From: Algimonas arctica
Lineage (GTDB): Bacteria; Pseudomonadota; Alphaproteobacteria; Caulobacterales; Maricaulaceae
Direction: 5' to 3'
Length of the DNA stretch: 64,000 nucleotides
Assembly (NCBI RefSeq): GCF_014652695.1
Contig: NZ_BMZH01000013.1
Coordinates: 1 to 64,000 of the forward strand
Below are positions 1 to 64,000 of the stretch, piece by piece; the stretch's first letter is position 1; each line of letters opens with the position of its first letter. The position numbers and the translations under genes are program-made. Under the pieces are notes generated by a model, which worked only from the letters and a program-made list of their open reading frames with translations, made no database searches and was not told the origin of the DNA.

Positions 1-105
1 ATATTTCGTAATCGCCGCTGTCAGCGTCGTCTTACCATGGTCAACGTGACCAATGGTGCCGATATTGGCATGTGGCTTATTACGCTCGAACTTTTCCTTA
101 GCCAT
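1..105 (-). CDS. tuf: Elongation factor Tu, N-terminal fragment (runs off window)
   Basis: Only the first 35 codons are in the window. They encode the canonical EF-Tu N-terminus, including the P-loop GHVDHGKTT that binds GTP. EF-Tu delivers aminoacyl-tRNA to the ribosomal A site. The start is the ATG at 105, preceded in transcript sense by an AGGAG Shine-Dalgarno. It is the last visible gene of the str operon and lies 47 nt after the fusA stop. The identity is not in doubt; the gene is cut only by the window edge. Confidence 0.97.
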
Positions 106-152
106 GAGTGGCTCCTCTTACTCTAAAATTGTTTAAATGACCGGGCGCGTGG

Positions 153-2237
153 TTACGCGCCACCTTGCTTTGAAATCACTTCGTCCATGACGGCTTGCGG
201 TGTGGCTGAATAGTGATCGAAGGTCATTGTGAACTGTGCGCGACCTTGTGATTTGGACCGTAGATCATTGACGTAACCAAACATGTTAGCCAGCGGCACC
301 ATCGCGTTAATGACATTCGCATTACCGCGCATTTCAGTGCCTTCGATCATCCCACGGCGGGAGTTCAGATCGCCAATCACATCACCCATATACTCATCAG
401 GCGTCACAACTTCGACCTTCATGATGGGTTCCAGCAGTTTGACTTTGCCTTCAGTTTTGATCTGACGGAACGCAGCACGGGCCGCGATCTCAAATGCCAT
501 CACAGAGGAGTCAACATCATGGTAAGCCCCATCATAAAGCTCAGCTTTAAAGTCGATAACCGGGAAACCAGCCAGAAGACCCGTTTCGGCCATCGTGCGG
601 ATACCCTTCTCAACACCAGGGATATATTCGCGAGGAACATTACCACCAACAATTGAGTTTTCGAACACGATGCCTGAACCCGGCTCCAACGGCTGGAACT
701 TGATCTTCACGCGACCGAACTGGCCTGAACCACCGGACTGTTTCTTGTGCGTGTAATCAATGTCAACGTCATGCGCGAGCGCTTCACGGTAGGCCACTTG
801 TGGCTGACCGATATTGGCTTCAACGCCAAATTCGCGACGCAAACGATCAACTAGGATGTCGAGGTGCAATTCGCCCATGCCCGCCATGATCGTTTGACCG
901 GATTCGTGGTCAGTCGAGACGCGGAAAGAGGGATCCTCAGCCGCCAAGCGTTGCAGGCCAATGCCCAGCTTTTCTTGGTCAGTTTTGGTTTTAGGCTCAA
1001 CAGCAATTTCAATCACGGGCTCTGGGAATTCCATCCGCTCGAGAATGACAGGCTTGGATGTATCGCAAAGCGTATCTCCTGTTGTCGTGCCTTTAAGGCC
1101 CGCAACCGCGATAATGTCGCCCGCGAAAGCTTCTTGAATGTCTTCACGATCATTCGAGTGCATCATCATCATCCGGCCGACACGCTCTTTACGCTCTTTG
1201 ACAGAGTTCAAAAGCGTTGTGCCTGTTTCGAGCTTACCCGAATAGATGCGGCAGAATGTCAGCGTACCCACGAATTTGTCGTTCATGATCTTGAAGGCCA
1301 GCATCGCGAGCGGCTCTTCATCCGATGAGGGGCGCAAAACTTCTTCGCCAGTCTTGGCGTCGATACCTTTGATCGCTTTAATGTCGAGCGGGCTCGGCAG
1401 ATAAGCAACAACGGCGTCGAGTAGAGGCTGAACACCTTTGTTCTTAAACGCAGTGCCACAGAAGACAGGAACAACCTTGTTCGCAATTGTCGCCGCACGA
1501 ACGAGGCGTTGGATAGTCGCGACATCAGGCATTTCGCCTTCGAAGTACTTTTCCATGACCGCATCATCCATCTCAGCCACAGCTTCGATGAGCGCAGTGC
1601 GATATTCCGCGACTTTTTCTTTCATGTCCTCAGGGACAGGAACGGTCTCATAGCTCGCACCGAGGTCGGCTTCCGCTTCCCACATGTAAGCAACATTTTT
1701 AACCAGATCGACAACACCTTTGAACTGGTCTTCTGACCCGATCGGCAGTTGCATTTCCAGTGCGTTTCCGCCCAAGCGATCTTTCACAGATTGCACGGAG
1801 TTATAGAAGCTCGCGCCGATCTTATCCATTTTGTTGATGAAGATCATACGTGGAACTTGGTATTTGTCAGCCTGACGCCAGACAGTCTCTGTCTGTGGCT
1901 CAACACCCGCGTTGGCGTCGAGCAGCGCAACCGCACCATCAAGCACGCGCAAAGAACGCTCAACTTCAATCGTGAAGTCAACGTGTCCAGGCGTATCAAT
2001 GATATTCAGACGCTTGCCGGCCCAGAAACACGTCGTCGCAGCGGACGTAATTGTGATGCCGCGCTCTTGCTCTTGCTCCATCCAATCCATCGTGGCTGCA
2101 CCATCATGGACTTCGGCAATTTTGTGGTTCTTACCCGTATAGTACAAGATCCGCTCAGTGCAGGTAGTTTTACCCGCATCGATGTGGGCCATGATACCGA
2201 AGTTACGGTAGTCCTTCAGTTCGTAGTCGCGTGCCAT
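153..2237 (-). CDS. fusA: Elongation factor G
   Basis: Translational GTPase EF-G, which drives mRNA-tRNA translocation and, with RRF, ribosome recycling. The protein has 694 residues, full length for the family. Visible G-domain motifs are AHIDAGKTT (residues 17-25), the switch [10 protein letters not shown] (81-88) and NKMD (135-138). The rest matches domains II-V throughout. It lies between rpsG and tuf in the conserved str order. A 7-bp hairpin (GGCGCGT/ACGCGCC, 144-161) spans the stop codon but lacks a U-tract, so readthrough into tuf is expected. Confidence 0.99.
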
Positions 2238-2309
2238 CTCAGGCTCCAGTAATCAAAATGAATGGGTGAGATGGACCGAAAGATCCACCCCGCCAAAATA
2301 AACCGTCTA

Positions 2310-2780
2310 TTACCAACGGTAGTGCGAGAACGCGCGGTTGGCTTCGGCCATCCGGTGTGTGTCTTCGCGCTTTTTAACGGCTGTGCCGCGATTGTTCGAC
2401 GCATCGAGCAATTCACCCGCGAGACGCTCGCGCATAGTGTTCTCATTGCGGTTGCGCGACGCAGTAACCAACCAACGAATGGCCAGTGCCTGACGGCGTT
2501 CAACACGAACTTCGACGGGGACCTGATAGGTCGCACCACCGACACGACGGGAACGAACCTCGACGGACGGTTTGATGTTTTCCAACGCATCGTGGAAGAT
2601 ACGAATCGGCTCTGTCTTGGCCTTGTCTTCGACGATTTCCATCGCCCCATAGACAATGTTTTCGGCAGTGGATTTTTTACCATCAAGCATGATGGCGTTC
2701 ATAAACTTAGTCAGCACGATATCGCCATATTTGGCGTCCGGCAGGACTTCGCGTTTCTCGGCTCTGTGACGACGGGACAT
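2310..2780 (-). CDS. rpsG: 30S ribosomal protein S7
   Basis: Primary 16S rRNA-binding protein that nucleates assembly of the 30S head and contacts mRNA and tRNA in the E site. At 156 residues it has the standard bacterial length. The N-terminus [10 protein letters not shown] and the conserved segment [11 protein letters not shown] are typical of S7. It lies 14 nt downstream of rpsL and upstream of fusA on the same strand, as in the classical str operon. Confidence 0.99.
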
Positions 2781-2794
2781 GTTTCTCTACCCTC

Positions 2795-3166
2795 TTACTT
2801 CGGACGCTTCGCGCCGTATTTCGAACGACGCTGACGGCGATCTTTCACGCCTTGTGTATCTAGAACACCACGCAGAACGTGATAACGCACGCCTGGCAAA
2901 TCTTTCACACGACCGCCACGGATCAGAACAACGGAGTGTTCTTGCAAATTGTGACCTTCACCCGGAATGTAGGATAAAACCTCAAAACCGTTGGTCAGGC
3001 GAACTTTCGCCACTTTCCGCAAAGCCGAGTTCGGCTTCTTTGGAGTTGTTGTATAAACGCGCGTACAAACGCCACGTTTTTGCGGACAAGCTTCCAATGC
3101 CGGAACCTTGTTGCGTCTGCGCTTATCTTTCCGCGGTTTGCGGATGAGCTGCTGAATTGTTGGCAT
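2795..3166 (-). CDS. rpsL: 30S ribosomal protein S12
   Basis: S12 sits at the decoding centre and governs translational accuracy. The true start is the ATG at 3166, giving 123 residues beginning [12 protein letters not shown], the universal S12 N-terminus. A longer open frame runs to 3313 but is unrelated to S12. The lysines at the streptomycin-resistance positions (in TPKKPNS and GRVKDLPG) are wild type, so ribosomal streptomycin sensitivity is expected; that is an inference. It is the first gene of the str operon, behind a leader of about 270 nt. Confidence 0.98.
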
Positions 3167-3445
3167 CAAGCCGTCCTTGTTTTTCATCGCGCGGGAAAAG
3201 CCGCGGCTGTCGTTTATATTTATACCGCGCCGGATAAGCGGCGCATTCTCGCAGTATTTCCCACGTAAATGCGGAAAGGTCCTGCACAAAGCGCAGACAA
3301 CCCACCCTTCCACTTTAGAAGAATCGGAGCCTGCTGAATAAAACTAACCCAGTAGCGTAAACCACCCGGCCAATTTGTGTCTCTAGTTCGTCTCGGTCGA
3401 GGTTTCTACGGGAACCCGCAGACAGCACGCCCACTGACGTGCGGG

Positions 3446-3474
3446 CCTATAGGGATGGCCCATTGCCCCGTCAA
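3446..3474 (-). promoter_or_regulatory. Putative sigma-70 promoter of the str operon
   Basis: On the minus strand the sequence reads TTGACG (3474-3469), a 17-nt spacer, then TATAGG (3451-3446). This is a near-ideal housekeeping promoter. Transcription would start near 3439 and give a 5' leader of about 270 nt before rpsL. A short GCACG/CGTGC hairpin follows the predicted start. It lies between the dipeptidase gene and rpsL and points at rpsL. No other promoter-like pair of this quality was seen between 3167 and 3578. Confidence 0.7.
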
Positions 3475-3578
3475 CTCTCGAATGCGGTATATGCGCGGCC
3501 ACGGCGTGTGTCGCCGGGGCCGTTCAGTCATGGGCGCGTCGCCGATAGTAACCTCGGCAAAAAGTGTCGAGGATCAGC

Positions 3579-4775
3579 TTACTTAGCGCCCGCCTCGACC
3601 GCTTCCAGCACCCGCAGCAAATTACCGCCCCAGATTTTACCGATCTCGGCTTCACTATAGCCGCGCTTAACCAACTCGGCTGTCACGTTCTCAGTCTCAG
3701 ACGCATCTTTCCAACCATCAACGCCGCCACCGCCGTCAAAGTCAGACGCGATACCGACATGATCGATTCCCGCAACGCGAACCGCATGATCAATATGATC
3801 GACGAAATCAGAGACACTGGCTTCGGGCGCCATTGCCGTGATGATCGCCCGTCGCTTCATATAGGCGTCCTGCTTGGCTTGGGGCCAACCATTGCGATCC
3901 CCATATTCAGCGTCCAGCGCCTCCCGGGCTGTCAGTTGCGCCGCCGTTGGCAGCTTCACATAAGCGCCGAGCGCGACCATTTGCGCCACGCCATTGACAT
4001 CGCGAATTTTACGCAGCTGCTCATCATCCAGATTGCGCGCCGTGTCCGCGACCGCTTTCACGCCGCTATGCGACGCTATGATCGGCGTGCGCGACAGGTC
4101 CGCCGCCTGCATCATGGTCAGTTTCCCCGTGTGGGACACATCGACCATAATGCCGAGATCATTGAGACGTCCGACCAGCGATTCGCCGAGTGGCGACAGA
4201 CCGCCCCACGTGCCGACACCGCCGTCCCGCTCGGGATGCGGGTTAGAGCTATCGCCGAATTGATTATTGCCGAAATGGGTGATCCCAACATAGCGCACGC
4301 CGTGATCCGCCCAATGGTCCAACGTGGATAAGTCGGGGCCGAGCGGGAACGCATTTTCCATCCCAATAAGGACGGCATGTTTGCCCGCCCCAACGATTCG
4401 CCGCACATCATTCGCCGTGAGCGCCAACTCGAAATTATCCGAATGCGTGTCGGTCAGGGCTTCAATCGCCGTTACGCGCGTACGGGCAATATCGAGCGCC
4501 GCCGCGTAACCGGCCTCCGTCATGTCGCCTTGGGGCGTATAGACAATCCAAAAGCCGCTATCGAGCTTACCCGCGGCTAGCTTTGGCAGGTCGACCTGAA
4601 GCTCTGTCTGCGCCGACGGATCAATCTCGGTCATATAGGTCAGGGGGATATCAATATGCGTATCCAGCGTCAGCGTTCGGTCATGCACGGTTGAGACGTT
4701 GAGAATCTCCGGGGCTGTCGCACAGGCGGCAAGCAAACACGCAGACGAGAGGATGAGAGCAGAACGAAATGTCAT
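3579..4775 (-). CDS. Membrane dipeptidase, family M19 (lipoprotein)
   Basis: Zinc dipeptidase of the renal dipeptidase family (M19), probably anchored in the cell envelope. Residues 1-18 form a lipoprotein signal with lipobox LAAC (Cys18). Metal and active-site residues are recognisable: HxD at 40-42, bridging Glu140 in IGMEN, His215 in VDVSHTG, His236 in ASHSG and Asp345 in IASDFDG. The length of 398 residues is normal. Family members hydrolyse L,L- and L,D-dipeptides and sometimes beta-lactams; the substrate here is unknown. It is transcribed alone toward the str operon, back to back with the recombinase gene. Confidence 0.93.
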   Translation of the reverse strand: MTFRSALILSSACLLAACATAPEILNVSTVHDRTLTLDTHIDIPLTYMTEIDPSAQTELQVDLPKLAAGKLDSGFWIVYTPQGDMTEAGYAAALDIARTRVTAIEALTDTHSDNFELALTANDVRRIVGAGKHAVLIGMENAFPLGPDLSTLDHWADHGVRYVGITHFGNNQFGDSSNPHPERDGGVGTWGGLSPLGESLVGRLNDLGIMVDVSHTGKLTMMQAADLSRTPIIASHSGVKAVADTARNLDDEQLRKIRDVNGVAQMVALGAYVKLPTAAQLTAREALDAEYGDRNGWPQAKQDAYMKRRAIITAMAPEASVSDFVDHIDHAVRVAGIDHVGIASDFDGGGGVDGWKDASETENVTAELVKRGYSEAEIGKIWGGNLLRVLEAVEAGAK

Positions 4776-4838
4776 GAGTGAGGGTCCTTTTGCATTTTAT
4801 TGACATTGTTGTCGCACGGTGGCCGCGTGACTTCTACT

Positions 4839-5768
4839 ATGAACATTGCCATTCCGAACATTCCGGCCGACGATGTGCGCACCACCTTCTTGAGCCACCT
4901 CGCGGGTGAACGTCGCTTGTCACCCAAAACGGTGGAGGCCTATGGTCGTGATATTCGCGATTTTCAGAGCTTCCTCTCCCGCCACCTCGGCGAGCCGGCC
5001 GGACTGCGCGCGCTGGCGGGACTCGTCCCGACCGACTTTCGCGCCTACCTCGCCCACCGGCGGGGCGCGGGGCTCGGCTCTGCCTCGGTGCAACGGTTGC
5101 TCTCCGCCCTACGGACATTCTTTCGCTATCTCGAACGTCGTTGGGACGTCGCCAATAGCGCCATCGCCCTGATTAAAGGGCCGCGCGCCAAGCGCCCCGT
5201 GCCGAAAGCCTTGTCGATTGAAGGCGCAAAGGATCTTGTCCACGCGGGCTCACAGTCGGATAATTGGGTCGACGCCCGCAATGGCGCCGTGCTCACCCTC
5301 GCCTATGGCGCAGGACTGCGGATCAGTGAAGCGCTCGGCCTGACCACTGACGCGCTGCCGCTCGGCGAGACGCTCATCATCGTCGGTAAGGGCGGCAAGT
5401 CCCGGCTTGTGCCGCTACTGCCCGCCGTTCGCGATGCCGTCGCCCATTATGTCCATCTCTGCCCGCATCCGCTTGATCCGGGCACGCCGCTGTTTCGCGG
5501 CGCCCGGGGCGGTGCCCTCGGCCCGCGAACCGTGCAAGGCGCAGTCCAGCATTTACGCGGCGCACTCGGCCTACCGGAAACCGCCACGCCCCACGCGCTG
5601 CGCCACAGTTTTGCCACCCATTTGCTCGCGGGCGGCGGTGATCTGCGCACGATCCAGCAACTGCTCGGCCATGCCAGCCTCTCGACCACGCAGCGCTATA
5701 CCGATGTGGACGCCGAACGGCTGCGCGCCGTTCACGCGGCGGCGCATCCGCGGGCGCGGCGGGGATAG
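4839..5768 (+). CDS. xerC: Tyrosine recombinase XerC-like
   Basis: Site-specific tyrosine recombinase of the XerC/XerD family, which resolves chromosome dimers at dif. From the ATG at 4839 it has 309 residues. An N-terminal SAM-like core-binding domain (about 12-100) precedes the catalytic domain with Arg161 (GAGLRISEAL), Lys187 (GKGGKSR), HxxR at 252-255, His278 (LLGHASL) and the nucleophile Tyr287. The open frame extends 13 codons further upstream, but the extra residues do not look conserved. Length, isolation from mobile-element genes and closeness to ftsK fit XerC rather than an integrase. The C versus D assignment is less certain. Confidence 0.88.
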   Translation: MNIAIPNIPADDVRTTFLSHLAGERRLSPKTVEAYGRDIRDFQSFLSRHLGEPAGLRALAGLVPTDFRAYLAHRRGAGLGSASVQRLLSALRTFFRYLERRWDVANSAIALIKGPRAKRPVPKALSIEGAKDLVHAGSQSDNWVDARNGAVLTLAYGAGLRISEALGLTTDALPLGETLIIVGKGGKSRLVPLLPAVRDAVAHYVHLCPHPLDPGTPLFRGARGGALGPRTVQGAVQHLRGALGLPETATPHALRHSFATHLLAGGGDLRTIQQLLGHASLSTTQRYTDVDAERLRAVHAAAHPRARRG

Positions 5769-5777
5769 GCAATAAGT

Positions 5778-6377
5778 TTAGCGCAAAGCGGCGTCTAACA
5801 CCTCAAACCGCGCCAAAAACAAAGCCTCCGCAGCGACAACCGGATAGGGATCAATCGTGACATGCACGCCCTTGGGCGGTGTGATAAACAGCTGATCCGC
5901 CTCCTCCACCGTGAAGCCCGCAATCTGCGTCGCCTCAAACCAGGCGCAAATCACGTCACACCGTTTGATGCGTTTTTTCAGGCGCGGCGGGGTCTTTGCG
6001 GGCAAGTCAAAGCGGCGGTTCACCGCCTCGTCCAAGCGCTGCTCGAACGCTTTATAGTCATAGCCCAGCGCCGCCTTAAACGGGCTGATCATATCGCCGA
6101 TCACATATTCCGCCGCATCATGCAGCAAGGCCGTCATCCGCTCTTTGGCCGACGCGGTCGGATAAAGCTGCGCATATAAATTTTCGACCACGACACTATG
6201 TTCCGCCACTGAAAACGCATGATCACCCGACGTCTGCCCATTCCACCGCGCCACGCGCGCAAGGCCACGCGCGATGTCTTCAATTTCAATATCGAGCGGC
6301 GACGGGTCGAGCAGGTCAAGGCGGCGGCCTGACAGCATACGCTGCCACGCGCGCGGAGGTGTGGAGGTCGAGGGCAT
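5778..6377 (-). CDS. HD-domain hydrolase (YfbR-like)
   Basis: HD-superfamily metal-dependent phosphohydrolase of the YfbR/5'-nucleotidase-like group. Metal ligands are visible: His53 and His60 (SGDHAFSVAEHS) and the HD pair at 86-87 (LLHDAAEYVIGD). The PFK segment that follows is typical of YfbR relatives acting on deoxynucleoside monophosphates. The protein has 199 residues and no signal peptide. It ends 10 nt from the convergent xerC stop. The substrate cannot be read from the sequence. Confidence 0.82.
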   Translation of the reverse strand: MPSTSTPPRAWQRMLSGRRLDLLDPSPLDIEIEDIARGLARVARWNGQTSGDHAFSVAEHSVVVENLYAQLYPTASAKERMTALLHDAAEYVIGDMISPFKAALGYDYKAFEQRLDEAVNRRFDLPAKTPPRLKKRIKRCDVICAWFEATQIAGFTVEEADQLFITPPKGVHVTIDPYPVVAAEALFLARFEVLDAALR

Positions 6378-6418
6378 AGAGGTAGGTTAGCGGGTTCGGC
6401 GTGTGTTGGGAATGCGGC

Positions 6419-7066
6419 TCATAGCAATTGTGAATTTAATAAAAACCCATAGGCAATCAGGGCCTGCCCGCCAAAATAGAGCGCCCATAAAAGCGGGCTC
6501 GTCAATAATCGAATGCGGGCGTCCTCTTCGAATTTGAATACTTCCAACGCCACCAGCACATCGGATAAGATGAACATCGCCGCCCCCACTGCCACGAGCG
6601 GCGTTCCGATATCTAGCAGGGCCGCCGTCGCGCCCATAAACGCGATGACAGTCGTATAGGCCACGACCGGCCACCGCATGTCCCCGAGCGATTCCCAGAG
6701 ATACAGAAGGAAGCCTCCGGTTAAGAGGAATACGGCACAGGCAATGGACAGAGTCACACCATCAAGGGGCGCATGGGGCGCCGTCATGAACAGCGCCAGA
6801 TAGGCGAGGTGGCCGACGAAAAAGGCGAGTAAGCCGGGGAGCAACCACTTTTTCGGATCGCCGGACATGAAGCCGTCACCGAGGGTCCCAAAGGCCAAGG
6901 CCGCGACCAGCAACCAAGGCCCGCCGAGAACATAGGCCCAAAGCGTGAGCAAGGCCGTCGCCGCGACTTTAACCACCGTCTTGATGACGCTGGGTCGACG
7001 ATAACACAATACGACCCCGTACAGAACAGACAAGAGTATGGAGGCGGAGAGAATATAGGTGGGCAT
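6419..7066 (-). CDS. Lysoplasmalogenase / YhhN family membrane protein
   Basis: Integral membrane protein of 215 residues with about eight hydrophobic segments, belonging to the YhhN/TMEM86 family. Characterised members hydrolyse the vinyl-ether bond of lysoplasmalogens. The conserved acidic motifs FGTLGDGFMSGD and FILSDVLVALE, expected at the intramembrane active site, are present. It lies 41 nt upstream of the HD-hydrolase gene on the same strand and may be cotranscribed with it. Family membership is clear; enzymatic activity on plasmalogens is inferred. Confidence 0.82.
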   Translation of the reverse strand: MPTYILSASILLSVLYGVVLCYRRPSVIKTVVKVAATALLTLWAYVLGGPWLLVAALAFGTLGDGFMSGDPKKWLLPGLLAFFVGHLAYLALFMTAPHAPLDGVTLSIACAVFLLTGGFLLYLWESLGDMRWPVVAYTTVIAFMGATAALLDIGTPLVAVGAAMFILSDVLVALEVFKFEEDARIRLLTSPLLWALYFGGQALIAYGFLLNSQLL

Positions 7067-7249
7067 GCAAGGGATTTAGAATGGGGCCGTCGATCAAACA
7101 AGGACATTACGAACGCAGACCTGATGTGTTCGCGATTGCGGTCGGGAATGGTCCTGTTTTCAGCTGCGGATGTGTCGCGCGCGGAGGAATGGGGGGGGAT
7201 GGCCTGAATAGGTGCTTGCTATTTTTCACACGGGTTCGATACGCCTCGC

Positions 7250-7822
7250 ATGATCAAACCCGCCCATAAAACGCACACACAAGTCTATATAAAATTTGCC
7301 CTGCTCTTGGCGCTCATGCTCGGGTATTTCATCTACCTCACACTGCAGTATGATTTGCTCACGGGCGGGATTGCCGCCTTACTGACGTGGAGTTTTTTCG
7401 TCTTTTGTACGCCGATCGCCGATGCGGGTTTCTTGTTGGATTTCCCGCTGCGACTCCTGTTCGGCATTCGCATGGTTGTTTCAGAAATCGCTGTCTGGAC
7501 GGTGGCTGTTCTCATCAATGCGGGCACGATGACCTTTGCCAGTCACTATTATGACACCACGATCCTAACCAAGCTCTTGCAACAGATAATCACAACGCCT
7601 TACCCCTATTGGGGCATTATTCTGCTCTCAGGATTTGGGACATTTCTGTCCATTCGTTTTGGCGATGAGCTGTTAGATGTCTTTCACCATCGAGACCGAA
7701 ATTTCTTTCACACACATCACTTTAAGCATGAGCTGATTTTATTCGGGTTTTTTATTCTGATTATATTCGGATATTACTATCTCATAAGCACTCTCGGCAT
7801 TGACGTCAGCACGCAAGCTTAG
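7250..7822 (+). CDS. Uncharacterised multi-pass membrane protein
   Basis: A protein of 190 residues that I do not recognise. It has about five strongly hydrophobic helices: two near the N-terminus (12-32 and about 40-56), two central (about 65-90 and 120-140) and one C-terminal (about 160-180). A cytosolic-looking loop DVFHHRDRNFFHTHHFKH carries seven histidines, which might bind metal. The start is the ATG at 7250, but no clear Shine-Dalgarno is seen. It stands alone between two minus-strand genes. Codon use looks like genuine coding sequence. Confidence 0.65.
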   Translation: MIKPAHKTHTQVYIKFALLLALMLGYFIYLTLQYDLLTGGIAALLTWSFFVFCTPIADAGFLLDFPLRLLFGIRMVVSEIAVWTVAVLINAGTMTFASHYYDTTILTKLLQQIITTPYPYWGIILLSGFGTFLSIRFGDELLDVFHHRDRNFFHTHHFKHELILFGFFILIIFGYYYLISTLGIDVSTQA

Positions 7823-8001
7823 TCAGCGCATCACGCCGTCGAATCCCCCCAACGCGGACGTTGACTCAGTGTCCTACTTTGAGCGATTTTAAGCCACTCA
7901 GAAGAATAGCAAATTCATCCCCATACGTACTAATATCAGGCGCGGTCTGAAGGCTGGCCTAAATAGAGGGTTATCAATAACGCCATAACTTATTTTACGG
8001 T

Positions 8002-8514
8002 TCAAGGCGTGGACGGGACTAAACAGCTATATTGGTCTTCAATCCGCGCCGTCTCCGGTGTGTTGCCTGTTTCTGCATTCACGAAGTCTAGTGAACATGC
8101 TCCAGACGCCGTCTCCACCAGCTTTATACGATAGCTCTCACCTGCAACTGGAGTGAACGTTACCCGTGAGCTACAAGTTGTTTTTTGGTCTGTTCTTATC
8201 TCATTTACCCCAGCCGAAACATTTTGATCAATCGTCAATGCCGCTATCGTTATCGCCTTCCCGGCTTCAATTTGCTTTGTTTTCGCCTCAGGTCCTATCC
8301 ATGTGAAATTGGCAAGGAGCTTTGGTGCGTCGCAACTACCAGCATTGGCAGGCGTATTATATTGCTTTGACGTTGATCTACCCAAGCCCAAGCCATCAAA
8401 ATCACCTTTTTCGAAAGTAACAAGCGCGGTGTCTATGCCTTGCCCGACTTGGTAACCTGTCGCACAAGCTGTAATGCTAAAAGCGGCAAAGCATAGAATA
8501 AAAATATGTCGCAT
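8002..8514 (-). CDS. Hypothetical lipoprotein
   Basis: Small secreted protein of 170 residues from the ATG at 8514 (a GTG at 8529 is an alternative start). The N-terminus is a lipoprotein signal ending in lipobox TACATG. The rest is beta-rich with four further cysteines, including CDAPKLL and TTCSSR, that could form disulfides. I recognise no family. The gene is isolated, flanked by 180 nt and more than 850 nt of noncoding DNA, which suggests an accessory lineage-specific gene. Confidence 0.6.
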   Translation of the reverse strand: MRHIFILCFAAFSITACATGYQVGQGIDTALVTFEKGDFDGLGLGRSTSKQYNTPANAGSCDAPKLLANFTWIGPEAKTKQIEAGKAITIAALTIDQNVSAGVNEIRTDQKTTCSSRVTFTPVAGESYRIKLVETASGACSLDFVNAETGNTPETARIEDQYSCLVPSTP

Positions 8515-8529
8515 TTGGATGTCTCTCAC

Positions 8530-9372
8530 TTCTTATCATAAATCTACGACATAGGTAATATAGTAACCATACAACTTTCCTCAACATAATTCTTGGTCAA
8601 CACATCATCGAGGTCCAATGCTTCAACACCTTGGCGAGTGGCCTTCTTTGAGCGTTTTAAGACTCCCTTCTATGGTCTGGTTTTGCCCCATAGCGGTCAT
8701 ATCCGGTCGCTCTCCGATTTACTGATAAAAACCAAATCAAACCAAAATAGATACAAAAGATATCAACTTCATCCACCCCAACCCCTCCATATATCACAAC
8801 CCCCACATCAATCCCAACAACCCCACCCCCGCTGTCCAAAACGCCTGCACTTTACCCTCACCCGCTTCGGACACGAGAGAGGCATTGCTCTTATGCTGGC
8901 GGGGGTTTGGTGGGCTGGACGGTGGGCGAGGTAATGCGGCGCGCGCGGTTCCATCCGACAAAGCGATTGATGATGGATTGGGGGCTGTTTGGCATAATGG
9001 CGAAAGCCTGAATGTCAGAGGGACACCTAATTTATCGGTAGAGAGGACCAGACCGAAAGTCCGCCATCCTGTCTCACCGTCCCGGACGTGATGAAGATCT
9101 GCCGGGTCACAAGGCTTTGTTTGGATGCGCCCCCAAGCGCGCGGGCTCTGCCTTCGTGTAAATCGGTTCTCTATTGCTCTACCCGTCACGGGGGAGCGCC
9201 CGCGCTCGTGTCACTTTTCACGATTTGCGACTGTGCCGTTGCCTTGATGCACGGTGGGACGTGGGCGCGTGTTTTGGAGTCAGGTTGGGCCGCGCGGTCC
9301 GATGGGGAAATCGTGTCTCACAGAGAATTTGAGATTGACGGCAGCGTGAGGGTGACTATTTTGAGTGAGCTT
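8530..9372. other. Intergenic region without convincing genes, with a G-free tract
   Basis: No open frame here looks like a real protein; the longest (minus strand, 8794-9189) has a skewed, low-complexity composition. The clearest structure is a 71-nt stretch (8760-8830) with no G on the plus strand. Its minus strand carries runs of three to five G and could form a G-quadruplex. The right end leads into the guanidine riboswitch. The rest may be decayed sequence. Confidence 0.5.
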
Positions 9373-9413
9373 CGCGGACGACCGCGTGTATCCAGCTTTC
9401 ATAGGGACGACCC
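9373..9413 (+). promoter_or_regulatory. Guanidine-II (mini-ykkC) riboswitch
   Basis: Two tandem hairpins, each capped by the tetraloop ACGA. The first is CGCGG-ACGA-CCGCG (9373-9386) and the second GGG-ACGA-CCC (9404-9413), joined by a 17-nt linker. Paired stems with ACGR loops just before a ribosome-binding site define the guanidine-II riboswitch, in which ligand binding makes the loops dock and frees the Shine-Dalgarno. Here GGAG (9425-9428) sits 11 nt after the second stem and 5 nt before the ATG of an SMR transporter, the gene class most often controlled by this RNA. Called from structure and context. Confidence 0.85.
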
Positions 9414-9433
9414 GAAAAATACGCGGAGTCGTT

Positions 9434-9757
9434 ATGTCTTGGATTTTCTTACTGATTGCGAGCCTGTTTGAAATCGCGTGGGTTTACGCCCTCAAACGCG
9501 TGACGAGTGTGACCGATTTTTCGGCGATTTTTATCACCCTCAGCCTGCTCCTGCTCAGCATATTTTTCCTATCGCTGGCCGTGCGCACGATCCCGATTAG
9601 TGTCGCCTATGCGCTTTGGACCGGGATTGGGATCGTCGGGGCGCTGGTGATCGGCGTGTCGCTCTATAATGAGTCCGTCGACGCCACGCGGATATTTTGT
9701 ATTGGTTTAATCCTCGCGGGCATCATCGGCATTCATTTGTCCGAGCTTAAGACTTAG
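9434..9757 (+). CDS. gdx: SMR-family guanidinium exporter (SugE/Gdx type)
   Basis: Small multidrug resistance protein of 107 residues with four transmembrane helices, working as an antiparallel dimer in the inner membrane. It carries the essential Glu13 in helix 1 (LFEIAW) with Trp16, and the SugE/Gdx signature AYALWTGIG in helix 3. Gdx proteins export guanidinium in exchange for protons. Assignment to Gdx rather than EmrE/Qac rests on these motifs and on the guanidine-II riboswitch directly upstream. The start at 9434 is set by GGAG at 9425-9428; an upstream in-frame ATG would lie before the riboswitch. Confidence 0.92.
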   Translation: MSWIFLLIASLFEIAWVYALKRVTSVTDFSAIFITLSLLLLSIFFLSLAVRTIPISVAYALWTGIGIVGALVIGVSLYNESVDATRIFCIGLILAGIIGIHLSELKT

Positions 9758-9803
9758 TCCGATATCACCGATCCAGCAGACGGTAGGTTGGGGCGACGCG
9801 GGA

Positions 9804-12257
9804 TTAAAACGCTTCGTTTTCCGGCAAGAAAATTTCGCGTTTGCCGCCACTGCGGGCCTCGCTGATCATGCCTTCTTGTTCCATCCGGTCGATCAGGTCG
9901 GCCGCGCGGTTATAGCCGATGGACAGGCGGCGCTGAATATAGCTGGTTGAGGCTTTGCGGTCATTGGCGACAATCGCCACGGCTTGGTCAAACAAAGACC
10001 CGCCGTCTGAGCCGCCCCCGGCGAGGGTGGAATCACTGGGCGCTTCTTCATCGCGCTCTTCCGTCACGGCGTCGAGGTAAGCCGGCGAGCCTTGGGCGCG
10101 AACGAAATTAGCGATGCGTTCGACTTCTGAGTCGGACACGAACGGGCCGTGATAGCGTTTCGGACCACTGGTCGAGAGGAACAACATATCGCCTTTGCCG
10201 AGCAATTGTTCGCCGCCCATTTCGCCGAGGATGACGCGGCTATCAATCTTGGAGCCGACGCGGAAACAGACTTTGGTGGGGAAGTTGGATTTGATCGTGC
10301 CAGTAATAACGTCGGTCGAGGGGCGCTGCGTCGCGACGATAAGGTGGATACCCGCCGCGCGCGCCATTTGTGCGAGACGCTGGATCGAGCCTTCAATATC
10401 TTTTTTGGCGACCATCATCAGGTCCGCCATCTCGTCAATAATCACGACGATATAGGGCATGGCTTCGAATTCAAATTCCTGCGTCTCGAACACAGGTTCG
10501 CCGGTTTCGTGGTCAAACCCTGTCTGCACGGTCTTGGACAGCGTTTTGCCGGAAGCTTTGGATTCCGCGACTTTTTTGTTGAACGCTTCCATGCCGCGCA
10601 CATTCACTTGGCTCATTTTGCGGTAGCGGTCTTCCATCTCGCGCACGGCCCATTTCAACGCGACGACAGCCTTGCCCGGCTCCGTCACAACAGGAGCGAG
10701 CAAGTGCGGCGCGCCGTCATAAACCGACAGCTCGAGCATTTTCGGATCGATCATAATGAACTTGCACTCATCCGGTGTCAGCTTGGACATCAAGGACAGG
10801 ATCATGGCATTGACGGCGACGGATTTACCCGACCCGGTCGTGCCCGCAACCAACATATGTGGCATCGCCGCCAGATCTGTGACAAACGGAATGCCGCCAA
10901 TATCTTCACCCATGATCAACGGCAGACGCGCATCAGAATTTTGGAACTCGTCAGACTCCAGCATTTCGCGCAACCACACGGTCTCGCGCTTGCGGTTCGG
11001 CATTTCGACGCCCAGCAAATTACGTCCCGGAACGACGGCGATCCGCGCCGATTGCGCCGACATATTGCGGGCAATATCAGACGCGAGATTGATCACGCGC
11101 GACGATTTCACGCCCGGTGCGGGCTCAAATTCAAACATGGTGACAACAGGACCAGGGCGCACATTCCCCATTTCGCCTTCGACGCCATAGTCGCCCATAA
11201 CGCGATGCAACTGGTCGCTCTGACGCGCCAACATTGCATCATCGCGAATCGTACTGCGCGGCGGTGGCGCGGTGAGTAGATCCGGGGGAGGCAAAACAAA
11301 TCCGGTCGCATTTGAGAAATCAAACTCAGGCTGTCCCCGTTTCGGACTTGCGACCTTCCGCGCCGCCGCCTGAGGGGCCGCTTTGGGCTTAGGTTTCGGA
11401 GCCGGCGTGATGATTTTTGGCGTCGATACAACAACGGGCGCCGGGGCCATAACCGGCGCGGGCGGAACCGCAACATGACCCAACGGCGCGTCTGGAATCG
11501 TGCGGATCCCAACATCCTGCGACGCAATGTCCGCATCGTAACTCCGGCGAAAAATTCGCACCAGCCACGCCGCAAGCGTATCGACGGCGACACGAATATA
11601 CGCCCAGACCAATCCGACCGCGTCGACAATATCAACAACATCGCGGCGCACTATCCCGAAGTGGCGAGCCAAACACGCGCCAAGCCCGATAAAGGTTACG
11701 AGCGCGACAAGACCGCCTGACAGCGGAATATTAAAATGATCCAGCCAGTCCTTCAGCCCCAAGTGCATCAAATCGCCAAACCAGCCCCCCAAACCAGAGG
11801 CCATTGGCCAATTTTGTGGAATCGGAAACGCTGACAGGGTCGCAGCCCCCAGAAGAACGGCCCCTGTGAATATCAAAGCGCGGCCTGCCCGATCCCCTTT
11901 GGATTGCACAAACACTGTTTTGCGGATCAAGCGCCGCAATCCGGAAAAGACGATCAAGGCGCTGGCCAGCAGGCCCCCGAGACCCAATGTCTGCATCGAT
12001 ATATTGGCCATCCATGCGCCAGGGCGGCCGAGCCAATTGGCCAATCCGCCGACGCCCGCCGTATCCATCGTGGCATCAAAAGGAGAATAGCTTATCTGTG
12101 CCATCAGCAACATTGCGCCCAGCCCAATCATGGCGATCGCGGCGACGGCACGCTTCCACGCGCTCGCTTGTTCTTGCGTCACAGCATCCATCATCGCCTG
12201 AATTGCTTCGGGCGAATATTCCTCATATTGGGCAGTGGCGGCAGGCGGCGGGCTCAT
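9804..12257 (-). CDS. ftsK: DNA translocase FtsK
   Basis: Septal DNA pump that moves the chromosome terminus and activates XerCD at dif. In 817 residues it has an N-terminal membrane part with about four helices (36-200), a Pro/Ala-rich linker (250-300), the alpha/beta motor with Walker A GTTGSGKS (472-479) and Walker B VVIIDEMADLM, and a C-terminal winged-helix gamma domain (about 752-817) that reads KOPS. The linker is short, as in many alphaproteobacteria. It is divergent from the ubiH-like gene and convergent with gdx. Confidence 0.97.
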   Translation of the reverse strand: MSPPPAATAQYEEYSPEAIQAMMDAVTQEQASAWKRAVAAIAMIGLGAMLLMAQISYSPFDATMDTAGVGGLANWLGRPGAWMANISMQTLGLGGLLASALIVFSGLRRLIRKTVFVQSKGDRAGRALIFTGAVLLGAATLSAFPIPQNWPMASGLGGWFGDLMHLGLKDWLDHFNIPLSGGLVALVTFIGLGACLARHFGIVRRDVVDIVDAVGLVWAYIRVAVDTLAAWLVRIFRRSYDADIASQDVGIRTIPDAPLGHVAVPPAPVMAPAPVVVSTPKIITPAPKPKPKAAPQAAARKVASPKRGQPEFDFSNATGFVLPPPDLLTAPPPRSTIRDDAMLARQSDQLHRVMGDYGVEGEMGNVRPGPVVTMFEFEPAPGVKSSRVINLASDIARNMSAQSARIAVVPGRNLLGVEMPNRKRETVWLREMLESDEFQNSDARLPLIMGEDIGGIPFVTDLAAMPHMLVAGTTGSGKSVAVNAMILSLMSKLTPDECKFIMIDPKMLELSVYDGAPHLLAPVVTEPGKAVVALKWAVREMEDRYRKMSQVNVRGMEAFNKKVAESKASGKTLSKTVQTGFDHETGEPVFETQEFEFEAMPYIVVIIDEMADLMMVAKKDIEGSIQRLAQMARAAGIHLIVATQRPSTDVITGTIKSNFPTKVCFRVGSKIDSRVILGEMGGEQLLGKGDMLFLSTSGPKRYHGPFVSDSEVERIANFVRAQGSPAYLDAVTEERDEEAPSDSTLAGGGSDGGSLFDQAVAIVANDRKASTSYIQRRLSIGYNRAADLIDRMEQEGMISEARSGGKREIFLPENEAF

Positions 12258-12379
12258 TTGGGGTCCGAAAGCTGGGAAACGGGTTAAGGAAGTGTGACGC
12301 AGAGGCGTAAAGGCGGGGTTAAAACGAAAGGTCCAGCTGTGGACGAAATGCCGTCTTTCAAAGCCGGCCTCGCAGGATT

Positions 12380-13591
12380 ATGAACGCCATTATGAGTGAA
12401 CACACACAAATCGCCGTCATTGGCGCAGGTCTATCAGGTTTGCTGGCTGCCCTCACCCTATCCGATAAGACGCAGGGTCCGGGCTGCGAGGTGACGCTGA
12501 TTGATGCGGGTCAGATCAACAGCACATCAAAAGATGGTCGTGTCACGGCCCTGACGCCGTCGGCCATGCGGATGCTGGCACGGCTTGGTATAGACGGGAT
12601 CGACGCCACACCCATGACCGGAATGCGCGTCGGTGAAGGATCCGCGGACACGCCGTGGCAGTTCGAGCTACCAGACACTGGCGACGAACCCTTGGCCTAT
12701 AATGTCGAAAACGAAGCCCTGCGCGCGGCTCTGTTGAAACGCCTTAAAAATAGCGCAGTGGTGCTGCGGGATGAGGTTCGGGTTGACGGCCTTGATCAAG
12801 ACAGCTTGGCAACTTTGTCGCTCAGTGATGGCACGCAATTGACTGCCGCTTTGGTGGTGGCGGCTGACGGTCGCAATAGCGCGGTGCGCCGGATGGCGGG
12901 CCTCTCTGTGACGACGCACGATTTTAAACAACAAGCCTTGGTGACGACAATTATTCACGCGGAACCGCATGACGGTATGGCCTTACAACGATTCCAATCC
13001 GTCGGAGCGGTGGCCTCACTCCCGCTCGCGACGACATCTGTGGGTCATCGCTCGCAGATTGTTTGGTCCGACCGGACGGAGGCTGTGAAAGCGGCCCGGT
13101 TATTGTCTGAAGACGCGCTAATCGCGCTCATTGATGATCGGCTTTGGCAGGCCTTAGGTGTCACCGGTCTAGACGCGCCAGTTCAGAGCTACCCCCTTAT
13201 TGCGCAACGCTGCGAAGCCTTGAGCAAAGGCCGTGTCGCCTTGGTCGGTGATGCGGCTCGGGTGATCCATCCCCTCGCGGGCCAAGGATTGAACTTGGGC
13301 ATTCGCGATATTGCCGCGCTCGCGCAAACGATTGGCGATGCGGTGGCGACTGGCCAAGACATCGGCACAGCCGGATTGATCGGTTATGAGCGGTGGCGTC
13401 AGACGGATGAAGCCAGTTTAGGCACGATGACGACGGCCTTCTCGGCAGCCCCATCGCGTGGACCTTTGTCCGTTTTGGGCCATGCCCGCCGGATTGCGTT
13501 TGCCATGGTTGATGACCTACCATCCTTACATGGACTCATTCGGCGGGAAGCCGCAGGCGAAACAGGCGAGAGACCCATCCTCCTAAAATAG
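12380..13591 (+). CDS. FAD-dependent ubiquinone-type hydroxylase (UbiH/Coq6 family)
   Basis: Flavoprotein monooxygenase of 403 residues in the UbiH/UbiF/VisC/Coq6 family, which hydroxylates the ring during ubiquinone synthesis. Visible motifs are the N-terminal dinucleotide fold GAGLSG, the DG motif ADGRNSAVRR and the second FAD motif GDAARVIHPLAGQGLN. Which ring position it modifies cannot be told, since alphaproteobacteria use UbiL, UbiM or UbiH variants. The start may be the ATG at 12380 or the one at 12392. It is divergent from ftsK and monocistronic. Confidence 0.88.
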   Translation: MNAIMSEHTQIAVIGAGLSGLLAALTLSDKTQGPGCEVTLIDAGQINSTSKDGRVTALTPSAMRMLARLGIDGIDATPMTGMRVGEGSADTPWQFELPDTGDEPLAYNVENEALRAALLKRLKNSAVVLRDEVRVDGLDQDSLATLSLSDGTQLTAALVVAADGRNSAVRRMAGLSVTTHDFKQQALVTTIIHAEPHDGMALQRFQSVGAVASLPLATTSVGHRSQIVWSDRTEAVKAARLLSEDALIALIDDRLWQALGVTGLDAPVQSYPLIAQRCEALSKGRVALVGDAARVIHPLAGQGLNLGIRDIAALAQTIGDAVATGQDIGTAGLIGYERWRQTDEASLGTMTTAFSAAPSRGPLSVLGHARRIAFAMVDDLPSLHGLIRREAAGETGERPILLK

Positions 13592-13816
13592 GGACTAAAT
13601 CTGACAACCCACAGTGAGCTTCACACCGTAGGCCGTGGATTTCGCACCGTAGGCTAAGGACTCACCTGTTAGTGATGTGGGCTGCTCTGTTGGTGAGTTG
13701 AAACGAACCCCATATAGGGTACGTTCATTTTGACGTCGCTAATGCCCGCGCAAAGCAGAATGACCCAACAAAATTGAATATCGGACCCGGACAATGCGCC
13801 CCGTTTCGGTTCCGAT
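13592..13816. other. Intergenic segment with structured sequence, possible small RNA
   Basis: Between the ubiH-like stop and a strong terminator lie about 225 nt without an open frame. Seen here are a direct repeat CACCGTAGGC (about 13624 and 13645), the inverted repeat ACTCACC/GGTGAGT (13660-13698) and a hairpin AACG-A-ACCC/GGGT-A-CGTT (13702-13725). This could be a long 3' UTR or an independent small RNA. I cannot assign a known RNA family. Confidence 0.35.
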
Positions 13817-13852
13817 GCTCCGTCCTTGCTCCGGCAAGGACGGAGCGCTTTT
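13817..13852 (+). terminator. Rho-independent terminator
   Basis: A perfect 12-bp stem (GCTCCGTCCTTG/CAAGGACGGAGC) with a 6-nt loop is followed by GCTTTT. The T-run is only on the plus strand, so it ends rightward transcription, from ubiH or from an RNA gene between 13592 and 13816. The tail abuts the recF stop codon. Confidence 0.85.
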
Positions 13853-14961
13853 CATTCAGATCGGCTGACCACACTATTGCCAACCTCAAACCATTGCGCC
13901 CGGTCGGCAAAATCAGTGAACAGCGCCCGGTCCGTTCCGGTCATAAAGACTTGCAAACCCAAATCGATTAATTCGTCCGATAGCGCTTGGCGGCGTTCCG
14001 CATCTAAATGCGCGGCGACCTCATCAAGCAGTAAAATTGGTGAGCGCGTCACCTGAGCGCGAGCATGGGCTAAAATCAGCCCGATCAATAAGGCCTTTTG
14101 TTCCCCGGTTGAGCACAGACCCGCGGGCATGGCTTTGCCGTGATGAATGACTTTAATCTCTGAACGGTGCGGTCCCGTCAGCGAGCGCCCTGCCCGCCGA
14201 TCCATCGCGCGTGTTTCGGCCAAGCGTTCCCGAAAATCATTCTCAGCGTCATCAAGATAGACACCCTCAATAAGCAGTGCCTCAACCGTGCCTTCAATCG
14301 AAATTTCGGCTTGCGGGAACGCCGATGTGTCGCGCTCCGCAATCGCTTCACGGAGCCGCTCGATGGTGTCGACGCGGGTTTTAGCAACCTTTGCGCCACA
14401 CGTGGCCATATCCATTTCCAATGCGTCATACCAAGATACGTCTGAAATTCCGTCAGAGAGCAAACGATTGCGTTCTGCGCGCGCTTTTTCATACCGTATA
14501 CTGGACACGCCATGCGACGGATCAAACGCGAGCGCGAGACGATCTAAAAATTTACGGCGGTCGCCTTCGGGTCCAGTGAACAAACGATCCTGAGCGGGGG
14601 TCAACCATTGGACCGTTAGCAATTCCGCCAATTGCGCCGCGGTGGCATTGGTCCGATTAATACGCACGACCCGACGGCGCGGACTATCTGGCACCTGCCC
14701 AACCGAGACGCGAGTTTCATCATCGAGTTCAGCGTTTACGCCCCACGCGGGCGCGGTCTGCCCCGCATTCACGCGGGCAAGCGCATCAATCCCGGCACCG
14801 CGCAGCCCCCGCCCCGGCGACAGCAGCGAGATCGCTTCCATGAGGTTGGTTTTGCCGGCCCCGTTCGCCCCGAACAACACAATGGGCCCGGGCGACAAGT
14901 CCAAATCAAGCCGGTCATAAGACCGGAAGTCCGTTAATCTGAGCGAAGTGAGCGAGGCCAC
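13852..14961 (-). CDS. recF: DNA replication and repair protein RecF
   Basis: SMC-like ATPase that, with RecO and RecR, loads RecA at gaps. In 369 residues it shows Walker A GANGAGKTN (31-39), the signature segment STGEQKALLIG and Walker B LLLDEVAAHLD. It starts 21 nt downstream of dnaN on the same strand, as in the common dnaA-dnaN-recF order; dnaA is not in the window. Its stop codon touches the tail of the opposing terminator. Confidence 0.96.
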   Translation of the reverse strand: MASLTSLRLTDFRSYDRLDLDLSPGPIVLFGANGAGKTNLMEAISLLSPGRGLRGAGIDALARVNAGQTAPAWGVNAELDDETRVSVGQVPDSPRRRVVRINRTNATAAQLAELLTVQWLTPAQDRLFTGPEGDRRKFLDRLALAFDPSHGVSSIRYEKARAERNRLLSDGISDVSWYDALEMDMATCGAKVAKTRVDTIERLREAIAERDTSAFPQAEISIEGTVEALLIEGVYLDDAENDFRERLAETRAMDRRAGRSLTGPHRSEIKVIHHGKAMPAGLCSTGEQKALLIGLILAHARAQVTRSPILLLDEVAAHLDAERRQALSDELIDLGLQVFMTGTDRALFTDFADRAQWFEVGNSVVSRSE

Positions 14962-14982
14962 TGATGGGTCGCGACGCGCCTT

Positions 14983-16086
14983 TTAGACGCGAAGCGGCAT
15001 CAACACGAACAGCGCTTGATCATCATCTGAATCTGTCACCAGCGCGGGCGAAGAAGCGGATTCAAGCATAAACGTCGCGTCTTGGCCTTCAATTTGGCCT
15101 GCGACATCGAGGAGATATTTGGCATTAAACCCAATTTCGAGCGCTTCATCATCATAATTGACGGGCAAGTCTTCACGCGCCTGTCCGCTCTCGGGGTTAT
15201 TGACCGAGAGCGCGAGGTTACTGTCGGTTAGCGAGAGTTTGACCGAGCGTGATTTTTCTGCCGAGATCGTCTGGACGCGGTCAACGGCGGATGCAAAAAC
15301 CTTATTATCCAGCACCAACTCTTTGGTGTTCGTGCGGGGGATCACGCGTTCATAGTCCGGGAATGTCCCATCGATCAGTTTGGACGTCAGCACGACAGTT
15401 CCCGTCGTGAACCGGATCTTTGATTCGGATACAGCCACCGACACATCGGCGTTTGTCCCGTCGATGAGCTTGCGTAGCTCGGCAATTGTTTTGCGCGGGA
15501 TGATCACACCGGGCATGCCGTCAGACCCAGCCGGAAGCGTTTGTTCAGCCAAGGCCAAACGGTGTCCGTCAGTCGCAACCGCCCGCAGCAAACCGTCTTT
15601 GGAATGTAAATAAATGCCGTTGAGGTAGTAGCGCGTTTCCTCGGTCGATATCGCAAAGCGTGTTTTGTCGATCAGGCGCGAAAGCTCAGAGGCAGGCAAG
15701 GTAAAATCATGAGTAAACCCATCCGCTGTCATTTTTGGGAAGTCACCAGACGGCAGCAAAGGCAGGGTGAAATGCGCAGGCCCCGCATCAATGTCGAGCC
15801 GATCATCATCATTAATCGTCAATTGCACTTGTGCGCCATCGGGCAATTTGCGGACAATATCATAGAGTGTGTGCGCGGGGGCCGTCACTTGACCCGGCGC
15901 GTCCACGCTGGCGTCGACCGACTCAGACACTTCAATATCCAGATCGGTCGCGACTAAGGTCAGACGACCGCCATCTGCGCCCATGAGGACGTTTGACAAG
16001 ATCGGGATCGTGTTACGCCGCTCCACAACGGATTGGACATGGGACAGGCCGGTCAGGAGTGCGCTGCGTTCGAGAGTGAGTTTCAT
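14983..16086 (-). CDS. dnaN: DNA polymerase III beta subunit (sliding clamp)
   Basis: Ring-forming processivity clamp of 367 residues made of three similar domains. The N-terminal MKLTLERSALLTGLSHVQSVVERRNTIPIL-like segment and the C-terminal FVLMPLRV, which forms part of the clamp's partner-binding pocket, are diagnostic. The start is the ATG at 16086. It is upstream of recF. No dnaA or origin-like DnaA-box cluster is visible on the right side, where a DUF2147 gene follows instead. Confidence 0.96.
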   Translation of the reverse strand: MKLTLERSALLTGLSHVQSVVERRNTIPILSNVLMGADGGRLTLVATDLDIEVSESVDASVDAPGQVTAPAHTLYDIVRKLPDGAQVQLTINDDDRLDIDAGPAHFTLPLLPSGDFPKMTADGFTHDFTLPASELSRLIDKTRFAISTEETRYYLNGIYLHSKDGLLRAVATDGHRLALAEQTLPAGSDGMPGVIIPRKTIAELRKLIDGTNADVSVAVSESKIRFTTGTVVLTSKLIDGTFPDYERVIPRTNTKELVLDNKVFASAVDRVQTISAEKSRSVKLSLTDSNLALSVNNPESGQAREDLPVNYDDEALEIGFNAKYLLDVAGQIEGQDATFMLESASSPALVTDSDDDQALFVLMPLRV

Positions 16087-16186
16087 CAGGTTTCAGCCGT
16101 AATTAATGACTTTGATAGCCGCTTTTATAGAAAAGCAAGCATTATGGAAGCGCTCAGAGAGGAAAAGCCGAGAATGGTTTGTTGTC

Positions 16187-16606
16187 CTACTCTTCCACCC
16201 GCGTCCAGCGCTGAGTCTGGCAGAGAAAGGCGATACAGCCTTTGACCTTTAGCACACCAGGGTCATCGTCAAGCTGGATTGAGGATTTATAGCTTTTGCC
16301 GTCTTCTGGGTTATAGATTCGGCCTTTTTTCCATTTATCGCCGCTCTGCTCAAACCCATCGAGCATAGTCAGCCCAATAATGGGTTCATTTCGCTTGGCC
16401 GGATCGGCGTTGTTAACATCGGTCGCCGGTTCGCCGTCAGGAATTTCGGCGGTTTCAATGATGCCGCACGGTGTTCCATCCCCGCAATCTGCGACACGGA
16501 CCGTGCCGGTCCCGGCCTCGGTCAACCAAAGACCATGCACAGAATCAGACGCAAATGCCGGAGCCGAAGCGGCGGATAGAGCAAAGGCAATTACCAAAAG
16601 TTTCAT
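16187..16606 (-). CDS. DUF2147 domain secreted protein
   Basis: Exported protein of 139 residues from the ATG at 16606, which begins the signal peptide MKLLVIAFALSAASAPAFA. The mature part HGLWLTEAGTGTVRVADCG and the C-terminal GCIAFLCQTQRW match the DUF2147 family, a small lipocalin-like beta fold with paired cysteines, common in proteobacteria and of unknown function. A longer open frame extends to 16654 but would put 16 residues before the signal peptide. It is monocistronic upstream of dnaN. Confidence 0.82.
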   Translation of the reverse strand: MKLLVIAFALSAASAPAFASDSVHGLWLTEAGTGTVRVADCGDGTPCGIIETAEIPDGEPATDVNNADPAKRNEPIIGLTMLDGFEQSGDKWKKGRIYNPEDGKSYKSSIQLDDDPGVLKVKGCIAFLCQTQRWTRVEE

Positions 16607-16872
16607 AGCTATCTTGTCCAATGTCGAGACGGTAGCGTCAATTGCTCTTCGCATTGATAGTGGTTTACACTATCCAAATAATATTGGTCTACGAATACGA
16701 CAGGTGCTTGACCGCGCAGGGTGGCTCGCCTATCTAATAACTAACAGCCGTCCGGCTGCACCGTGTGAGCCCGCCTCTTTATGGCCCTCACACGATCGAA
16801 GGCTTTGCCTCTCCCATTTAGACTAATAGCCGCTCGGGGTCCTCTCGTGCGCGCTCTACCAAAGATTATACC

Positions 16873-18165
16873 ATGACTGTCGATACACCGATTGACCAAC
16901 TCGAAACCATCTCGCTGGATGATTTGAAAGCGATGAAACCCGGCGAACTCAACCAGTTTGCTGAAACTGTCGGGATTGAAAACCCCGGATCCATGCGCAA
17001 GCAGGATATTTTTTACCAAACACTCAAAGACTTAGCCGAGCGGGGCGTCCTCGTACGCGGACGCGGCGTGTTGGAAGTGCTGCAGGATGGCTTCGGCTTT
17101 CTTCGCGCACCAGAAGCCAATTATCTCGCGGGACCTGACGACATTTATGTCAGCCATACGGACATCCGAAAACACGGTCTACGGACCGGCGATACTATCT
17201 CTGGCTTGCTTGATGCGCCAAAGAATGACGAACGTTATTTCGCGCTCAATAAAGCGGAAGAAATCAACTATTCGACGCCGGAACAGGCGCGGATGAAAGC
17301 CCACTTTGACAACCTCACGCCGCTTTATCCGGATGAGCGTTTCAAAATGGAAATCGAAGATCCAACGTTGAAAGACACATCGGGTCGCGTCATCGATATT
17401 GTTGCGCCGATTGGTAAAGGCCAGCGCGCCTTGATCGTGGCCCCACCGCGCACAGGTAAAACAGTGCTGCTGCAAAACATCGCGCACTCTATCGAGCGCA
17501 ACCACCCAGAATGTTACGTGCTTGTCCTGCTGATCGACGAACGTCCGGAAGAAGTGACCGACATGCAGCGCTCCGTGAAGGGCGAGGTTGTGTCCTCAAC
17601 CTTTGACGAACCCGCCACACGCCACGTCCAAGTCGCCGAAATGGTGATCCAAAAAGCTAAACGTTTGGTCGAAAGCGGCAAAGATGTCGTCATCTTGCTC
17701 GACTCGATCACCAGACTCGGCCGCGCCTATAACACGGTTGTACCAAGCTCTGGTAAAGTGCTGACCGGTGGTGTGGACGCCAACGCGCTACAACGCCCGA
17801 AGCGTTTCTTTGGTGCGGCACGGAATATCGAAGATGGCGGCTCGCTGACCATCATCGCCACGGCGCTGATCGATACCGGCTCCAAAATGGACGAAGTTAT
17901 CTTTGAGGAATTCAAAGGCACGGGTAACTCAGAAATCATTCTTGACCGGAAAGTCGCCGACAAGCGCATCTTCCCCGCGATTGATGTGACCAAGTCCGGC
18001 ACACGGAAAGAGGAACTCCTCGTCCCGCCATCCGAGCTTACTAAGACCTACATCCTGCGCCGCATCCTCAACCCGATGGGCACGATGGATGCGATTGAAT
18101 TCCTGCTTGGCAAGTTGAAAGACACGAAGAGCAATAGCGATTTCTTCGACAGCATGAACACGTAA
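16873..18165 (+). CDS. rho: Transcription termination factor Rho
   Basis: Hexameric RNA-dependent helicase that ends transcription at rut sites. Its 430 residues comprise an N-terminal helix bundle (1-50), a cold-shock-like RNA-binding domain (about 51-125, [16 protein letters not shown]) and a RecA-type motor with Walker A PPRTGKT (191-197), Walker [12 protein letters not shown] and the R-loop/Q-loop region. The upstream 210 nt contain a GATAGTG/CACTATC dyad (16656-16674) but no reading frame; Rho often autoregulates through its leader. It ends at a strong terminator. Confidence 0.98.
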
Positions 18166-18185
18166 GCGGTTCAATCAATTCAGAT

Positions 18186-18214
18186 AAAAGGCCGCTCATT
18201 GAGCGGCCTTTTTT
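18186..18214 (+). terminator. Bidirectional Rho-independent terminator
   Basis: A 12-bp stem AAAAGGCCGCTC/GAGCGGCCTTTT with loop ATT. The A-tract on the left and T-tract on the right make it work on both strands, so it ends rho from the left and the convergent mmsB operon from the right. The T-tract touches the mmsB stop. Confidence 0.92.
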
Positions 18215-19088
18215 ATAGCGACCCGTCGATCAGTTTCATGACGCCCGAAAAGTCCAAACCACCCTCCCCTGCAGCCTCCATCAGCGCGTACATCGCTTCG
18301 GCTTGCGCGCCTAACGGTGTCGCCGCCCGCGCGGTGCTCGCCGCTTCTTTCGCGAGCCGCAAATCCTTGAGCATCATCGCGGCGGCAAAACCCGGCTGAT
18401 AGCCCCTATTACTCGGTGCGCTCGCAACAGGTCCCGGCGCGGGGCAGTAGCTTGTCATCGACCAGTTTTGACCGGACGCGGTGCTGCTGATGTCGTAAAA
18501 TGTCTGCGCGTCGAGGCCGAGTTTATCCGCCAGGTTAAACGCTTCACACGTCCCGATCATATGGATGCCGAGCAGCATGTTGTTGCAGATCTTGGCGACT
18601 TGCCCATTGCCCGCTGCGCCCGCATGGAAGACGTTCTTTCCCATGATGTCGAGCAGGGGTTTGGCACGCGCGTAGGCCTCGTCTGTCCCGCCGCACATGA
18701 AAGTCAGCGTGCCGTCGGCCGCGCCTTTGGTGCCGCCGGACACAGGCGCGTCGATCATGTCAAAGCCCGCTTCCGTCGCCTGCGCAATCACGGCGCGGGC
18801 GCTGTCCACATCCACCGTCGAACAATCAATCATCAACGTGCCCGGCGCAGCGTGGTTAAACACATCAGCATAGACCGAGCGGACATGCGCGCCCGCCGGA
18901 AGCATGGTGACAACTGCGTCGGCGCCAATGACCGCTGCGGCCACTGTATCCGCTTTGGAGCAACCGGATTGCACAGCTTTCGTGAGCGCGACTTCCGACA
19001 AATCAAACGCTTTGACGGCATTATCCCTCGCCAAATTCGCGGCCATTCCACCGCCCATATTTCCGAGCCCGATAAACGCAATAATCAT
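18213..19088 (-). CDS. mmsB: 3-hydroxyisobutyrate dehydrogenase
   Basis: NAD-dependent oxidation of 3-hydroxyisobutyrate to methylmalonate semialdehyde in valine breakdown. The 291-residue protein has the N-terminal Rossmann motif GLGNMGGGMA (7-16), the substrate loop DAPVSGGTKGA and the catalytic lysine in GNGQVAKICNN, all typical of the beta-hydroxyacid dehydrogenase family. Its start overlaps the stop of the hydrolase gene by 4 nt (19085-19088), so the two are translationally coupled. The next enzyme, methylmalonate semialdehyde dehydrogenase (mmsA), is not in the window. Confidence 0.93.
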   Translation of the reverse strand: MIIAFIGLGNMGGGMAANLARDNAVKAFDLSEVALTKAVQSGCSKADTVAAAVIGADAVVTMLPAGAHVRSVYADVFNHAAPGTLMIDCSTVDVDSARAVIAQATEAGFDMIDAPVSGGTKGAADGTLTFMCGGTDEAYARAKPLLDIMGKNVFHAGAAGNGQVAKICNNMLLGIHMIGTCEAFNLADKLGLDAQTFYDISSTASGQNWSMTSYCPAPGPVASAPSNRGYQPGFAAAMMLKDLRLAKEAASTARAATPLGAQAEAMYALMEAAGEGGLDFSGVMKLIDGSL

Positions 19089-20119
19089 GTTAAAAACTCC
19101 AAACGGGGGTCGGCGGCCTGTCGAAACATACGCTCAACCTGCTCTACCGTTACACTCTCCACGCCATCATGCGACCAGCCCGGATTGCGGTCTTTGTCGA
19201 TCAGTTGTGCGCGGATTCCTTCGTAAAAATCCTGAATGGTCAGGAAGTTAAGTGAGAGGTCGAGTTCGGCGCTCATAGCCGCGCGAAAATCGAGGTCCGC
19301 GCCCCGGCGCATCGCTTCCAACGTCGTTGCCATGGCCAGCGGGCTTTTGCGACGGATAAGCTTAGCCTGATGTGCGGTCCAGTCTGATCCATCAGAATCC
19401 AGAGCGGCGAGAATGTCAGCAACCCGAGTTGCATCAAACATATTCACTGCATCCGGAATATCCTCACATTCGGGTGGCGCTTCGTTGAAATGCTCCAGAA
19501 CAGCCGCAACATCGTCCGCACCTGATAGGGCCTCGATCATCGCGCCGTGGGTCTGAGTGGGCACGAAATGCGTCGCGACTCCGAGCCCCACAGATTGCGT
19601 TGGGCCCAACCGCGCGCCGGTTAAACCCAGCCAATTCCCAACCGCCATGCCCAGTCTCGGCAGAAAGTAAGTCCCGCCCACATCCGGGAAATAACCGATG
19701 CCGGTTTCGGGCATTGCAAAGAGGGTCGTATTGCCCGCGACGCGGTACTGTCCATGCACGGACAGGCCAACACCGCCGCCCATGACGATGCCATCGATCA
19801 GCGCGATATAGGGCTTGGAATAGCTTTGGATCAGTTCATTGAGCGCATATTCCACGCGCCAGAATGTTTCCGCCCGGCTGTCTTTGGCTTTGCCGCTGTC
19901 ATGTAACATAATGACGTCGCCGCCCGCGCAAAACGCGCGGTCGCCTTCCCCATCGACAAGCACGGCTTTGACCGTGTCGTCATCCTGCCAGGTAATAAGT
20001 GCCTGCGTGATCGCAACGCACATCTCTTCTGTCAGCGCATTGAGCGCCTTGGGGCGATTCAGCGTGATCCGGCCGAGTGAGCCTTCGATCCGAGCGATAA
20101 TCGTGTCGGTCATAGTCAT
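19085..20119 (-). CDS. 3-hydroxyisobutyryl-CoA hydrolase
   Basis: Crotonase-fold thioesterase releasing 3-hydroxyisobutyrate from its CoA ester in valine degradation. Length (344 residues) and the segments GGGVGLSVHG and MPETGIGYFPDVGG (oxyanion hole and catalytic Glu/Asp) point to the HIBCH subgroup rather than a simple enoyl-CoA hydratase of about 260 residues. The start may be the ATG at 20119 or the one two codons later. It lies between the acyl-CoA dehydrogenase and mmsB genes, which agrees with the pathway. The enoyl-CoA hydratase step must be encoded elsewhere. Confidence 0.9.
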   Translation of the reverse strand: MTMTDTIIARIEGSLGRITLNRPKALNALTEEMCVAITQALITWQDDDTVKAVLVDGEGDRAFCAGGDVIMLHDSGKAKDSRAETFWRVEYALNELIQSYSKPYIALIDGIVMGGGVGLSVHGQYRVAGNTTLFAMPETGIGYFPDVGGTYFLPRLGMAVGNWLGLTGARLGPTQSVGLGVATHFVPTQTHGAMIEALSGADDVAAVLEHFNEAPPECEDIPDAVNMFDATRVADILAALDSDGSDWTAHQAKLIRRKSPLAMATTLEAMRRGADLDFRAAMSAELDLSLNFLTIQDFYEGIRAQLIDKDRNPGWSHDGVESVTVEQVERMFRQAADPRLEFLT

Positions 20120-20157
20120 TCCAAATTCTTCCGTTTATCGACGGGGATGGATCGGTG

Positions 20158-21303
20158 TTATTGGCGCAACATGCCGCGCGAGATAATCACGCGCATAATG
20201 TCGTTCGTGCCTTCGAGGATCTGATGGACGCGTAAATCGCGCACGATCCGTTCGACTTGATAGTCCGCCAGATAGCCATACCCGCCGTGAACCTGCAACG
20301 CGTCGTTCGCAATTTTGGAGCAGAGGTCCGTCGCGAACCGTTTGCCCATCGCGCAATACATGCCAGCATTCGGCGCTTTATTATCGATGGCATCCGCACC
20401 CCGGTAAATCATCAATCGGGAAGCTTCCAACTCTGTCGCCATATCGGCGAGACGGAATTGTGTGTTTTGGAAATCTGCAATCGCTTTGCCAAATTGCTTG
20501 CGTTCTTTCGCATAATCCGTCGCCAGCTTTAGCGCAGCCGACGCCCCGCCGAGCGAACAGGCGCCGATATTAATCCGCCCGCCATCGAGCCCCGCCATGG
20601 CAAATTTAAAACCGTCGCCTTCTGCGCCGACTCGGTTTGCGGCGGGAATACGACAATCCTCAAAGATCACTTGCGCGGTCGGTTGGGCATGCCAGCCCAT
20701 CTTGCGCTCATTCGGACCAAAGGACAGGCCGGGCGCGTCTTTGTCGATGACGAAACAGGAGACACCTTTCGCCCCATCATCCGACGTACGTGCCATCACG
20801 ACATAGACATCCGACCAACCTGCGCCGGAAATAAACTGCTTGCTCCCGTTGAGGACATAATCATCGCCGTCTCGCACCGCCTTGGTCGATAGCGACGCCG
20901 CGTCCGAGCCTGCGCCCGGCTCAGTCAAACAGTATGACGCAATCAGCTCGCCCGCGACCAGCTTAGGAACATAACGCGATTTGAGAGTCGCGTCGCCAAA
21001 ACGCGAGATCATCCATGTCGCCATATTATGGATTGTCATCATGGCCGTGTGCGACACGTCGCCCGCCGCCAGCTGTTCAAACACCATGGCCGAAGCGAGC
21101 CGGGTTAGCCCTGTGCCGCCATCCTCTTCGGGAATATAAATGCCGAGAAACCCGAGGTCGGCCGCCTTCGTGAAAACCGAACGGTCGAGCGCTTTTTCTC
21201 GGTCCCAGCGTTCGGCATGGGGCGCGAGCTCAGTTTTGGCGAATTGGGCCGCCATGTCCTGAATCATCGTCAGGTCTTCGGTGAGTTGGAATTGCATGCG
21301 CAT
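20158..21303 (-). CDS. Acyl-CoA dehydrogenase, probably isobutyryl-CoA dehydrogenase
   Basis: FAD-dependent acyl-CoA dehydrogenase of 381 residues, the first gene of the valine-catabolism set. It carries the FAD/substrate signature YCLTEPGAGSDAASL and the C-terminal VHGGYGYLADYQVERIVRD and LEGTNDIMR, the last containing the catalytic glutamate. Passing electrons to ETF, it would oxidise isobutyryl-CoA to methacrylyl-CoA. Specificity is inferred from the neighbours. The start is the ATG at 21303 or 21297. Confidence 0.88.
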   Translation of the reverse strand: MRMQFQLTEDLTMIQDMAAQFAKTELAPHAERWDREKALDRSVFTKAADLGFLGIYIPEEDGGTGLTRLASAMVFEQLAAGDVSHTAMMTIHNMATWMISRFGDATLKSRYVPKLVAGELIASYCLTEPGAGSDAASLSTKAVRDGDDYVLNGSKQFISGAGWSDVYVVMARTSDDGAKGVSCFVIDKDAPGLSFGPNERKMGWHAQPTAQVIFEDCRIPAANRVGAEGDGFKFAMAGLDGGRINIGACSLGGASAALKLATDYAKERKQFGKAIADFQNTQFRLADMATELEASRLMIYRGADAIDNKAPNAGMYCAMGKRFATDLCSKIANDALQVHGGYGYLADYQVERIVRDLRVHQILEGTNDIMRVIISRGMLRQ

Positions 21304-21420
21304 GATATGCCGCCCACGCGCATGAAATACAACGGGCGAAGATAGCGCAGGGTAGGATGGACATCGCCCGTTCGAGGCTCATTGGGCCATTGACGGGAAA
21401 CATATTGCGCGCGACCCAAT

Positions 21421-21441
21421 TTGAGCCGGGCGCCGGCTCAA
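21421..21441. repeat. Perfect 9-bp inverted repeat (hairpin)
   Basis: TTGAGCCGG and CCGGCTCAA separated by GCG, placed 28 nt after the stop of the leftward secreted-protein gene. No T-tract follows on either strand, so it is at best a weak terminator or 3'-end stabiliser; a REP-like element is also possible. Confidence 0.5.
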
Positions 21442-21469
21442 ATCATGGCACGCCCCGTAAAGACCCTCC

Positions 21470-22522
21470 TCAGTCGACGCAGAGCCCGGGACCCGCTTGA
21501 CCATTCACGACTTCGGAGAAACACCCGAACGGATTGTCATTGGCCTGACAGACGCCACTGACGGAGGCTCCCATTTCGCTGGATAGATCGCCGCGACATT
21601 GCCCCTGACACTGGTTTGAATCCGTGCAGACAAGGCCGCCGTCACTAAAGGGGGTCGTACAGCGCTCAGCGCCGAGCATCCCCGCCCGTTCCACATACCC
21701 ACCGCGTTGCACACAAGCGAGCTTATCGGCTTGGCTTAACGTGCCATTTGGGACGGGGGGAATCGGCGTGTGCGGCTCAGCTGACACTGTCGTCAACGTC
21801 TGAAACGGACGCAAATAGTCTCCGCCCACAGCAATCCGAGAGCGTTTAGCGCGCGGTTCCAACGTCACGAACGTGTGGCGCGACGCATCATACAGATAGA
21901 GACTGTGCTCATCATAGCCGACGACTTGGAGATGAAACGCCTCACCATTTTCGGTGTTTTGCTCCCAAACCACGTCTGACACCTGCATAAATTGTCCGCC
22001 CACATATGTCGCGGACATCAGGTCTTTTGGCAATGGGGCCGACGGATTGACAACCGGAGGCGTCACCACAGGCGGATGTGCAACAGGGGGAGCGACCACA
22101 GGAGGTTGAACGACCGGCGGCTGAGTGCCGGGCGTTTGAATGAAGACCATCTGTTCGATCTTCGTGATCGTGTAGATTGGTTTCGGTGCTTGGCCGGGCC
22201 ATTGCCCTTTGATAATTTTATTCGTCAAATCGACGAATAATTTCACTTGGCCATTGGGCCCTGTCAGTTCAATTGACTGCGCCGTGGACGCCGTTTCAAA
22301 GAATTCGTAATTGATGACGCCATTATTTCGCTTTTCAAACCAACGGCCATATTGCTCCGTGCTTTGCACGAGGCGGCCACCGCGAAAATGGATCACGGCG
22401 ATATCGGTGTTGGGTCTTTGGACCGAAACCTCTGCGCCAGCCGATTGAGCGTAGGTTGCGGACAGGACAAAGCCCATCATGATCAGGGTAAAAAGCCCTA
22501 TAAATATGCGGATGAATTTCAT
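21470..22522 (-). CDS. Secreted protein with proline-valine repeat, function unknown
   Basis: Exported protein of 350 residues from the ATG at 22522, which starts a signal peptide ending near TYAQSAGA. Three parts are visible: a basic beta-rich N-terminal domain (about 25-125); a low-complexity linker of repeated PPVV units (PPVVQ, PPVVA, PPVAH, PPVVT, PPVVN, about 137-162); and a C-terminal part with about nine cysteines (CVQRGG, CTTPF, CTDSNQCQGQC, CQAND, CFSEV, CVD), probably disulfide-bonded. I do not recognise the family. The layout suggests a surface or periplasmic protein with two modules joined by a stiff spacer. Confidence 0.65.
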   Translation of the reverse strand: MKFIRIFIGLFTLIMMGFVLSATYAQSAGAEVSVQRPNTDIAVIHFRGGRLVQSTEQYGRWFEKRNNGVINYEFFETASTAQSIELTGPNGQVKLFVDLTNKIIKGQWPGQAPKPIYTITKIEQMVFIQTPGTQPPVVQPPVVAPPVAHPPVVTPPVVNPSAPLPKDLMSATYVGGQFMQVSDVVWEQNTENGEAFHLQVVGYDEHSLYLYDASRHTFVTLEPRAKRSRIAVGGDYLRPFQTLTTVSAEPHTPIPPVPNGTLSQADKLACVQRGGYVERAGMLGAERCTTPFSDGGLVCTDSNQCQGQCRGDLSSEMGASVSGVCQANDNPFGCFSEVVNGQAGPGLCVD

Positions 22523-22650
22523 GGTTGCGTCCTTGTGCTGGAGGCGGTGCACCCCATCGACCCTTTACAATTGGTCGTCCTTCCTAGCACAATAATCTTT
22601 CTCAAAATGAACCGGCTTAATTACAAACCGGATGATGACGTCTCCTGCGT

Positions 22651-22669
22651 TCCGTCAGCGCCTGACGGA
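22651..22669. promoter_or_regulatory. Perfect 19-nt palindrome upstream of acyl-CoA dehydrogenase
   Basis: TCCGTCAG-CGC-CTGACGGA is an exact 8-bp inverted repeat ending 16 nt before the ATG at 22686. It could be an operator for a dimeric repressor (TetR or similar) or a hairpin masking the ribosome-binding site. No regulator gene adjoins it. Confidence 0.4.
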
Positions 22670-22685
22670 TGATAGGCTTTACCCT

Positions 22686-23960
22686 ATGCAAAACTTGTTC
22701 CAAACGCCCGTAGACATCGAAGACTACCTCATCACGCTCGACGATTTCATTGATGAACAGATCAAACCGTTAGAAAATCAAGACGATAACATCCGTTTCT
22801 TTGATCACCGACGAGAGAACGCTCGGACCGATTGGGATCAAGGCGGATTACCCAGCAAAGACTGGGAAGCGCTCCTGACAGTGGCCCGAAAGCGCGCCGA
22901 TGCTGCAGGTCATTTTCGGTTTCAGCTGCCAAAGGAGTTTGGCGGGCAAAACGGCGGTAATCTCGCCATGGCCCGCATTCGTGAGCATTTCGCCGCCAAA
23001 GGGCTCGGCCTGCACAATGATCTTCAAAATGAACATTCCATCGTTGGTAATCTCGTCCAGCCCCTCATGGTGCGCGACTTCGGGACTGAGGCGCAAAAAC
23101 AATTCATCGAGCCGATGTGCCGGGGGGAAATGTTATGGAGCTTCGGGCTGACGGAAGAAGACCACGGCTCTGACGCCACATGGATGGAAACACGCGCCGT
23201 TCGCCACACACAAGACGGCGTTAAAGGCTGGCGTATCAATGGCCATAAAATGTGGACCACCGGCTTGCATGTCGCGACCCATGTCATGTGCTTTGCGCGG
23301 CACTCCGGCGAAGACGGAAGCGCCCGCGGGATCGGCTGTTTTGTTGTCGATACACAGGCCCAAGGGTTTGAGGTTGGCGAGTATCTGTGGACGTTCAACA
23401 TGCCGACTGATCATCCGAAGTGCAGCTTTCATGACGTCTTCGTCCCCGACGATATGGTGCTTGGCGATCTCGATTTCGGCCTCGCCTGCGCGCAGCATTT
23501 CGTTCACGAAAACCGGATTCGTCAGGCCGCCAGTTCGCTCGGCGCGGCGCAATATTGTATTGATGAGAGTGTGCGCTACGCCAAGGAACGTGCGCCATTC
23601 GGCAAACCCCTCTGGCTCAATCAAGCGATCCAATTCCCACTTGTCGAGCTTCAAACCGAAGCTGAAATGCTGCGCTTACTGATCTATAAAACGGCCCATG
23701 AAATGGACGGAATGAGTAAGGTTGAGGTAGCCAAGCGACTGACGGATAAGGTCAGCATGTGTAACTACCGCGCCAACCGCCTTGTCTGTCAGGCGGCGGA
23801 CCGCGCCATGCAAGTCCATGGCGGCATGGGCTATTCCCGGCACAAACCGTTCGAGCATATTTATCGCCATCACCGCCGCTACCGCATCACCGAAGGGTCT
23901 GAGGAAATTCAAATCCGCAAAGTCGCGGCGGTCTTGTTTGGAAAAATCAAGACGACTTAA
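22686..23960 (+). CDS. Acyl-CoA dehydrogenase family protein
   Basis: Acyl-CoA dehydrogenase-like flavoprotein of 424 residues from the ATG at 22686. Recognisable are [18 protein letters not shown] (flavin-side signature), [17 protein letters not shown] and the C-terminal [28 protein letters not shown]. The final segment reads [12 protein letters not shown], with a glutamate at the usual catalytic place. It resembles the longer ACAD10/11-like or FadE-type subgroup. The substrate is unknown. Its stop codon overlaps that of purT on the other strand, sharing TTAA. Confidence 0.85.
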
Positions 23961-25180
23961 TCAAGACTGACAATAACGGCTGTCGCAGATCGCTCCGCCC
24001 TCGCTCGTGCAGCCTCAATCGTCTCTCCGCGCGCCAACGCGACCCCTAATCGGCGCGTCCCCGCTAAGGACGGTTTGCCAAACACGCGGAGCTGCGTGTC
24101 AGACTCTGCAAGCGCCGCGTCCACGCCGTCAAAGGCAGGGTTGTTGGACGTGCCATGACCCAGTATAACATGCGACGCGCTCGGTCCAAATTGACGGATG
24201 GCGGGGATCGGCAAGCCGAGGATAGCCCGGACGTGCAGCGCAAATTCTGACAGATCTTGGCTGATCAGCGTCACGAGCCCAGTATCATGCGGACGGGGTG
24301 AGGCTTCGGAAAAAATAACCACATCACCCTTGATGAACATTTCGACCCCGAACACGCCCCAACCCGGACGATCTCCAACAAGAGCCGCGCAGGCCCGTTC
24401 GGCCATCTGTGTGGCCGCCCGGAGTGCGGTATCGCTCATTCGCTGGGGCTGCCAACTTTCGCGGTAATCGCCATCAACTTGGCGATGACCAATCGGCGCG
24501 CACACGGTCGTGCGTGTCCCGCCGTGTCCGTCAGAATGGCGAACGGTCAGCAGGGTAATTTCATAATCAAAATCGACAAACCCTTCGACAATAATGCGCG
24601 ACGCCCCCGTTCGACCGCCGTCTTGGCTATAGCGCCACACATCAGCCATATCAGCGGCGTTCTTGGCTACACTCTGCCCCTTACCTGATGAGCTCATGAC
24701 CGGTTTAATCACGACAGGGTAGCCAATCGCGTCCGCGGCCTTGCGCGCCTCATCCTCACTATCGGCAAAGCGATAGGGCGATGTCAGCAAACCCAGCTCT
24801 TCAGCGGCCATCCGGCGGATGCCTTCACGGTCCATGGTCAATTTCGCGGCCCGCGCCGTTGGTACGACGTGTAAGCCTTCGGCCTCCAGCGTGACCAATA
24901 GGTCCGTCGCAATCGCTTCGATCTCAGGGACAACAAGATCGGGACGTTCACGGGCGATCACACCGCGCAAAGCGCGTTCGTCCAGCATATCAATGACATG
25001 GCTCCGATGGGCGACCTGCATCGCGGGCGCATTCGCATAACGGTCCACGGCGATGACCTCGACCCCAAGCCGTTGCAGTTCAATCGCGACTTCTTTGCCT
25101 AGCTCCCCACTTCCCAGCAGCATCACCCGTGTAGCCCCCCGCGTTTTTGCCGTTCCCAATCTCACCGTCTCTGTCCCCAT
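23957..25180 (-). CDS. purT: Formate-dependent phosphoribosylglycinamide formyltransferase
   Basis: ATP-grasp enzyme making formyl-GAR from GAR, formate and ATP in purine synthesis, an alternative to folate-dependent PurN. The 407-residue protein shows the N-terminal [30 protein letters not shown], the ATP-grasp glycine loop [13 protein letters not shown] and [11 protein letters not shown], all hallmarks of PurT. A formate source exists nearby, because HutG releases formate from N-formylglutamate. It is monocistronic, convergent with the acyl-CoA dehydrogenase and divergent from glpD. Confidence 0.94.
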
Positions 25181-25258
25181 CTGCTAATCTCCTTCACTTT
25201 GCCCTCTAACACCGCATTGCGCGTTTGCCAGTCGCGCGCGCTCCGCTATGGCCCATGT

Positions 25259-26731
25259 ATGAATATTTGTGACCTGCTTATCATTGGCGGCGGCATTAAC
25301 GGCACGGCGATTGCGCGGGACGCATCAGGCCGTGGCCTGTCTGTTGTATTATGCGAAAAAGATGACCTGGCGCGCCATACGAGCTCCGCGTCGACCAAAC
25401 TCATTCATGGCGGGCTCCGTTATCTTGAATATTATGAATTTCGATTGGTGCGTGAAGCCCTGATCGAGCGCGAAGTCTTATTGCGCGCTGCGCCGCATAT
25501 CATTTGGCCCCTTCGGTTTGTGCTTCCCTATGATGAAGGACAGCGCCCGGCATGGATGTTGCGCCTCGGTCTGTTTCTTTATGACAATCTTGGCGGACGG
25601 GAACTCTTACCCGGAACCAAGACCGTCGACCTTCGTAAAGCCCCGCATAATAGCGTGCTGGAAAAGCGGCTGAAGACCGGGTTTGAATATAGCGACTGTT
25701 GGGTCGAGGATGCGCGGTTGGTCGTGTTGAACGCTGTCGACGCCCAGAATAGAGGCGCTGATATACGTGTCGGCACCGAAGTCATCGCCATCGAAGCCCA
25801 CCCGGCAGGATATGAGGCGACGCTGTCCGATGGATCAACGATCATAACACGCGGGGTCGTGAATGCCGCTGGCCCGTGGGTTGATGAGGTTCTCTTCAAG
25901 ATCAAGAAAGATAAAAATGAAGCGGGTCTGCGCTTGATCAAGGGCAGCCATATCGTGACCAAACGGCTATTCCCTGGCGACCACGCCTATATGTTCCAAA
26001 ACGCCGATAACCGGATCATTTTTGCGATCCCGTATGAGCGTGACTTCACCCTCATCGGCACGACCGATGTGCCGTGGGATGCTGCGCCGGGTCCGATGGA
26101 GATTAGCCCTGAGGAAATTGATTATCTCTGTGCCGCAGCGTCAGAATATTTCGTGCATGATATAACGGCCGATGATGTCGTCTGGTCCTATGCCGGCGTC
26201 CGGCCGCTCTATGACGATAAAAGCGAAAATGCGTCCGCTGTGACTCGCGATTATGTGTTGGATATTGATGAGCTGTCCGCAGAGCGACCGCTCCTATCGA
26301 TTTATGGCGGCAAGATCACGACGTCCCGGAAACTCGCGGAGCACGCGTTAGAAAAGCTCGAGAAATATTACGGTGAAGCCGGGGATGACTGGACGGCAGA
26401 CGCCCAGCTTCCGGGTGGCGATTTTCCAGCCGACGATTTCAAGGGGTTTCTGAAGACGCAATCAGACCGCTACCCCGACGTGCCAAACGATGTGCTATTA
26501 CACCTCTGTCGCGCCTATGGAACGCGGATCACGCTGGTCTTGGGATCCGGTCCTGATGTTGATCTGGGCCGCTATTTCGGATCGCATCTGTTTGAAGCCG
26601 AAGCCCGCTATTTGCGCGCCCATGAATGGGCCCGGACTGCGGAAGATGTTTTGTACCGCCGGACCAAGCTTGGCTTGCACCTGAGTGAGGCCGAACGAGA
26701 CGCCTTCACGGAGTGGTTTAAAGAAATGTAA
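25259..26731 (+). CDS. glpD: Glycerol-3-phosphate dehydrogenase (aerobic, FAD)
   Basis: Membrane-associated flavoenzyme oxidising sn-glycerol-3-phosphate to dihydroxyacetone phosphate and reducing quinone. From the ATG at 25259 it has 490 residues, with the FAD motif GGGINGTAIARDASGRG near residue 10, HTSSASTKLIHGGLRYLE, LIGTTDVPWD and YAGVRPLYDD. An open frame reaches 25199 but the extra 20 residues precede the flavin-binding strand. Neither glpK, glpF nor glpR adjoins it, so it is probably expressed alone. Confidence 0.94.
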   Translation: MNICDLLIIGGGINGTAIARDASGRGLSVVLCEKDDLARHTSSASTKLIHGGLRYLEYYEFRLVREALIEREVLLRAAPHIIWPLRFVLPYDEGQRPAWMLRLGLFLYDNLGGRELLPGTKTVDLRKAPHNSVLEKRLKTGFEYSDCWVEDARLVVLNAVDAQNRGADIRVGTEVIAIEAHPAGYEATLSDGSTIITRGVVNAAGPWVDEVLFKIKKDKNEAGLRLIKGSHIVTKRLFPGDHAYMFQNADNRIIFAIPYERDFTLIGTTDVPWDAAPGPMEISPEEIDYLCAAASEYFVHDITADDVVWSYAGVRPLYDDKSENASAVTRDYVLDIDELSAERPLLSIYGGKITTSRKLAEHALEKLEKYYGEAGDDWTADAQLPGGDFPADDFKGFLKTQSDRYPDVPNDVLLHLCRAYGTRITLVLGSGPDVDLGRYFGSHLFEAEARYLRAHEWARTAEDVLYRRTKLGLHLSEAERDAFTEWFKEM

Positions 26732-26813
26732 TGAAACCCAACTGGGCCTTTTTGGAACAACTTTCAGTGTCGTGTCGTTAATTAGGCACAACGCAAATAG
26801 AAAGGCCTTTCAA

Positions 26814-27284
26814 ATGGATATCACAAATACACCCACACCCCTCGCCCTAACCAAAGAAGATACAATCGAGGAGCTGAACGATGTGACGCGCCTTATGATT
26901 GATAGTTTTAAAGGCTATAAAGATGCCGCCGATGAAGCGGATGATAGCTGGGCTTTGAAAGCCGATTTCGATCAACGCGCAACAGTACGTTCACGACATA
27001 TTGCCGCCATCCAGAATTATGTCCGCGAGCTTGGGGGTGAACCCTCAACACACGGAACGATGCGTGGTGCTGTCCATCGTGGCTGGATGAATTTTGCCAA
27101 TGTCTTCCGGGACGATGAAAAAGGCGCCATCGAGTCCGTCGAAAACGGTGAGACGTTCTTAGCCCACCGCATTGAAGACTGTATCGAAGACGGCCAGCTC
27201 GACGCTGTCGGCACACAATTACTTAAGCAAGCGCATCAAGACGTTTGCTCATCAGCACGACACTTTGATCGTTTAGACGGCTAA
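26814..27284 (+). CDS. DUF2383 / PA2169-type four-helix-bundle protein
   Basis: Cytoplasmic protein of 156 residues from the ATG at 26814. The pattern LNDVTRLMIDSFKGYKDAADEA, then RHIAAIQNYVRELGGEPSTHGTMRGAVHRGW and ENGETFLAHRIEDCI fits the PA2169 family (DUF2383), ferritin-like four-helix bundles often linked to general stress. Function is unknown. The longer frame starting at 26685 overlaps the end of glpD and is not credible. It is followed by a strong terminator. Confidence 0.83.
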   Translation: MDITNTPTPLALTKEDTIEELNDVTRLMIDSFKGYKDAADEADDSWALKADFDQRATVRSRHIAAIQNYVRELGGEPSTHGTMRGAVHRGWMNFANVFRDDEKGAIESVENGETFLAHRIEDCIEDGQLDAVGTQLLKQAHQDVCSSARHFDRLDG

Positions 27285-27308
27285 TCCGTTTGACACACTC
27301 ATGACTTT

Positions 27309-27342
27309 GCCCGCCCGCGCATTCCGCGAGGCGGGCTTTTTT
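27309..27342 (+). terminator. Rho-independent terminator
   Basis: Stem GCCCGCC/GGCGGGC extended by an inner CGCG/CGCG pairing, followed by TTTTTT, 24 nt after the DUF2383 stop. It ends 10 nt before the convergent sbtB-like stop; on that strand no U-run follows. Confidence 0.9.
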
Positions 27343-27352
27343 ATGGCTTGAA

Positions 27353-27667
27353 TTAAAAGAGTCCGGGCCGAAGAACGCGCACTTCGGACACATTGAGCAC
27401 GCCAATCCTGCGGTCGAGCATTTTATGCAAACGCTCCAAAGCGGGCTCCAGCACTTCTGCATCACCGATACAAATCACAACGACCATATCTGTGCTTTCG
27501 CTGATATCCGTACCGCGCGACCAACGAGTCTTTCCGCCAAAGCCCGCCATTGCAGGAATGACCGTCCATCCCGTGACGCCGCAATCCAGCAATACATCCT
27601 CCGCGCGACGCAAAGCTGGGCTTTCGATAATCAGTTCAAGGCGGAGTTTCTTATGATCTTCAGTCAT
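27353..27667 (-). CDS. PII-like signalling protein, SbtB type
   Basis: A 104-residue protein of ferredoxin-like fold in the PII superfamily. The pattern KKLRLELIIESPALRRAEDVLLDCGVTGWTVIPAMAGFGGKTRWSRG matches strands, helix and T-loop of SbtB/PII-like proteins; no redox CxxC tail of the kind seen in some cyanobacterial SbtB is present. SbtB binds adenine nucleotides, including cAMP in cyanobacteria, and controls the bicarbonate transporter SbtA. The SbtA-type gene lies 4 nt upstream, so the pairing supports the call. The ligand in this organism is unknown. Confidence 0.84.
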   Translation of the reverse strand: MTEDHKKLRLELIIESPALRRAEDVLLDCGVTGWTVIPAMAGFGGKTRWSRGTDISESTDMVVVICIGDAEVLEPALERLHKMLDRRIGVLNVSEVRVLRPGLF

Positions 27668-27671
27668 GATC

Positions 27672-28649
27672 CTATCCTGAAATCAACGAGGCAACGGCGA
27701 TATAGAGCGGGATACCAATCGCAATATTAAACGGAAAGGTCACGCCGAGCGACAAGGTCAAATAGACCGACGGATCGCTTTCGGGGAGCGCCAGACGCAT
27801 GGCGGCGGGCACAGCGATATAAGAGGCTGAAGCTGACAGAACCATTAGCAGGGCTAAATCACCGGGACCAATGCCAATGAGTACCCCACAGAGCGCCCCT
27901 ATCGACGCGCCAATCAGGGGCATATAAAGACCAAAAGCAATCGGTGCGACACCGAGCTTACGCCAACCGCGCCGCAGACCCCGACCTGCATTCAATCCCA
28001 TATCAAGCATAAACAAGCACAGTACGCCTTGGAACGGCGCTTTGAAGAAAGGGGATAATCGCTCAAAACCATCTTCGCCCGCGATAGCGCCAATGACCAA
28101 GGCCCCAAGCAAGACGACGATGGAGGCATTCAACAGAACTTCGCGCGCTAACTCACCCCGATCATGATGGGAGTCCTCATCTGAATTCGCTTTGTTCCCC
28201 CGCATCGCGAGCCAAAGCGCCGAAATGATCGCAGGCGTTTCCATGACCGCCGCGACAGCAACGAGATAGCCTGAACTCGGTACACCGGCCATGCGCAGCG
28301 CCTCAATCGCAGCGACAAAGGTAACAATCGAGATTGAGCCATAATGTCCGGCCGTCGCCGCCGCATCGACCTTCGACAGGCCGCTCGTGATCCGAAGCGC
28401 CGCATAAGCGACAAAGGGCAAGCCAAAGGATAGCAGCGTCGCCGCACCGAAAACGGCGAATACTTGTCCGTCCAATGCGGTTTTGGACATTTCCACTCCG
28501 CCTTTGAGGCCGATCGCCATCATTAAATAGATGGCCAAGCCTTTGGCGAAGCTTTGCGGCACGCTCATCGGTGAGCGTAATATCGCCGCAAAGAGGCCGA
28601 GTGCGAAAAACAAGACAACGGGCGACAGTAAGGTCGACAGAGCGTTCAT
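27672..28649 (-). CDS. SbtA-type sodium-dependent bicarbonate permease
   Basis: Inner-membrane protein of 325 residues with about ten helices in two inverted halves (DUF897/SbtA family). KGLAIYLMMAIGLKGGVEM, GHYGSISIVTF, LMVLSASASYIAVPAAMRLALPESDPSVYL and FPFNIAIGIPLYI correspond to the conserved SbtA segments. Known SbtA proteins import HCO3- with Na+. It overlaps the permease gene upstream by 4 nt (28646-28649) and is followed by sbtB. In a probable heterotroph it would feed carboxylases or pH control rather than CO2 fixation; that role is inference. Confidence 0.85.
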   Translation of the reverse strand: MNALSTLLSPVVLFFALGLFAAILRSPMSVPQSFAKGLAIYLMMAIGLKGGVEMSKTALDGQVFAVFGAATLLSFGLPFVAYAALRITSGLSKVDAAATAGHYGSISIVTFVAAIEALRMAGVPSSGYLVAVAAVMETPAIISALWLAMRGNKANSDEDSHHDRGELAREVLLNASIVVLLGALVIGAIAGEDGFERLSPFFKAPFQGVLCLFMLDMGLNAGRGLRRGWRKLGVAPIAFGLYMPLIGASIGALCGVLIGIGPGDLALLMVLSASASYIAVPAAMRLALPESDPSVYLTLSLGVTFPFNIAIGIPLYIAVASLISG

Positions 28650-30793
28650 ACTTCTCCCTCTTCAGTTGCCGAGGCCAGTCGCAAGGCAACGAGGTCGTTC
28701 GGTTCACCAACCAATGCAACAATATCGCCGTTTTGGATAACGTTATCAGCCGTTGCGATTCTGGTTTTACCGCCGCGTTCGATCAAGGCCACAACGACAT
28801 CGCCGAGTCCGATCAAATCCCCAATCGGTTTGCCGATCTGAGCCTTCAGGCGCGGCAGTGTCTCCACCGCAACATGAAGAAAATGGTCATCGCGAACGAG
28901 CACGTCATTCAGTTCAGCTTCGCTGCGTGCCGACAGCCAGCGCGGCTCAAACCCTTCGCCTTGAACGATTTCTGCCAAATGTCCGGCAATCCGCATATCC
29001 AGACCGGCGGGTTTTAACGGTGACAGGAGAACCATCAACGTATGCAACCCTTCGGAATCCTCTAAGTTCATGTCCAAACGAGATGATGGACCGAAGCGAA
29101 AGATGAATAATTCCGGCTCTTTCACCCGCGCATCAACATAGCGTGCCAAACGAACACCATCACTGATCGGGCGGAAAACCGGTGTTTCGGACGCCAATAT
29201 TTTCCGGGTTACTGTGGGGTCGATACCGTAACGGCTCTCCCCTTCGATCGTCATCAAATCAACCAACAACTCGAAATCATACCGCCCATAGCGGAAGTCA
29301 GTCACGAGCGAACGGGCGATCACGGCCTCGTACGAAAGGTTTTCAGCCTGGGTGCGGTCATTGATGATCGTCATCAATTCATGCTCCAGCCCTTCATATG
29401 CGTTACGCCCAAGGCGCTCATGAACGTGGAAAATCGCCCCGCGACGGTTCACCCGGCGGCTGGCATAGACATTGTACCAAACGATACAGCCGATCACCAT
29501 CATACCGGTAAAGGCAATCGCCATCGTCCCCATTTCAATGATAAGCCAGAAACCAATGATGATGCCCGCAATCGGCATCCACGGATATAGCGGCACTTTG
29601 AAGCCGGGCTTATACGTCGGAATACGGGACTCCCGCATCACCATCACGGCCGCACAAACCAGCATAAACAAAAGCAGCTGAAAGGCAGAGGCGAGCTTGG
29701 CCACTGAGGCAACATCGAAGATATAAATAACCCCGATCATCACAGCCACGGTTAACATGATCGAGAGCGTCGGTGTCTTGAACTTGCCAAGCTCAGCCAA
29801 CCTTTCCGGTACGAGGCGATCCTTCGCCATGGCATAGGGATAGCGCGAGGCGCTCATAATTCCGGCGTTCCCTGTCGACGCGAACGCGGCGATGGCGGCA
29901 ACAACGATAAGGATCACGCCGATATCAAATGGCCAATCACCGGCAAAGACGCGGGCGGCATCAGCAATCGGTGTAAGGCTGCCAAATAAGGCTTCGCCGG
30001 GCAGGAGCTTGATCAGCACGACCGTGCCGAGTGTGTAAAGGACAGTCGCCGTTGCCAGCGACAGGGTCATCCCAAGCGGGATATTGCGATCCGGATTTTG
30101 TACTTCTTCGGCTACAGATGCGACCTTAGTTAGGCCCGCATAAGACACAAAAACAAGGCCGATGGTCGAAACAAAACCGACGAGTCCGCCCTTAAAGAAC
30201 GCCCCGTATTCTGGATTAAATACGATCAGGGACCCATTTTTTTCTAATGCCGCCTTTAGACCCAAGAGTGTAAAACCGACTAGAATCACAACAAGTGTCA
30301 CGACCAAGACGCGCTGCAATGTGGTTGTTTCTTTCGCGCCGAAAATGTTGATAGCCCCGAAGGCAATGGCCAAAATAATCGCGGTAATTTCAAATGGTAA
30401 ATCCAAGTAAATCCCAAGATATGCTCCCATGCCGACAAGCGCGAAGGCCGACTTGAACACAACAGCGATCCATGATCCCAGCCCCCCAATCGTCCCCATG
30501 AGCGGACCCATCGCCCTATCGAGGAAATAATAGGTTCCACCCGCTTTGGGCATCGCAGTCGACAATTCCGCCATGCAATACATGGCGGGCATGATCAAAA
30601 ACCCGGCGAAGAAATAAGCCAAGAAAACCGAGTTCCCCGTCGACGCCGCGGCAATACCCGGCAGAAGGAACAAACCCGACGAAAACATCGCCCCGGTCGA
30701 CATCGCATAGACATCGAACAAGGTCAGGTCTTTGGCCAGTTTCTTATCGTCAGGGCCGGATGAACCCGCCGCATGGGTGACAGTGTCGGTCAT
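28646..30793 (-). CDS. APC-family permease fused to EIIA-like and RCK_C domains
   Basis: Fusion protein of 715 residues from the ATG at 30793. An APC-superfamily permease with 12 helices (about 20-460) opens with LTLFDVYAMSTGAMFSSGLFLLPG and contains YYFLDRAMGPLMGTIGG. A cytosolic region (about 480-630) resembles PTS EIIA type 2. The C-terminal part (about 640-710) resembles TrkA-C/RCK_C. EIIA and RCK_C modules act as regulatory input, so transport is probably gated by phosphorylation state or a small ligand. The substrate is unknown. It lies between nhaA and the sbtA-like gene. Confidence 0.82.
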   Translation of the reverse strand: MTDTVTHAAGSSGPDDKKLAKDLTLFDVYAMSTGAMFSSGLFLLPGIAAASTGNSVFLAYFFAGFLIMPAMYCMAELSTAMPKAGGTYYFLDRAMGPLMGTIGGLGSWIAVVFKSAFALVGMGAYLGIYLDLPFEITAIILAIAFGAINIFGAKETTTLQRVLVVTLVVILVGFTLLGLKAALEKNGSLIVFNPEYGAFFKGGLVGFVSTIGLVFVSYAGLTKVASVAEEVQNPDRNIPLGMTLSLATATVLYTLGTVVLIKLLPGEALFGSLTPIADAARVFAGDWPFDIGVILIVVAAIAAFASTGNAGIMSASRYPYAMAKDRLVPERLAELGKFKTPTLSIMLTVAVMIGVIYIFDVASVAKLASAFQLLLFMLVCAAVMVMRESRIPTYKPGFKVPLYPWMPIAGIIIGFWLIIEMGTMAIAFTGMMVIGCIVWYNVYASRRVNRRGAIFHVHERLGRNAYEGLEHELMTIINDRTQAENLSYEAVIARSLVTDFRYGRYDFELLVDLMTIEGESRYGIDPTVTRKILASETPVFRPISDGVRLARYVDARVKEPELFIFRFGPSSRLDMNLEDSEGLHTLMVLLSPLKPAGLDMRIAGHLAEIVQGEGFEPRWLSARSEAELNDVLVRDDHFLHVAVETLPRLKAQIGKPIGDLIGLGDVVVALIERGGKTRIATADNVIQNGDIVALVGEPNDLVALRLASATEEGEV

Positions 30794-30809
30794 ATTCGCT
30801 CCAGATCGC

Positions 30810-32063
30810 TTATACCGTATCGAAAAGGTGAGTGTCGTCTTCGATGTCAGTTTCCGTCTGGGCGTCCGTCTTACAAAAGACGCGAAGCAACATGTAGCCC
30901 AACACACCCGAGGCAATTGATCCCATAATCACGCCTAGTCTGACGCCATTTAACTGGGACGCATCACTAAACGCCAACGTGCCAATAAAGAGCGACATGG
31001 TGAAGCCAACACCGGTCAAACACGCGACCGCATAAACTTGCAGCCAATTCGCCCCTTCGGGAAGTTTGGCCCATCCGGACTTAACCGCAATCCAGCAGAG
31101 GCTGAACACACCGATTTGTTTACCGACGAACAAGCCCAGCGCGATACCAAGAGGCACAGGCGAGAGCAGATCAGACACGGCCAGCCCGTTGAGCGACACG
31201 CCCGCATTGGCAAACGCGAAGAGCGGTAAGATTAAGAACGCGACCCAGATATGCAGTCCATGTTCGGCGCGACGCAGCGGCGACGGCGTATGTGCATCAG
31301 GGCGCGCCAAGGGTATGGCCAAGGCCGTGATCACACCCGCCAATGTGGCATGCACGCCCGATTTCAGCACGGCCGCCCAGACAAAAATCCCCACCAAGGC
31401 ATAAGGCAGAATCCGCATCACCCTGAAGCGGTTCATGAGGAACAAAATTACTGTGCCGCCCCCAGCCCAGCCCAACGCGATGAGGCTTAGGTCTTGGGTA
31501 TAGAAAAACGCGATGATGATAATCGCTGCCAGATCATCAATAATGGCAACGGCCAGCAAGAAAATCTTCAAGGATGCCGGAACTCGCGGCCCTAAGAGCG
31601 CCAAAATCCCGAGTGCAAACGCAATATCGGTCGCCGCGGGGATCGCCCAACCGCCGGCTGTTGCCGGATTAGTATAGTTGAAGGATAGATATACCATCGC
31701 CGGAACGATGATCCCGCCAATGGCGGCAAATATCGGCAGGGCGGCTTTGTCGAGCGATGATAATTCCCCCTCTAATACTTCGCGTTTAATCTCCAAACCC
31801 ACAAGAAAGAAGAAGATCGCCATCAACCCATCATTGATCCACAGCAAGAAGGGCTTCGAGATGATAAAGGCCCCAAACTGCACCGTTACGGTGGTGTCGA
31901 AAATGCCTGTATAACTGGACGCCATCAGGGAATTATTTGCGACGAGCGCCAACAAAGCCGTGAACATCAAGACCAAGCCGCCCGAGGCTTCGAGATGGAT
32001 AAAATCCAGGGCGCGCTTTCGAATAGTGCGCGCCGGAGACCGAAGGATCAGACTGTCAGACAT
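30810..32063 (-). CDS. nhaA: Na+/H+ antiporter NhaA
   Basis: Electrogenic antiporter expelling Na+ in exchange for protons. In 417 residues it shows FFFLVGLEIKREVLEGEL, TDIAFALGILALLG (about 145-158) and the ion-binding aspartate pair Asp176-Asp177 in VAIIDDLAAI, diagnostic for NhaA. It heads the minus-strand operon nhaA, APC fusion, sbtA-like, sbtB-like. Removing the Na+ that enters with bicarbonate is a logical role. The 445-nt region upstream separates it from the divergent OxyR-like regulator. Confidence 0.95.
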   Translation of the reverse strand: MSDSLILRSPARTIRKRALDFIHLEASGGLVLMFTALLALVANNSLMASSYTGIFDTTVTVQFGAFIISKPFLLWINDGLMAIFFFLVGLEIKREVLEGELSSLDKAALPIFAAIGGIIVPAMVYLSFNYTNPATAGGWAIPAATDIAFALGILALLGPRVPASLKIFLLAVAIIDDLAAIIIIAFFYTQDLSLIALGWAGGGTVILFLMNRFRVMRILPYALVGIFVWAAVLKSGVHATLAGVITALAIPLARPDAHTPSPLRRAEHGLHIWVAFLILPLFAFANAGVSLNGLAVSDLLSPVPLGIALGLFVGKQIGVFSLCWIAVKSGWAKLPEGANWLQVYAVACLTGVGFTMSLFIGTLAFSDASQLNGVRLGVIMGSIASGVLGYMLLRVFCKTDAQTETDIEDDTHLFDTV

Positions 32064-32509
32064 AAGAGAACTCTATATTTTTAATGGTTCATCAAATCGG
32101 CTAATCCAATCTCACTCGCGGGAGACAGTTTTCGATGATGTTTATATCGGCTTTAGATATGAGCGTTTTAGGCGCGCACGCCGATCAGCACGACAAGGCC
32201 AATCAACGCCAATTCTGAATGACCCGTCGAGCGGACCCTATTTTAACGATGGCGAGTTGCCGCATGATAGGACTGTTCAACCGTGTCGACCAAGACCGGG
32301 ATTCTCACCCTTGCAAGGGGGGGACGTGCGAAAAACAAGGCTATCTTGCGGACCATTTCACTTTGGCTTAGATCTTGGATTATACGGAACATCGTCGAAC
32401 TTTCCTTAAGTTGAAGGTCCAACTATTTTACGCTCTAACTTAGGGGTAGGATAAGTGTTGAATATATTTCATAGGGAAAAACTATAGTTCACCCCATGAG
32501 TCCGCCCCA
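32064..32509. other. Intergenic region between nhaA and the OxyR-like gene
   Basis: No credible gene. It must hold the nhaA promoter (minus) and the regulator promoter (plus). It contains a C/G-rich palindrome CCCTTGCAAGGG around 32308-32319 and, at the right end, the OxyR-like box. I looked for a known nhaA leader RNA and could not support one. Confidence 0.5.
32471..32485. promoter_or_regulatory. LysR/OxyR-type box (ATAG-N7-CTAT)
   Basis: ATAGGGAAAAACTAT is a 15-bp dyad with the T-N11-A core of LysR sites and matches the ATAG-N7-CTAT half of the OxyR operator. A degenerate copy, ATAAGTGTTGAATAT, lies 20 bp to the left (32451-32465). It ends 24 nt before the ATG of the LysR gene, as expected for autoregulation and control of the divergent nhaA operon. 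Confidence 0.65.
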
Positions 32510-33436
32510 ATGAAACCGACGCTACGACAACTGCAATATCTTGTCGCGATTGATGAAGCCGGAACATTTTCTGGCGCAGCAAAATTGTCTAACGTGTCGC
32601 AACCCAGTCTTTCGACCCAACTACGGGATATGGAAGACGTCCTTGGCGCAACACTGGTTGAACGCGGTCGTGGCGGCGCGCCTTTAACACCAATCGGACT
32701 AGAGCTCGCGGGTCGAGCCCGTATCATTTTGCGCGATATGGATGCGTTTAGAACGACGGCACGAGAAGCCGGACAAACGCTAGTGGGACGCATCCGGCTC
32801 GGCACTCTACCGTCGATCGGACCTTACCTGCTGCCCCTTGCGGTTCGGCGCCTGCATAAGCTTTATCCCGGCCTGCGGATTGTTGTCCGCGAAGAACGCA
32901 CAGTCGACTTACAAGCCCACCTAGAGGACGGGCGGCTGGACGTAATTATCTCTACGCCTGAGGATCACCCCGCAATGCGGCACGTGACCTTGTTTCATGA
33001 GCAGCTCTATATTGGCGTCGCCCCTGACGACCCCTTGGCCCAAAATGATGGCCCCGTGTCGATCGCCGAATTGGGCGGCCGCGACCTGCTAACCCTTGGC
33101 TATGGCCACAAGCTCTCTGTTCTTGTCGCTCGGTTAGCAGAACTCGCTGGCGCGCAGATAAGTAGCGAATATGAAGGCACGAGCCTTGATGCTGTCCGAC
33201 AAATGGCTGCGATGGGCGGATCCGTTGCTGTAATGCCCAGCCTCTATATGCGGTCTGAAGCGCGGGAGGACCCGGGTATTGTCGTCCGTCCCATTAATGC
33301 CCCGATTGCGGAACGTGATATTGCTTTGGTCTGGCGACCAACGTCCCCGCTCTCAACCAAGTTTCAAACTGTCGGCGACGTCTTGGCACAAGCCGCGCAA
33401 GACCTCCTAAACGACGAAACGCCGGAAACAAACTGA
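32510..33436 (+). CDS. OxyR-like LysR regulator lacking all cysteines
   Basis: LysR-type regulator of 308 residues: an N-terminal winged helix (LRQLQYLVAIDEAGTFSGAAKLSNVSQPSLSTQ) and a C-terminal domain resembling OxyR (GTLPSIGPYLLP, ATSLET-like GTSLDAVRQMAAMGGSVAVMPSLY, LVWRPTSPLSTKF). The OxyR peroxide switch needs two cysteines. Here the GHC motif reads GHK (Lys201) and the protein contains no cysteine at all, so a disulfide switch is impossible. It may sense a small ligand instead. It is divergent from the nhaA-sbtAB operon, a likely target. Confidence 0.88.
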   Translation: MKPTLRQLQYLVAIDEAGTFSGAAKLSNVSQPSLSTQLRDMEDVLGATLVERGRGGAPLTPIGLELAGRARIILRDMDAFRTTAREAGQTLVGRIRLGTLPSIGPYLLPLAVRRLHKLYPGLRIVVREERTVDLQAHLEDGRLDVIISTPEDHPAMRHVTLFHEQLYIGVAPDDPLAQNDGPVSIAELGGRDLLTLGYGHKLSVLVARLAELAGAQISSEYEGTSLDAVRQMAAMGGSVAVMPSLYMRSEAREDPGIVVRPINAPIAERDIALVWRPTSPLSTKFQTVGDVLAQAAQDLLNDETPETN

Positions 33437-33582
33437 CGCGAAAGCCACGAACATCGTCCTTTCCCTTGATGACGCTCTAACAATTCCAAACATTTTGGCT
33501 ACCCACAGGCTGGGGCGTCAGCTTTATGGATGTACTCATACGCGCCTATGAGGACAAATCGTTAGAAAGTTTCTTGAGCAAA

Positions 33583-33606
33583 GACGGTTAAATCCTAATT
33601 TAACCG
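33583..33606. repeat. AT-rich 9-bp inverted repeat upstream of the PilZ gene
   Basis: CGGTTAAAT and ATTTAACCG face each other across about 4 nt, ending roughly 20 nt before the PilZ-protein ATG and directly before its GGAGGG ribosome-binding site. It may be an operator or a weak terminator for the regulator gene. Coordinates are accurate to about 2 nt. Confidence 0.4.
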
Positions 33607-33629
33607 CCTTTGTTCATAGGAGGGTTATT

Positions 33630-34616
33630 ATGACGGCCCGCCGCATCATCATTGCCTGTTTTTTAGGCCTTATCAGCGCCCAATCCGCACGGGCTGAAAC
33701 GGCATGTGGCACGCTTAGTCACATGATCGAGAGCCTATCTTTGGTTCGCCAGATACAGAATGATCCCGGCGGTCCGGCTTATGAGGCTCAGATTGCGCGG
33801 CTCAATACTGTTACAAGCCAGATTTCACTCCCTGGCTTAATCCCAGCCGACCCCTCCGCGACCCGGAAAACCGAACGGGACGCCTTGATACGATATGTGT
33901 CAGGGCTGCGCGAAGCCGTATCCGGTGCCGCATCCGGGCACGACATTTACGCCCGTCAAGCCCTCGAAACAATTGTGACGCCCGCCGTTTTTGACGGACT
34001 TTCGTCCCTAGAGGGTCATTGGAAATGCAGCGAAGAAAACAACGAACAAGAAAGTGAGCTTGACGGCGAAACTGACACGCCCGCGTTCTCAACCGCTGAA
34101 GGACGTAATGCAGAAAACGATGTGAAACGTCCCTCAAACCCGACAGAATCATCGTCTCCGACGCGTAATCGGCCCACAGAGACAGGATCTGGGAACGGAC
34201 CTTCTTTGGGGCGCGACGCTGTTGTCACAGGCAACACCATGACCTTCTTCATCATGCTGTTAGTAATGGCGCTTATCGGGGCGTTTTTCTACGCGCAAAA
34301 ACGCGCGCGTCGGAAAACTGTTCGCGAAACGCGGCGCGCCTTGAATGTTCCAGTTGATACTGAATTGGACGGAGAGAGCCTTCGAATGCGTCTGGTTGAT
34401 ATTTCGATGAACGGATTTAAAATCCGCCACTCCGGACAAATTGATGGTCAAGAAGAGATCACCATCGCTATCGGTGGGGCTTGGTATGAAGGACATATTC
34501 GCTGGGCCAATCCGCATTATGCGGGCGTAAAGTTCAAACGGGCCATTGACCCAGAAACGCTTGCCTCTGTCCTCGATCATCCGTCCGACACTCCGCCCTC
34601 GGACACCAACACCTAA
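33630..34616 (+). CDS. Membrane-anchored PilZ-domain protein
   Basis: A 328-residue protein with an unusual layout: signal peptide (1-22, ending ARAET), periplasmic part (about 23-200) with a Ser/Thr/Asn/Glu-rich tail, one transmembrane helix (about 205-222), then a cytosolic PilZ domain. The c-di-GMP motif is intact: RxxxR as RETRR (232-236) and DxSxxG as DISMNG (257-262). It could pass cytosolic c-di-GMP levels to the periplasm. GGAGGG lies before the start. Monocistronic; the target is unknown. Confidence 0.8.
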   Translation: MTARRIIIACFLGLISAQSARAETACGTLSHMIESLSLVRQIQNDPGGPAYEAQIARLNTVTSQISLPGLIPADPSATRKTERDALIRYVSGLREAVSGAASGHDIYARQALETIVTPAVFDGLSSLEGHWKCSEENNEQESELDGETDTPAFSTAEGRNAENDVKRPSNPTESSSPTRNRPTETGSGNGPSLGRDAVVTGNTMTFFIMLLVMALIGAFFYAQKRARRKTVRETRRALNVPVDTELDGESLRMRLVDISMNGFKIRHSGQIDGQEEITIAIGGAWYEGHIRWANPHYAGVKFKRAIDPETLASVLDHPSDTPPSDTNT

Positions 34617-34748
34617 GCGCAGGGACGCGCATCTACACAACGATTAGCCAGAAACGGCCTTCGACCCTTCCCTTGTGACGATTGCTGACAATAGCGGTCG
34701 GCGATCCTTTTTTACGTGCTAGTTTCGGTCTTCACCTTGGAGACTTTT

Positions 34749-35654
34749 ATGAAGCTTGCTATGTTATGCCGTAATCCAAGGCTCTACTCGCACAAACGGT
34801 TGGTTGAAGCCGCTGAAGCGCGCGGTCACACGATGGATGTGATTGATCACCTCCGTTGCTTGATCGATATATCATCCGGACAATCTAAACTCGTCTATAA
34901 ATCGGAGGAACTGCCGCTCTATGATGCTGTGATCCCCAGAATTGGGGCGTCCGTGACGTTCTATGGAACAGCTGTTCTCCGTCAGCTTGAAGTGATGGGG
35001 GTTTATCCCGTTAATGAATCCGTGGCGATTACGCGGTCACGTGACAAACTACGCAGTCTCCAGCTTTTAAGTAAACGCGGCATTGGCCTGCCCCGAACAA
35101 TTTTTGCGCATAAGACCAATGATCCTAGCGAAGTCATTTCCCGCGCCGGTGGCGCGCCTGTCGTGATTAAGCTGATTGAAGGCACGCAAGGCATTGGGGT
35201 CATGCTCAGCGAAACCGACCGCGCCGCTGAAAGTATTGTCGAAGCCTTTGGCGGCGTTGATACAAACATCTTGGTGCAAGAGTTTATTGCCGAAGCTGGC
35301 GGCGAAGATGTTCGCTGTTTAGTCATCGACGGCAAAGTCATTGCGACGATGCTGCGTAAAGGCAAGGAGGGCGAATTCCGCTCTAACCTTCACCGCGGTG
35401 GCTCTGCGAAATCCATCAAAATTACTCCGGAAGAACGCGCGGCGGCGGTTGGCTCCGCCAAAGCAATGGGGTTAAATGTCTGCGGCGTTGATTTGCTCCG
35501 CTCGTCGCGTGGTCCCGTTGTCATGGAAGTGAATTCCTCGCCGGGATTAGAAGGCATTGAGAACGCAACGGGCATTGACGTTGCGGGGAAAATTATCGAG
35601 TTTATCGAGAAAAGTGCAAAGCCTGGGAAAACAACAACACGCGGCAAGGGATAA
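34749..35654 (+). CDS. rimK: RimK-type ATP-grasp alpha-L-glutamate ligase
   Basis: ATP-grasp ligase of 301 residues from the ATG at 34749. Closely RimK-like segments are [45 protein letters not shown] and [14 protein letters not shown], which hold the nucleotide and Mg2+ ligands. RimK adds glutamates to the C-terminus of ribosomal protein S6 in enterobacteria and makes poly-glutamate in vitro. Its stop is separated by one nucleotide from the aspartoacylase-like gene, so they form an operon. The target here is inferred. Confidence 0.93.
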
Positions 35655-35655
35655 C

Positions 35656-36693
35656 ATGCGCGAGCCCTTCATCATCGGGGCTCATTCAATTGAGCCCGGC
35701 ACCTCACAGACAATCTATCTCCCGCTGAGCCGACTCGCCGACCACACGGATATGATGCTGCGTCTGCAGGTCATCCATGGCAAAAAGCCGGGGCCGACAT
35801 TATTTGTGAGCGCTGCCATTCATGGCGATGAAATAATCGGCGTCGAGATCATCCGGCGAGTTTCTCAGATGAAAGTGTTATCGCGCGTCGCGGGCACATT
35901 AATCCTCATCCCCATTGTCAACGGGTACGGCTTTCTTGGCATGTCGCGCTATTTGCCGGACCGTCGCGATTTGAACCGGGTTTTTCCGGGACATAAGGAC
36001 GGGTCGCCCGCGGGACAGCTGGCGCATACGTTTATGACGGAGATCGTCTCTAAATCGCAGTTTGGTATCGACTTGCATTCCGGCGCGATTCATCGCGAAA
36101 ACCTGCCGCAAATTCGCGCCGATTTGGATGACCCTGTCGTCAAAGAAATGGCGATAGCGTTTGGGGCGTCGGTCATGCTCAATTCCAACCTGCGTGATGG
36201 CTCGCTCCGTGAGGCCGCCCGCGCAATCGGCTGCAACATGTTGCTCTATGAAGCGGGTGAAGCTTTGCGATTTAACGAAACCGCCATTCGCATCGGCGTC
36301 AAAGGCGTGCTGAGTGTTATCCGACATGTCGGGATGTTGCCAAAACTGAAGCCTCGAAAATTGACCCATGATCCTGTGCAACCCGCATCCAGCCATTGGT
36401 TGCGCGCACCCATGTCCGGCCTGATGCGGGCCGCCTATAGTCTCGGTGATGTGGTTGAAAAAGGCGCGGTCATTGCCAGCGTCGCCGGACCTTTGGGCGA
36501 AGTCGAAGAAGACGTGATCGCCAAACATTCCGGCGTCATTATTGGTCGCACAAACCTGCCTATCGTCAACCGAGGTGATGCGCTCTTTCATGTCGCCAGG
36601 GTTGATGACCTGGAAGACGCAGAATCAACGATTGAATCGCGTGTTGAGAGAGCTGACAGCGACCCTCTGTTTGATGGCATTGAGATCGTCTGA
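35656..36693 (+). CDS. Succinylglutamate desuccinylase/aspartoacylase family hydrolase
   Basis: Zinc-dependent M14-like deacylase of 345 residues from the ATG at 35656. The metal site is visible as AIHGDEIIGVE (HxxE) and the later DLHSG; DLNRVFPG is also conserved. A beta-rich C-terminal domain (about 240-330) follows, as in the AstE/AspA-like group paired with RimK in many proteobacteria. It starts 1 nt after rimK. It may cleave a glutamyl or acyl-amino-acid bond linked to RimK chemistry; the substrate is unknown. Confidence 0.85.
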   Translation: MREPFIIGAHSIEPGTSQTIYLPLSRLADHTDMMLRLQVIHGKKPGPTLFVSAAIHGDEIIGVEIIRRVSQMKVLSRVAGTLILIPIVNGYGFLGMSRYLPDRRDLNRVFPGHKDGSPAGQLAHTFMTEIVSKSQFGIDLHSGAIHRENLPQIRADLDDPVVKEMAIAFGASVMLNSNLRDGSLREAARAIGCNMLLYEAGEALRFNETAIRIGVKGVLSVIRHVGMLPKLKPRKLTHDPVQPASSHWLRAPMSGLMRAAYSLGDVVEKGAVIASVAGPLGEVEEDVIAKHSGVIIGRTNLPIVNRGDALFHVARVDDLEDAESTIESRVERADSDPLFDGIEIV

Positions 36694-36754
36694 AGACACT
36701 CAGAGCGCGATAAAGTTTAATTTAAAACGAATTCGCGCTTTCGTTTAAACGCCC

Positions 36755-37450
36755 CTAGATCTGGCTACGCATATGAAATCCCGGTGCATAGGCTAAGCGG
36801 ACCGATGTGACGGATTGATCTTTGTTCCAAGTCGTTCGATCGATAATAAAGATGGCCTGCTCGGCCTCACATTGCAGGATTTTTGCTTCTTTTTTCGTCG
36901 CATTCGCCGCCGAAAACCGAATATCGCCGCGTGAGAATAAGGCGTGTTCGATAAGCCATTCATTGGCATTGATTTCGGAAAAAATTTCATCCTGTATTTC
37001 AGGCACCGCAGCCGTATTGATCCAACGGTCTTCATATAAAAACGGTTTTCCGTCCGCGAAGTGCAAGGCCGGAAGATGCAGGAGTTGTGTTGTTTGTGAA
37101 ACATCCATGGCCTCACAAATCGAGTCCGGTGGACAACATATTTCGCGGTTAAGCAAAGTATGACGGTAGGGAACGCCGCGCCCTTCTATTTCGAGCCGCG
37201 TAACAGGAATATCAAGCGTTGCTTTCCGAACGGGATAACGCGCAACGCGCGTTCCGCCTTTGCGGCGGCGATCTAACAGTCCCGCCTCAGCCAATTGACG
37301 CAAGGCCCGGTTCACCGTGGCCCGCGCGCATCCAAACTCTTGCGCCAGATCGACCTCACCCGGAATAAGTTCACCCGGCGCCCAAACTCTTTCTGATATC
37401 CGCCGCATGACTTCCGCTTCGATACCCTGCCATGTCGCTGATTTTTTCAG
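36755..37450 (-). CDS. hutC: Histidine utilization repressor HutC, probable non-AUG start
   Basis: GntR/HutC-family repressor that releases DNA on binding urocanate. The first ATG (37408) gives 217 residues and cuts into the first helix of the winged-helix domain. The same frame continues upstream as K-K-S-A-T-W-Q-G-I-E-A-E-V, the usual HutC N-terminus, without ATG, GTG or TTG. The best start is CTG at 37450, 8 nt after AGAAGGA and 3 nt after the hutF stop (231 residues). The DNA-binding part EFGCARATVNRALRQLAEAGLLDRRRKGGTRV and a UTRA ligand domain follow. Confidence 0.85.
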   Translation of the reverse strand: MKKSATWQGIEAEVMRRISERVWAPGELIPGEVDLAQEFGCARATVNRALRQLAEAGLLDRRRKGGTRVARYPVRKATLDIPVTRLEIEGRGVPYRHTLLNREICCPPDSICEAMDVSQTTQLLHLPALHFADGKPFLYEDRWINTAAVPEIQDEIFSEINANEWLIEHALFSRGDIRFSAANATKKEAKILQCEAEQAIFIIDRTTWNKDQSVTSVRLAYAPGFHMRSQI

Positions 37451-37452
37451 GT

Positions 37453-38820
37453 CTATAGTCCTTCTGTCAGCGAGGCGATGGTCTGGCGGAATCGCGCCAG
37501 AATTTGATCGCGATGCTTATGCCGCCCGTTCGTGACCATGTGCCGACCCGCAGACCAGACATCCGTCACCAGAGAATCATCGCCTGCGAAAATATAACTA
37601 TCCAAGATCATGTCCCCATTCTTGCCCATCAGGTTTATATCGGACCGATCAAGTGCCATCATATCAGCCAGTTTTCCGGGCTCCAAAACGCCAGAGTTTC
37701 GGCCCGAGGCTAAGGCCCCGCCAAAGGCTGCGCCTTCAAATATGACGCGACCCGCTGAGCGGGTTTCCGTGGCTAAGACAGCTCGGCCCAAATATTTCAA
37801 GCGTTGTGAATATTCCAAAGCGCGCAATTCTTCCGACACGGAAATACGAATGTTGGAATCAGATCCAATACCAAAACGCCCGCCGTGTTTTAAATATCGC
37901 ACACCATCGAAAATACCGTCGCCGAGATTGGCTTCGGTTATAGGACAAAGCCCCGCAACGGCCCCAGATTTCGCCATGGCGATGGTTTCATGCGCATGCA
38001 TTTGCGTTGCGTGAATAAGGCACCACCTGTCGTCCACGGGATGGTTTTCGAACAGCCACTCCGTCGGACGTTGTCCGTAGGCGGTGACAATCTCTTCAAC
38101 TTCCCCGACTTGTTCCGCGAGGTGAATATGGATCGGCCCCGTTGTATGAAGTGTGGTTACGGCGGCAAGGCTCTCTCGGCTCACAGCCCGTAGAGAATGC
38201 GGCGCAACGCCAATTCGACAATCGTTTGGCAGTGACTTTAACCCCGCCCTTGCTCCCTCGTAAAGTTTTGCAAATCGGTCGAGATTATTCCCAAATCGAA
38301 TTTGTCCGGCACCAAGCGCCCGCCCATCACATCCGCCTTGCTCATAAAGAACGGGGAGTAATGTAAGCCCCATGCCAGAAATTTGAGCAGCGGCGGCGAT
38401 CCGGTCCGAGAGCTCAGCAATATTGTCGTAAGGCGTCCCATCTGCTTGATGGTGCAGATAATGGAATTCAACGGACGCACCATATCCGGCCTCCAGCATT
38501 TCCATCTGCACAAAGGCGGTAATGGCCTCGATATGATCTGGCGTGAGCTGATCCAAAAACCTGTACATGAGCTTTCGCCAAGACCAAAAATTGTCGGACG
38601 GATCACTGCCGCGTCGCTCCGTCATTCCCGCCATCGCCCGTTGAAACGCATGGCTGTGGAGGTTTGTCGGCGCCGGAAGCATCACGCCAAAACATTCGCC
38701 TTCGGGCTGAACCTCTGCCTCGATCGATAGGATACACCCGTCATCACCCAAGGTGATCCATACATCGGACTGCCAGCCATCTGAGGTGAGCGCGTGTTTG
38801 GCCCATACAGTTTTCATCAT
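37453..38820 (-). CDS. hutF: Formimidoylglutamate deiminase
   Basis: Zinc amidohydrolase converting N-formimidoyl-L-glutamate to N-formyl-L-glutamate and ammonia, the step that defines the five-enzyme histidine pathway. From the ATG at 38820 it has 455 residues, with the HxH metal motif at 55-57 (NLHSHAFQRAMAG) and later HIHLAEQ, conserved in HutF. An open frame continues to 38880 but runs into the hutI start region. It is the first gene of the leftward hutF-hutC operon. Confidence 0.94.
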   Translation of the reverse strand: MMKTVWAKHALTSDGWQSDVWITLGDDGCILSIEAEVQPEGECFGVMLPAPTNLHSHAFQRAMAGMTERRGSDPSDNFWSWRKLMYRFLDQLTPDHIEAITAFVQMEMLEAGYGASVEFHYLHHQADGTPYDNIAELSDRIAAAAQISGMGLTLLPVLYEQGGCDGRALGAGQIRFGNNLDRFAKLYEGARAGLKSLPNDCRIGVAPHSLRAVSRESLAAVTTLHTTGPIHIHLAEQVGEVEEIVTAYGQRPTEWLFENHPVDDRWCLIHATQMHAHETIAMAKSGAVAGLCPITEANLGDGIFDGVRYLKHGGRFGIGSDSNIRISVSEELRALEYSQRLKYLGRAVLATETRSAGRVIFEGAAFGGALASGRNSGVLEPGKLADMMALDRSDINLMGKNGDMILDSYIFAGDDSLVTDVWSAGRHMVTNGRHKHRDQILARFRQTIASLTEGL

Positions 38821-38832
38821 CGACGTCCCGTC

Positions 38833-38880
38833 TTGACAGTTATTATGTGCAGACATAAAAACTTGTATCAATGACGTCAA
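38833..38880. promoter_or_regulatory. Divergent overlapping hut promoters with a central dyad operator
   Basis: Plus strand: TTGACA (38833-38838), 17-nt spacer, TAAAAA (38856-38861), aimed at hutI. Minus strand: TTGACG (38880-38875), 17-nt spacer, TATGTC (38857-38852), aimed at hutF. The inverted repeat TTATGT-GCAG-ACATAA (38843-38858) covers both -10 regions, and a CTTGTAT half-site follows at 38862. A HutC dimer there could repress both directions. Transcription from the plus promoter would begin only a few nt before the hutI ATG, so that mRNA may be nearly leaderless. Confidence 0.65.
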
Positions 38881-40103
38881 TCCGCAATGAGGGCCCCTTG
38901 CAACAGTCTGTTTTAGTCAACGCGCAGATCGCCACCATGGGCCCGTCCGCAACGCCATATGGGCTTATTGAGGGTGGCGCGGTCGCGATTGAAAATAACA
39001 AAGTCACGTGGTGCGGGCCGCTTGCTGATATGCCCCAGCCGTTTGAACCGTGGCGACAGCGAAACCTTGAGGGCCGCCTCGTCACCCCAGCCTTAGTCGA
39101 CTGCCACACACATATCGTGCATGCTGGGAACCGGGCCAAAGAGTTTGAAATGCGTCTAAATGGGGCAACCTACGAAGACATCGCCCGCGCTGGCGGCGGC
39201 ATTGTCTCAACCGTCACCGCGACCCGCGCCGCCTCTGAAGATGAATTGTTCGCCAGCGCCGCACCGCGTGTGGAAGATTTGATCGCGGAAGGCGTTTGCA
39301 CGCTTGAGATAAAATCAGGGTACGGCTTGGACTTTGAAACAGAGCTTAAAATGCTGCGAGTCGCGCGCCGAATTGGCGCGCATTATCCCATTCGCGTTCG
39401 AACGACGTTCTTAGGCGCTCACGCCACGCCTGAGGCCTATAAGGGCTATGATGATCGCTACATCGATGAGGTCTGCATTCCGGCCCTAGAGGCCGCGCAG
39501 GCTGAAGGATTAGTCGATGCTGTCGACGGGTTCTGCGAATCCATTGGGTTCACGCCGGACCAGATCAAACGGGTTTTTAGCAAGGCGAAAGACTTAGGCT
39601 TGCCCGTCAAACTCCATGCGGAACAATTATCAAATCTCGGCGGAGCGGCATTGGCCGCACACTATAACGCTCTTTCAGCGGACCACCTTGAATATTTGGA
39701 CGACGCGGGAGTGTCGGCCATGGCCCGTTCCGGGACGATCCCTGTCCTCTTACCGAGCGCCTACTATTTTCTACGCGACACGCAGCCACCGCCCATTCAG
39801 AGTTTCAGAGACGCGGGTTTGCCCATGGCCATTGCCACTGATTGCAATCCGGGGTCTTCGCCTATGACCTCGCTCTTACTCGCCATGAATATGGCCTGCA
39901 CATTATTTCGAATGACGCCAGAAGAGGCGCTTGCCGGGACAACACGAAACGCGGCAGCCGCTCTCGGACTTAAAGATACGGGCATCATTGCCCCCGGTTT
40001 CCGAGCGGACCTCGCGATTTGGAACGCGCAGCATCCGGCAGAGCTCAGCTACGGCATCGGGATAAACTGCTTGCATGACCGCATCTTTGGAGGTGCCGTA
40101 TGA
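38871..40103 (+). CDS. hutI: Imidazolonepropionase
   Basis: Metal-dependent hydrolase opening 4-imidazolone-5-propionate to N-formimidoylglutamate, the third step of histidine degradation. The 410-residue protein has [18 protein letters not shown] with metal ligands His79 and His81, [30 protein letters not shown] and [10 protein letters not shown], all diagnostic. No Shine-Dalgarno is evident before the ATG at 38871, matching a leaderless transcript. Its end overlaps hutH by 4 nt. Confidence 0.96.
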
Positions 40104-41632
40104 TTATTCTTACACCGGGCTGCACGACGCTCAAAACTCTGGAGGCAATCTACCGCTCCGGCTGCTCCGTCAGTCTCGACCGGGCCGCAAAAGCCTCTGT
40201 CGAAGACGCGGCCGCCCTTATTCAACAGGCAGTCAAGGGCGGCGCGGCGGTGTATGGCGTGAACACAGGTTTTGGCAAACTCGCGAGCGTTAAGATTGCC
40301 GCCAAGGATACTGCGACGCTGCAACGCAACCTTATTCTCTCGCATTGCTGCGGCGTCGGTGAGGCCACCGAAAAACCCATCGCGCGTTTGATGATGACGT
40401 TAAAGCTCCTCTCGCTCGGCCGGGGGGCGTCTGGGGTACGCTGGGAGATTATCGAGCTGATCGAAGGGTTGTTGGACAGACATGTCACGCCCGTCATTCC
40501 GGCCCAAGGCTCCGTCGGAGCGTCCGGCGATCTTGCGCCGCTGGCGCATATGGCCGCCACCCTCATCGGACACGGTGAGGCCGAATTTGAAGGTACGGTC
40601 ATGCCCTCCCGCCAAGCGTTAAACTTGGCCGGATTAGAGCCGGTTATTTTGGACGCGAAGGAAGGCCTCGCCCTAATCAACGGCACACAATTTTCAACCG
40701 CCTATGCCCTCGTCGGACTGTTTGAAGCGTGGCGGAATGCTGAGGCGGTGATTGTCACGTCGGCGCTGTCAACCGATGCCATTATGGGGTCAACCGCGCC
40801 GCTTCTCCCCGAAATACACGCGCTTCGTGGGCACCGCGGTCAAATCGAAGTAGCCGCCGCCATGCGCTCAATTTTAGACGGATCAGAAATCCGGGACAGC
40901 CACCGCGAAGACGACACGCGTGTTCAAGATCCCTACTGTATCCGGTGCCAACCCCAAGTGACAGGCGCATGCATTGATTTATTGCGCATGGCCGCCAAAA
41001 CCCTCGAAATCGAAGCCAACGCCGTGACCGATAATCCTCTCGTGCTACGCGACACGGGACTAATCGTCTCTGGCGGTAATTTTCACGCGGAACCTGTCGC
41101 CTTTGCCGCAGATCAAATCGCGCTCGCCATTGCCGAGATCGGGTCCATTTCCCAACGACGCACCGCGCTCATGGTCGACCCGACTTTAAGCCACGATCTC
41201 CCGCCATTTCTAACGCCCGAACCCGGCTTAAACTCCGGCTATATGATTGCCGAAGTGACGACGGCCGCCTTGATGAGCGAGAATAAACATCTCGCCAATC
41301 CTTGCTCGACAGACTCCACACCAACAAGCGCCAATCAAGAAGACCATGTGTCTATGGCGGCCCATGCGGCCCGGCGGCTCACACGCATGAATGCGAACCT
41401 CTCCGGCATTATCGCCGTGGAATTACTGTGCGCCGCGCAGGGTATTGAGTTTCGAGCCCCACTAACGACAAGTCCGTCTTTGCAAGACGTTCTGATTGCG
41501 CTTCGGCGCAAGGTCGCGACACTCGGGGATGACCGCTATCTCGCCCCGGACATCAAGGCCGCGACCAAGTTGATCACGGATCGCACAATTATAGCGGCGG
41601 CCGCTGCACCCGGTCTGGATTTGGCGACTTAA
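40100..41632 (+). CDS. hutH: Histidine ammonia-lyase
   Basis: Deaminates L-histidine to urocanate, the first pathway step and source of the HutC inducer. The 510-residue enzyme carries the Ala141-Ser142-Gly143 triad that cyclises into the MIO prosthetic group ([14 protein letters not shown]), the catalytic tyrosine in [10 protein letters not shown] (residue 52) and [16 protein letters not shown]. It overlaps hutI by 4 nt and is followed at once by hutG. Confidence 0.97.
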
Positions 41633-42430
41633 TTGACCCCTGTAGAGATTATAAAGGGCAAAAGCCCGATTATCTTGGCCATGCCGCATACCGGGACATG
41701 TGTGCCGGAGACTATTTTCGACAGCCTCAACACTCGTGGCCATGCGCTCGAAGATACAGATTGGCACATCGACAAACTTTACGCCGACCTTCTGCCGGAC
41801 GCGACGCAGGTTCGGGCGGTGTTCCACCGCTATGTGATCGACCCCAATCGGGACCCGTCCGGCCAAAGCCTGTATCCCGGTCAAAATACGACCGGGCTTT
41901 GTCCAATAATCGATTTTGACGACAATCCACTTTACCGTAACGGGCGTGAACCAAACAAAACCGAGATCGAACAGCGACGGCTAAGTTTTCACGCGCCCTA
42001 TCATGCGGCGCTCGGCGCCGAAATCGCGCGGGTAAAAGCGCGTCACGGCCTTGCCATTTTATATGATTGCCACTCGATCCAAAGCCGGAAGCCTTTTCTG
42101 TTTGACGGTAAATTGCCAAATTTCAATATCGGCACCAATAACGGGATAACCTGCGACAATCGGCTTCAGCAAGCGGTCACAGATATTTGTAGAAACGCCG
42201 ACGGATATACTCACGTCGTCAATGGCCGTTTCAAAGGGGGCTGGACGACCCGTCATTACGGACGCCCTAAGATCGGTGTTCACGCCATCCAGATGGAGCT
42301 GACGCAATCGAGCTACATGGATGAAACCGCGCCTTGGGCCTATCGACCCGACAAAGCGGATAGACTTCGTCCGCACCTCAAAGACATTCTCCAGACCCTC
42401 GAACAGCTAGCCACAGAGATGACCTCATGA
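41633..42430 (+). CDS. hutG: N-formylglutamate amidohydrolase (deformylase)
   Basis: Hydrolyses N-formyl-L-glutamate to glutamate and formate, the last step of the HutF route. The 265-residue product includes [30 protein letters not shown] and YDCHSI, typical of the FGase family. The start is TTG at 41633, directly after the hutH TAA, so translation probably relies on coupling to hutH. Its end overlaps hutU by 4 nt. Confidence 0.94.
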
Positions 42431-44100
42431 CGGACCCCCGTAAAAATAGCCGTGATATTTACCCTGCGACGGGATCTGAGATCACGGCTAAATCTTGGCT
42501 CACCGAAGCGCCGATGCGGATGTTAATGAATAATCTTCATCCCGACGTGGCCGAAAATCCGCACGAGTTAGTGGTATACGGGGGCATCGGTCGCGCAGCG
42601 CGAACATGGCAGGATTTCGACCGCATTGTTGAGAGTTTGAAGGCGTTAGAGGATGACGAAACACTCCTCGTGCAATCGGGCAAACCCGTTGGCGTGTTCC
42701 GGACTCACACGGATGCCCCGCGTGTGCTCATTGCTAATTCCAACCTCGTTCCCAAATGGGCGAATTGGGACCATTTTAACGAGCTCGATAAAAAAGGTCT
42801 GGCCATGTACGGCCAAATGACGGCCGGGTCATGGATCTACATCGGGACGCAAGGCATTGTTCAAGGCACCTACGAGACATTCGTTGAAGCCGGACGGCAA
42901 CATTATGATGGCGATCTGACCGGGAAATGGATTTTGACCGGCGGACTCGGCGGCATGGGCGGCGCACAACCGTTGGCTGCTGTGATGGCCGGCGCGTCTT
43001 GCTTGGCCGTCGAGTGCGATCAAACCCGCATCGATTTCCGTCTGCGTACCGGATATGTTGACGAAAAAGCGAGCAGCTTAGACGAAGCCCTCGCGATGAT
43101 TGAAAAATGGACCGCGGCAGGCGAAGCCAAATCTGTCGGCCTTTTAGGCAATGCCGCTGACATCTTTCCCGAACTCGTTCGTCGGGGTGTGCGGCCTGAC
43201 ATCGTGACAGATCAAACCTCAGCCCATGATCCGCTCAACGGATATCTGCCGCAAGGCTGGACAATGTCGCAATGGGCCGCGGCCAGAGAAACCGATCCGA
43301 AGTCTGTTGAGACAGCCGCGCGGGCGTCCATGCGCAACCAAGTCGAAGCGATGGTCGCGTTTTGGAACCGCGGCATCCCCACGCTCGACTACGGCAATAA
43401 TATTCGTCAAGTCGCCAAAGATGAGGGTTTAGAGGATGCGTTCGCGTTTCCAGGCTTTGTTCCCGCCTATATTCGTCCGCTATTCTGTCGCGGCATCGGC
43501 CCGTTTCGGTGGGTTGCCCTGTCCGGTGATCCGGAAGATATCTATAAGACGGATGCGAAGGTCAAAGAATTGATCCCGGATGATAAGCACTTGCATCATT
43601 GGTTGGATATGGCGCGAGAGCGGATTTCTTTCCAAGGTCTGCCCGCCCGCATCTGTTGGGTCGGTCTTGGGGTGCGCCACAAGCTTGGATTAGCCTTTAA
43701 CGAAATGGTCCGAACAGGTGTGCTGAGCGCCCCGGTGGTCATTGGACGCGATCATTTGGACAGCGGCTCTGTCGCCTCCCCCAACCGCGAAACCGAGTCG
43801 ATGAAAGATGGCTCTGATGCCGTGTCAGACTGGCCGCTCCTCAACGCTCTGTTGAACACAGCGTCTGGCGCAACATGGGTCTCACTCCATCATGGCGGCG
43901 GTGTGGGGATGGGCTATTCCCAACATTCCGGCATGGTCATCGTGGCGGATGGAACCGACGATGCGGCGCGTCGCTTAGAACGGGTCCTCTGGAATGATCC
44001 AGCCACGGGCGTCATGCGCCATGCCGATGCCGGCTACGAAAGCGCAATAGAGTGCGCGACAGAAAACAATTTGAACTTGCCCGGGATATTGACGAAATAA
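42427..44100 (+). CDS. hutU: Urocanate hydratase
   Basis: NAD-dependent enzyme turning urocanate into 4-imidazolone-5-propionate, the second pathway step. The 557 residues give full length. The NAD-binding loop [25 protein letters not shown] and the C-terminal [23 protein letters not shown] are strongly conserved. It is the last gene of the rightward hut operon; with hutF and hutC opposite, all five catabolic enzymes and the repressor are present. No histidine transporter gene is in the cluster. Confidence 0.97.
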
Positions 44101-44136
44101 ACGAACGAATGTCGCATAAATATCGGTTTAACGGTG

Positions 44137-45555
44137 TTAAAGCGGGTTTTTTGACCCGTTTAAACCACCGCCAAGCGCGATAAATAGCGACACGGCATTC
44201 TGATCTTCCATACGGCGCGCATCTAACAGGCTTTGTCTCGCAATGAAGAGGTTGCGCTCCGCATCCAAAACTTCAAGATAACTGGCTGTCCCTTCATCAT
44301 AACGCCTTTGCGCTAAAAAGCCGATGCGCTGTTGAACCGTGACCGTCCGCGTTCGCGCGTGAACTAGCTCAGCCAGCCAACGTCGCCCCGCCAACGCGTC
44401 AGACACTTCACGAAACGCCGTCTGCACGACCTTGTCATAATTGGCGACAGATTCCATCTCCTGCGCCTTCGCAAGACCCAAGTCAGCTTCGCGTGCGCCC
44501 CAATCGAAAATGGGTAAATCAATCGACGGTCCGAAGCGCCACGTGAGACTATCTGAACTAAACAAGTCACCCAGATCACTGGACGACAGTCCCGTACGAC
44601 CCGTCAGTGAAATGGTTGGGAAAAAAGCGGCGCGGGCAACAGCAATGTTGGCATTCGCGGCTTTTAGGCTCTGTTCGGCAGCAATAATATCCGGTCTGAC
44701 CAGCAGTAAATCGGACGGTAGACCCGCATCCAACCCAGCGATAAATGTTTGCTCTCCCAACGACAGCCCTTCGGGCAGTGACTTGGGAAGCCGTCCGCCA
44801 ATGAGGACCGTGAGCTGGTTACGTATCGTGGCCGCCGATAATTGTTGCGTACTGAGAGCTTGTTGGGCTTGCGTCAACAGCGCCTCGGCTTGATGAAAAT
44901 CAAGCGCCGACGTCACGCCCGCGTCAAGCCGAAGACGGGCCAATTTGAGGCTCTTCTCGCGTGTTGCTATCGTCTCTGCGGCAAGGGTGATTTGCTCTTC
45001 AGTTTCGATCAGATCGAAATAGGTCGAAGCAACATCTCCGACCAAGGAAAGATAAAAAGCCCGTTGCGCCGACACGGTCGCCAAATATTGTGACCGGGCG
45101 ACTTCGGTTAAATTTTTAACCCGCCCCCAAAAATCAAGCTCATATGATGCAATGCCAACCCCAACATCAAAGCTGTTAAAGGTCACAGCAACCGGATTAT
45201 TGTTACTATCAACACTCGGTGTGCGAGCGCGCACTGCACTGCCGTCAGCGCCGACTGTGGGTAAGCGCCGACTGTCTTGTATGCGGAACTGAGCCCGGGC
45301 TTGTTCAACCCGCGCCGTCGCTGCGAGAAGATCTCGATTATTGTTCAGTGCGGATTCAATAAGGGCGTGAAGCTTGGGGTCATTGAAGTAGTCTTGATAA
45401 CTCAACTCACTGGCAACAATGGTGCCATCAGGACGGTAATCTGCGTCAAAGCTTTGGGCGGTTGGGAGTTCAGTCGTCGTAAGGCTCGGTGTTATGTGCG
45501 CACAACCGGCCAACATCAAAACAGATGCAGCACTTATGGTGAAGATCGGCTTCAT
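44137..45555 (-). CDS. NodT/OprM-type outer membrane efflux lipoprotein
   Basis: Trimeric outer-membrane channel of an RND pump, 472 residues. Signal peptide with lipobox LAGC (Cys18), then two OEP repeats with long coiled helices (for example NNRDLLAATARVEQARAQFRIQDSR and RPDIIAAEQSLKAANANIAVARAAFFPTISLTG). It belongs to the NodT/OprM family. Its start overlaps the pump gene stop by 4 nt, so channel, pump and adaptor form one operon transcribed leftward. Confidence 0.93.
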   Translation of the reverse strand: MKPIFTISAASVLMLAGCAHITPSLTTTELPTAQSFDADYRPDGTIVASELSYQDYFNDPKLHALIESALNNNRDLLAATARVEQARAQFRIQDSRRLPTVGADGSAVRARTPSVDSNNNPVAVTFNSFDVGVGIASYELDFWGRVKNLTEVARSQYLATVSAQRAFYLSLVGDVASTYFDLIETEEQITLAAETIATREKSLKLARLRLDAGVTSALDFHQAEALLTQAQQALSTQQLSAATIRNQLTVLIGGRLPKSLPEGLSLGEQTFIAGLDAGLPSDLLLVRPDIIAAEQSLKAANANIAVARAAFFPTISLTGRTGLSSSDLGDLFSSDSLTWRFGPSIDLPIFDWGAREADLGLAKAQEMESVANYDKVVQTAFREVSDALAGRRWLAELVHARTRTVTVQQRIGFLAQRRYDEGTASYLEVLDAERNLFIARQSLLDARRMEDQNAVSLFIALGGGLNGSKNPL

Positions 45556-48500
45556 GTTATCGGCCCACTTTTCGTATCGTCCATAGGCCCGCTCCCTTGC
45601 GGAGACTTGCGGCTCAGCCGGTTCCGGATTGTGGCGTAAAGTAGCGGGACGATAAAGATGCCCAAGACCGTCGCTGAAACCATTCCGCCCATAACGCCTG
45701 TGCCAACAGCGATACGGCTATTGGCGCCTGCCCCGTCCGCGATAACAAGCGGCAGCATCGCCAGAATAAAGGCCAAGGACGTCATGATAATGGGCCGCAA
45801 ACGTAATCGCGCTGCACTCTTCACCGCTTCAATTGGCGACTTCCCGTGCTTTTCTTCCTCAATCGCAAATTCAACGATGAGAATGGCATTTTTAGCCGCT
45901 AACCCAATAATCGTGATTAATCCGACGTTGAAATAAACATCGGCCGAGAGGCCGCGCCACATTGAAAACAAGACAGCGCCTAACACGCCAATCGGCACAA
46001 TAAGGAGCACTGCCAATGGCACGGCCCAGCTTTCATAAAGAGCGGAGAGCAATAAAAACACCACAAGCACGGATAGGCCGAGAAGAGCGCCAATTTGGCC
46101 CGCAGATCTCTTTTCTTCGAAACTAATCCCGGTCCATTCAGAATCGATCCCTTGCGGAAGCATAGCAACCAAGCGTTCAACCTCAGCCAATGCCGCGCCG
46201 GACGATTGTCCGGAGGCGGCTTGGCCCGATATGGTCATAGCGGGATAGCCATTGTAGCGCGCCAGACTTGGCGGCCCAGCCGTCCAGCTTGCACTGGCAA
46301 AGGCGCTGAACGGTACCAAATCACCCGATTGATTGGGCAATCGTAAGTCGAGCACATCTTCTGCCGTCATGCGGTAAGGGGCGTCGGCTTGCATATAAAC
46401 TTGCAGAGACCGCCCGCCCATGATGAATTCATTGACGAAGGCCGAGCCGAAATTGATGGCCAATGTGTTGTTCACGTCCGATATTGATAGGCCCAAAGAC
46501 CGCGCGAGAGGCCGATCAATATTAACCCGCAATTGCGGACTGGCCTGCTGATCTTCCGGCCGAACCCCTGTGAGAATGGCACTTTGAGACATGAGGCCCA
46601 GCAATTGATTTTGCGCGGACACCAAGGCCTCGCGACCGAGGCCGCCGCGATCTTCCAGTTTGAGCGAAAAGCCACTGGCATTGCCGAGTGAGCGTATTGC
46701 AGGGGGTTGAATGACGAAAACATTTCCGTTTTCAATTTGTGAAAACTGCCCCATGGCTTTGCCAAGCAGTGCGCCTGCTGAGCTTCCCTCGGCTTTACGG
46801 TCTTTCCAATCGGTCAAAGGACCAAACATAATCGCATTATTCTGGCCTTGACCAAAAAAGCTAAACCCTCTGACAATGACCAAGTTTTCTAGTTCGGGTT
46901 GAGCCATCCAAAATTCTGAAACAGGCTGGATAGCGGCTTCCGTGCGTTCTTGCGTGGCACCGGGAGGCGCTTGAACGACCGTGATCAAAAACCCCTGATC
47001 CTCAACGGGTAGAAACGCTGTTGGAAGGCGCACGAATAAAAAGCCCGCCAGCACGACAAGCATCACAAACACGGCCAAACCTCGTATAGGTCTTGCAAGG
47101 ATGCCGTCAGTTGCGCGGCCATATCGCTCCGTCAGCCTTTCAAACCAACGATTAAACCCTGCAAATAGCCCCGTACCAAATCGAAAGACGCGTCCGAGGC
47201 CTTTGGCCTCTTTCTTGTCTACCGCGTCGTCTGGAACGATCGGCTTGAGAAATGTCGCACATAAAGCGGGCGTCAGCGTCAAAGCCATCAGGGCAGAAAA
47301 TAAAATTGAGATTGAGAGCGTGACCGAGAACTGTTTGTAAATCCCGCCAGTTGAACCCGGAAAAAATGCCATCGGGAGGAACACAGCAACGAGAACCAAA
47401 GTGATCCCGATAATGGCCCCTGTAATTTGGTCCATCGCTTTACGGGTCGCTTCTTTTGGCGGCAGCCCTTCTTCGCGCATGATCCGTTCGACATTTTCAA
47501 TCACGATAATGGCGTCATCAACCAGGATGCCAATCGCCAGCACCATGCCAAACAAGGTCAGCACATTGATCGAAAAGCCAAAGACCCAAAGACCGAGACA
47601 AGCCCCCGCCAGCGCAATGGGCACAACGATGGTGGGGATAAGCGTGGCCCGCCAGCTTTGTAAGAAAAGGAACATGACAAGAAACACGAGCGCCATGGCC
47701 TCAAGCAGTGTCTTAATGACCTCTTCAACGGAAATTCGGACAAAGGGCGTCGTGTCATAGGGAATGGCCCATGCGACATCATCCGGCAGGCCTTTTTGTA
47801 ATTCCATCATGCGGGCTTTAACCCCGTCGGCGGTCGCTAATGCATTTGCGCTTGTCGCCAGTTGAATCGCCATCCCCGCCATGGGTTGTCCATTCAGCGT
47901 TGTCGTCGTCGCATAGCTCTGGGCCCCGATTTCAACGCGCGCCACGTCTTTCAGTCTGACTGTCGCGCCACCAGTCTCTGCCAAGAGAATAATTTGCTCG
48001 AATTGTTTTATGGTAGAGAAGCGATTTTGCGTAATAATTGTCGCCGTGATTTGCGTATCAGACAGATTGGGCAAAGCGCCGAGCGACCCGCCCGCAGTTT
48101 GGCTGTTCTGCTCACGCACCGCCGCCAACACAGAGGCTGGGGATAGGCCGTAGGACGCAACCTTTTCAGGGTTGAGCCAAATTCGCATCGCATATTCGGA
48201 CCCGAAGAGCGTCACGTCGCCAACGCCGGGCACACGCCTTAGCTCGTCAATGACTTGAATAGAGGCAATATTCCCTAAATCTGTCGAGTTGAGTTCGCCG
48301 CTTTTTGAGGTGAGGGCGATGATCTGTAGAAACCCTGAATTGGCCTGCCGTACCTGAATACCTTGGCGACTAACGTCCTCAGGCAGCCGCGCTTCAACGG
48401 TGCTCAGGCGATTTTGCACCTCTGTCTGAGCGATGTCGATATCCGTGCCGGATTCGAATGTCAGCGTGATCGAGCCCGTCCCGTTCGACTGGCTTGACGA

Positions 48501-48737
48501 ACTCATATAGAGGAAGCCCTCAACTCCGTTCAGCTGTTGCTCTATGATCTGAATGACGTTCTGTTCTAACGTCTCAGCGTCAGCGCCCGGATAGACTACC
48601 GAGATGCTGAGAGACGGAGGGGCGACTTCCGGATATTGCTCAACAGGCAAACCACGCAGAGCAATAAAGCCCGACAGCAGAATGCAAAGCGCAATGACCC
48701 AAGCAAAGATTGGGCGGTCAATAAAATATCGCGGCAC
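45552..48737 (-). CDS. RND multidrug efflux pump, HAE1 family
   Basis: Inner-membrane proton-driven pump of the AcrB/MexB type, 1061 residues, with 12 helices and two large periplasmic loops. Visible are the N-terminus MPRYFIDRPIFAWVIALC, proton-relay aspartates in GILVDDAIIVIENVERIM, the PFVRISVEEV segment and the C-terminal half SALYESWAVPL. HAE1 pumps expel hydrophobic and amphiphilic drugs and bile salts. The adaptor gene lies 32 nt upstream. No TetR-type repressor adjoins the operon, unlike acrR-acrAB. Confidence 0.96.
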   Translation of the reverse strand: MPRYFIDRPIFAWVIALCILLSGFIALRGLPVEQYPEVAPPSLSISVVYPGADAETLEQNVIQIIEQQLNGVEGFLYMSSSSQSNGTGSITLTFESGTDIDIAQTEVQNRLSTVEARLPEDVSRQGIQVRQANSGFLQIIALTSKSGELNSTDLGNIASIQVIDELRRVPGVGDVTLFGSEYAMRIWLNPEKVASYGLSPASVLAAVREQNSQTAGGSLGALPNLSDTQITATIITQNRFSTIKQFEQIILLAETGGATVRLKDVARVEIGAQSYATTTTLNGQPMAGMAIQLATSANALATADGVKARMMELQKGLPDDVAWAIPYDTTPFVRISVEEVIKTLLEAMALVFLVMFLFLQSWRATLIPTIVVPIALAGACLGLWVFGFSINVLTLFGMVLAIGILVDDAIIVIENVERIMREEGLPPKEATRKAMDQITGAIIGITLVLVAVFLPMAFFPGSTGGIYKQFSVTLSISILFSALMALTLTPALCATFLKPIVPDDAVDKKEAKGLGRVFRFGTGLFAGFNRWFERLTERYGRATDGILARPIRGLAVFVMLVVLAGFLFVRLPTAFLPVEDQGFLITVVQAPPGATQERTEAAIQPVSEFWMAQPELENLVIVRGFSFFGQGQNNAIMFGPLTDWKDRKAEGSSAGALLGKAMGQFSQIENGNVFVIQPPAIRSLGNASGFSLKLEDRGGLGREALVSAQNQLLGLMSQSAILTGVRPEDQQASPQLRVNIDRPLARSLGLSISDVNNTLAINFGSAFVNEFIMGGRSLQVYMQADAPYRMTAEDVLDLRLPNQSGDLVPFSAFASASWTAGPPSLARYNGYPAMTISGQAASGQSSGAALAEVERLVAMLPQGIDSEWTGISFEEKRSAGQIGALLGLSVLVVFLLLSALYESWAVPLAVLLIVPIGVLGAVLFSMWRGLSADVYFNVGLITIIGLAAKNAILIVEFAIEEEKHGKSPIEAVKSAARLRLRPIIMTSLAFILAMLPLVIADGAGANSRIAVGTGVMGGMVSATVLGIFIVPLLYATIRNRLSRKSPQGSGPMDDTKSGPIT

Positions 48738-48769
48738 TGTTTAGCCTGCCTTTAGTGAAATTGGGAAAG

Positions 48770-49948
48770 TCATTGCCCCGGCTTCATGTCAGAGCCGCCA
48801 CTGGTTTGACCCGCAACGGCGGCATTGTCTTTGACCGACACGCCGGGCCGCAGCTTTTGCAAATTACTGGTGATGACTTTCTCGCCAACCGCTAGACCGC
48901 TATTGATGATCCAGTGATCTCCGGCCATTGGCCCTAATTCAACAGGCTTCACGGCAACTTTTCCTTGACCATCAATGACAAAGACACTCGCCCCTGTCGC
49001 AGAAACTTGGACAGCCCGCTGCGGCACAGAAATGCCGTCTAAACGCGTTCCGACAAAAAACTCTGCGTGCACAAATTCTCCCGGCAAGAGAATTTGATCG
49101 GGATTAGGAAATTCCGCTCTGAGATTGACGGTTCCGGTTGTTTCATTGACCGAGAAGTCAAGGAAATCGACATATCCGCTTTCGGAATAAGGCGTGCCAT
49201 CCCCGAAGTAGAGCTGAACCTTGGTTTTACCATTTTCATCCAAGTCGATCGTTCCGTCCGCAATGGCGCGGCGAACCTTTAGGACGTCTGATGACGCTTG
49301 CGCCACAGTGACATAAACGGGATCCAGCTGCTCGATGCGCGTCATTAGCGTTGCGCCACTCGCACTGACCAACGCTCCTTCCGTAACCTGCGCCCGTCTA
49401 GCCCGGCCTGAAATGGGCGCGCGCACAACGGTATATCCGAGCTGAAGGTTTGCGGCTTCGATTTGGGCTTCAATTTGAGCAATATTCGCATCTGCTTCGC
49501 GGGACGCGGCAATTGCTGAGTCATATTCTTGGCCGCTGATCGCCTGCTCTGCAACCAATGGACGATATCGGTCCACAATGGCGCGGGCATTCGCGGCGGT
49601 CGCTTCCGCACGCTGAAGACTTGCCTTCACCTGTGCCAAACTTGCACGGAGTTCGCGGGGATCAATGCTGAAAAGGGGTTGCCCCTCTTTAACGTCGGTC
49701 CCTTCTTCATAGAGACGTTTTTGGACAATGCCGTTGACGCGTGCGCGGACTTCGGCTTGACGCACAGGTTCCACCCGACCGGGCAATTCGATAATATTTG
49801 GGACTTTCACTTCACGCACCGTAACGGTCTCAACCGCCATCACGGCTGTCCCTAAGGATGGCTGGGATTCCGACGTGGATGTCCCAGAATCAGTACAACT
49901 GATAAGTAAAAGACACGCAGACCATACTAAATGGTGTTTCATTTTCAT
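48770..49948 (-). CDS. RND efflux periplasmic adaptor (MexA/AcrA family)
   Basis: Periplasmic membrane-fusion protein of 392 residues, first gene of the efflux operon. It starts at the ATG at 49948 and has a lipoprotein signal with Cys18 (LLLISC). Domains in order: membrane-proximal and lipoyl halves (VEPVRQAEVRARVNGIVQKRLYEEG), coiled hairpin (about 105-165), second lipoyl half (YTVVRAPISGRA), beta-barrel (about 200-290). Start codons further upstream lie before the signal peptide. Confidence 0.93.
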   Translation of the reverse strand: MKMKHHLVWSACLLLISCTDSGTSTSESQPSLGTAVMAVETVTVREVKVPNIIELPGRVEPVRQAEVRARVNGIVQKRLYEEGTDVKEGQPLFSIDPRELRASLAQVKASLQRAEATAANARAIVDRYRPLVAEQAISGQEYDSAIAASREADANIAQIEAQIEAANLQLGYTVVRAPISGRARRAQVTEGALVSASGATLMTRIEQLDPVYVTVAQASSDVLKVRRAIADGTIDLDENGKTKVQLYFGDGTPYSESGYVDFLDFSVNETTGTVNLRAEFPNPDQILLPGEFVHAEFFVGTRLDGISVPQRAVQVSATGASVFVIDGQGKVAVKPVELGPMAGDHWIINSGLAVGEKVITSNLQKLRPGVSVKDNAAVAGQTSGGSDMKPGQ

Positions 49949-50447
49949 TTCGTATCCATTGAGGGAGTGTGTTCTAAACTTCACCAGTTTTCTATAACGA
50001 TACACTGCGCATGTTCGTGGTTATGCAAAACAAGACAGCGAGAGCCTGAGCTAAGGAAAGTTCACTCACGACGTTTGCGGGGAGTTGGTGATAGCCCTGC
50101 GCTATTACAACCGTTCATTCCTGTAGATTTTCATGCATTTATGTTGGCGCGATCGCATTCGAACTCGACGGGCCGGTGCCTGTCAGAGTGCACCGCGTTT
50201 AATCCGGTGAGTGAGGGCTACAATCTTTTTCATTACACATTTCGGTCATTTAAAACACGTCGTAACCTGATCCGATTGGCCGTGACTATGTATGTCCTCG
50301 GCCCGTCGTCATTAGCGAGACTTCGATCAATATGGCGAACTGTTCGGGATATGGGTCCAATGTAAACCCCCTCGTTTGCTTCAAATGTCTCAAAAGCCCC
50401 AGCGCAAAACGCCTCGGCCTCAAATCGATAAAAAGCATATTTCTTTG
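49949..50447. other. Intergenic region between efflux operon and TonB receptor
   Basis: About 500 nt with no gene I can support. Open frames here (49931-50365 plus; 50233-50493 minus) have odd composition and no recognisable motif. It must contain the leftward efflux promoter. The right end leads into the Fur-like repeats. Confidence 0.5.
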
Positions 50448-50503
50448 TTGCAAATGAGTTGCAATAAAGAAATGACCATATTACGGATGACACTCATTTG
50501 CAA
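50448..50503. promoter_or_regulatory. Inverted Fur-like half-sites upstream of TonB receptor
   Basis: TTGCAAATGAGT (50448-50459) and its exact reverse complement ACTCATTTGCAA (50492-50503) are 32 nt apart. The left arm continues into TTGCAA, giving TTGCAA-ATGAG-TTGCAA. AATGAG/CTCATT arms flanked by TTGCA resemble Fur-type operators as I remember them. They end 11 nt before the GTG start, so bound repressor would block transcription under iron sufficiency. The Fur assignment is inference. Confidence 0.55.
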
Positions 50504-50514
50504 CTGGAGCCATC

Positions 50515-52692
50515 GTGTCGTCTCAATCTCTTCCTCGTATTCTCGCGCTTACAAGCTGCGCAGCATGCCTGTCTCTTCCCGCTTTTGCTGTGGCTCAGCC
50601 CAGTCTGATTGAAAATGAGGCTCAACCCGAAACTTATATTGATCCAATTGATGAGATTGTGGTCACCGCAGCCGGCTTTGAACAAAATTTGAGCCAAGCG
50701 CCGGCAAGTGTCACTCTGATTCCCCGCGCAGAACTTGAACTCATGCGCGTCAACAGCCTTGCCGAAGCCCTGTCTTCCGTTCCTGGCGTGGATATTGGAG
50801 ATGGTGTCGGTAAAACCGGCGGGGCAGAAATTTCTATCCGAGGTATGCCCAGTGATTACACGTTGGTCCTTGTTGATGGGCGCCGTCAAAATGCAGCGGG
50901 CAATGTTACGCCCAACGGTTTCGGCGGGACGTCGTCTGGTTTCGTGCCTCCCGTTTCGGCCATTGAACGGATCGAGGTCGTTCGCGGACCGATGTCCACG
51001 CTTTATGGATCCGACGCCATTGGCGGTGTGATTAACATCATCACCCGCACGGCCACAGACCGCCTACGCGGTGAAGTCGGAATTGACGCAACAATTCAAG
51101 GCGACAGCGAATTTGGCAATGCCTATAATTCCACGTTATATTTGGACGGCCCTGTGGCTGGCGATTTGGTGACTTTCGCGGCACGGGGTCGTTACTACCA
51201 CCGTGACGCTTCGGATCTTACATTTGTCGATACAGATGGAAACGAGATCGAAATATCCAAACGCGGTCCAAGCCCTGTCGAAGCTAAAGTTTGGTCAGTT
51301 GGTGGTCGATTAAACATCCTCCCCAATGACAATCACAAAATCTGGGTTGATGTTGATTTGGCGCGGCAATCTTATGACAATTCTGACGGTCAACTCGGGA
51401 CGCTTGGCACGCGGGGATATGCACCAGAGCTTGCGTTTAATCGCGATCAATATGTTATCGCCCATACTTCCAATATGCTCGGCGGAACGGTGGATTCCGA
51501 TATTACAATTAATACGACGGAGACGATCGGACGCGTCCTGCCTGATGATGTGGCGGGCACACCGCGGCAGCAAGGCGACCCGCGTGAACTAAAAACCAGC
51601 AATACCATTTTTAATTCACGATATTTCAGAGAACTTGGCCAGCATACATTCACGATTGGCGGCCAATTCTGGCACGCGGAAATGAAAGATGGTGTGGCGG
51701 CTCAAACGTTTGAACACGACCAGTGGGCGGCCTTTGCGGAAGACTTATGGCAATTCACGCCCAATTTATCGGCGACGGCCGGAATTCGTTACGACAACCA
51801 TAGCGTCTTTGGCGATCATGTTAGCCCGCGTGGCTACCTTGTCTGGAATGCGACCGAGGCACTCACGCTAAAAGGGGGGGTTAGCAAAGGATTCAAAACC
51901 CCACGGCTGGAGCAAATTGCTAACGGAATTGTTGGCTTTCGCGGGCAAGGCACCATTCCATTTTTAGGAACGCCGTCCCTACAGCCGGAAACCAGCACGA
52001 CCTATGAAGCCGGCGCCTATATTCGCGGCGCGCAAGGTTTGCAGGCCAATGTCACGGTATTTTACAATCAATTTAATGACAAAATCGCGTCCGGACCGAC
52101 AACACCAAACTGCGCCTTTGACTTAACACAAGCAGACTATGATGCGCTGTCTCCGAGTTCAGATTGCCTTGATTATGGCTACTGGCCTCGCGCGGCAACC
52201 AATTCTCAGGACATCAATGTTGACGAAGCCGAAACACGCGGCGTTGAAGCGTCCTTGCGGCGCAACCTTTCTGACGACGTCGATATTTCGGTCAATTACA
52301 CATACACGGAAAGCGAACAGTTAAGCGGTCCAAACGTTGGGGAGCCGCTGGTCAACACACCCGATCACCAACTTAACGCCCGCTTATCATGGCAGGTCAA
52401 TGACCGCCTGAGTAGCTGGCTGCGTGGCGAGTATAGCTCACCCCGATATCGCGGTGCGGGCGAAGCGCAGGAGCAGTTAGGCGACTATAAAAGCTACGCA
52501 CTCGTTCACCTCGGCGGCGCCTATGACGTGTCTGACACCATCACGTTTAGCGCGACGATTTATAATTTGTTGGATGATAATTTCGTCGAGTACGTCCCCT
52601 ACACGTCAAGGGGGTCTGAGGCTTATTCCAACCGTTACGCCATCAATCAGGAACCTCGTCGCCTTTGGATGTCGATGAATGCCAGCTTCTAG
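50515..52692 (+). CDS. TonB-dependent receptor (CirA/FepA-like)
   Basis: Outer-membrane transporter of 725 residues using TonB energy. The start is GTG at 50515, with GGAG 5 nt upstream. A signal peptide (about 1-27) and TonB box region (DEIVVTA) precede the plug domain (SISIRG-like ISIRGMPSDYTLVLVDGRRQN, RIEVVRGPMSTLYGSDAIGGVINIITR) and a 22-strand barrel ending in WMSMNASF. This class imports ferric siderophores or catecholates. It is followed 8 nt later by a PepSY reductase gene, a common iron pairing. The ligand is unknown. Confidence 0.92.
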   Translation: MSSQSLPRILALTSCAACLSLPAFAVAQPSLIENEAQPETYIDPIDEIVVTAAGFEQNLSQAPASVTLIPRAELELMRVNSLAEALSSVPGVDIGDGVGKTGGAEISIRGMPSDYTLVLVDGRRQNAAGNVTPNGFGGTSSGFVPPVSAIERIEVVRGPMSTLYGSDAIGGVINIITRTATDRLRGEVGIDATIQGDSEFGNAYNSTLYLDGPVAGDLVTFAARGRYYHRDASDLTFVDTDGNEIEISKRGPSPVEAKVWSVGGRLNILPNDNHKIWVDVDLARQSYDNSDGQLGTLGTRGYAPELAFNRDQYVIAHTSNMLGGTVDSDITINTTETIGRVLPDDVAGTPRQQGDPRELKTSNTIFNSRYFRELGQHTFTIGGQFWHAEMKDGVAAQTFEHDQWAAFAEDLWQFTPNLSATAGIRYDNHSVFGDHVSPRGYLVWNATEALTLKGGVSKGFKTPRLEQIANGIVGFRGQGTIPFLGTPSLQPETSTTYEAGAYIRGAQGLQANVTVFYNQFNDKIASGPTTPNCAFDLTQADYDALSPSSDCLDYGYWPRAATNSQDINVDEAETRGVEASLRRNLSDDVDISVNYTYTESEQLSGPNVGEPLVNTPDHQLNARLSWQVNDRLSSWLRGEYSSPRYRGAGEAQEQLGDYKSYALVHLGGAYDVSDTITFSATIYNLLDDNFVEYVPYTSRGSEAYSNRYAINQEPRRLWMSMNASF

Positions 52693-52699
52693 GTAACCA

Positions 52700-53884
52700 A
52701 TGTCATTTCGTAAAATTATGTTCTGGAGCCATCTGGTCGCGGGAGTGGCAGCCGGCGTCTTTATCCTGCTCATGTCCGTGACCGGCGTCCTGCTGACCTA
52801 CGAAAAAAATATGGTCAACATGGCGCGAAATTCGGTCAACATCGCCGTGCGAAACGATGCTCAGCGGCTAAGCTTTGATAGCTTAGCCGATCGGGCGCGA
52901 ACGTTGGACCGCGCGGGGGCATCGCTGATAGTCAGCCGTAATCCGGATGCGCCCGTTCTTATCCAACAACGCGGTCAGGATCCGATCCTTCTAAACCCCT
53001 ACACGGGGGATCAGATCACTGACCCGAGTCATAAACTCGATGCGTTTTTCGGAACCGTTACGCAATTACATCGCTGGCTCGCCATGACAGGGGAAAGCCG
53101 CAATACCGGACGCGCCATAACGGGAGCGGCCAATCTAGTCTTTCTGTTTATTGTCATCAGTGGTCTCTATTTGTGGCTGCCCAAAATTTGGCGCTGGTCC
53201 TTTATTCGGCTTAATTTGTTTTTCCGAAGTAAACTTCCGACGTCGAAAGCCCGTGATTATAACTGGCACCACGTCTTTGGGATCTGGGCGCTTATTCCGC
53301 TATTCTTCATTGTTATTTCGGGCGTGGTGATTTCCTACTCCTGGGCTGGAAACCTCGTTTATAAAGTCGTTGGCGAAGATGTTCCTCAGCGCGGCGGACG
53401 CCCCGGAGCGAGCCCAATTGACGATACGGCGGCAACAGGAGACGTGAAGCCAATTTCCGCTTCACTGCAGGACGCCTATGAGGCCGCCGTGGCGGACGCC
53501 GATACCCGATGGACATCGACCCGCATCACAATCCCGCGCAAGGCGGATGACAGTGACGCCAGCATCGCCTTTTACTACGGCTCAGGGGTCGTCGCTAATC
53601 ACAGCATTAGCTACACGTTTGATCGTAAAGCGTCGACTATCACGGAAACAAAAACGTCTAGAGATGCAAGCCGGGGCAGTAAAATACGGCGCTGGCTCCG
53701 CTTTATTCATACGGGCGAACAATACGGTATCATCGGCCAGACGATCGCGGGCCTGTCCACCCTCGCGGCTTGCTTTCTGGTTTACACGGGCCTGGCCCTT
53801 AGCTTCAGGCGGCTCATACTTCCCCTCTTTCGTCGCCGCCATATTGCCGCACGCCCTAAGCAGGAGACCCGAAAATACAGGTGA
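52700..53884 (+). CDS. PepSY-associated membrane protein (siderophore-iron reductase type)
   Basis: Inner-membrane protein of 394 residues with four helices: about 8-32, 145-165 (AANLVFLFIVISGLYLWLP), 195-220 (WHHVFGIWALIPLFFIVISGVVISY) and 340-365. PepSY-like periplasmic loops lie between them. Conserved histidines (SHLV, LHRWL, WHHV, FIHTGE) fit heme ligands in the PiuB/FsrB-like family, thought to reduce ferric siderophores. It lies 8 nt after the TonB receptor, so the two are cotranscribed. Confidence 0.87.
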   Translation: MSFRKIMFWSHLVAGVAAGVFILLMSVTGVLLTYEKNMVNMARNSVNIAVRNDAQRLSFDSLADRARTLDRAGASLIVSRNPDAPVLIQQRGQDPILLNPYTGDQITDPSHKLDAFFGTVTQLHRWLAMTGESRNTGRAITGAANLVFLFIVISGLYLWLPKIWRWSFIRLNLFFRSKLPTSKARDYNWHHVFGIWALIPLFFIVISGVVISYSWAGNLVYKVVGEDVPQRGGRPGASPIDDTAATGDVKPISASLQDAYEAAVADADTRWTSTRITIPRKADDSDASIAFYYGSGVVANHSISYTFDRKASTITETKTSRDASRGSKIRRWLRFIHTGEQYGIIGQTIAGLSTLAACFLVYTGLALSFRRLILPLFRRRHIAARPKQETRKYR

Positions 53885-53968
53885 TCAAGTTCAAATTCTA
53901 AAAGGTAGGATGAAGCGCTTTAGCCAACATTGCGCATAGCCAGCACGAACCAAATCCTCCTTTCAGTC

Positions 53969-54014
53969 ATTCACATTATGAATACTGAGTATTTCATCAT
54001 TCAATTTCAAAATA
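53969..54014 (+). promoter_or_regulatory. LysR-type box, copy 1 (upstream of DoxX operon)
   Basis: Tandem dyads ATTCA-N5-TGAAT and AATA-CTGAG-TATT followed by TCATTCAATTTCAA. It matches 60766-60811 at 38 of 46 positions. T-N11-A cores typical of LysR sites are present. It ends 70 nt before the doxX ATG, the same distance and orientation as copy 2 relative to the SDR gene. Confidence 0.72.
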
Positions 54015-54084
54015 ATAAGGCGTTCCCCTAAGTGCTATTCAACGGAACACGGCGTTCCAATTATGAATGACTCAGGAGATTACA

Positions 54085-54498
54085 ATGGTGAAATATGCAA
54101 AATGGGCCGGGTACGTTTTAGGCCTCTTTATGGTCGCGATGGGCGCGATGAAGTTCTTCGGCGATGTTCCGATCTTCATGTTATTGGAAAACAATTTGGC
54201 CTCCAAATATGGCTTAGAGCTCAGCTTCATTGACCCCGGTTTTAAATACCTCACAGGCGCGCTCGAGCTAATCGCAGGCGGCCTTTTGCTCTTCGGGCAA
54301 CGGTTGATTGGCGGACTTCTCTCGATTGCCGTCATTGGCGGCGCGATCCTGTCTCATCTCTTTGTCCTTGGGGTATCGACGCCCATGTCCGCCGAAGCAG
54401 GCGCAGAAAAAAGCCCGATGCTTTTCATTATGGCGGTCATGTTTTTCATGGTTTCTCTTTGGGTCACCTGGGGCGCTAAACAGGCCGGCACGAAGTAG
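54085..54498 (+). CDS. DoxX-like membrane protein
   Basis: Membrane protein of 137 residues with four helices, of the DoxX/DoxD-like superfamily. The pattern WAGYVLGLFMVAMGAMKFFGD, then YLTGALELIAGGLLLFGQRLIGGLLSIAVIGGAI is characteristic. Family members occur with redox and thiol-stress genes; the reaction is not established. The start at 54085 is set by AGGAG about 9 nt upstream. It heads the operon behind LysR-box copy 1. Confidence 0.85.
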   Translation: MVKYAKWAGYVLGLFMVAMGAMKFFGDVPIFMLLENNLASKYGLELSFIDPGFKYLTGALELIAGGLLLFGQRLIGGLLSIAVIGGAILSHLFVLGVSTPMSAEAGAEKSPMLFIMAVMFFMVSLWVTWGAKQAGTK

Positions 54499-54604
54499 AC
54501 ATAACCGTAAACTTCAAACCCTACTCCGTCAGAGGGCGAGACGAGGCGCATGATTGCCCCTCGCCGTCTGACGTCTCACAAATTTTCTAGTCAGGTGAAC
54601 CGTC

Positions 54605-56230
54605 ATGGCCGCTCAAGCAAAGCCGAAAATTCGCCGTGGAATAATTGCGCTATTGTGGTGCGGGATCGTCATAGTCATTGGCGTTCTCTTATTCTTGATC
54701 CTCAGCGCGTTCGGCGCATTGCGGTTCTGGCAGGCGGAAAAACAGCCCCAAGGCGTGACAGATCTTCGCTTTTCTGCCGCTGACCTCCCGTTTGTCCACG
54801 CAGCTGATCTCGAAAACTCGCTACCATTTCTCGCCAGCGCTGCGCTTGATCTTGACGGGGACGGACAGGATGAGCTGTTCTTAGGTGGCGGTGATCGCCA
54901 AGCCGATCAATTCTTTGCGTTTCAAGATGGTCGGTTTGTGCCGCTCAACATCACGGTCGATAAAGGTGACATTGACGCCACGCACGGTGCCGTCACTTTG
55001 GATATGGATAATGACGGGGATACCGACATGCTCGTCGCGCGGGAAAGCGGCGTTTGGTATCACGAAAACCAAGGCGGAACTTTCAGCAGCGTAAACTTAA
55101 ATCTGCCACTCGCAGACAATACGACGCCATTGTCCATCGGTCTGGCGGACATCAACCAAGACGGTCTCGCCGACATGTATGTTTCGGGCTACATCAAGAT
55201 TGAACGCACCGAAGGCGAAACCAATTTCTCCAACGGGTATGGCGGTTACAGCTATCTCTTCCTCAACGAAGGGAGTGGACAGTGGACAGACATTTCGAAA
55301 ACCGCTGGGGTTTGGCGTCAGCACAACACGTTCATCGGCCTGTTTGCAGATCTCGATAACGACCGCGATAGCGATCTGATTATTGCGCAAGATACGGGCA
55401 AGGTCGAAATGTATAGTAACAATGGCGACCTCACGTTTAGCCCGATTGCGAACCCATCCGACTATTCCTATCCCATGGGCATCGCCGCGGGCGACTATGA
55501 TAATGACGGCCTGATTGATCTTTATTTTTCTAATGTCGGCTATACCTTGCCGCCGGCCTTACTGCGCGGAAACCTGTCAGACGACGATGTGTTTAATCCG
55601 TCTTACATGCTGTTCCACAATGATGGGGCGCTGAAATTTTCCGACACGTCCGTGTCCATGAATGCGGCGCGTTACGGTTTCGGGTGGGGGACGGTCTTCG
55701 CAGACATGAACCTAGATGGGCGAGAGGATATGCTCGCCGCACAAAATTATGCGCGCTTCCCAGCCAATAAATTATTGGAACATTACCCCGGTAAAATATT
55801 GCAAAATTATGGGGACACGTTTCAACCTGTCGAAAAAGTTGCGGGGGCCGAAAATAAGCTATTCGGGATTTCCCCAATCGTGTCCGATTTCAACGGTGAC
55901 GGCTGGCCAGACCTCGTCTGGGCCAACCTTAATGGCGAGTCCCTCGCCTACATCAATGAAGGTAGTCATGATAATTGGATCACGGTGAGGCTGCCCAATC
56001 AGGCCCGCTCGATCAATGCGCGTGTCACTGTGGAGGATGAACAAGGCCAAAAACAAATTAAACAGTTCATCACGTCACAAGGCCTTGGCTCGGACCAATC
56101 CCATGACCTGATGTTTGGGCTCGGCACATCGGCGGCCGTGAATTCCATCACCGTTGAATTTCAAGATGGAACCACCCGCCAGATCGAAACGCCTAGCATG
56201 GCCAGCGTGGTGACAATTGATGGCCCATAA
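54605..56230 (+). CDS. FG-GAP repeat protein with ASPIC/UnbV domain
   Basis: Membrane-anchored exported protein of 541 residues. An N-terminal helix (about 12-40) is followed by seven calcium-binding-like FG-GAP/VCBS units: DLDGDGQDE, DMDNDGDTD, DINQDGLAD, DLDNDRDSD, DYDNDGLID, DMNLDGRED and DFNGDGWPD, forming a probable seven-bladed propeller. A C-terminal ASPIC/UnbV domain (about 455-541, NWITVRLPNQ, SQGLGSDQSHDLMFGLG) closes it. CRTAC1-like family; function unknown in bacteria. It follows doxX by 106 nt and overlaps the next gene. Confidence 0.88.
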   Translation: MAAQAKPKIRRGIIALLWCGIVIVIGVLLFLILSAFGALRFWQAEKQPQGVTDLRFSAADLPFVHAADLENSLPFLASAALDLDGDGQDELFLGGGDRQADQFFAFQDGRFVPLNITVDKGDIDATHGAVTLDMDNDGDTDMLVARESGVWYHENQGGTFSSVNLNLPLADNTTPLSIGLADINQDGLADMYVSGYIKIERTEGETNFSNGYGGYSYLFLNEGSGQWTDISKTAGVWRQHNTFIGLFADLDNDRDSDLIIAQDTGKVEMYSNNGDLTFSPIANPSDYSYPMGIAAGDYDNDGLIDLYFSNVGYTLPPALLRGNLSDDDVFNPSYMLFHNDGALKFSDTSVSMNAARYGFGWGTVFADMNLDGREDMLAAQNYARFPANKLLEHYPGKILQNYGDTFQPVEKVAGAENKLFGISPIVSDFNGDGWPDLVWANLNGESLAYINEGSHDNWITVRLPNQARSINARVTVEDEQGQKQIKQFITSQGLGSDQSHDLMFGLGTSAAVNSITVEFQDGTTRQIETPSMASVVTIDGP

Positions 56231-56894
56231 CCCTTCAGAAACACATTGGATCCGGCTCGCGGGTTGGGCCGGACTTCTCGGCGCCTTGTTGGTGGGTGTC
56301 GGCGAATTTTCGATGCAGTTCACACCCCGTGGCGGTATCGAGGATATGACGTCCTATCTCTACTTCAATGATATCAGCGCGACGCGGTTAAGCTTTGGAC
56401 ATTTTACTGCCGTGCTATCTGCGCCGCTCTATCTTTTGGGCTATTACTTTTTGTCCAAGCAATTGGAACCGGCTGGACGCCTACAATCCAAGCTGTTTTT
56501 CCTGATCGGCGCCTATGCCTTTGCCCTTGGAACCGCGTGGATTGGTCAAAGATTTTTCATTGCCTCGACCGTGCATGAAATTGCCAATGGGCAAGCTCTG
56601 AGCGGACTATTATCTCTTTTCTCCGAGCACAACGAACCGTTCGTCAATGTGCTCCGGCTGGCCATGCTTCTGGTTTCAGGGCTCTGGATCAAACTCATCC
56701 TGACCGGGCGCACGCATCTGCCAAAATGGATGGCTGTGTTTAGCCCTATCGTTTTGCTGGCCGTCATGGCCGGCCTGTATTTCTTTAAAACCAAGATCGG
56801 GCTTTACGTGTTCCCCGTGGCGATGAACGCGACCCATTTCATTGTCTTTGGTTTAGCCTTACTGACGACGCGTCCACCAAAAGCACTGACCTGA
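56220..56894 (+). CDS. Membrane protein of unknown function
   Basis: Integral membrane protein of 224 residues from the ATG at 56220, overlapping the preceding stop (56228-56230). About seven hydrophobic segments are visible, including WIRLAGWAGLLGALLVGVGEF and FTAVLSAPLYLLGYYFL. Two histidines (GHF, NATHF) and several conserved-looking glycines stand out. I recognise only a general DUF-type multi-pass protein. Tight coupling places it in the doxX operon. Confidence 0.7.
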   Translation: MAHNPSETHWIRLAGWAGLLGALLVGVGEFSMQFTPRGGIEDMTSYLYFNDISATRLSFGHFTAVLSAPLYLLGYYFLSKQLEPAGRLQSKLFFLIGAYAFALGTAWIGQRFFIASTVHEIANGQALSGLLSLFSEHNEPFVNVLRLAMLLVSGLWIKLILTGRTHLPKWMAVFSPIVLLAVMAGLYFFKTKIGLYVFPVAMNATHFIVFGLALLTTRPPKALT

Positions 56895-56896
56895 TT

Positions 56897-57301
56897 TTGG
56901 AAAAGGTGGCACGATACGCACTGCTATTGCTGGCCCTTGTCGGTCTATTCGCGGGCGGACAATTATCGCTTCAACATGTCAATTTTGGGAAGGCCTGTCC
57001 CATGTTGGGGCCTATTCCCGCCTGCTTCATCGTATTTTCGGGGTATTTATCCATCGGGGTCAGCGCCGTGATTGGCGCCACCCCAAAGGCAAAAATGTTG
57101 TTTTACCTCGGATGGATTCCTGTAGCCGGACTGGCATTTTTCGGCGTTTCTTCAGAGTTACTCGGCCATGACATCTGCCCGCTGGGCGGCTTCGGTGTTC
57201 CCCAATGTGTCTATTCATTTGTGATGGCTATGACGGGCTTAGGGCTTTTTTTGCTGCATCGCCGTTTTGCCGCTCAGCTTAAAATGTCGGAGGAGTTTTA
57301 G
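56897..57301 (+). CDS. Small four-helix membrane protein with paired cysteines
   Basis: Protein of 134 residues starting with TTG at 56897, two nt after the previous stop; GTG at 56906 is an alternative. Four hydrophobic helices and four cysteines in two loops, GKACPMLGPIPACF and DICPLGGFGVPQC. The CPxxG patterns suggest disulfide formation or metal binding on the periplasmic side, but no family is recognised. The GGAGGAG at its 3' end is the ribosome-binding site of the next gene. Confidence 0.65.
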   Translation: MEKVARYALLLLALVGLFAGGQLSLQHVNFGKACPMLGPIPACFIVFSGYLSIGVSAVIGATPKAKMLFYLGWIPVAGLAFFGVSSELLGHDICPLGGFGVPQCVYSFVMAMTGLGLFLLHRRFAAQLKMSEEF

Positions 57302-57302
57302 A

Positions 57303-58598
57303 ATGTCTCTTGCAAGGCTGTTTGCTTTTTGGGTGGGCCTCGCTAGCTTATCGGCCTGCTCAACGACCTATTATCTGCCAAAGCCCCCTAATATTTACAC
57401 GGCCGACGCCCCTTACCCGCATTCGGCCATTCAAGCGGACCGTCAATCCGCTGAAAACACAATTATCTATGTTACAGACCGAACACCGATCACAGACGAC
57501 GGTCAGGTGGACTTTGGATCCGAACGCTCCGGGATACTCCGATTTGGAACGGCCAATATTACGATAGGCAAGAATAAAAGCTGGGGTAATCTGGTTGATG
57601 CAGCCCGGTCTGATGTCCCGAGGATAAAGCTTGAAGCGGACCTGTCCTCGGTCACACCGAAAGGGTCGTTCCCCGAAACGCCGATGAAGTTTTCATTTGT
57701 CGATGGGGTTATTAGCCTAGACCCTGACGCAGTTACCGACCTATCGCACTCCCGAAACGTGCTGACTGCGCTCATCCGCGAGCAGATGAAAACGTCGCAA
57801 AATCGAGACGTCATCGTGTTCATACACGGCTATAATACGTCCTTTGACGAAGCCCTCTTCGCCCTCAATGATATCCACCATTATAGCGGGCGCTACGGTG
57901 TGCCTATCGCCTATACATGGCCTTCGGTTGACGGGAATATATTTGGATATTTTCGCGATCAAGGATCAGCGGACTACACGGTCTATCACCTAAAACAGTT
58001 CTTGCGTACCCTTATGGAAATGCCGGACCTCAGAAAAATACATGTCATCGCCCATAGTCTCGGCACCCAGACAACCACATCCGCTTTACGAGAACTTCTG
58101 ATTGAGGCCCGGGCAGCGGGTCATAATCCCCTCAAAACGTTTAAGATCGAAAACCTAATTATGGCTGCCCCCGATCTGGACTATGGCATCGTCACGCAGC
58201 GGCTTGTCGCAGAGCAATTTGGAACCGCCTTTGGGCGAATTACTGTTTATACAAACGCCAGCGATCGCGCCTTAAGCGTGTCCAATATATTACATAGCGG
58301 CATCCGCTTTGGGAAATTACTGCCCGGGCAGGAAGAAACGCGCGAGAAAGACATTTTTGAAAGCGTGGAAAATGTGAATTTCATTACGGTGAAAGGTGGC
58401 TCCGGTGGTTTTTTCAATCACGGCTATTTCACTAAAAACCCGGCTACTCTGTCGGATATTATCACGCTCATCACCAACCCCAGCGATCCCGGAACGCCGG
58501 CGCGGCCTCTAAAGCAGCGCGATGGGAATTTTTGGGAAATGGACGCTGACTATCTCAAAATTTCGATGTCACCAACCGCATGGCTTGGCCCCGCGTGA
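57303..58598 (+). CDS. Alpha/beta-hydrolase lipoprotein (DUF900 family)
   Basis: Lipoprotein of 431 residues from the ATG at 57303, preceded by GGAGGAG. The lipobox SAC (Cys19) follows a short signal. The DUF900/COG4782 hydrolase fold is seen in IIYVTDRTP, VIVFIHGYNTSFDEALF, PIAYTWPSVDG and the nucleophile elbow IAHSLGTQTT. It is probably a periplasm-facing esterase; the substrate is unknown. It sits 1 nt after the previous stop. Confidence 0.85.
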   Translation: MSLARLFAFWVGLASLSACSTTYYLPKPPNIYTADAPYPHSAIQADRQSAENTIIYVTDRTPITDDGQVDFGSERSGILRFGTANITIGKNKSWGNLVDAARSDVPRIKLEADLSSVTPKGSFPETPMKFSFVDGVISLDPDAVTDLSHSRNVLTALIREQMKTSQNRDVIVFIHGYNTSFDEALFALNDIHHYSGRYGVPIAYTWPSVDGNIFGYFRDQGSADYTVYHLKQFLRTLMEMPDLRKIHVIAHSLGTQTTTSALRELLIEARAAGHNPLKTFKIENLIMAAPDLDYGIVTQRLVAEQFGTAFGRITVYTNASDRALSVSNILHSGIRFGKLLPGQEETREKDIFESVENVNFITVKGGSGGFFNHGYFTKNPATLSDIITLITNPSDPGTPARPLKQRDGNFWEMDADYLKISMSPTAWLGPA

Positions 58599-58634
58599 GC
58601 CTCAATCATAACGACCCATTGAAGGAGACATACT

Positions 58635-59846
58635 TTGCAGACCCGTGTTAAATTTGAATCGAAAAAAGGTTTTCACCTGTCCGGAATTTTGCATCAGCCT
58701 GATGTCATTGATGTACAGGCCTATGCAATTTTAGCCCATTGTTTTACCTGCACTAAAAGCCTCACGGCCGGGCAGAATATCGCGGAGACGTTGTCGTCAA
58801 ACGGTATCGCGACATTACGGTTTGATTTCACGGGTCTGGGCGCGAGCAAGGGACAGTTTGCCGAGACTAGCTTCAGCACCAATGTTGATGACTTACAAAG
58901 CGCGGCGGCGTTTCTCACCGACAATTACGCGGCGCCGCAAATCATGGTGGGGCACTCACTGGGCGGCACAGCCGTGTTGGCGGCTGCGGCAAACATAGGG
59001 ACCGTAAAGGCAGTCGCCACAATTGGATCGCCGGCGTCGCCTGACCACATTCTACATATGCTGGAAGATAGGCTGGACGACATAGCCAGTGCTGAAGAAA
59101 CGACCGTCACTTTGGCCGGACGTGAGTTTAAGTTTAAACAGTGCTTCGTTGATGATGTAAGAAACTATGAATTGGACATCGGAACATTAGGTAAGGCCAT
59201 CATGGTTTTACACGCCCCGTTTGATGATACCGTGCCGATTAGTGAGGCTACGAAAATATTCATCGCAGCCAAACATCCCAAAAGCTTTATGTCCCTCGAC
59301 AAAGCCGATCACTTATTATCGCGCGCTGAGGACTCTCTTTATGCTGGAGATGTTATCGCCTCATGGGCAAAACGGTTCATCGTCCTTGATGCAAACGCCA
59401 AAACATCAGACCCAGATGGCGGAGTCACAGTCACTGGCGAAACCTCAAACGGATTTTACAGTATTGTTCAGGCCGGTGTACACCGGTTTATCGCGGATGA
59501 ACCCCTTTCATATGGCGGAACCAATAAAGGACCAACGCCTTATGATTACCTTGGGGCTGCTTTGGGTGCCTGCACATCCATGACCCTGAACGGTTATGCT
59601 CGGCGTAAGACTATGACCGTCTCTCAAGTGTCTGTGAATGTATCTCATACCCGCATTCACGCAAAGGATTGCGACACATGCGAGACGTCGGACGGAAAGG
59701 TTGATCAGTTTACACGGGTGATTTCTATCATCGGGGATATCACCGATGCAGAACGAAAAAGGATGCTAGAAATCGCGGATAAGTGCCCGGTTCATCGCAC
59801 GCTGGAAAACGAAATTAGAATCGTCACGAAATTGAGCGCGTTATAA
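58635..59846 (+). CDS. Bifunctional alpha/beta hydrolase-OsmC protein
   Basis: Fusion protein of 403 residues, starting with TTG at 58635 behind a strong GAAGGAG 7 nt upstream. The N-terminal half (1-255) is a cytosolic alpha/beta hydrolase with nucleophile elbow GHSLGG (106-111). The C-terminal half (about 265-403) is OsmC-like, with the two peroxidatic cysteines in LGACTSMTLNGYA and DKCPVHRTLE. OsmC proteins reduce organic hydroperoxides with thiols. It is the last gene of the doxX operon, converging on the LysR gene. Confidence 0.92.
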   Translation: MQTRVKFESKKGFHLSGILHQPDVIDVQAYAILAHCFTCTKSLTAGQNIAETLSSNGIATLRFDFTGLGASKGQFAETSFSTNVDDLQSAAAFLTDNYAAPQIMVGHSLGGTAVLAAAANIGTVKAVATIGSPASPDHILHMLEDRLDDIASAEETTVTLAGREFKFKQCFVDDVRNYELDIGTLGKAIMVLHAPFDDTVPISEATKIFIAAKHPKSFMSLDKADHLLSRAEDSLYAGDVIASWAKRFIVLDANAKTSDPDGGVTVTGETSNGFYSIVQAGVHRFIADEPLSYGGTNKGPTPYDYLGAALGACTSMTLNGYARRKTMTVSQVSVNVSHTRIHAKDCDTCETSDGKVDQFTRVISIIGDITDAERKRMLEIADKCPVHRTLENEIRIVTKLSAL

Positions 59847-59859
59847 GCTCCCTGAAAAG

Positions 59860-60771
59860 CTACGCCCCAAAGGTGTTCGATGCGTCGCGCAGCAGGTTTC
59901 TCAACCAGCTTTGCGCGGGGTGATTGCCGAGGCGGGAATGCCAAACCATGTCAATACTTCTGACGCTAGGCGGAGTCGCCACCGGGCAAGTCGAGACGAA
60001 CATTCCGGATTTCTCCTCATAAACTTTAGCCACGCTGGCAGGGCATGTCAGAATAAGGTCCGTGGTCTCAAGGATGAGCGGCGCTGGCCCGTATGTCGGC
60101 ATCGCATAAGCGACATGGCGTGTATGCCCGCGGTCCGCGAGAGCTTCGTCCACCCAATTGCGGCGCTCCCCCATCGGGTTAACCAGCAAATGCCCGGCCG
60201 ACGAGTAGCGAGCCAGAGTCGGGCGCTGGCCGACCATTGGGTGTTCAGGCCGCATGACGCAGACCCAATTCTCGGCAAACAGGGGCTCGGAAACAAATCG
60301 CTCAGGCGTATCCGCCCAATTCAACAAAGCAATATCCGCTTTCTGAGTATCAAGATATTCGCCGATATGGCGGCTTGGCGTAATAATTTGCAAAACAACG
60401 CCGGGGGCTGTTTTCCGCATTCGTTCGAGCAATTTCGGAAATAAGGTAATCGTCGCGTAATCCGGCGTTGCAATCGTAAACGCGCGCTTTGACGTCGCCG
60501 GGTCAAAGGATGCCCCATCCAAGGCATTTTCAATCTCGCTGAGTGAGGTACTGATCGGCCCACTTAATTCCAACGCCCACGGCGTCGGCTTCATCCCGTC
60601 AGGGGCCCGTATGAACAGCTCATCTCCCAGACGGTCTCTCAGGCGCGTTAAGGCATTTGAGAAAGCGGGTTGGGACAGCCCAATTGACTGCGCAGCCCGC
60701 GTCACATGCCGCTCACGCATCAATGCGTCGAACACGACAAGCAGGTTGAGATCAAGCAAACGTAAATTCAT
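59860..60771 (-). CDS. LysR-family regulator, probable controller of the flanking operons
   Basis: LysR-type activator/repressor of 303 residues from the ATG at 60771. The winged helix reads LLDLNLLVVFDALMRERHVTRAAQSIGLSQPAFSNALTRLR; the ligand domain follows (about 90-300) with FTIATPDYATITLFPKLLERM. The subgroup resembles NodD/PcpR-like regulators. It is divergent from the SDR gene, and LysR-box copy 2 overlaps its start codon, implying autorepression. The effector is unknown. Confidence 0.9.
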   Translation of the reverse strand: MNLRLLDLNLLVVFDALMRERHVTRAAQSIGLSQPAFSNALTRLRDRLGDELFIRAPDGMKPTPWALELSGPISTSLSEIENALDGASFDPATSKRAFTIATPDYATITLFPKLLERMRKTAPGVVLQIITPSRHIGEYLDTQKADIALLNWADTPERFVSEPLFAENWVCVMRPEHPMVGQRPTLARYSSAGHLLVNPMGERRNWVDEALADRGHTRHVAYAMPTYGPAPLILETTDLILTCPASVAKVYEEKSGMFVSTCPVATPPSVRSIDMVWHSRLGNHPAQSWLRNLLRDASNTFGA

Positions 60772-60811
60772 GATATGAATATAGACTATTCCATCATTCA
60801 ATTTCAATATA
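60766..60811 (+). promoter_or_regulatory. LysR-type box, copy 2 (LysR/SDR intergenic)
   Basis: ATTCA-N5-TGAAT and AATA-TAGAC-TATT dyads followed by CCATCATTCAATTTCAA. It matches copy 1 (53969-54014) at 38 of 46 positions, 31 of 36 in the right part. The CAT of the LysR start (60769-60771) lies inside it. It ends 65 nt before the SDR ATG at 60877. Confidence 0.75.
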
Positions 60812-60876
60812 CCTTTTTAGCGGCATATAAGTCATGTTGATTGGAGCGCACGTCTCCACAAATGAGAGGCTTATCC

Positions 60877-61626
60877 ATGCGAAGGCTTTCCGGAAAGACA
60901 GCTGTCATCACGGGCGGCAATAGCGGCATCGGCCTTTGCACCGCAAAGACCTTCATTGATGAAGGTGCCCGCGTGTTTATTTTCGGCCGCAACGCAGAGA
61001 AATTAGCGCGGGCCAAAGAAACGTTGGGAAAAGATATTTTTACGATCCAAGGCGATGTTACCCGCGCTGATGACCTCGCGCGTCTCGCTGATACCGTAAA
61101 GGCCGGATCGGGTAAGGTCGATATTTTGTTCGTCAATGCGGGCGTCGCCGAATTTATGCCGCTGACAGTCGCTGACGAGACGCATTTTGATAGGTTATTC
61201 GACACCAATGTTCGCGGTGCTTATTTCACTATTAAAGCGCTGGAACCGCGCCTGAATGACGGCGCTTCCATCATTCTGACAACCTCTGCTGCCAATAATA
61301 TGGGGCTGACGGGATCAAGTGTCTATGCCGCATCAAAAGCGGCCTTGCGCTCTTTTGCAAAAACCTTGTCTGCTGAATTCATCGATCGCAAGATCCGCGT
61401 CAATGCGATTAGCCCCGGCCCGATAGATACCCCCCTATACAGCCGCATGGGCATGACAGAAGACGAACAGACTGACGCCGGAAAAGCTATTCTCGCGCGT
61501 GTTCCAGTTGGCCGCATGGGCCTACCCTCAGAAATTGCGAAATCCGTTCTGTTTTTAGCGTCAGACGACAGCAGCTATATGGCTGGATCCGAGATCATCG
61601 TCGATGGCGGCATGAGTCAGATATAA
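60877..61626 (+). CDS. Short-chain dehydrogenase/reductase
   Basis: Classical SDR oxidoreductase of 249 residues from the ATG at 60877, preceded by AGAGG. NADP-type cofactor motif TGGNSGIG (12-19), VNAG motif, catalytic Ser with YAASK (Tyr-x-x-x-Lys), and the C-terminal AGSEIIVDGGMSQ. It probably reduces a carbonyl or quinone. It is the first gene facing the LysR regulator, a typical LysR target arrangement. Upstream in-frame starts (60841, 60862) are possible but lack a ribosome-binding site. Confidence 0.9.
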   Translation: MRRLSGKTAVITGGNSGIGLCTAKTFIDEGARVFIFGRNAEKLARAKETLGKDIFTIQGDVTRADDLARLADTVKAGSGKVDILFVNAGVAEFMPLTVADETHFDRLFDTNVRGAYFTIKALEPRLNDGASIILTTSAANNMGLTGSSVYAASKAALRSFAKTLSAEFIDRKIRVNAISPGPIDTPLYSRMGMTEDEQTDAGKAILARVPVGRMGLPSEIAKSVLFLASDDSSYMAGSEIIVDGGMSQI

Positions 61627-61711
61627 CCCACCTCCGGCTGCAGCGCCCATTCCTCCCCTCTCAGCACTGTCGCCACCCCTGACTAATATACAATCTCAAA
61701 AGGAAAACGAG

Positions 61712-62266
61712 ATGACTAACTTTACGCTACACACCGAAGAAACAGCTCCCGAAGGTAGCAAGGCGCTGCTCGCTAAGTCAAAATCCGCTTACGGCATGAT
61801 CCCTGGCCTGCATGCCGTCATGGCTGAAGCGCCCGGTCTGCTTGAAGCCTACAAAACAGTGGGCGACTTGTTCGTAAACTCTAGCTTTGACAAAGACGAA
61901 ATCACTGTTGTTTGGCAGACCATTAATGTTGAAAATGCCTGCCACTATTGCGTTCCCGCGCATACTGGCATTGCCCAGACCATGAGGGTGGACGACGCGA
62001 TCACAAACGCATTGCGAGACAAAACGCCGCTGCCGACTGCGCATCTGGAAGCCCTTCGTGACTTTACACTCAGCGTAATGCGGGATCGCGGCAATGTTGA
62101 GGACGCCAAAGTACAAGCGTTTCTAAGAGCTGGTTACACGAAACAGAATGTTCTCGAAGTCGTTCTTGGCTACGCTCAGAAAATCATGTCGAACTACACA
62201 AACCATTTGGCAAAAACGCCTGTCGATAAGGGGTTCCAAAAGTATGAATGGCAAGGCGCTGCTTAA
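61712..62266 (+). CDS. Carboxymuconolactone decarboxylase/AhpD-like protein
   Basis: Helical protein of 184 residues in the AhpD/CMD superfamily. The redox motif ENACHYCVPAH supplies CxxC at Cys77/Cys80 and His84, as in AhpD-like peroxidase-related proteins that act on peroxides or as thiol reductants. It is 85 nt after the SDR gene on the same strand; AAAAGGAAA before the ATG is a plausible ribosome-binding site. It joins OsmC and DoxX as a further thiol-redox element of this region. Confidence 0.88.
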   Translation: MTNFTLHTEETAPEGSKALLAKSKSAYGMIPGLHAVMAEAPGLLEAYKTVGDLFVNSSFDKDEITVVWQTINVENACHYCVPAHTGIAQTMRVDDAITNALRDKTPLPTAHLEALRDFTLSVMRDRGNVEDAKVQAFLRAGYTKQNVLEVVLGYAQKIMSNYTNHLAKTPVDKGFQKYEWQGAA

Positions 62267-62423
62267 TTTTTCCTGAGATTTGAGCGACTTTAGGGTGGCG
62301 CACTTCATCCCGCGCGCCGCCCACTTTTTAGTTTTACAGGCCCAGAGTAAAAGGCTGTCGTTTTGGACGGTCTGCAACACAGGCGGATTACGCGTCACGC
62401 ATCGCTTGGAACTGAGCCCGGTT
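62267..62423. other. Noncoding flank of the IS remnant
   Basis: Between the AhpD-like stop and the transposase remnant there is no gene or clear terminator. From about 62936 to 63107, to the right of the remnant, is a second noncoding stretch that should carry the MacA-like gene's promoter; its ribosome-binding site is probably AAGG just before the ATG. Confidence 0.4.
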
Positions 62424-62935
62424 TTAGTGATGTCTCTGATGATTGAATTGTTTGTAGATCGAGGCGTGAGTTGAAGTGAATTTCTGTCGCATAGCCAGTC
62501 TGTTAAAACGCGTCATTGCGCGTTCTCGTCGTTAGACCGGACAATAGGAATCCTCCGCTCGGTTATAGGAATATTGCTCTGTGATCTGCCTATCTAGGTT
62601 ACCGATAATACGCATGGCTGCGCCGTAGGATCGCAGCGGATCTGTGACGATGGCACCGGCGGATCAAGCGTTTCATGGCTTTGTTCAAGAACCATCGTTT
62701 CGCCAATTTATCACGCGTCTTGGCGACAAGTACACCAGCACTTCACCTTATGGTCGGCGGCCCACCACAGATATTGCTTCATGCCATTGATCTTTACGAA
62801 CTCCTTATCGAGCGAGCTACTTCCATTGTTTGCTGGCGTAGATGACCCAACCGTCTTGATCGGATCTGCTTCGCAAAGACCGGTCCGAAACGGTCGTACC
62901 TCTGACAATGTCTGGGTAACAGTTCAAAGATACAT
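62424..62935 (-). pseudogene. Decayed IS6-family transposase
   Basis: Reading leftward across frames, fragments match IS6/IS26-type DDE transposases in order: RFGPVFAKQIRSRR (about 62890-62849), DKEFVKINGMKQYLWWAADHK, then in a shifted frame AGVLVAKTRDKLAKRWFLNKAMKR, next AIVTDPLRSYGAAMRIIGNLDRQ with NRAEDSY, and after a stop RRERAMTRFNRLAMRQKFTSTHASIYKQFN to the TAA at 62426. At least three frame changes and internal stops make it nonfunctional. Terminal inverted repeats were not found, and the exact 5' limit is uncertain. Confidence 0.82.
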
Positions 62936-63107
62936 TTTTAAACCAACAGCCCCCTTCTTCGAGAACGAAATTCAAAATCTAGTGGCCATCACCATCATTA
63001 AAATTTGACCATGAATTATATACTGGCGAAGGATTTCGTCGGGAGAAACGTTTGTGACTGTGAGACGTGTTTTGTCGATCAAACACCGGAAAATTTTAAG
63101 GTCAAAA

Positions 63108-64000
63108 ATGTCAAAGAAGTACTATCTCATTACAGGCGCGGTCATTGCTGTTGCTCTGGTCGGGGCGGTATTGGTCAGACCAGATCCATCCTCAGGAGTC
63201 GGTGCCTTTGACATTGAAACGGCCACGGTCGAGATAGGGGAAGTCGCTCAAATTGTCTCCGCGTCTGGGGCTGTGCGCGCGTTGACGACTGTTGAGGTTG
63301 GGTCACAAGTTTCGGGTCAGATCACGGAGTTGAATGCCGACTTTAATTCGGAGGTCAAAGCGGGCGACATCATCGCACGGATTGATCCCCAAACATTTGA
63401 AAGCCGGGTCGAATCTGCCAAAGCTGACGTCCAAAGCGCTCAAGCAAATCTCGCAGTCCAGAAAGCCAACATTGTCAGTGCCGAGGCCAACCTCGCGCAA
63501 GCTGAACGGGACTTCGCGCGCCAAGAAGCCCTCTATGCGGCGGATGCTGTGGCGCGCTCCACCCTAGAAGACAACGAACGCGCCTTGGCGGTTGCACGGG
63601 CGAACCTTGATGTGTCCCGCGCTCAGCTTCGGACAGGAAATGCGTCTTTGTCACAACGAAATGCTGCTTTGAAGTCTACTCAAGTTGATCTTGAACGCAC
63701 CATCATTCGCTCGCCGATAGATGGGGTTGTGATATCCAGAAATGTTGATGTCGGGCAGACTGTGGCAGCCAGCTTTTCGGCGCCCGTGCTGTTCACGATC
63801 GCCCAAAACCTTGAAGACATCCGTATTGATGCGGCCGTCGTCGAATCGGATATTGGCGGCATTAATGCCGGAGACACAGCCGAATTCAACGTCGATGCCT
63901 ATCCTGATCAAACCTTCCGAGGCGTGGTCGAACAGGTTAGGCTTGCCTCTGAAACATTGCAAAATGTCGTCACTTACACCGTTGTGATTGAGGCCCGAAA
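63108..64000 (+). CDS. MacA-like RND/ABC periplasmic adaptor, truncated by window end
   Basis: N-terminal 297 residues of a membrane-fusion protein, open to the end of the window. A single N-terminal anchor helix (about 5-24) is followed by EVGSQVSGQITELNADFNSEVKAGDIIARID (first lipoyl half), a long coiled hairpin (about 95-190, AQANLAVQKANIVSAEANLAQAERDFARQEALY), the second lipoyl half (DLERTIIRSPIDGVVISRNVDVGQTV) and the start of the beta-barrel. Order and hairpin length fit MacA, whose partner is the ABC exporter MacB. The partner gene would lie beyond 64000. Confidence 0.88.
   Translation, partial: MSKKYYLITGAVIAVALVGAVLVRPDPSSGVGAFDIETATVEIGEVAQIVSASGAVRALTTVEVGSQVSGQITELNADFNSEVKAGDIIARIDPQTFESRVESAKADVQSAQANLAVQKANIVSAEANLAQAERDFARQEALYAADAVARSTLEDNERALAVARANLDVSRAQLRTGNASLSQRNAALKSTQVDLERTIIRSPIDGVVISRNVDVGQTVAASFSAPVLFTIAQNLEDIRIDAAVVESDIGGINAGDTAEFNVDAYPDQTFRGVVEQVRLASETLQNVVTYTVVIEAR

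Follow-up and report, generated by a model that had tools for sequence, protein, structure and literature searches.

Two matching LysR-type operator elements adjoin a LysR/SDR gene pair and a DoxX-like to OsmC operon in Algimonas arctica

The window, the whole stretch of 64,000 nucleotides analysed here, holds two copies of a 46-nt element, and the LysR-type regulator encoded between them probably recognises both, with autoregulation and activation of the divergent SDR/AhpD-like unit at copy 2 and control of the DoxX-like to OsmC operon via copy 1 (Table 1). The motif and the LysR match share six genomes; judged from sequence, the conserved operator at copy 2 therefore belongs to a predicted autoregulated LysR gene with its divergent SDR/AhpD-like unit, and a second target of the same regulator, particular to this lineage, is the best reading of copy 1. 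The elements of this reading that come from the DNA itself are the two sites, their uniqueness in the genome, the conserved LysR-proximal operator and the co-occurrence of motif and LysR gene. The overall design is one of ordinary regulation, and the link to metal-defence gene clusters is unexpected.

Table 1. Positions of the elements, genes and predicted promoter features in the window.
Feature	Coordinates	Strand	Basis or remark
Copy 1, putative LysR-type operator	53969..54014	+	before DoxX-like gene; model score, identity to copy 2
DoxX-like membrane protein, operon gene 1	54085..54498	+	DoxX_2 E 0.02, below cut-off
FG-GAP/ASPIC (UnbV) protein	54605..56230	+	FG-GAP_3 1.5e-37, UnbV_ASPIC 4e-11
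DUF6796 membrane protein	56217..56894	+	Pfam 1.9e-16
Small membrane protein, two Cys-Pro...Cys motifs	56897..57301	+	relatives in L174, L179
DUF900 alpha/beta hydrolase, lipoprotein-like signal	57303..58598	+	DUF900 4.9e-52
Alpha/beta hydrolase-OsmC fusion, last operon gene	58635..59846	+	convergent with LysR; OsmC 1.2e-15, Hydrolase_4 1.6e-11
LysR-type regulator, 303 aa	59860..60771	-	Pfam HTH_1 1.4e-17, LysR_substrate 2.9e-22
Copy 2, LysR/SDR intergenic operator	60766..60811	+	spans LysR start codon; element in same place in 16 of 19 best LysR loci
Predicted LysR promoter within copy 2, TTGAAA-18-TATATT	60778..60807	-	consensus match alone
Candidate SDR -10, TATAAG	60826..60831	+	inferred
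SDR oxidoreductase	60877..61626	+	divergent from LysR; adh_short_C2 1.4e-60
AhpD-like/carboxymuconolactone-decarboxylase-like protein, CHYC motif	61712..62266	+	PDB 6e8l AhpD 3.2e-35

Direct comparison confirmed that the two elements lie where the preliminary description had placed them and match at 38 of their 46 positions, while the best 46-nt match in 2000 single-base shuffles of both upstream regions was 30. The joint pattern, at no more than three mismatches, was found twice in the 64-kb window (0.00 expected) and twice in the whole 3.25-Mb genome, where the reversed control gave 0. Both copies contain ATTCA-N5-TGAAT, which constitutes a T-N11-A box, and AATA-N5-TATT, and both close with the common tail CATTCAATTTCAA and then a few A/T, as had been claimed. 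The claim of the same tandem dyads holds for the two copies themselves, but the second dyad is poorly conserved over 15 sequences: mean pairwise identity is 0.80 in the first dyad and 0.72 in the tail, 0.46 in the middle of the element that includes the second dyad, and only 0.29 and 0.26 in the spacer and the leader. Because the middle is this poorly conserved, the second dyad is limited to close relatives.

The reported distance of 65-70 nt to a rightward gene also holds for the ortholog-supported starts, with the DoxX-like ATG at 54085, preceded by AGGAG, 70 nt past copy 1 and the SDR ATG at 60877 65 nt past copy 2. The LysR start codon (ATG 60771-60769) is spanned by copy 2, again as described, and the T-N11-A dyad TTCATGATATGAA within copy 2, in the divergent promoter adjoining lysR, is kept in orthologues. 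The LysR frame can be read on through copy 2 to an in-frame TTG (ATG in L025), but a protein-coding reading of copy 2 was rejected: the window and L025 differ in this extension by two amino-acid changes, the DNA pattern persists in many orthologues of greater distance, and copy 1 is not part of any LysR gene.

The distribution of the motif was analysed with a model, R1, of the operator before LysR orthologues, built without copy 1 and with copy 2 included. Copy 1 scored 29.6 bits (genome-wide E 2.7e-6) and copy 2, as a model member, 44.8 bits; these were the two strong sites in the 3.25-Mb genome, the next one, of 17 bits, lying inside an open frame (150 of 1058 first-look candidates scored). 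Under the stricter filters of the large-scale searches, which miss weak sites, the model matched in six of 398 genomes of the order, and these are the same six that have a LysR match of at least 46% identity. The motif was present in 18 of the 19 genomes reached from LysR loci, and among the 19 best loci 16 carry it before LysR, overlapping the start codon. Four genomes have a locus outside the model. Three of them carry the motif, namely L044, which nearly duplicates the model member L043, and L049 and L052, both with the site on the 3' side of lysR; the fourth, L041, lacks it. The divergent LysR/SDR/AhpD-like arrangement is found also in L035 and L036.

Before the relatives of the DoxX-like gene the picture was another one: none of the 19 other DoxX-family loci had the motif (20 loci searched, only the window's own having a site) and 11 longer loci with DoxX or DUF900 had 0 sites. 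Hellea AM-377-K14 (L025) has no site at its DoxX locus, although the LysR and its operator are found there together with relatives of DoxX, DUF900 and the OsmC fusion. The proposal that one regulator controls both units was thus upheld in part: both carry the LysR operator and the neighbouring LysR is the likeliest binder, but copy 1 is not conserved at DoxX relatives. The refuting condition set in the preliminary description, a motif not conserved upstream of orthologues, accordingly has a divided outcome, favourable for LysR and unfavourable for DoxX.

Whether the site before the DoxX-like gene acts as an operator may be weighed against two alternatives. Copy 1 could be a binding site that persists chiefly as a decoy or as the relic of a recent duplication nearby, and the DoxX-like operon could be controlled in another way. 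This is unlikely, in that no LysR coding remnant was seen by eye beside copy 1 and the distances to the start codons, 70 and 65 nt, are alike; it is favoured by the closer likeness of copy 1 to copy 2 (38/46) and to the Hellea operator (37/46) than to the other 13 operators (25-36/46), by the other DoxX loci without a site and by the lack of a called rightward promoter behind copy 1. That a regulator other than the neighbouring LysR binds the elements is very improbable, given that the motif co-occurs with the LysR gene across the order sample and that the element overlaps the LysR start codon in 16 loci. Matches away from lysR starts, in L136 (23.4 bits) and in L225 (20.7 bits, without an adjoining LysR match), and the two sites 3' of lysR would fit another regulator, but the genome of L136 does have LysR. 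The LysR next door is most likely the binder of both copies, as far as these comparisons go.

The predicted LysR promoter has 10 of 12 consensus matches and is one of three promoter-like matches in the stretch, where 0.4 are expected; the LysR transcript would start near the ATG and be leaderless. By a hand count the candidate SDR -10 would place the T-N11-A box near -65, and a CATAT-type box lies at a similar distance in many orthologues (identity 0.50), but the consensus promoter scan did not call this candidate -10. No good -10 box is found at the expected place behind copy 1, and there the scan called no rightward promoter and nothing but a leftward match inside copy 1. PMC4730206 and PMC8407307 describe the usual LTTR layout as a recognition site near -65 with activation sites near -35 and -10. 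In the proposed mechanism LysR would occupy its own promoter and start codon at copy 2, which would amount to autoregulation, and together with a small co-inducer it would activate the divergent SDR/AhpD-like unit through the T-N11-A site near -65 and a second contact near -35. In this lineage, copy 1 would put the neighbouring DoxX-like to OsmC operon under LysR as well.

The regulator has the domains of an LTTR, an N-terminal HTH_1 and a LysR substrate-binding domain, and in a profile search its top-ranked solved LTTR chains were 1uth (4.9e-71), 2uye (5.3e-71), 2uyf and 5ae5. We take 1uth, 2uye and 5ae5 to be DntR/NagR/NahR-type regulators, the nearest solved relatives by profile, at subfamily distance. 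A NahR-type site starts with ATTCA and ends with TGAT. The likeness to this type, which includes 2y7k, would extend to the LTTR layout with a site near -65; the difference is that the neighbours here are the SDR/AhpD-like unit and the DoxX-like operon and no aromatic degradation pathway. PMC4730206 names 2Y7K as DntR. The best NCBIfam model for LysR is that of BsrA (PA2121) of Pseudomonas aeruginosa, at 202 bits against an equivalog cut-off (NF050187) of 480. BsrA has T-N11-A sites, one of them before bsrA itself, according to PMC8407307; BsrA binds 765 regions with little conservation, whereas here there are two well-matched sites in one genome.

OxyR-type peroxide regulators share with this protein the LysR family, but it scores 36.7 bits against the OxyR cut-off (NF008361) of 329, and the OxyR chain 4x6g matches at 5.6e-12 versus 4.9e-71 for 1uth. 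The profile is nearest to DntR-type chains and not to OxyR; the hydroperoxide or electrophile signal suggested earlier would be one candidate. The co-inducer would probably be an aromatic of small size, a quinone-like molecule or another redox-active stress compound. Cys171, 243 and 262 are shared by the five closest LysR proteins, those of the window and of L035-L038, and Cys243 is exclusive to those five among the 20 LysR proteins compared, which gives a mere hint of cysteine-based sensing.

Two of the gene labels need qualifying. The DoxX label of the first operon gene comes from a match below the Pfam cut-off (DoxX_2, PF13564, 15.5 against a gathering score of 26.3 bits; PF07681 DoxX not among the matches at E 1); a 65% relative is found in L025, the Hellea genome. 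The AhpD label was retained in qualified form, since Pfam and NCBIfam matches stay below curated cut-offs (TIGR01926 44.1/81.8, TIGR00778 17.5/27.8 and Pfam CMD 17.5/23 bits) but the solved AhpD chain 6e8l is matched well (Table 1). The closest solved chains of the SDR are 4bms and 4bmn (alcohol/short-chain dehydrogenase). The DUF900 protein has an LSAC lipobox as read from its sequence, and the small membrane protein had no Pfam match at 0.001 and no NCBIfam match at 0.01. DoxX and AhpD-like matches occur together in 17 genomes and within ~8 kb in four (G000, G105, G190, G185), two of which are one genus; it is suggestive only that the two units stay together without LysR.

Relatives of the ASPIC, DUF6796 and DUF900 genes are found in other places next to bufferin (MNIO) metal-defence genes or following an ECF-like sigma factor, and metal or envelope stress is therefore at least as likely a signal as hydroperoxides or electrophiles. 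In L179 the ASPIC, DUF6796, small membrane protein and DUF900 genes directly follow DUF2282-MNIO-DUF2063-DoxX, and the order is the same in L178 for its matches to MNIO, ASPIC, DUF6796, DUF900 and DoxX. It is accordingly quite conceivable, if on balance doubtful, that the main role of the DoxX-like to OsmC operon is that of a bufferin-type (MNIO RiPP) accessory cassette for metal or envelope stress, with LysR in a secondary or indirect part. The gene order in L178 and L179 favours this, though they represent one genus, as does a DUF900 paralogue after DUF2282 and MNIO genes on contig C2 of the window's own genome, but the only MNIO match of that genome (G000:C2:405602-406390) is on another contig than the window. 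In L174 the cassette is preceded by a zf-HC2 protein and by a sigma-70 region 2/4 protein with the size of an ECF factor, and PMC3511200 describes control of Caulobacter DUF2282/DUF692/DUF2063/DoxX genes by sigma-F under chromium, and no induction of the sigma-F genes by peroxides, paraquat or diamide. Control there lies with ECF sigma/NrsF; here a LysR site stands in its place. Against such a cassette, the window has no MNIO gene, none of its scanned proteins matches DUF2282 (small ORFs left out), and its operon contains no recognisable bufferin precursor. This alternative overlaps with control by LysR through both copies, because it concerns function and is compatible with LysR control.

Under control by LysR the joint function may be envelope/redox or metal-associated detoxification. 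Somewhat speculatively, and with a rather small chance of being right, a conserved accessory cassette of bufferin-type metal defence (DoxX-like, ASPIC, DUF6796, Cys-rich small membrane protein and DUF900 lipoprotein hydrolase) might switch controllers. These would be a bufferin operon promoter, a pair of ECF sigma and anti-sigma factors or, in the present case, a LysR gained by horizontal transfer with its operator copied before the cassette, and an aromatic or organic redox signal would then call on a metal/envelope defence set. Literature searches returned nothing on LysR with DoxX, OsmC and ASPIC, on LysR-type with DoxX, short-chain dehydrogenase and AhpD, or on LysR divergent with carboxymuconolactone decarboxylase and short-chain dehydrogenase. 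Among the papers listed for any two of DUF2282, DUF692, DUF900, UnbV and FG-GAP, none connects DUF2282 and DUF692 with the other three.

An uncharacterised LysR clade would hereby gain a defined operator, together with a co-occurrence test. The pair of sites would also provide a worked example of regulon growth, in which an old autoregulatory site is joined by a new site at a neighbouring operon. Furthermore, ASPIC, DUF6796 and DUF900 genes of unknown function become tied to stress clusters of the bufferin type, so that their role can be tested.

The two 46-nt elements of the preliminary description, copy 1 before the DoxX-like operon and copy 2 between the divergent LysR and SDR genes, were borne out by direct comparison in both their coordinates and their 38/46 identity. 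Allowing up to three mismatches, their joint pattern matched twice in the window (0.00 expected) and nowhere else in the 3.25-Mb genome, where the reversed control gave no match. The best 46-nt agreement in shuffled upstream-region pairs (n=2000) never exceeded 30/46, and a BLAST search of the own genome with 161 bases around copy 1 recovered copy 2 (E 1.6e-6). The observation is correct, and for copy 2 it is stronger than the preliminary description could know.

Coordinates of the features in the window and in related loci
Feature	Location	Strand
RND pump and membrane fusion protein, TonB receptor, PepSY_TM protein (immediately before copy 1)	45552-53884	
Copy 1	53969-54014	
Operon (DoxX-like, ASPIC, DUF6796, small membrane protein, DUF900, hydrolase-OsmC fusion)	54085-59846	+
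Small membrane protein	56897-57301	+
LysR	59860-60771	-
Copy 2	60766-60811	
TATAAG	60826	+
SDR	60877-61626	+
AhpD-like	61712-62266	+
Operator beyond lysR	L049:11348-11393	
Operator beyond lysR	L052:11307-11349	
Second operator, Hellea AM-377-K14	L136:1499-1547	
Locus with ECF-sized sigma-70 region 2/4 protein, same family	L174:5687-12895	
Bufferin-type locus, G105/G190 group	L179:587-9770	
Own genome, contig C2	L194:6679-10496	

None of the 17 genomes of the same genus among 60 relatives, some of them several incomplete assemblies, matched the LysR protein at E 1e-40. In the order, 15 of 398 genomes match at E 1e-50 or better, with at least 46% identity in six (the own genome, G359, G141, G189, G095 and G104) and 36-38% in the remaining nine; from the scan of named genomes the best 80 of 312 relatives were retained. 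The proposed motif search upstream of orthologues succeeded at LysR, where an element of equal length lies over the start codon in 16 of the 19 best loci (L035-L053) and is missing there in L041, L049 and L052, L041 having a weak match of 12.8 bits (E 0.096). By reading, the codons following the LysR start are AAT and TTA/TTG in 15 of the 16 element-bearing loci and mostly AAC or CT-type leucine codons in element-less loci, a bias that argues for constraint at the DNA level. Mean pairwise identity among 15 sequences is 0.80 in the first dyad, 0.72 in the tail, 0.67 in the LysR coding start, 0.50 in the -10 candidate, 0.46 in the middle, 0.29 in the spacer and 0.26 in the leader. Of the two tandem dyads claimed, the first is well conserved and the second falls in the poorly conserved middle.

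Sixteen operators next to LysR, copy 2 and those of 15 loci, went into a sequence-only model, R1, from which copy 1 and L044 were withheld. On the own genome, with 150 of 1058 candidates scored, copy 2 as a model member reached 44.8 bits and copy 1, though absent from the model, 29.6 bits (E 2.7e-6); the third-best site (17 bits, E 0.024) lies within an open frame. At E 0.001, six of the 398 order genomes match, the same six with LysR at least 46% identical; the own genome, G359, G141 and G104 had contributed sequences, G095 and G189 had not, and the G189 LysR locus is a near-copy of that of G141. Five of 279 class genomes match: the own, two model members, G632 with a new site adjoining a LysR of 32% identity, and G516 with a weak, partial site and no LysR match alongside. 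The order and class scans ran with stricter filters, under which weak sites escape. Among genomes reached from LysR loci, 18 of 19 match at E 0.01; four of these had given no sequence to R1, and of them L044, L049 and L052 have a match while L041 is the exception. The L049 and L052 operators stand about 0.4 kb beyond the lysR 3' end instead of before the gene.

Read leftward, copy 2 holds TTGAAA-18-TATATT (10/12 consensus matches in the promoter scan), from which the LysR transcript would start at its ATG. Rightward, TATAAG is a candidate -10 that received no call from the scan; with it the T-N11-A box would lie near -65, its usual place in LTTR promoters according to PMC4730206. Behind copy 1 the equivalent register holds only TAAGTG, and the scan found no rightward match there, the sole promoter-like match being leftward (1 found, 0.5 expected). 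The six co-directional operon genes are separated by gaps of at most 106 nt and end 13 nt short of the convergent LysR.

Outside the window the operator was found at none of 19 DoxX-family loci, where the proposed motif search thus failed, and in none of 11 larger loci. A single site at E 0.01 is present in 17 of the 18 R1-matching genomes reached from LysR loci, and Hellea AM-377-K14 has a second site of 23.4 bits. This second operator stands before a small protein of repeated Gly/Tyr-rich units, with a TATATAG box behind it. Hellea is the most informative case: DoxX, DUF900 and OsmC-fusion relatives are clustered there with LysR and the LysR operator, the small membrane protein being matched in part, and despite this clustering no site precedes DoxX. 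Within the genomes searched, copy 1 is thus specific to the lineage of the window. Co-regulation through copy 1 is likely.

By profile, the DntR-type chains 1uth, 2uye and 5ae5 are nearest to the window LysR; BsrA is its top NCBIfam model, yet far below cut-off, as is OxyR. In a 41-protein tree it groups with two Paracoccaceae (L035, L036; 95/86), and these three together with Loktanella and Hellea make up a group of five that has full support. With Hellea (G359) belonging to the window's own family, this grouping fits a gene moving between lineages. Opposite LysR stands an SDR in the window, L035, L036, L039 and L041, adjoined by an AhpD-like gene in the first three. L040 has an MMPL-type transporter there, and four related loci have frames resembling it; L043 and L046 have a 31-aa frame, and other loci small secreted-looking proteins. 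Given this variety, the operator seems to predate its present-day targets. The 31-aa frame is hydrophobic, conserved, divergent from LysR and ends in MLG; it lies some 100-205 nt away from the start of LysR in L043 and L046, and was also seen by eye in L027 and L028. It possibly encodes a small membrane peptide that LysR controls.

The operon families recur under other arrangements. At L174 an ECF-sized sigma-70 region 2/4 protein, a zf-HC2 protein and a second small protein resembling the latter are followed by a DoxX/MauE-like gene that scores below cut-off, then by ASPIC (73%), DUF6796 (77%), a relative of the small membrane protein (40-45%) and, behind a VTT-like protein, DUF900 (47%); the locus has no LysR or OsmC match. 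Two DedA/VTT-looking proteins are inserted in this cassette; the one scanned fell just below the VTT cut-off. At L179, AhpD-like and CMD genes are followed by DUF2282, MNIO, DUF2063 and DoxX, running on into ASPIC, DUF6796, the small membrane protein and DUF900; L178, from the same genus (the two loci represent genomes G105 and G190), has MNIO, ASPIC, DUF6796, DUF900, DoxX and AhpD-like matches, in the L179 order for these families. On contig C2 of the own genome, DUF2282, MNIO, DUF2063-like, DoxX-like and a DUF900 paralogue stand in a row, the DUF2063-like and DoxX-like frames being assigned by resemblance to L179. The window's small membrane protein has no family match and carries two Cys-Pro...Cys motifs, also present in its L174 relative, which make a candidate thiol or metal site.

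The regulatory design and its parts are of a known kind. The hydroperoxide or electrophile signal suggested in the preliminary description is one of several readings. Bufferins are described as copper chelators, and their clusters as holding additional conserved genes in extremely low proportions, in PMC12452194. The ASPIC-DUF6796-DUF900 genes beside bufferin-type genes in L179 and L178, like the DUF900 gene that follows such genes in the own genome, possibly belong to an unrecognised accessory cassette. Caulobacter sigma-F genes of the DUF2282/MNIO/DUF2063/DoxX kind respond to chromium and cadmium, and to neither peroxides, paraquat nor diamide, according to PMC3511200. These neighbours and responses tilt the balance for the operon's function somewhat, away from hydroperoxides or electrophiles and in favour of a possible role in metal or envelope stress.
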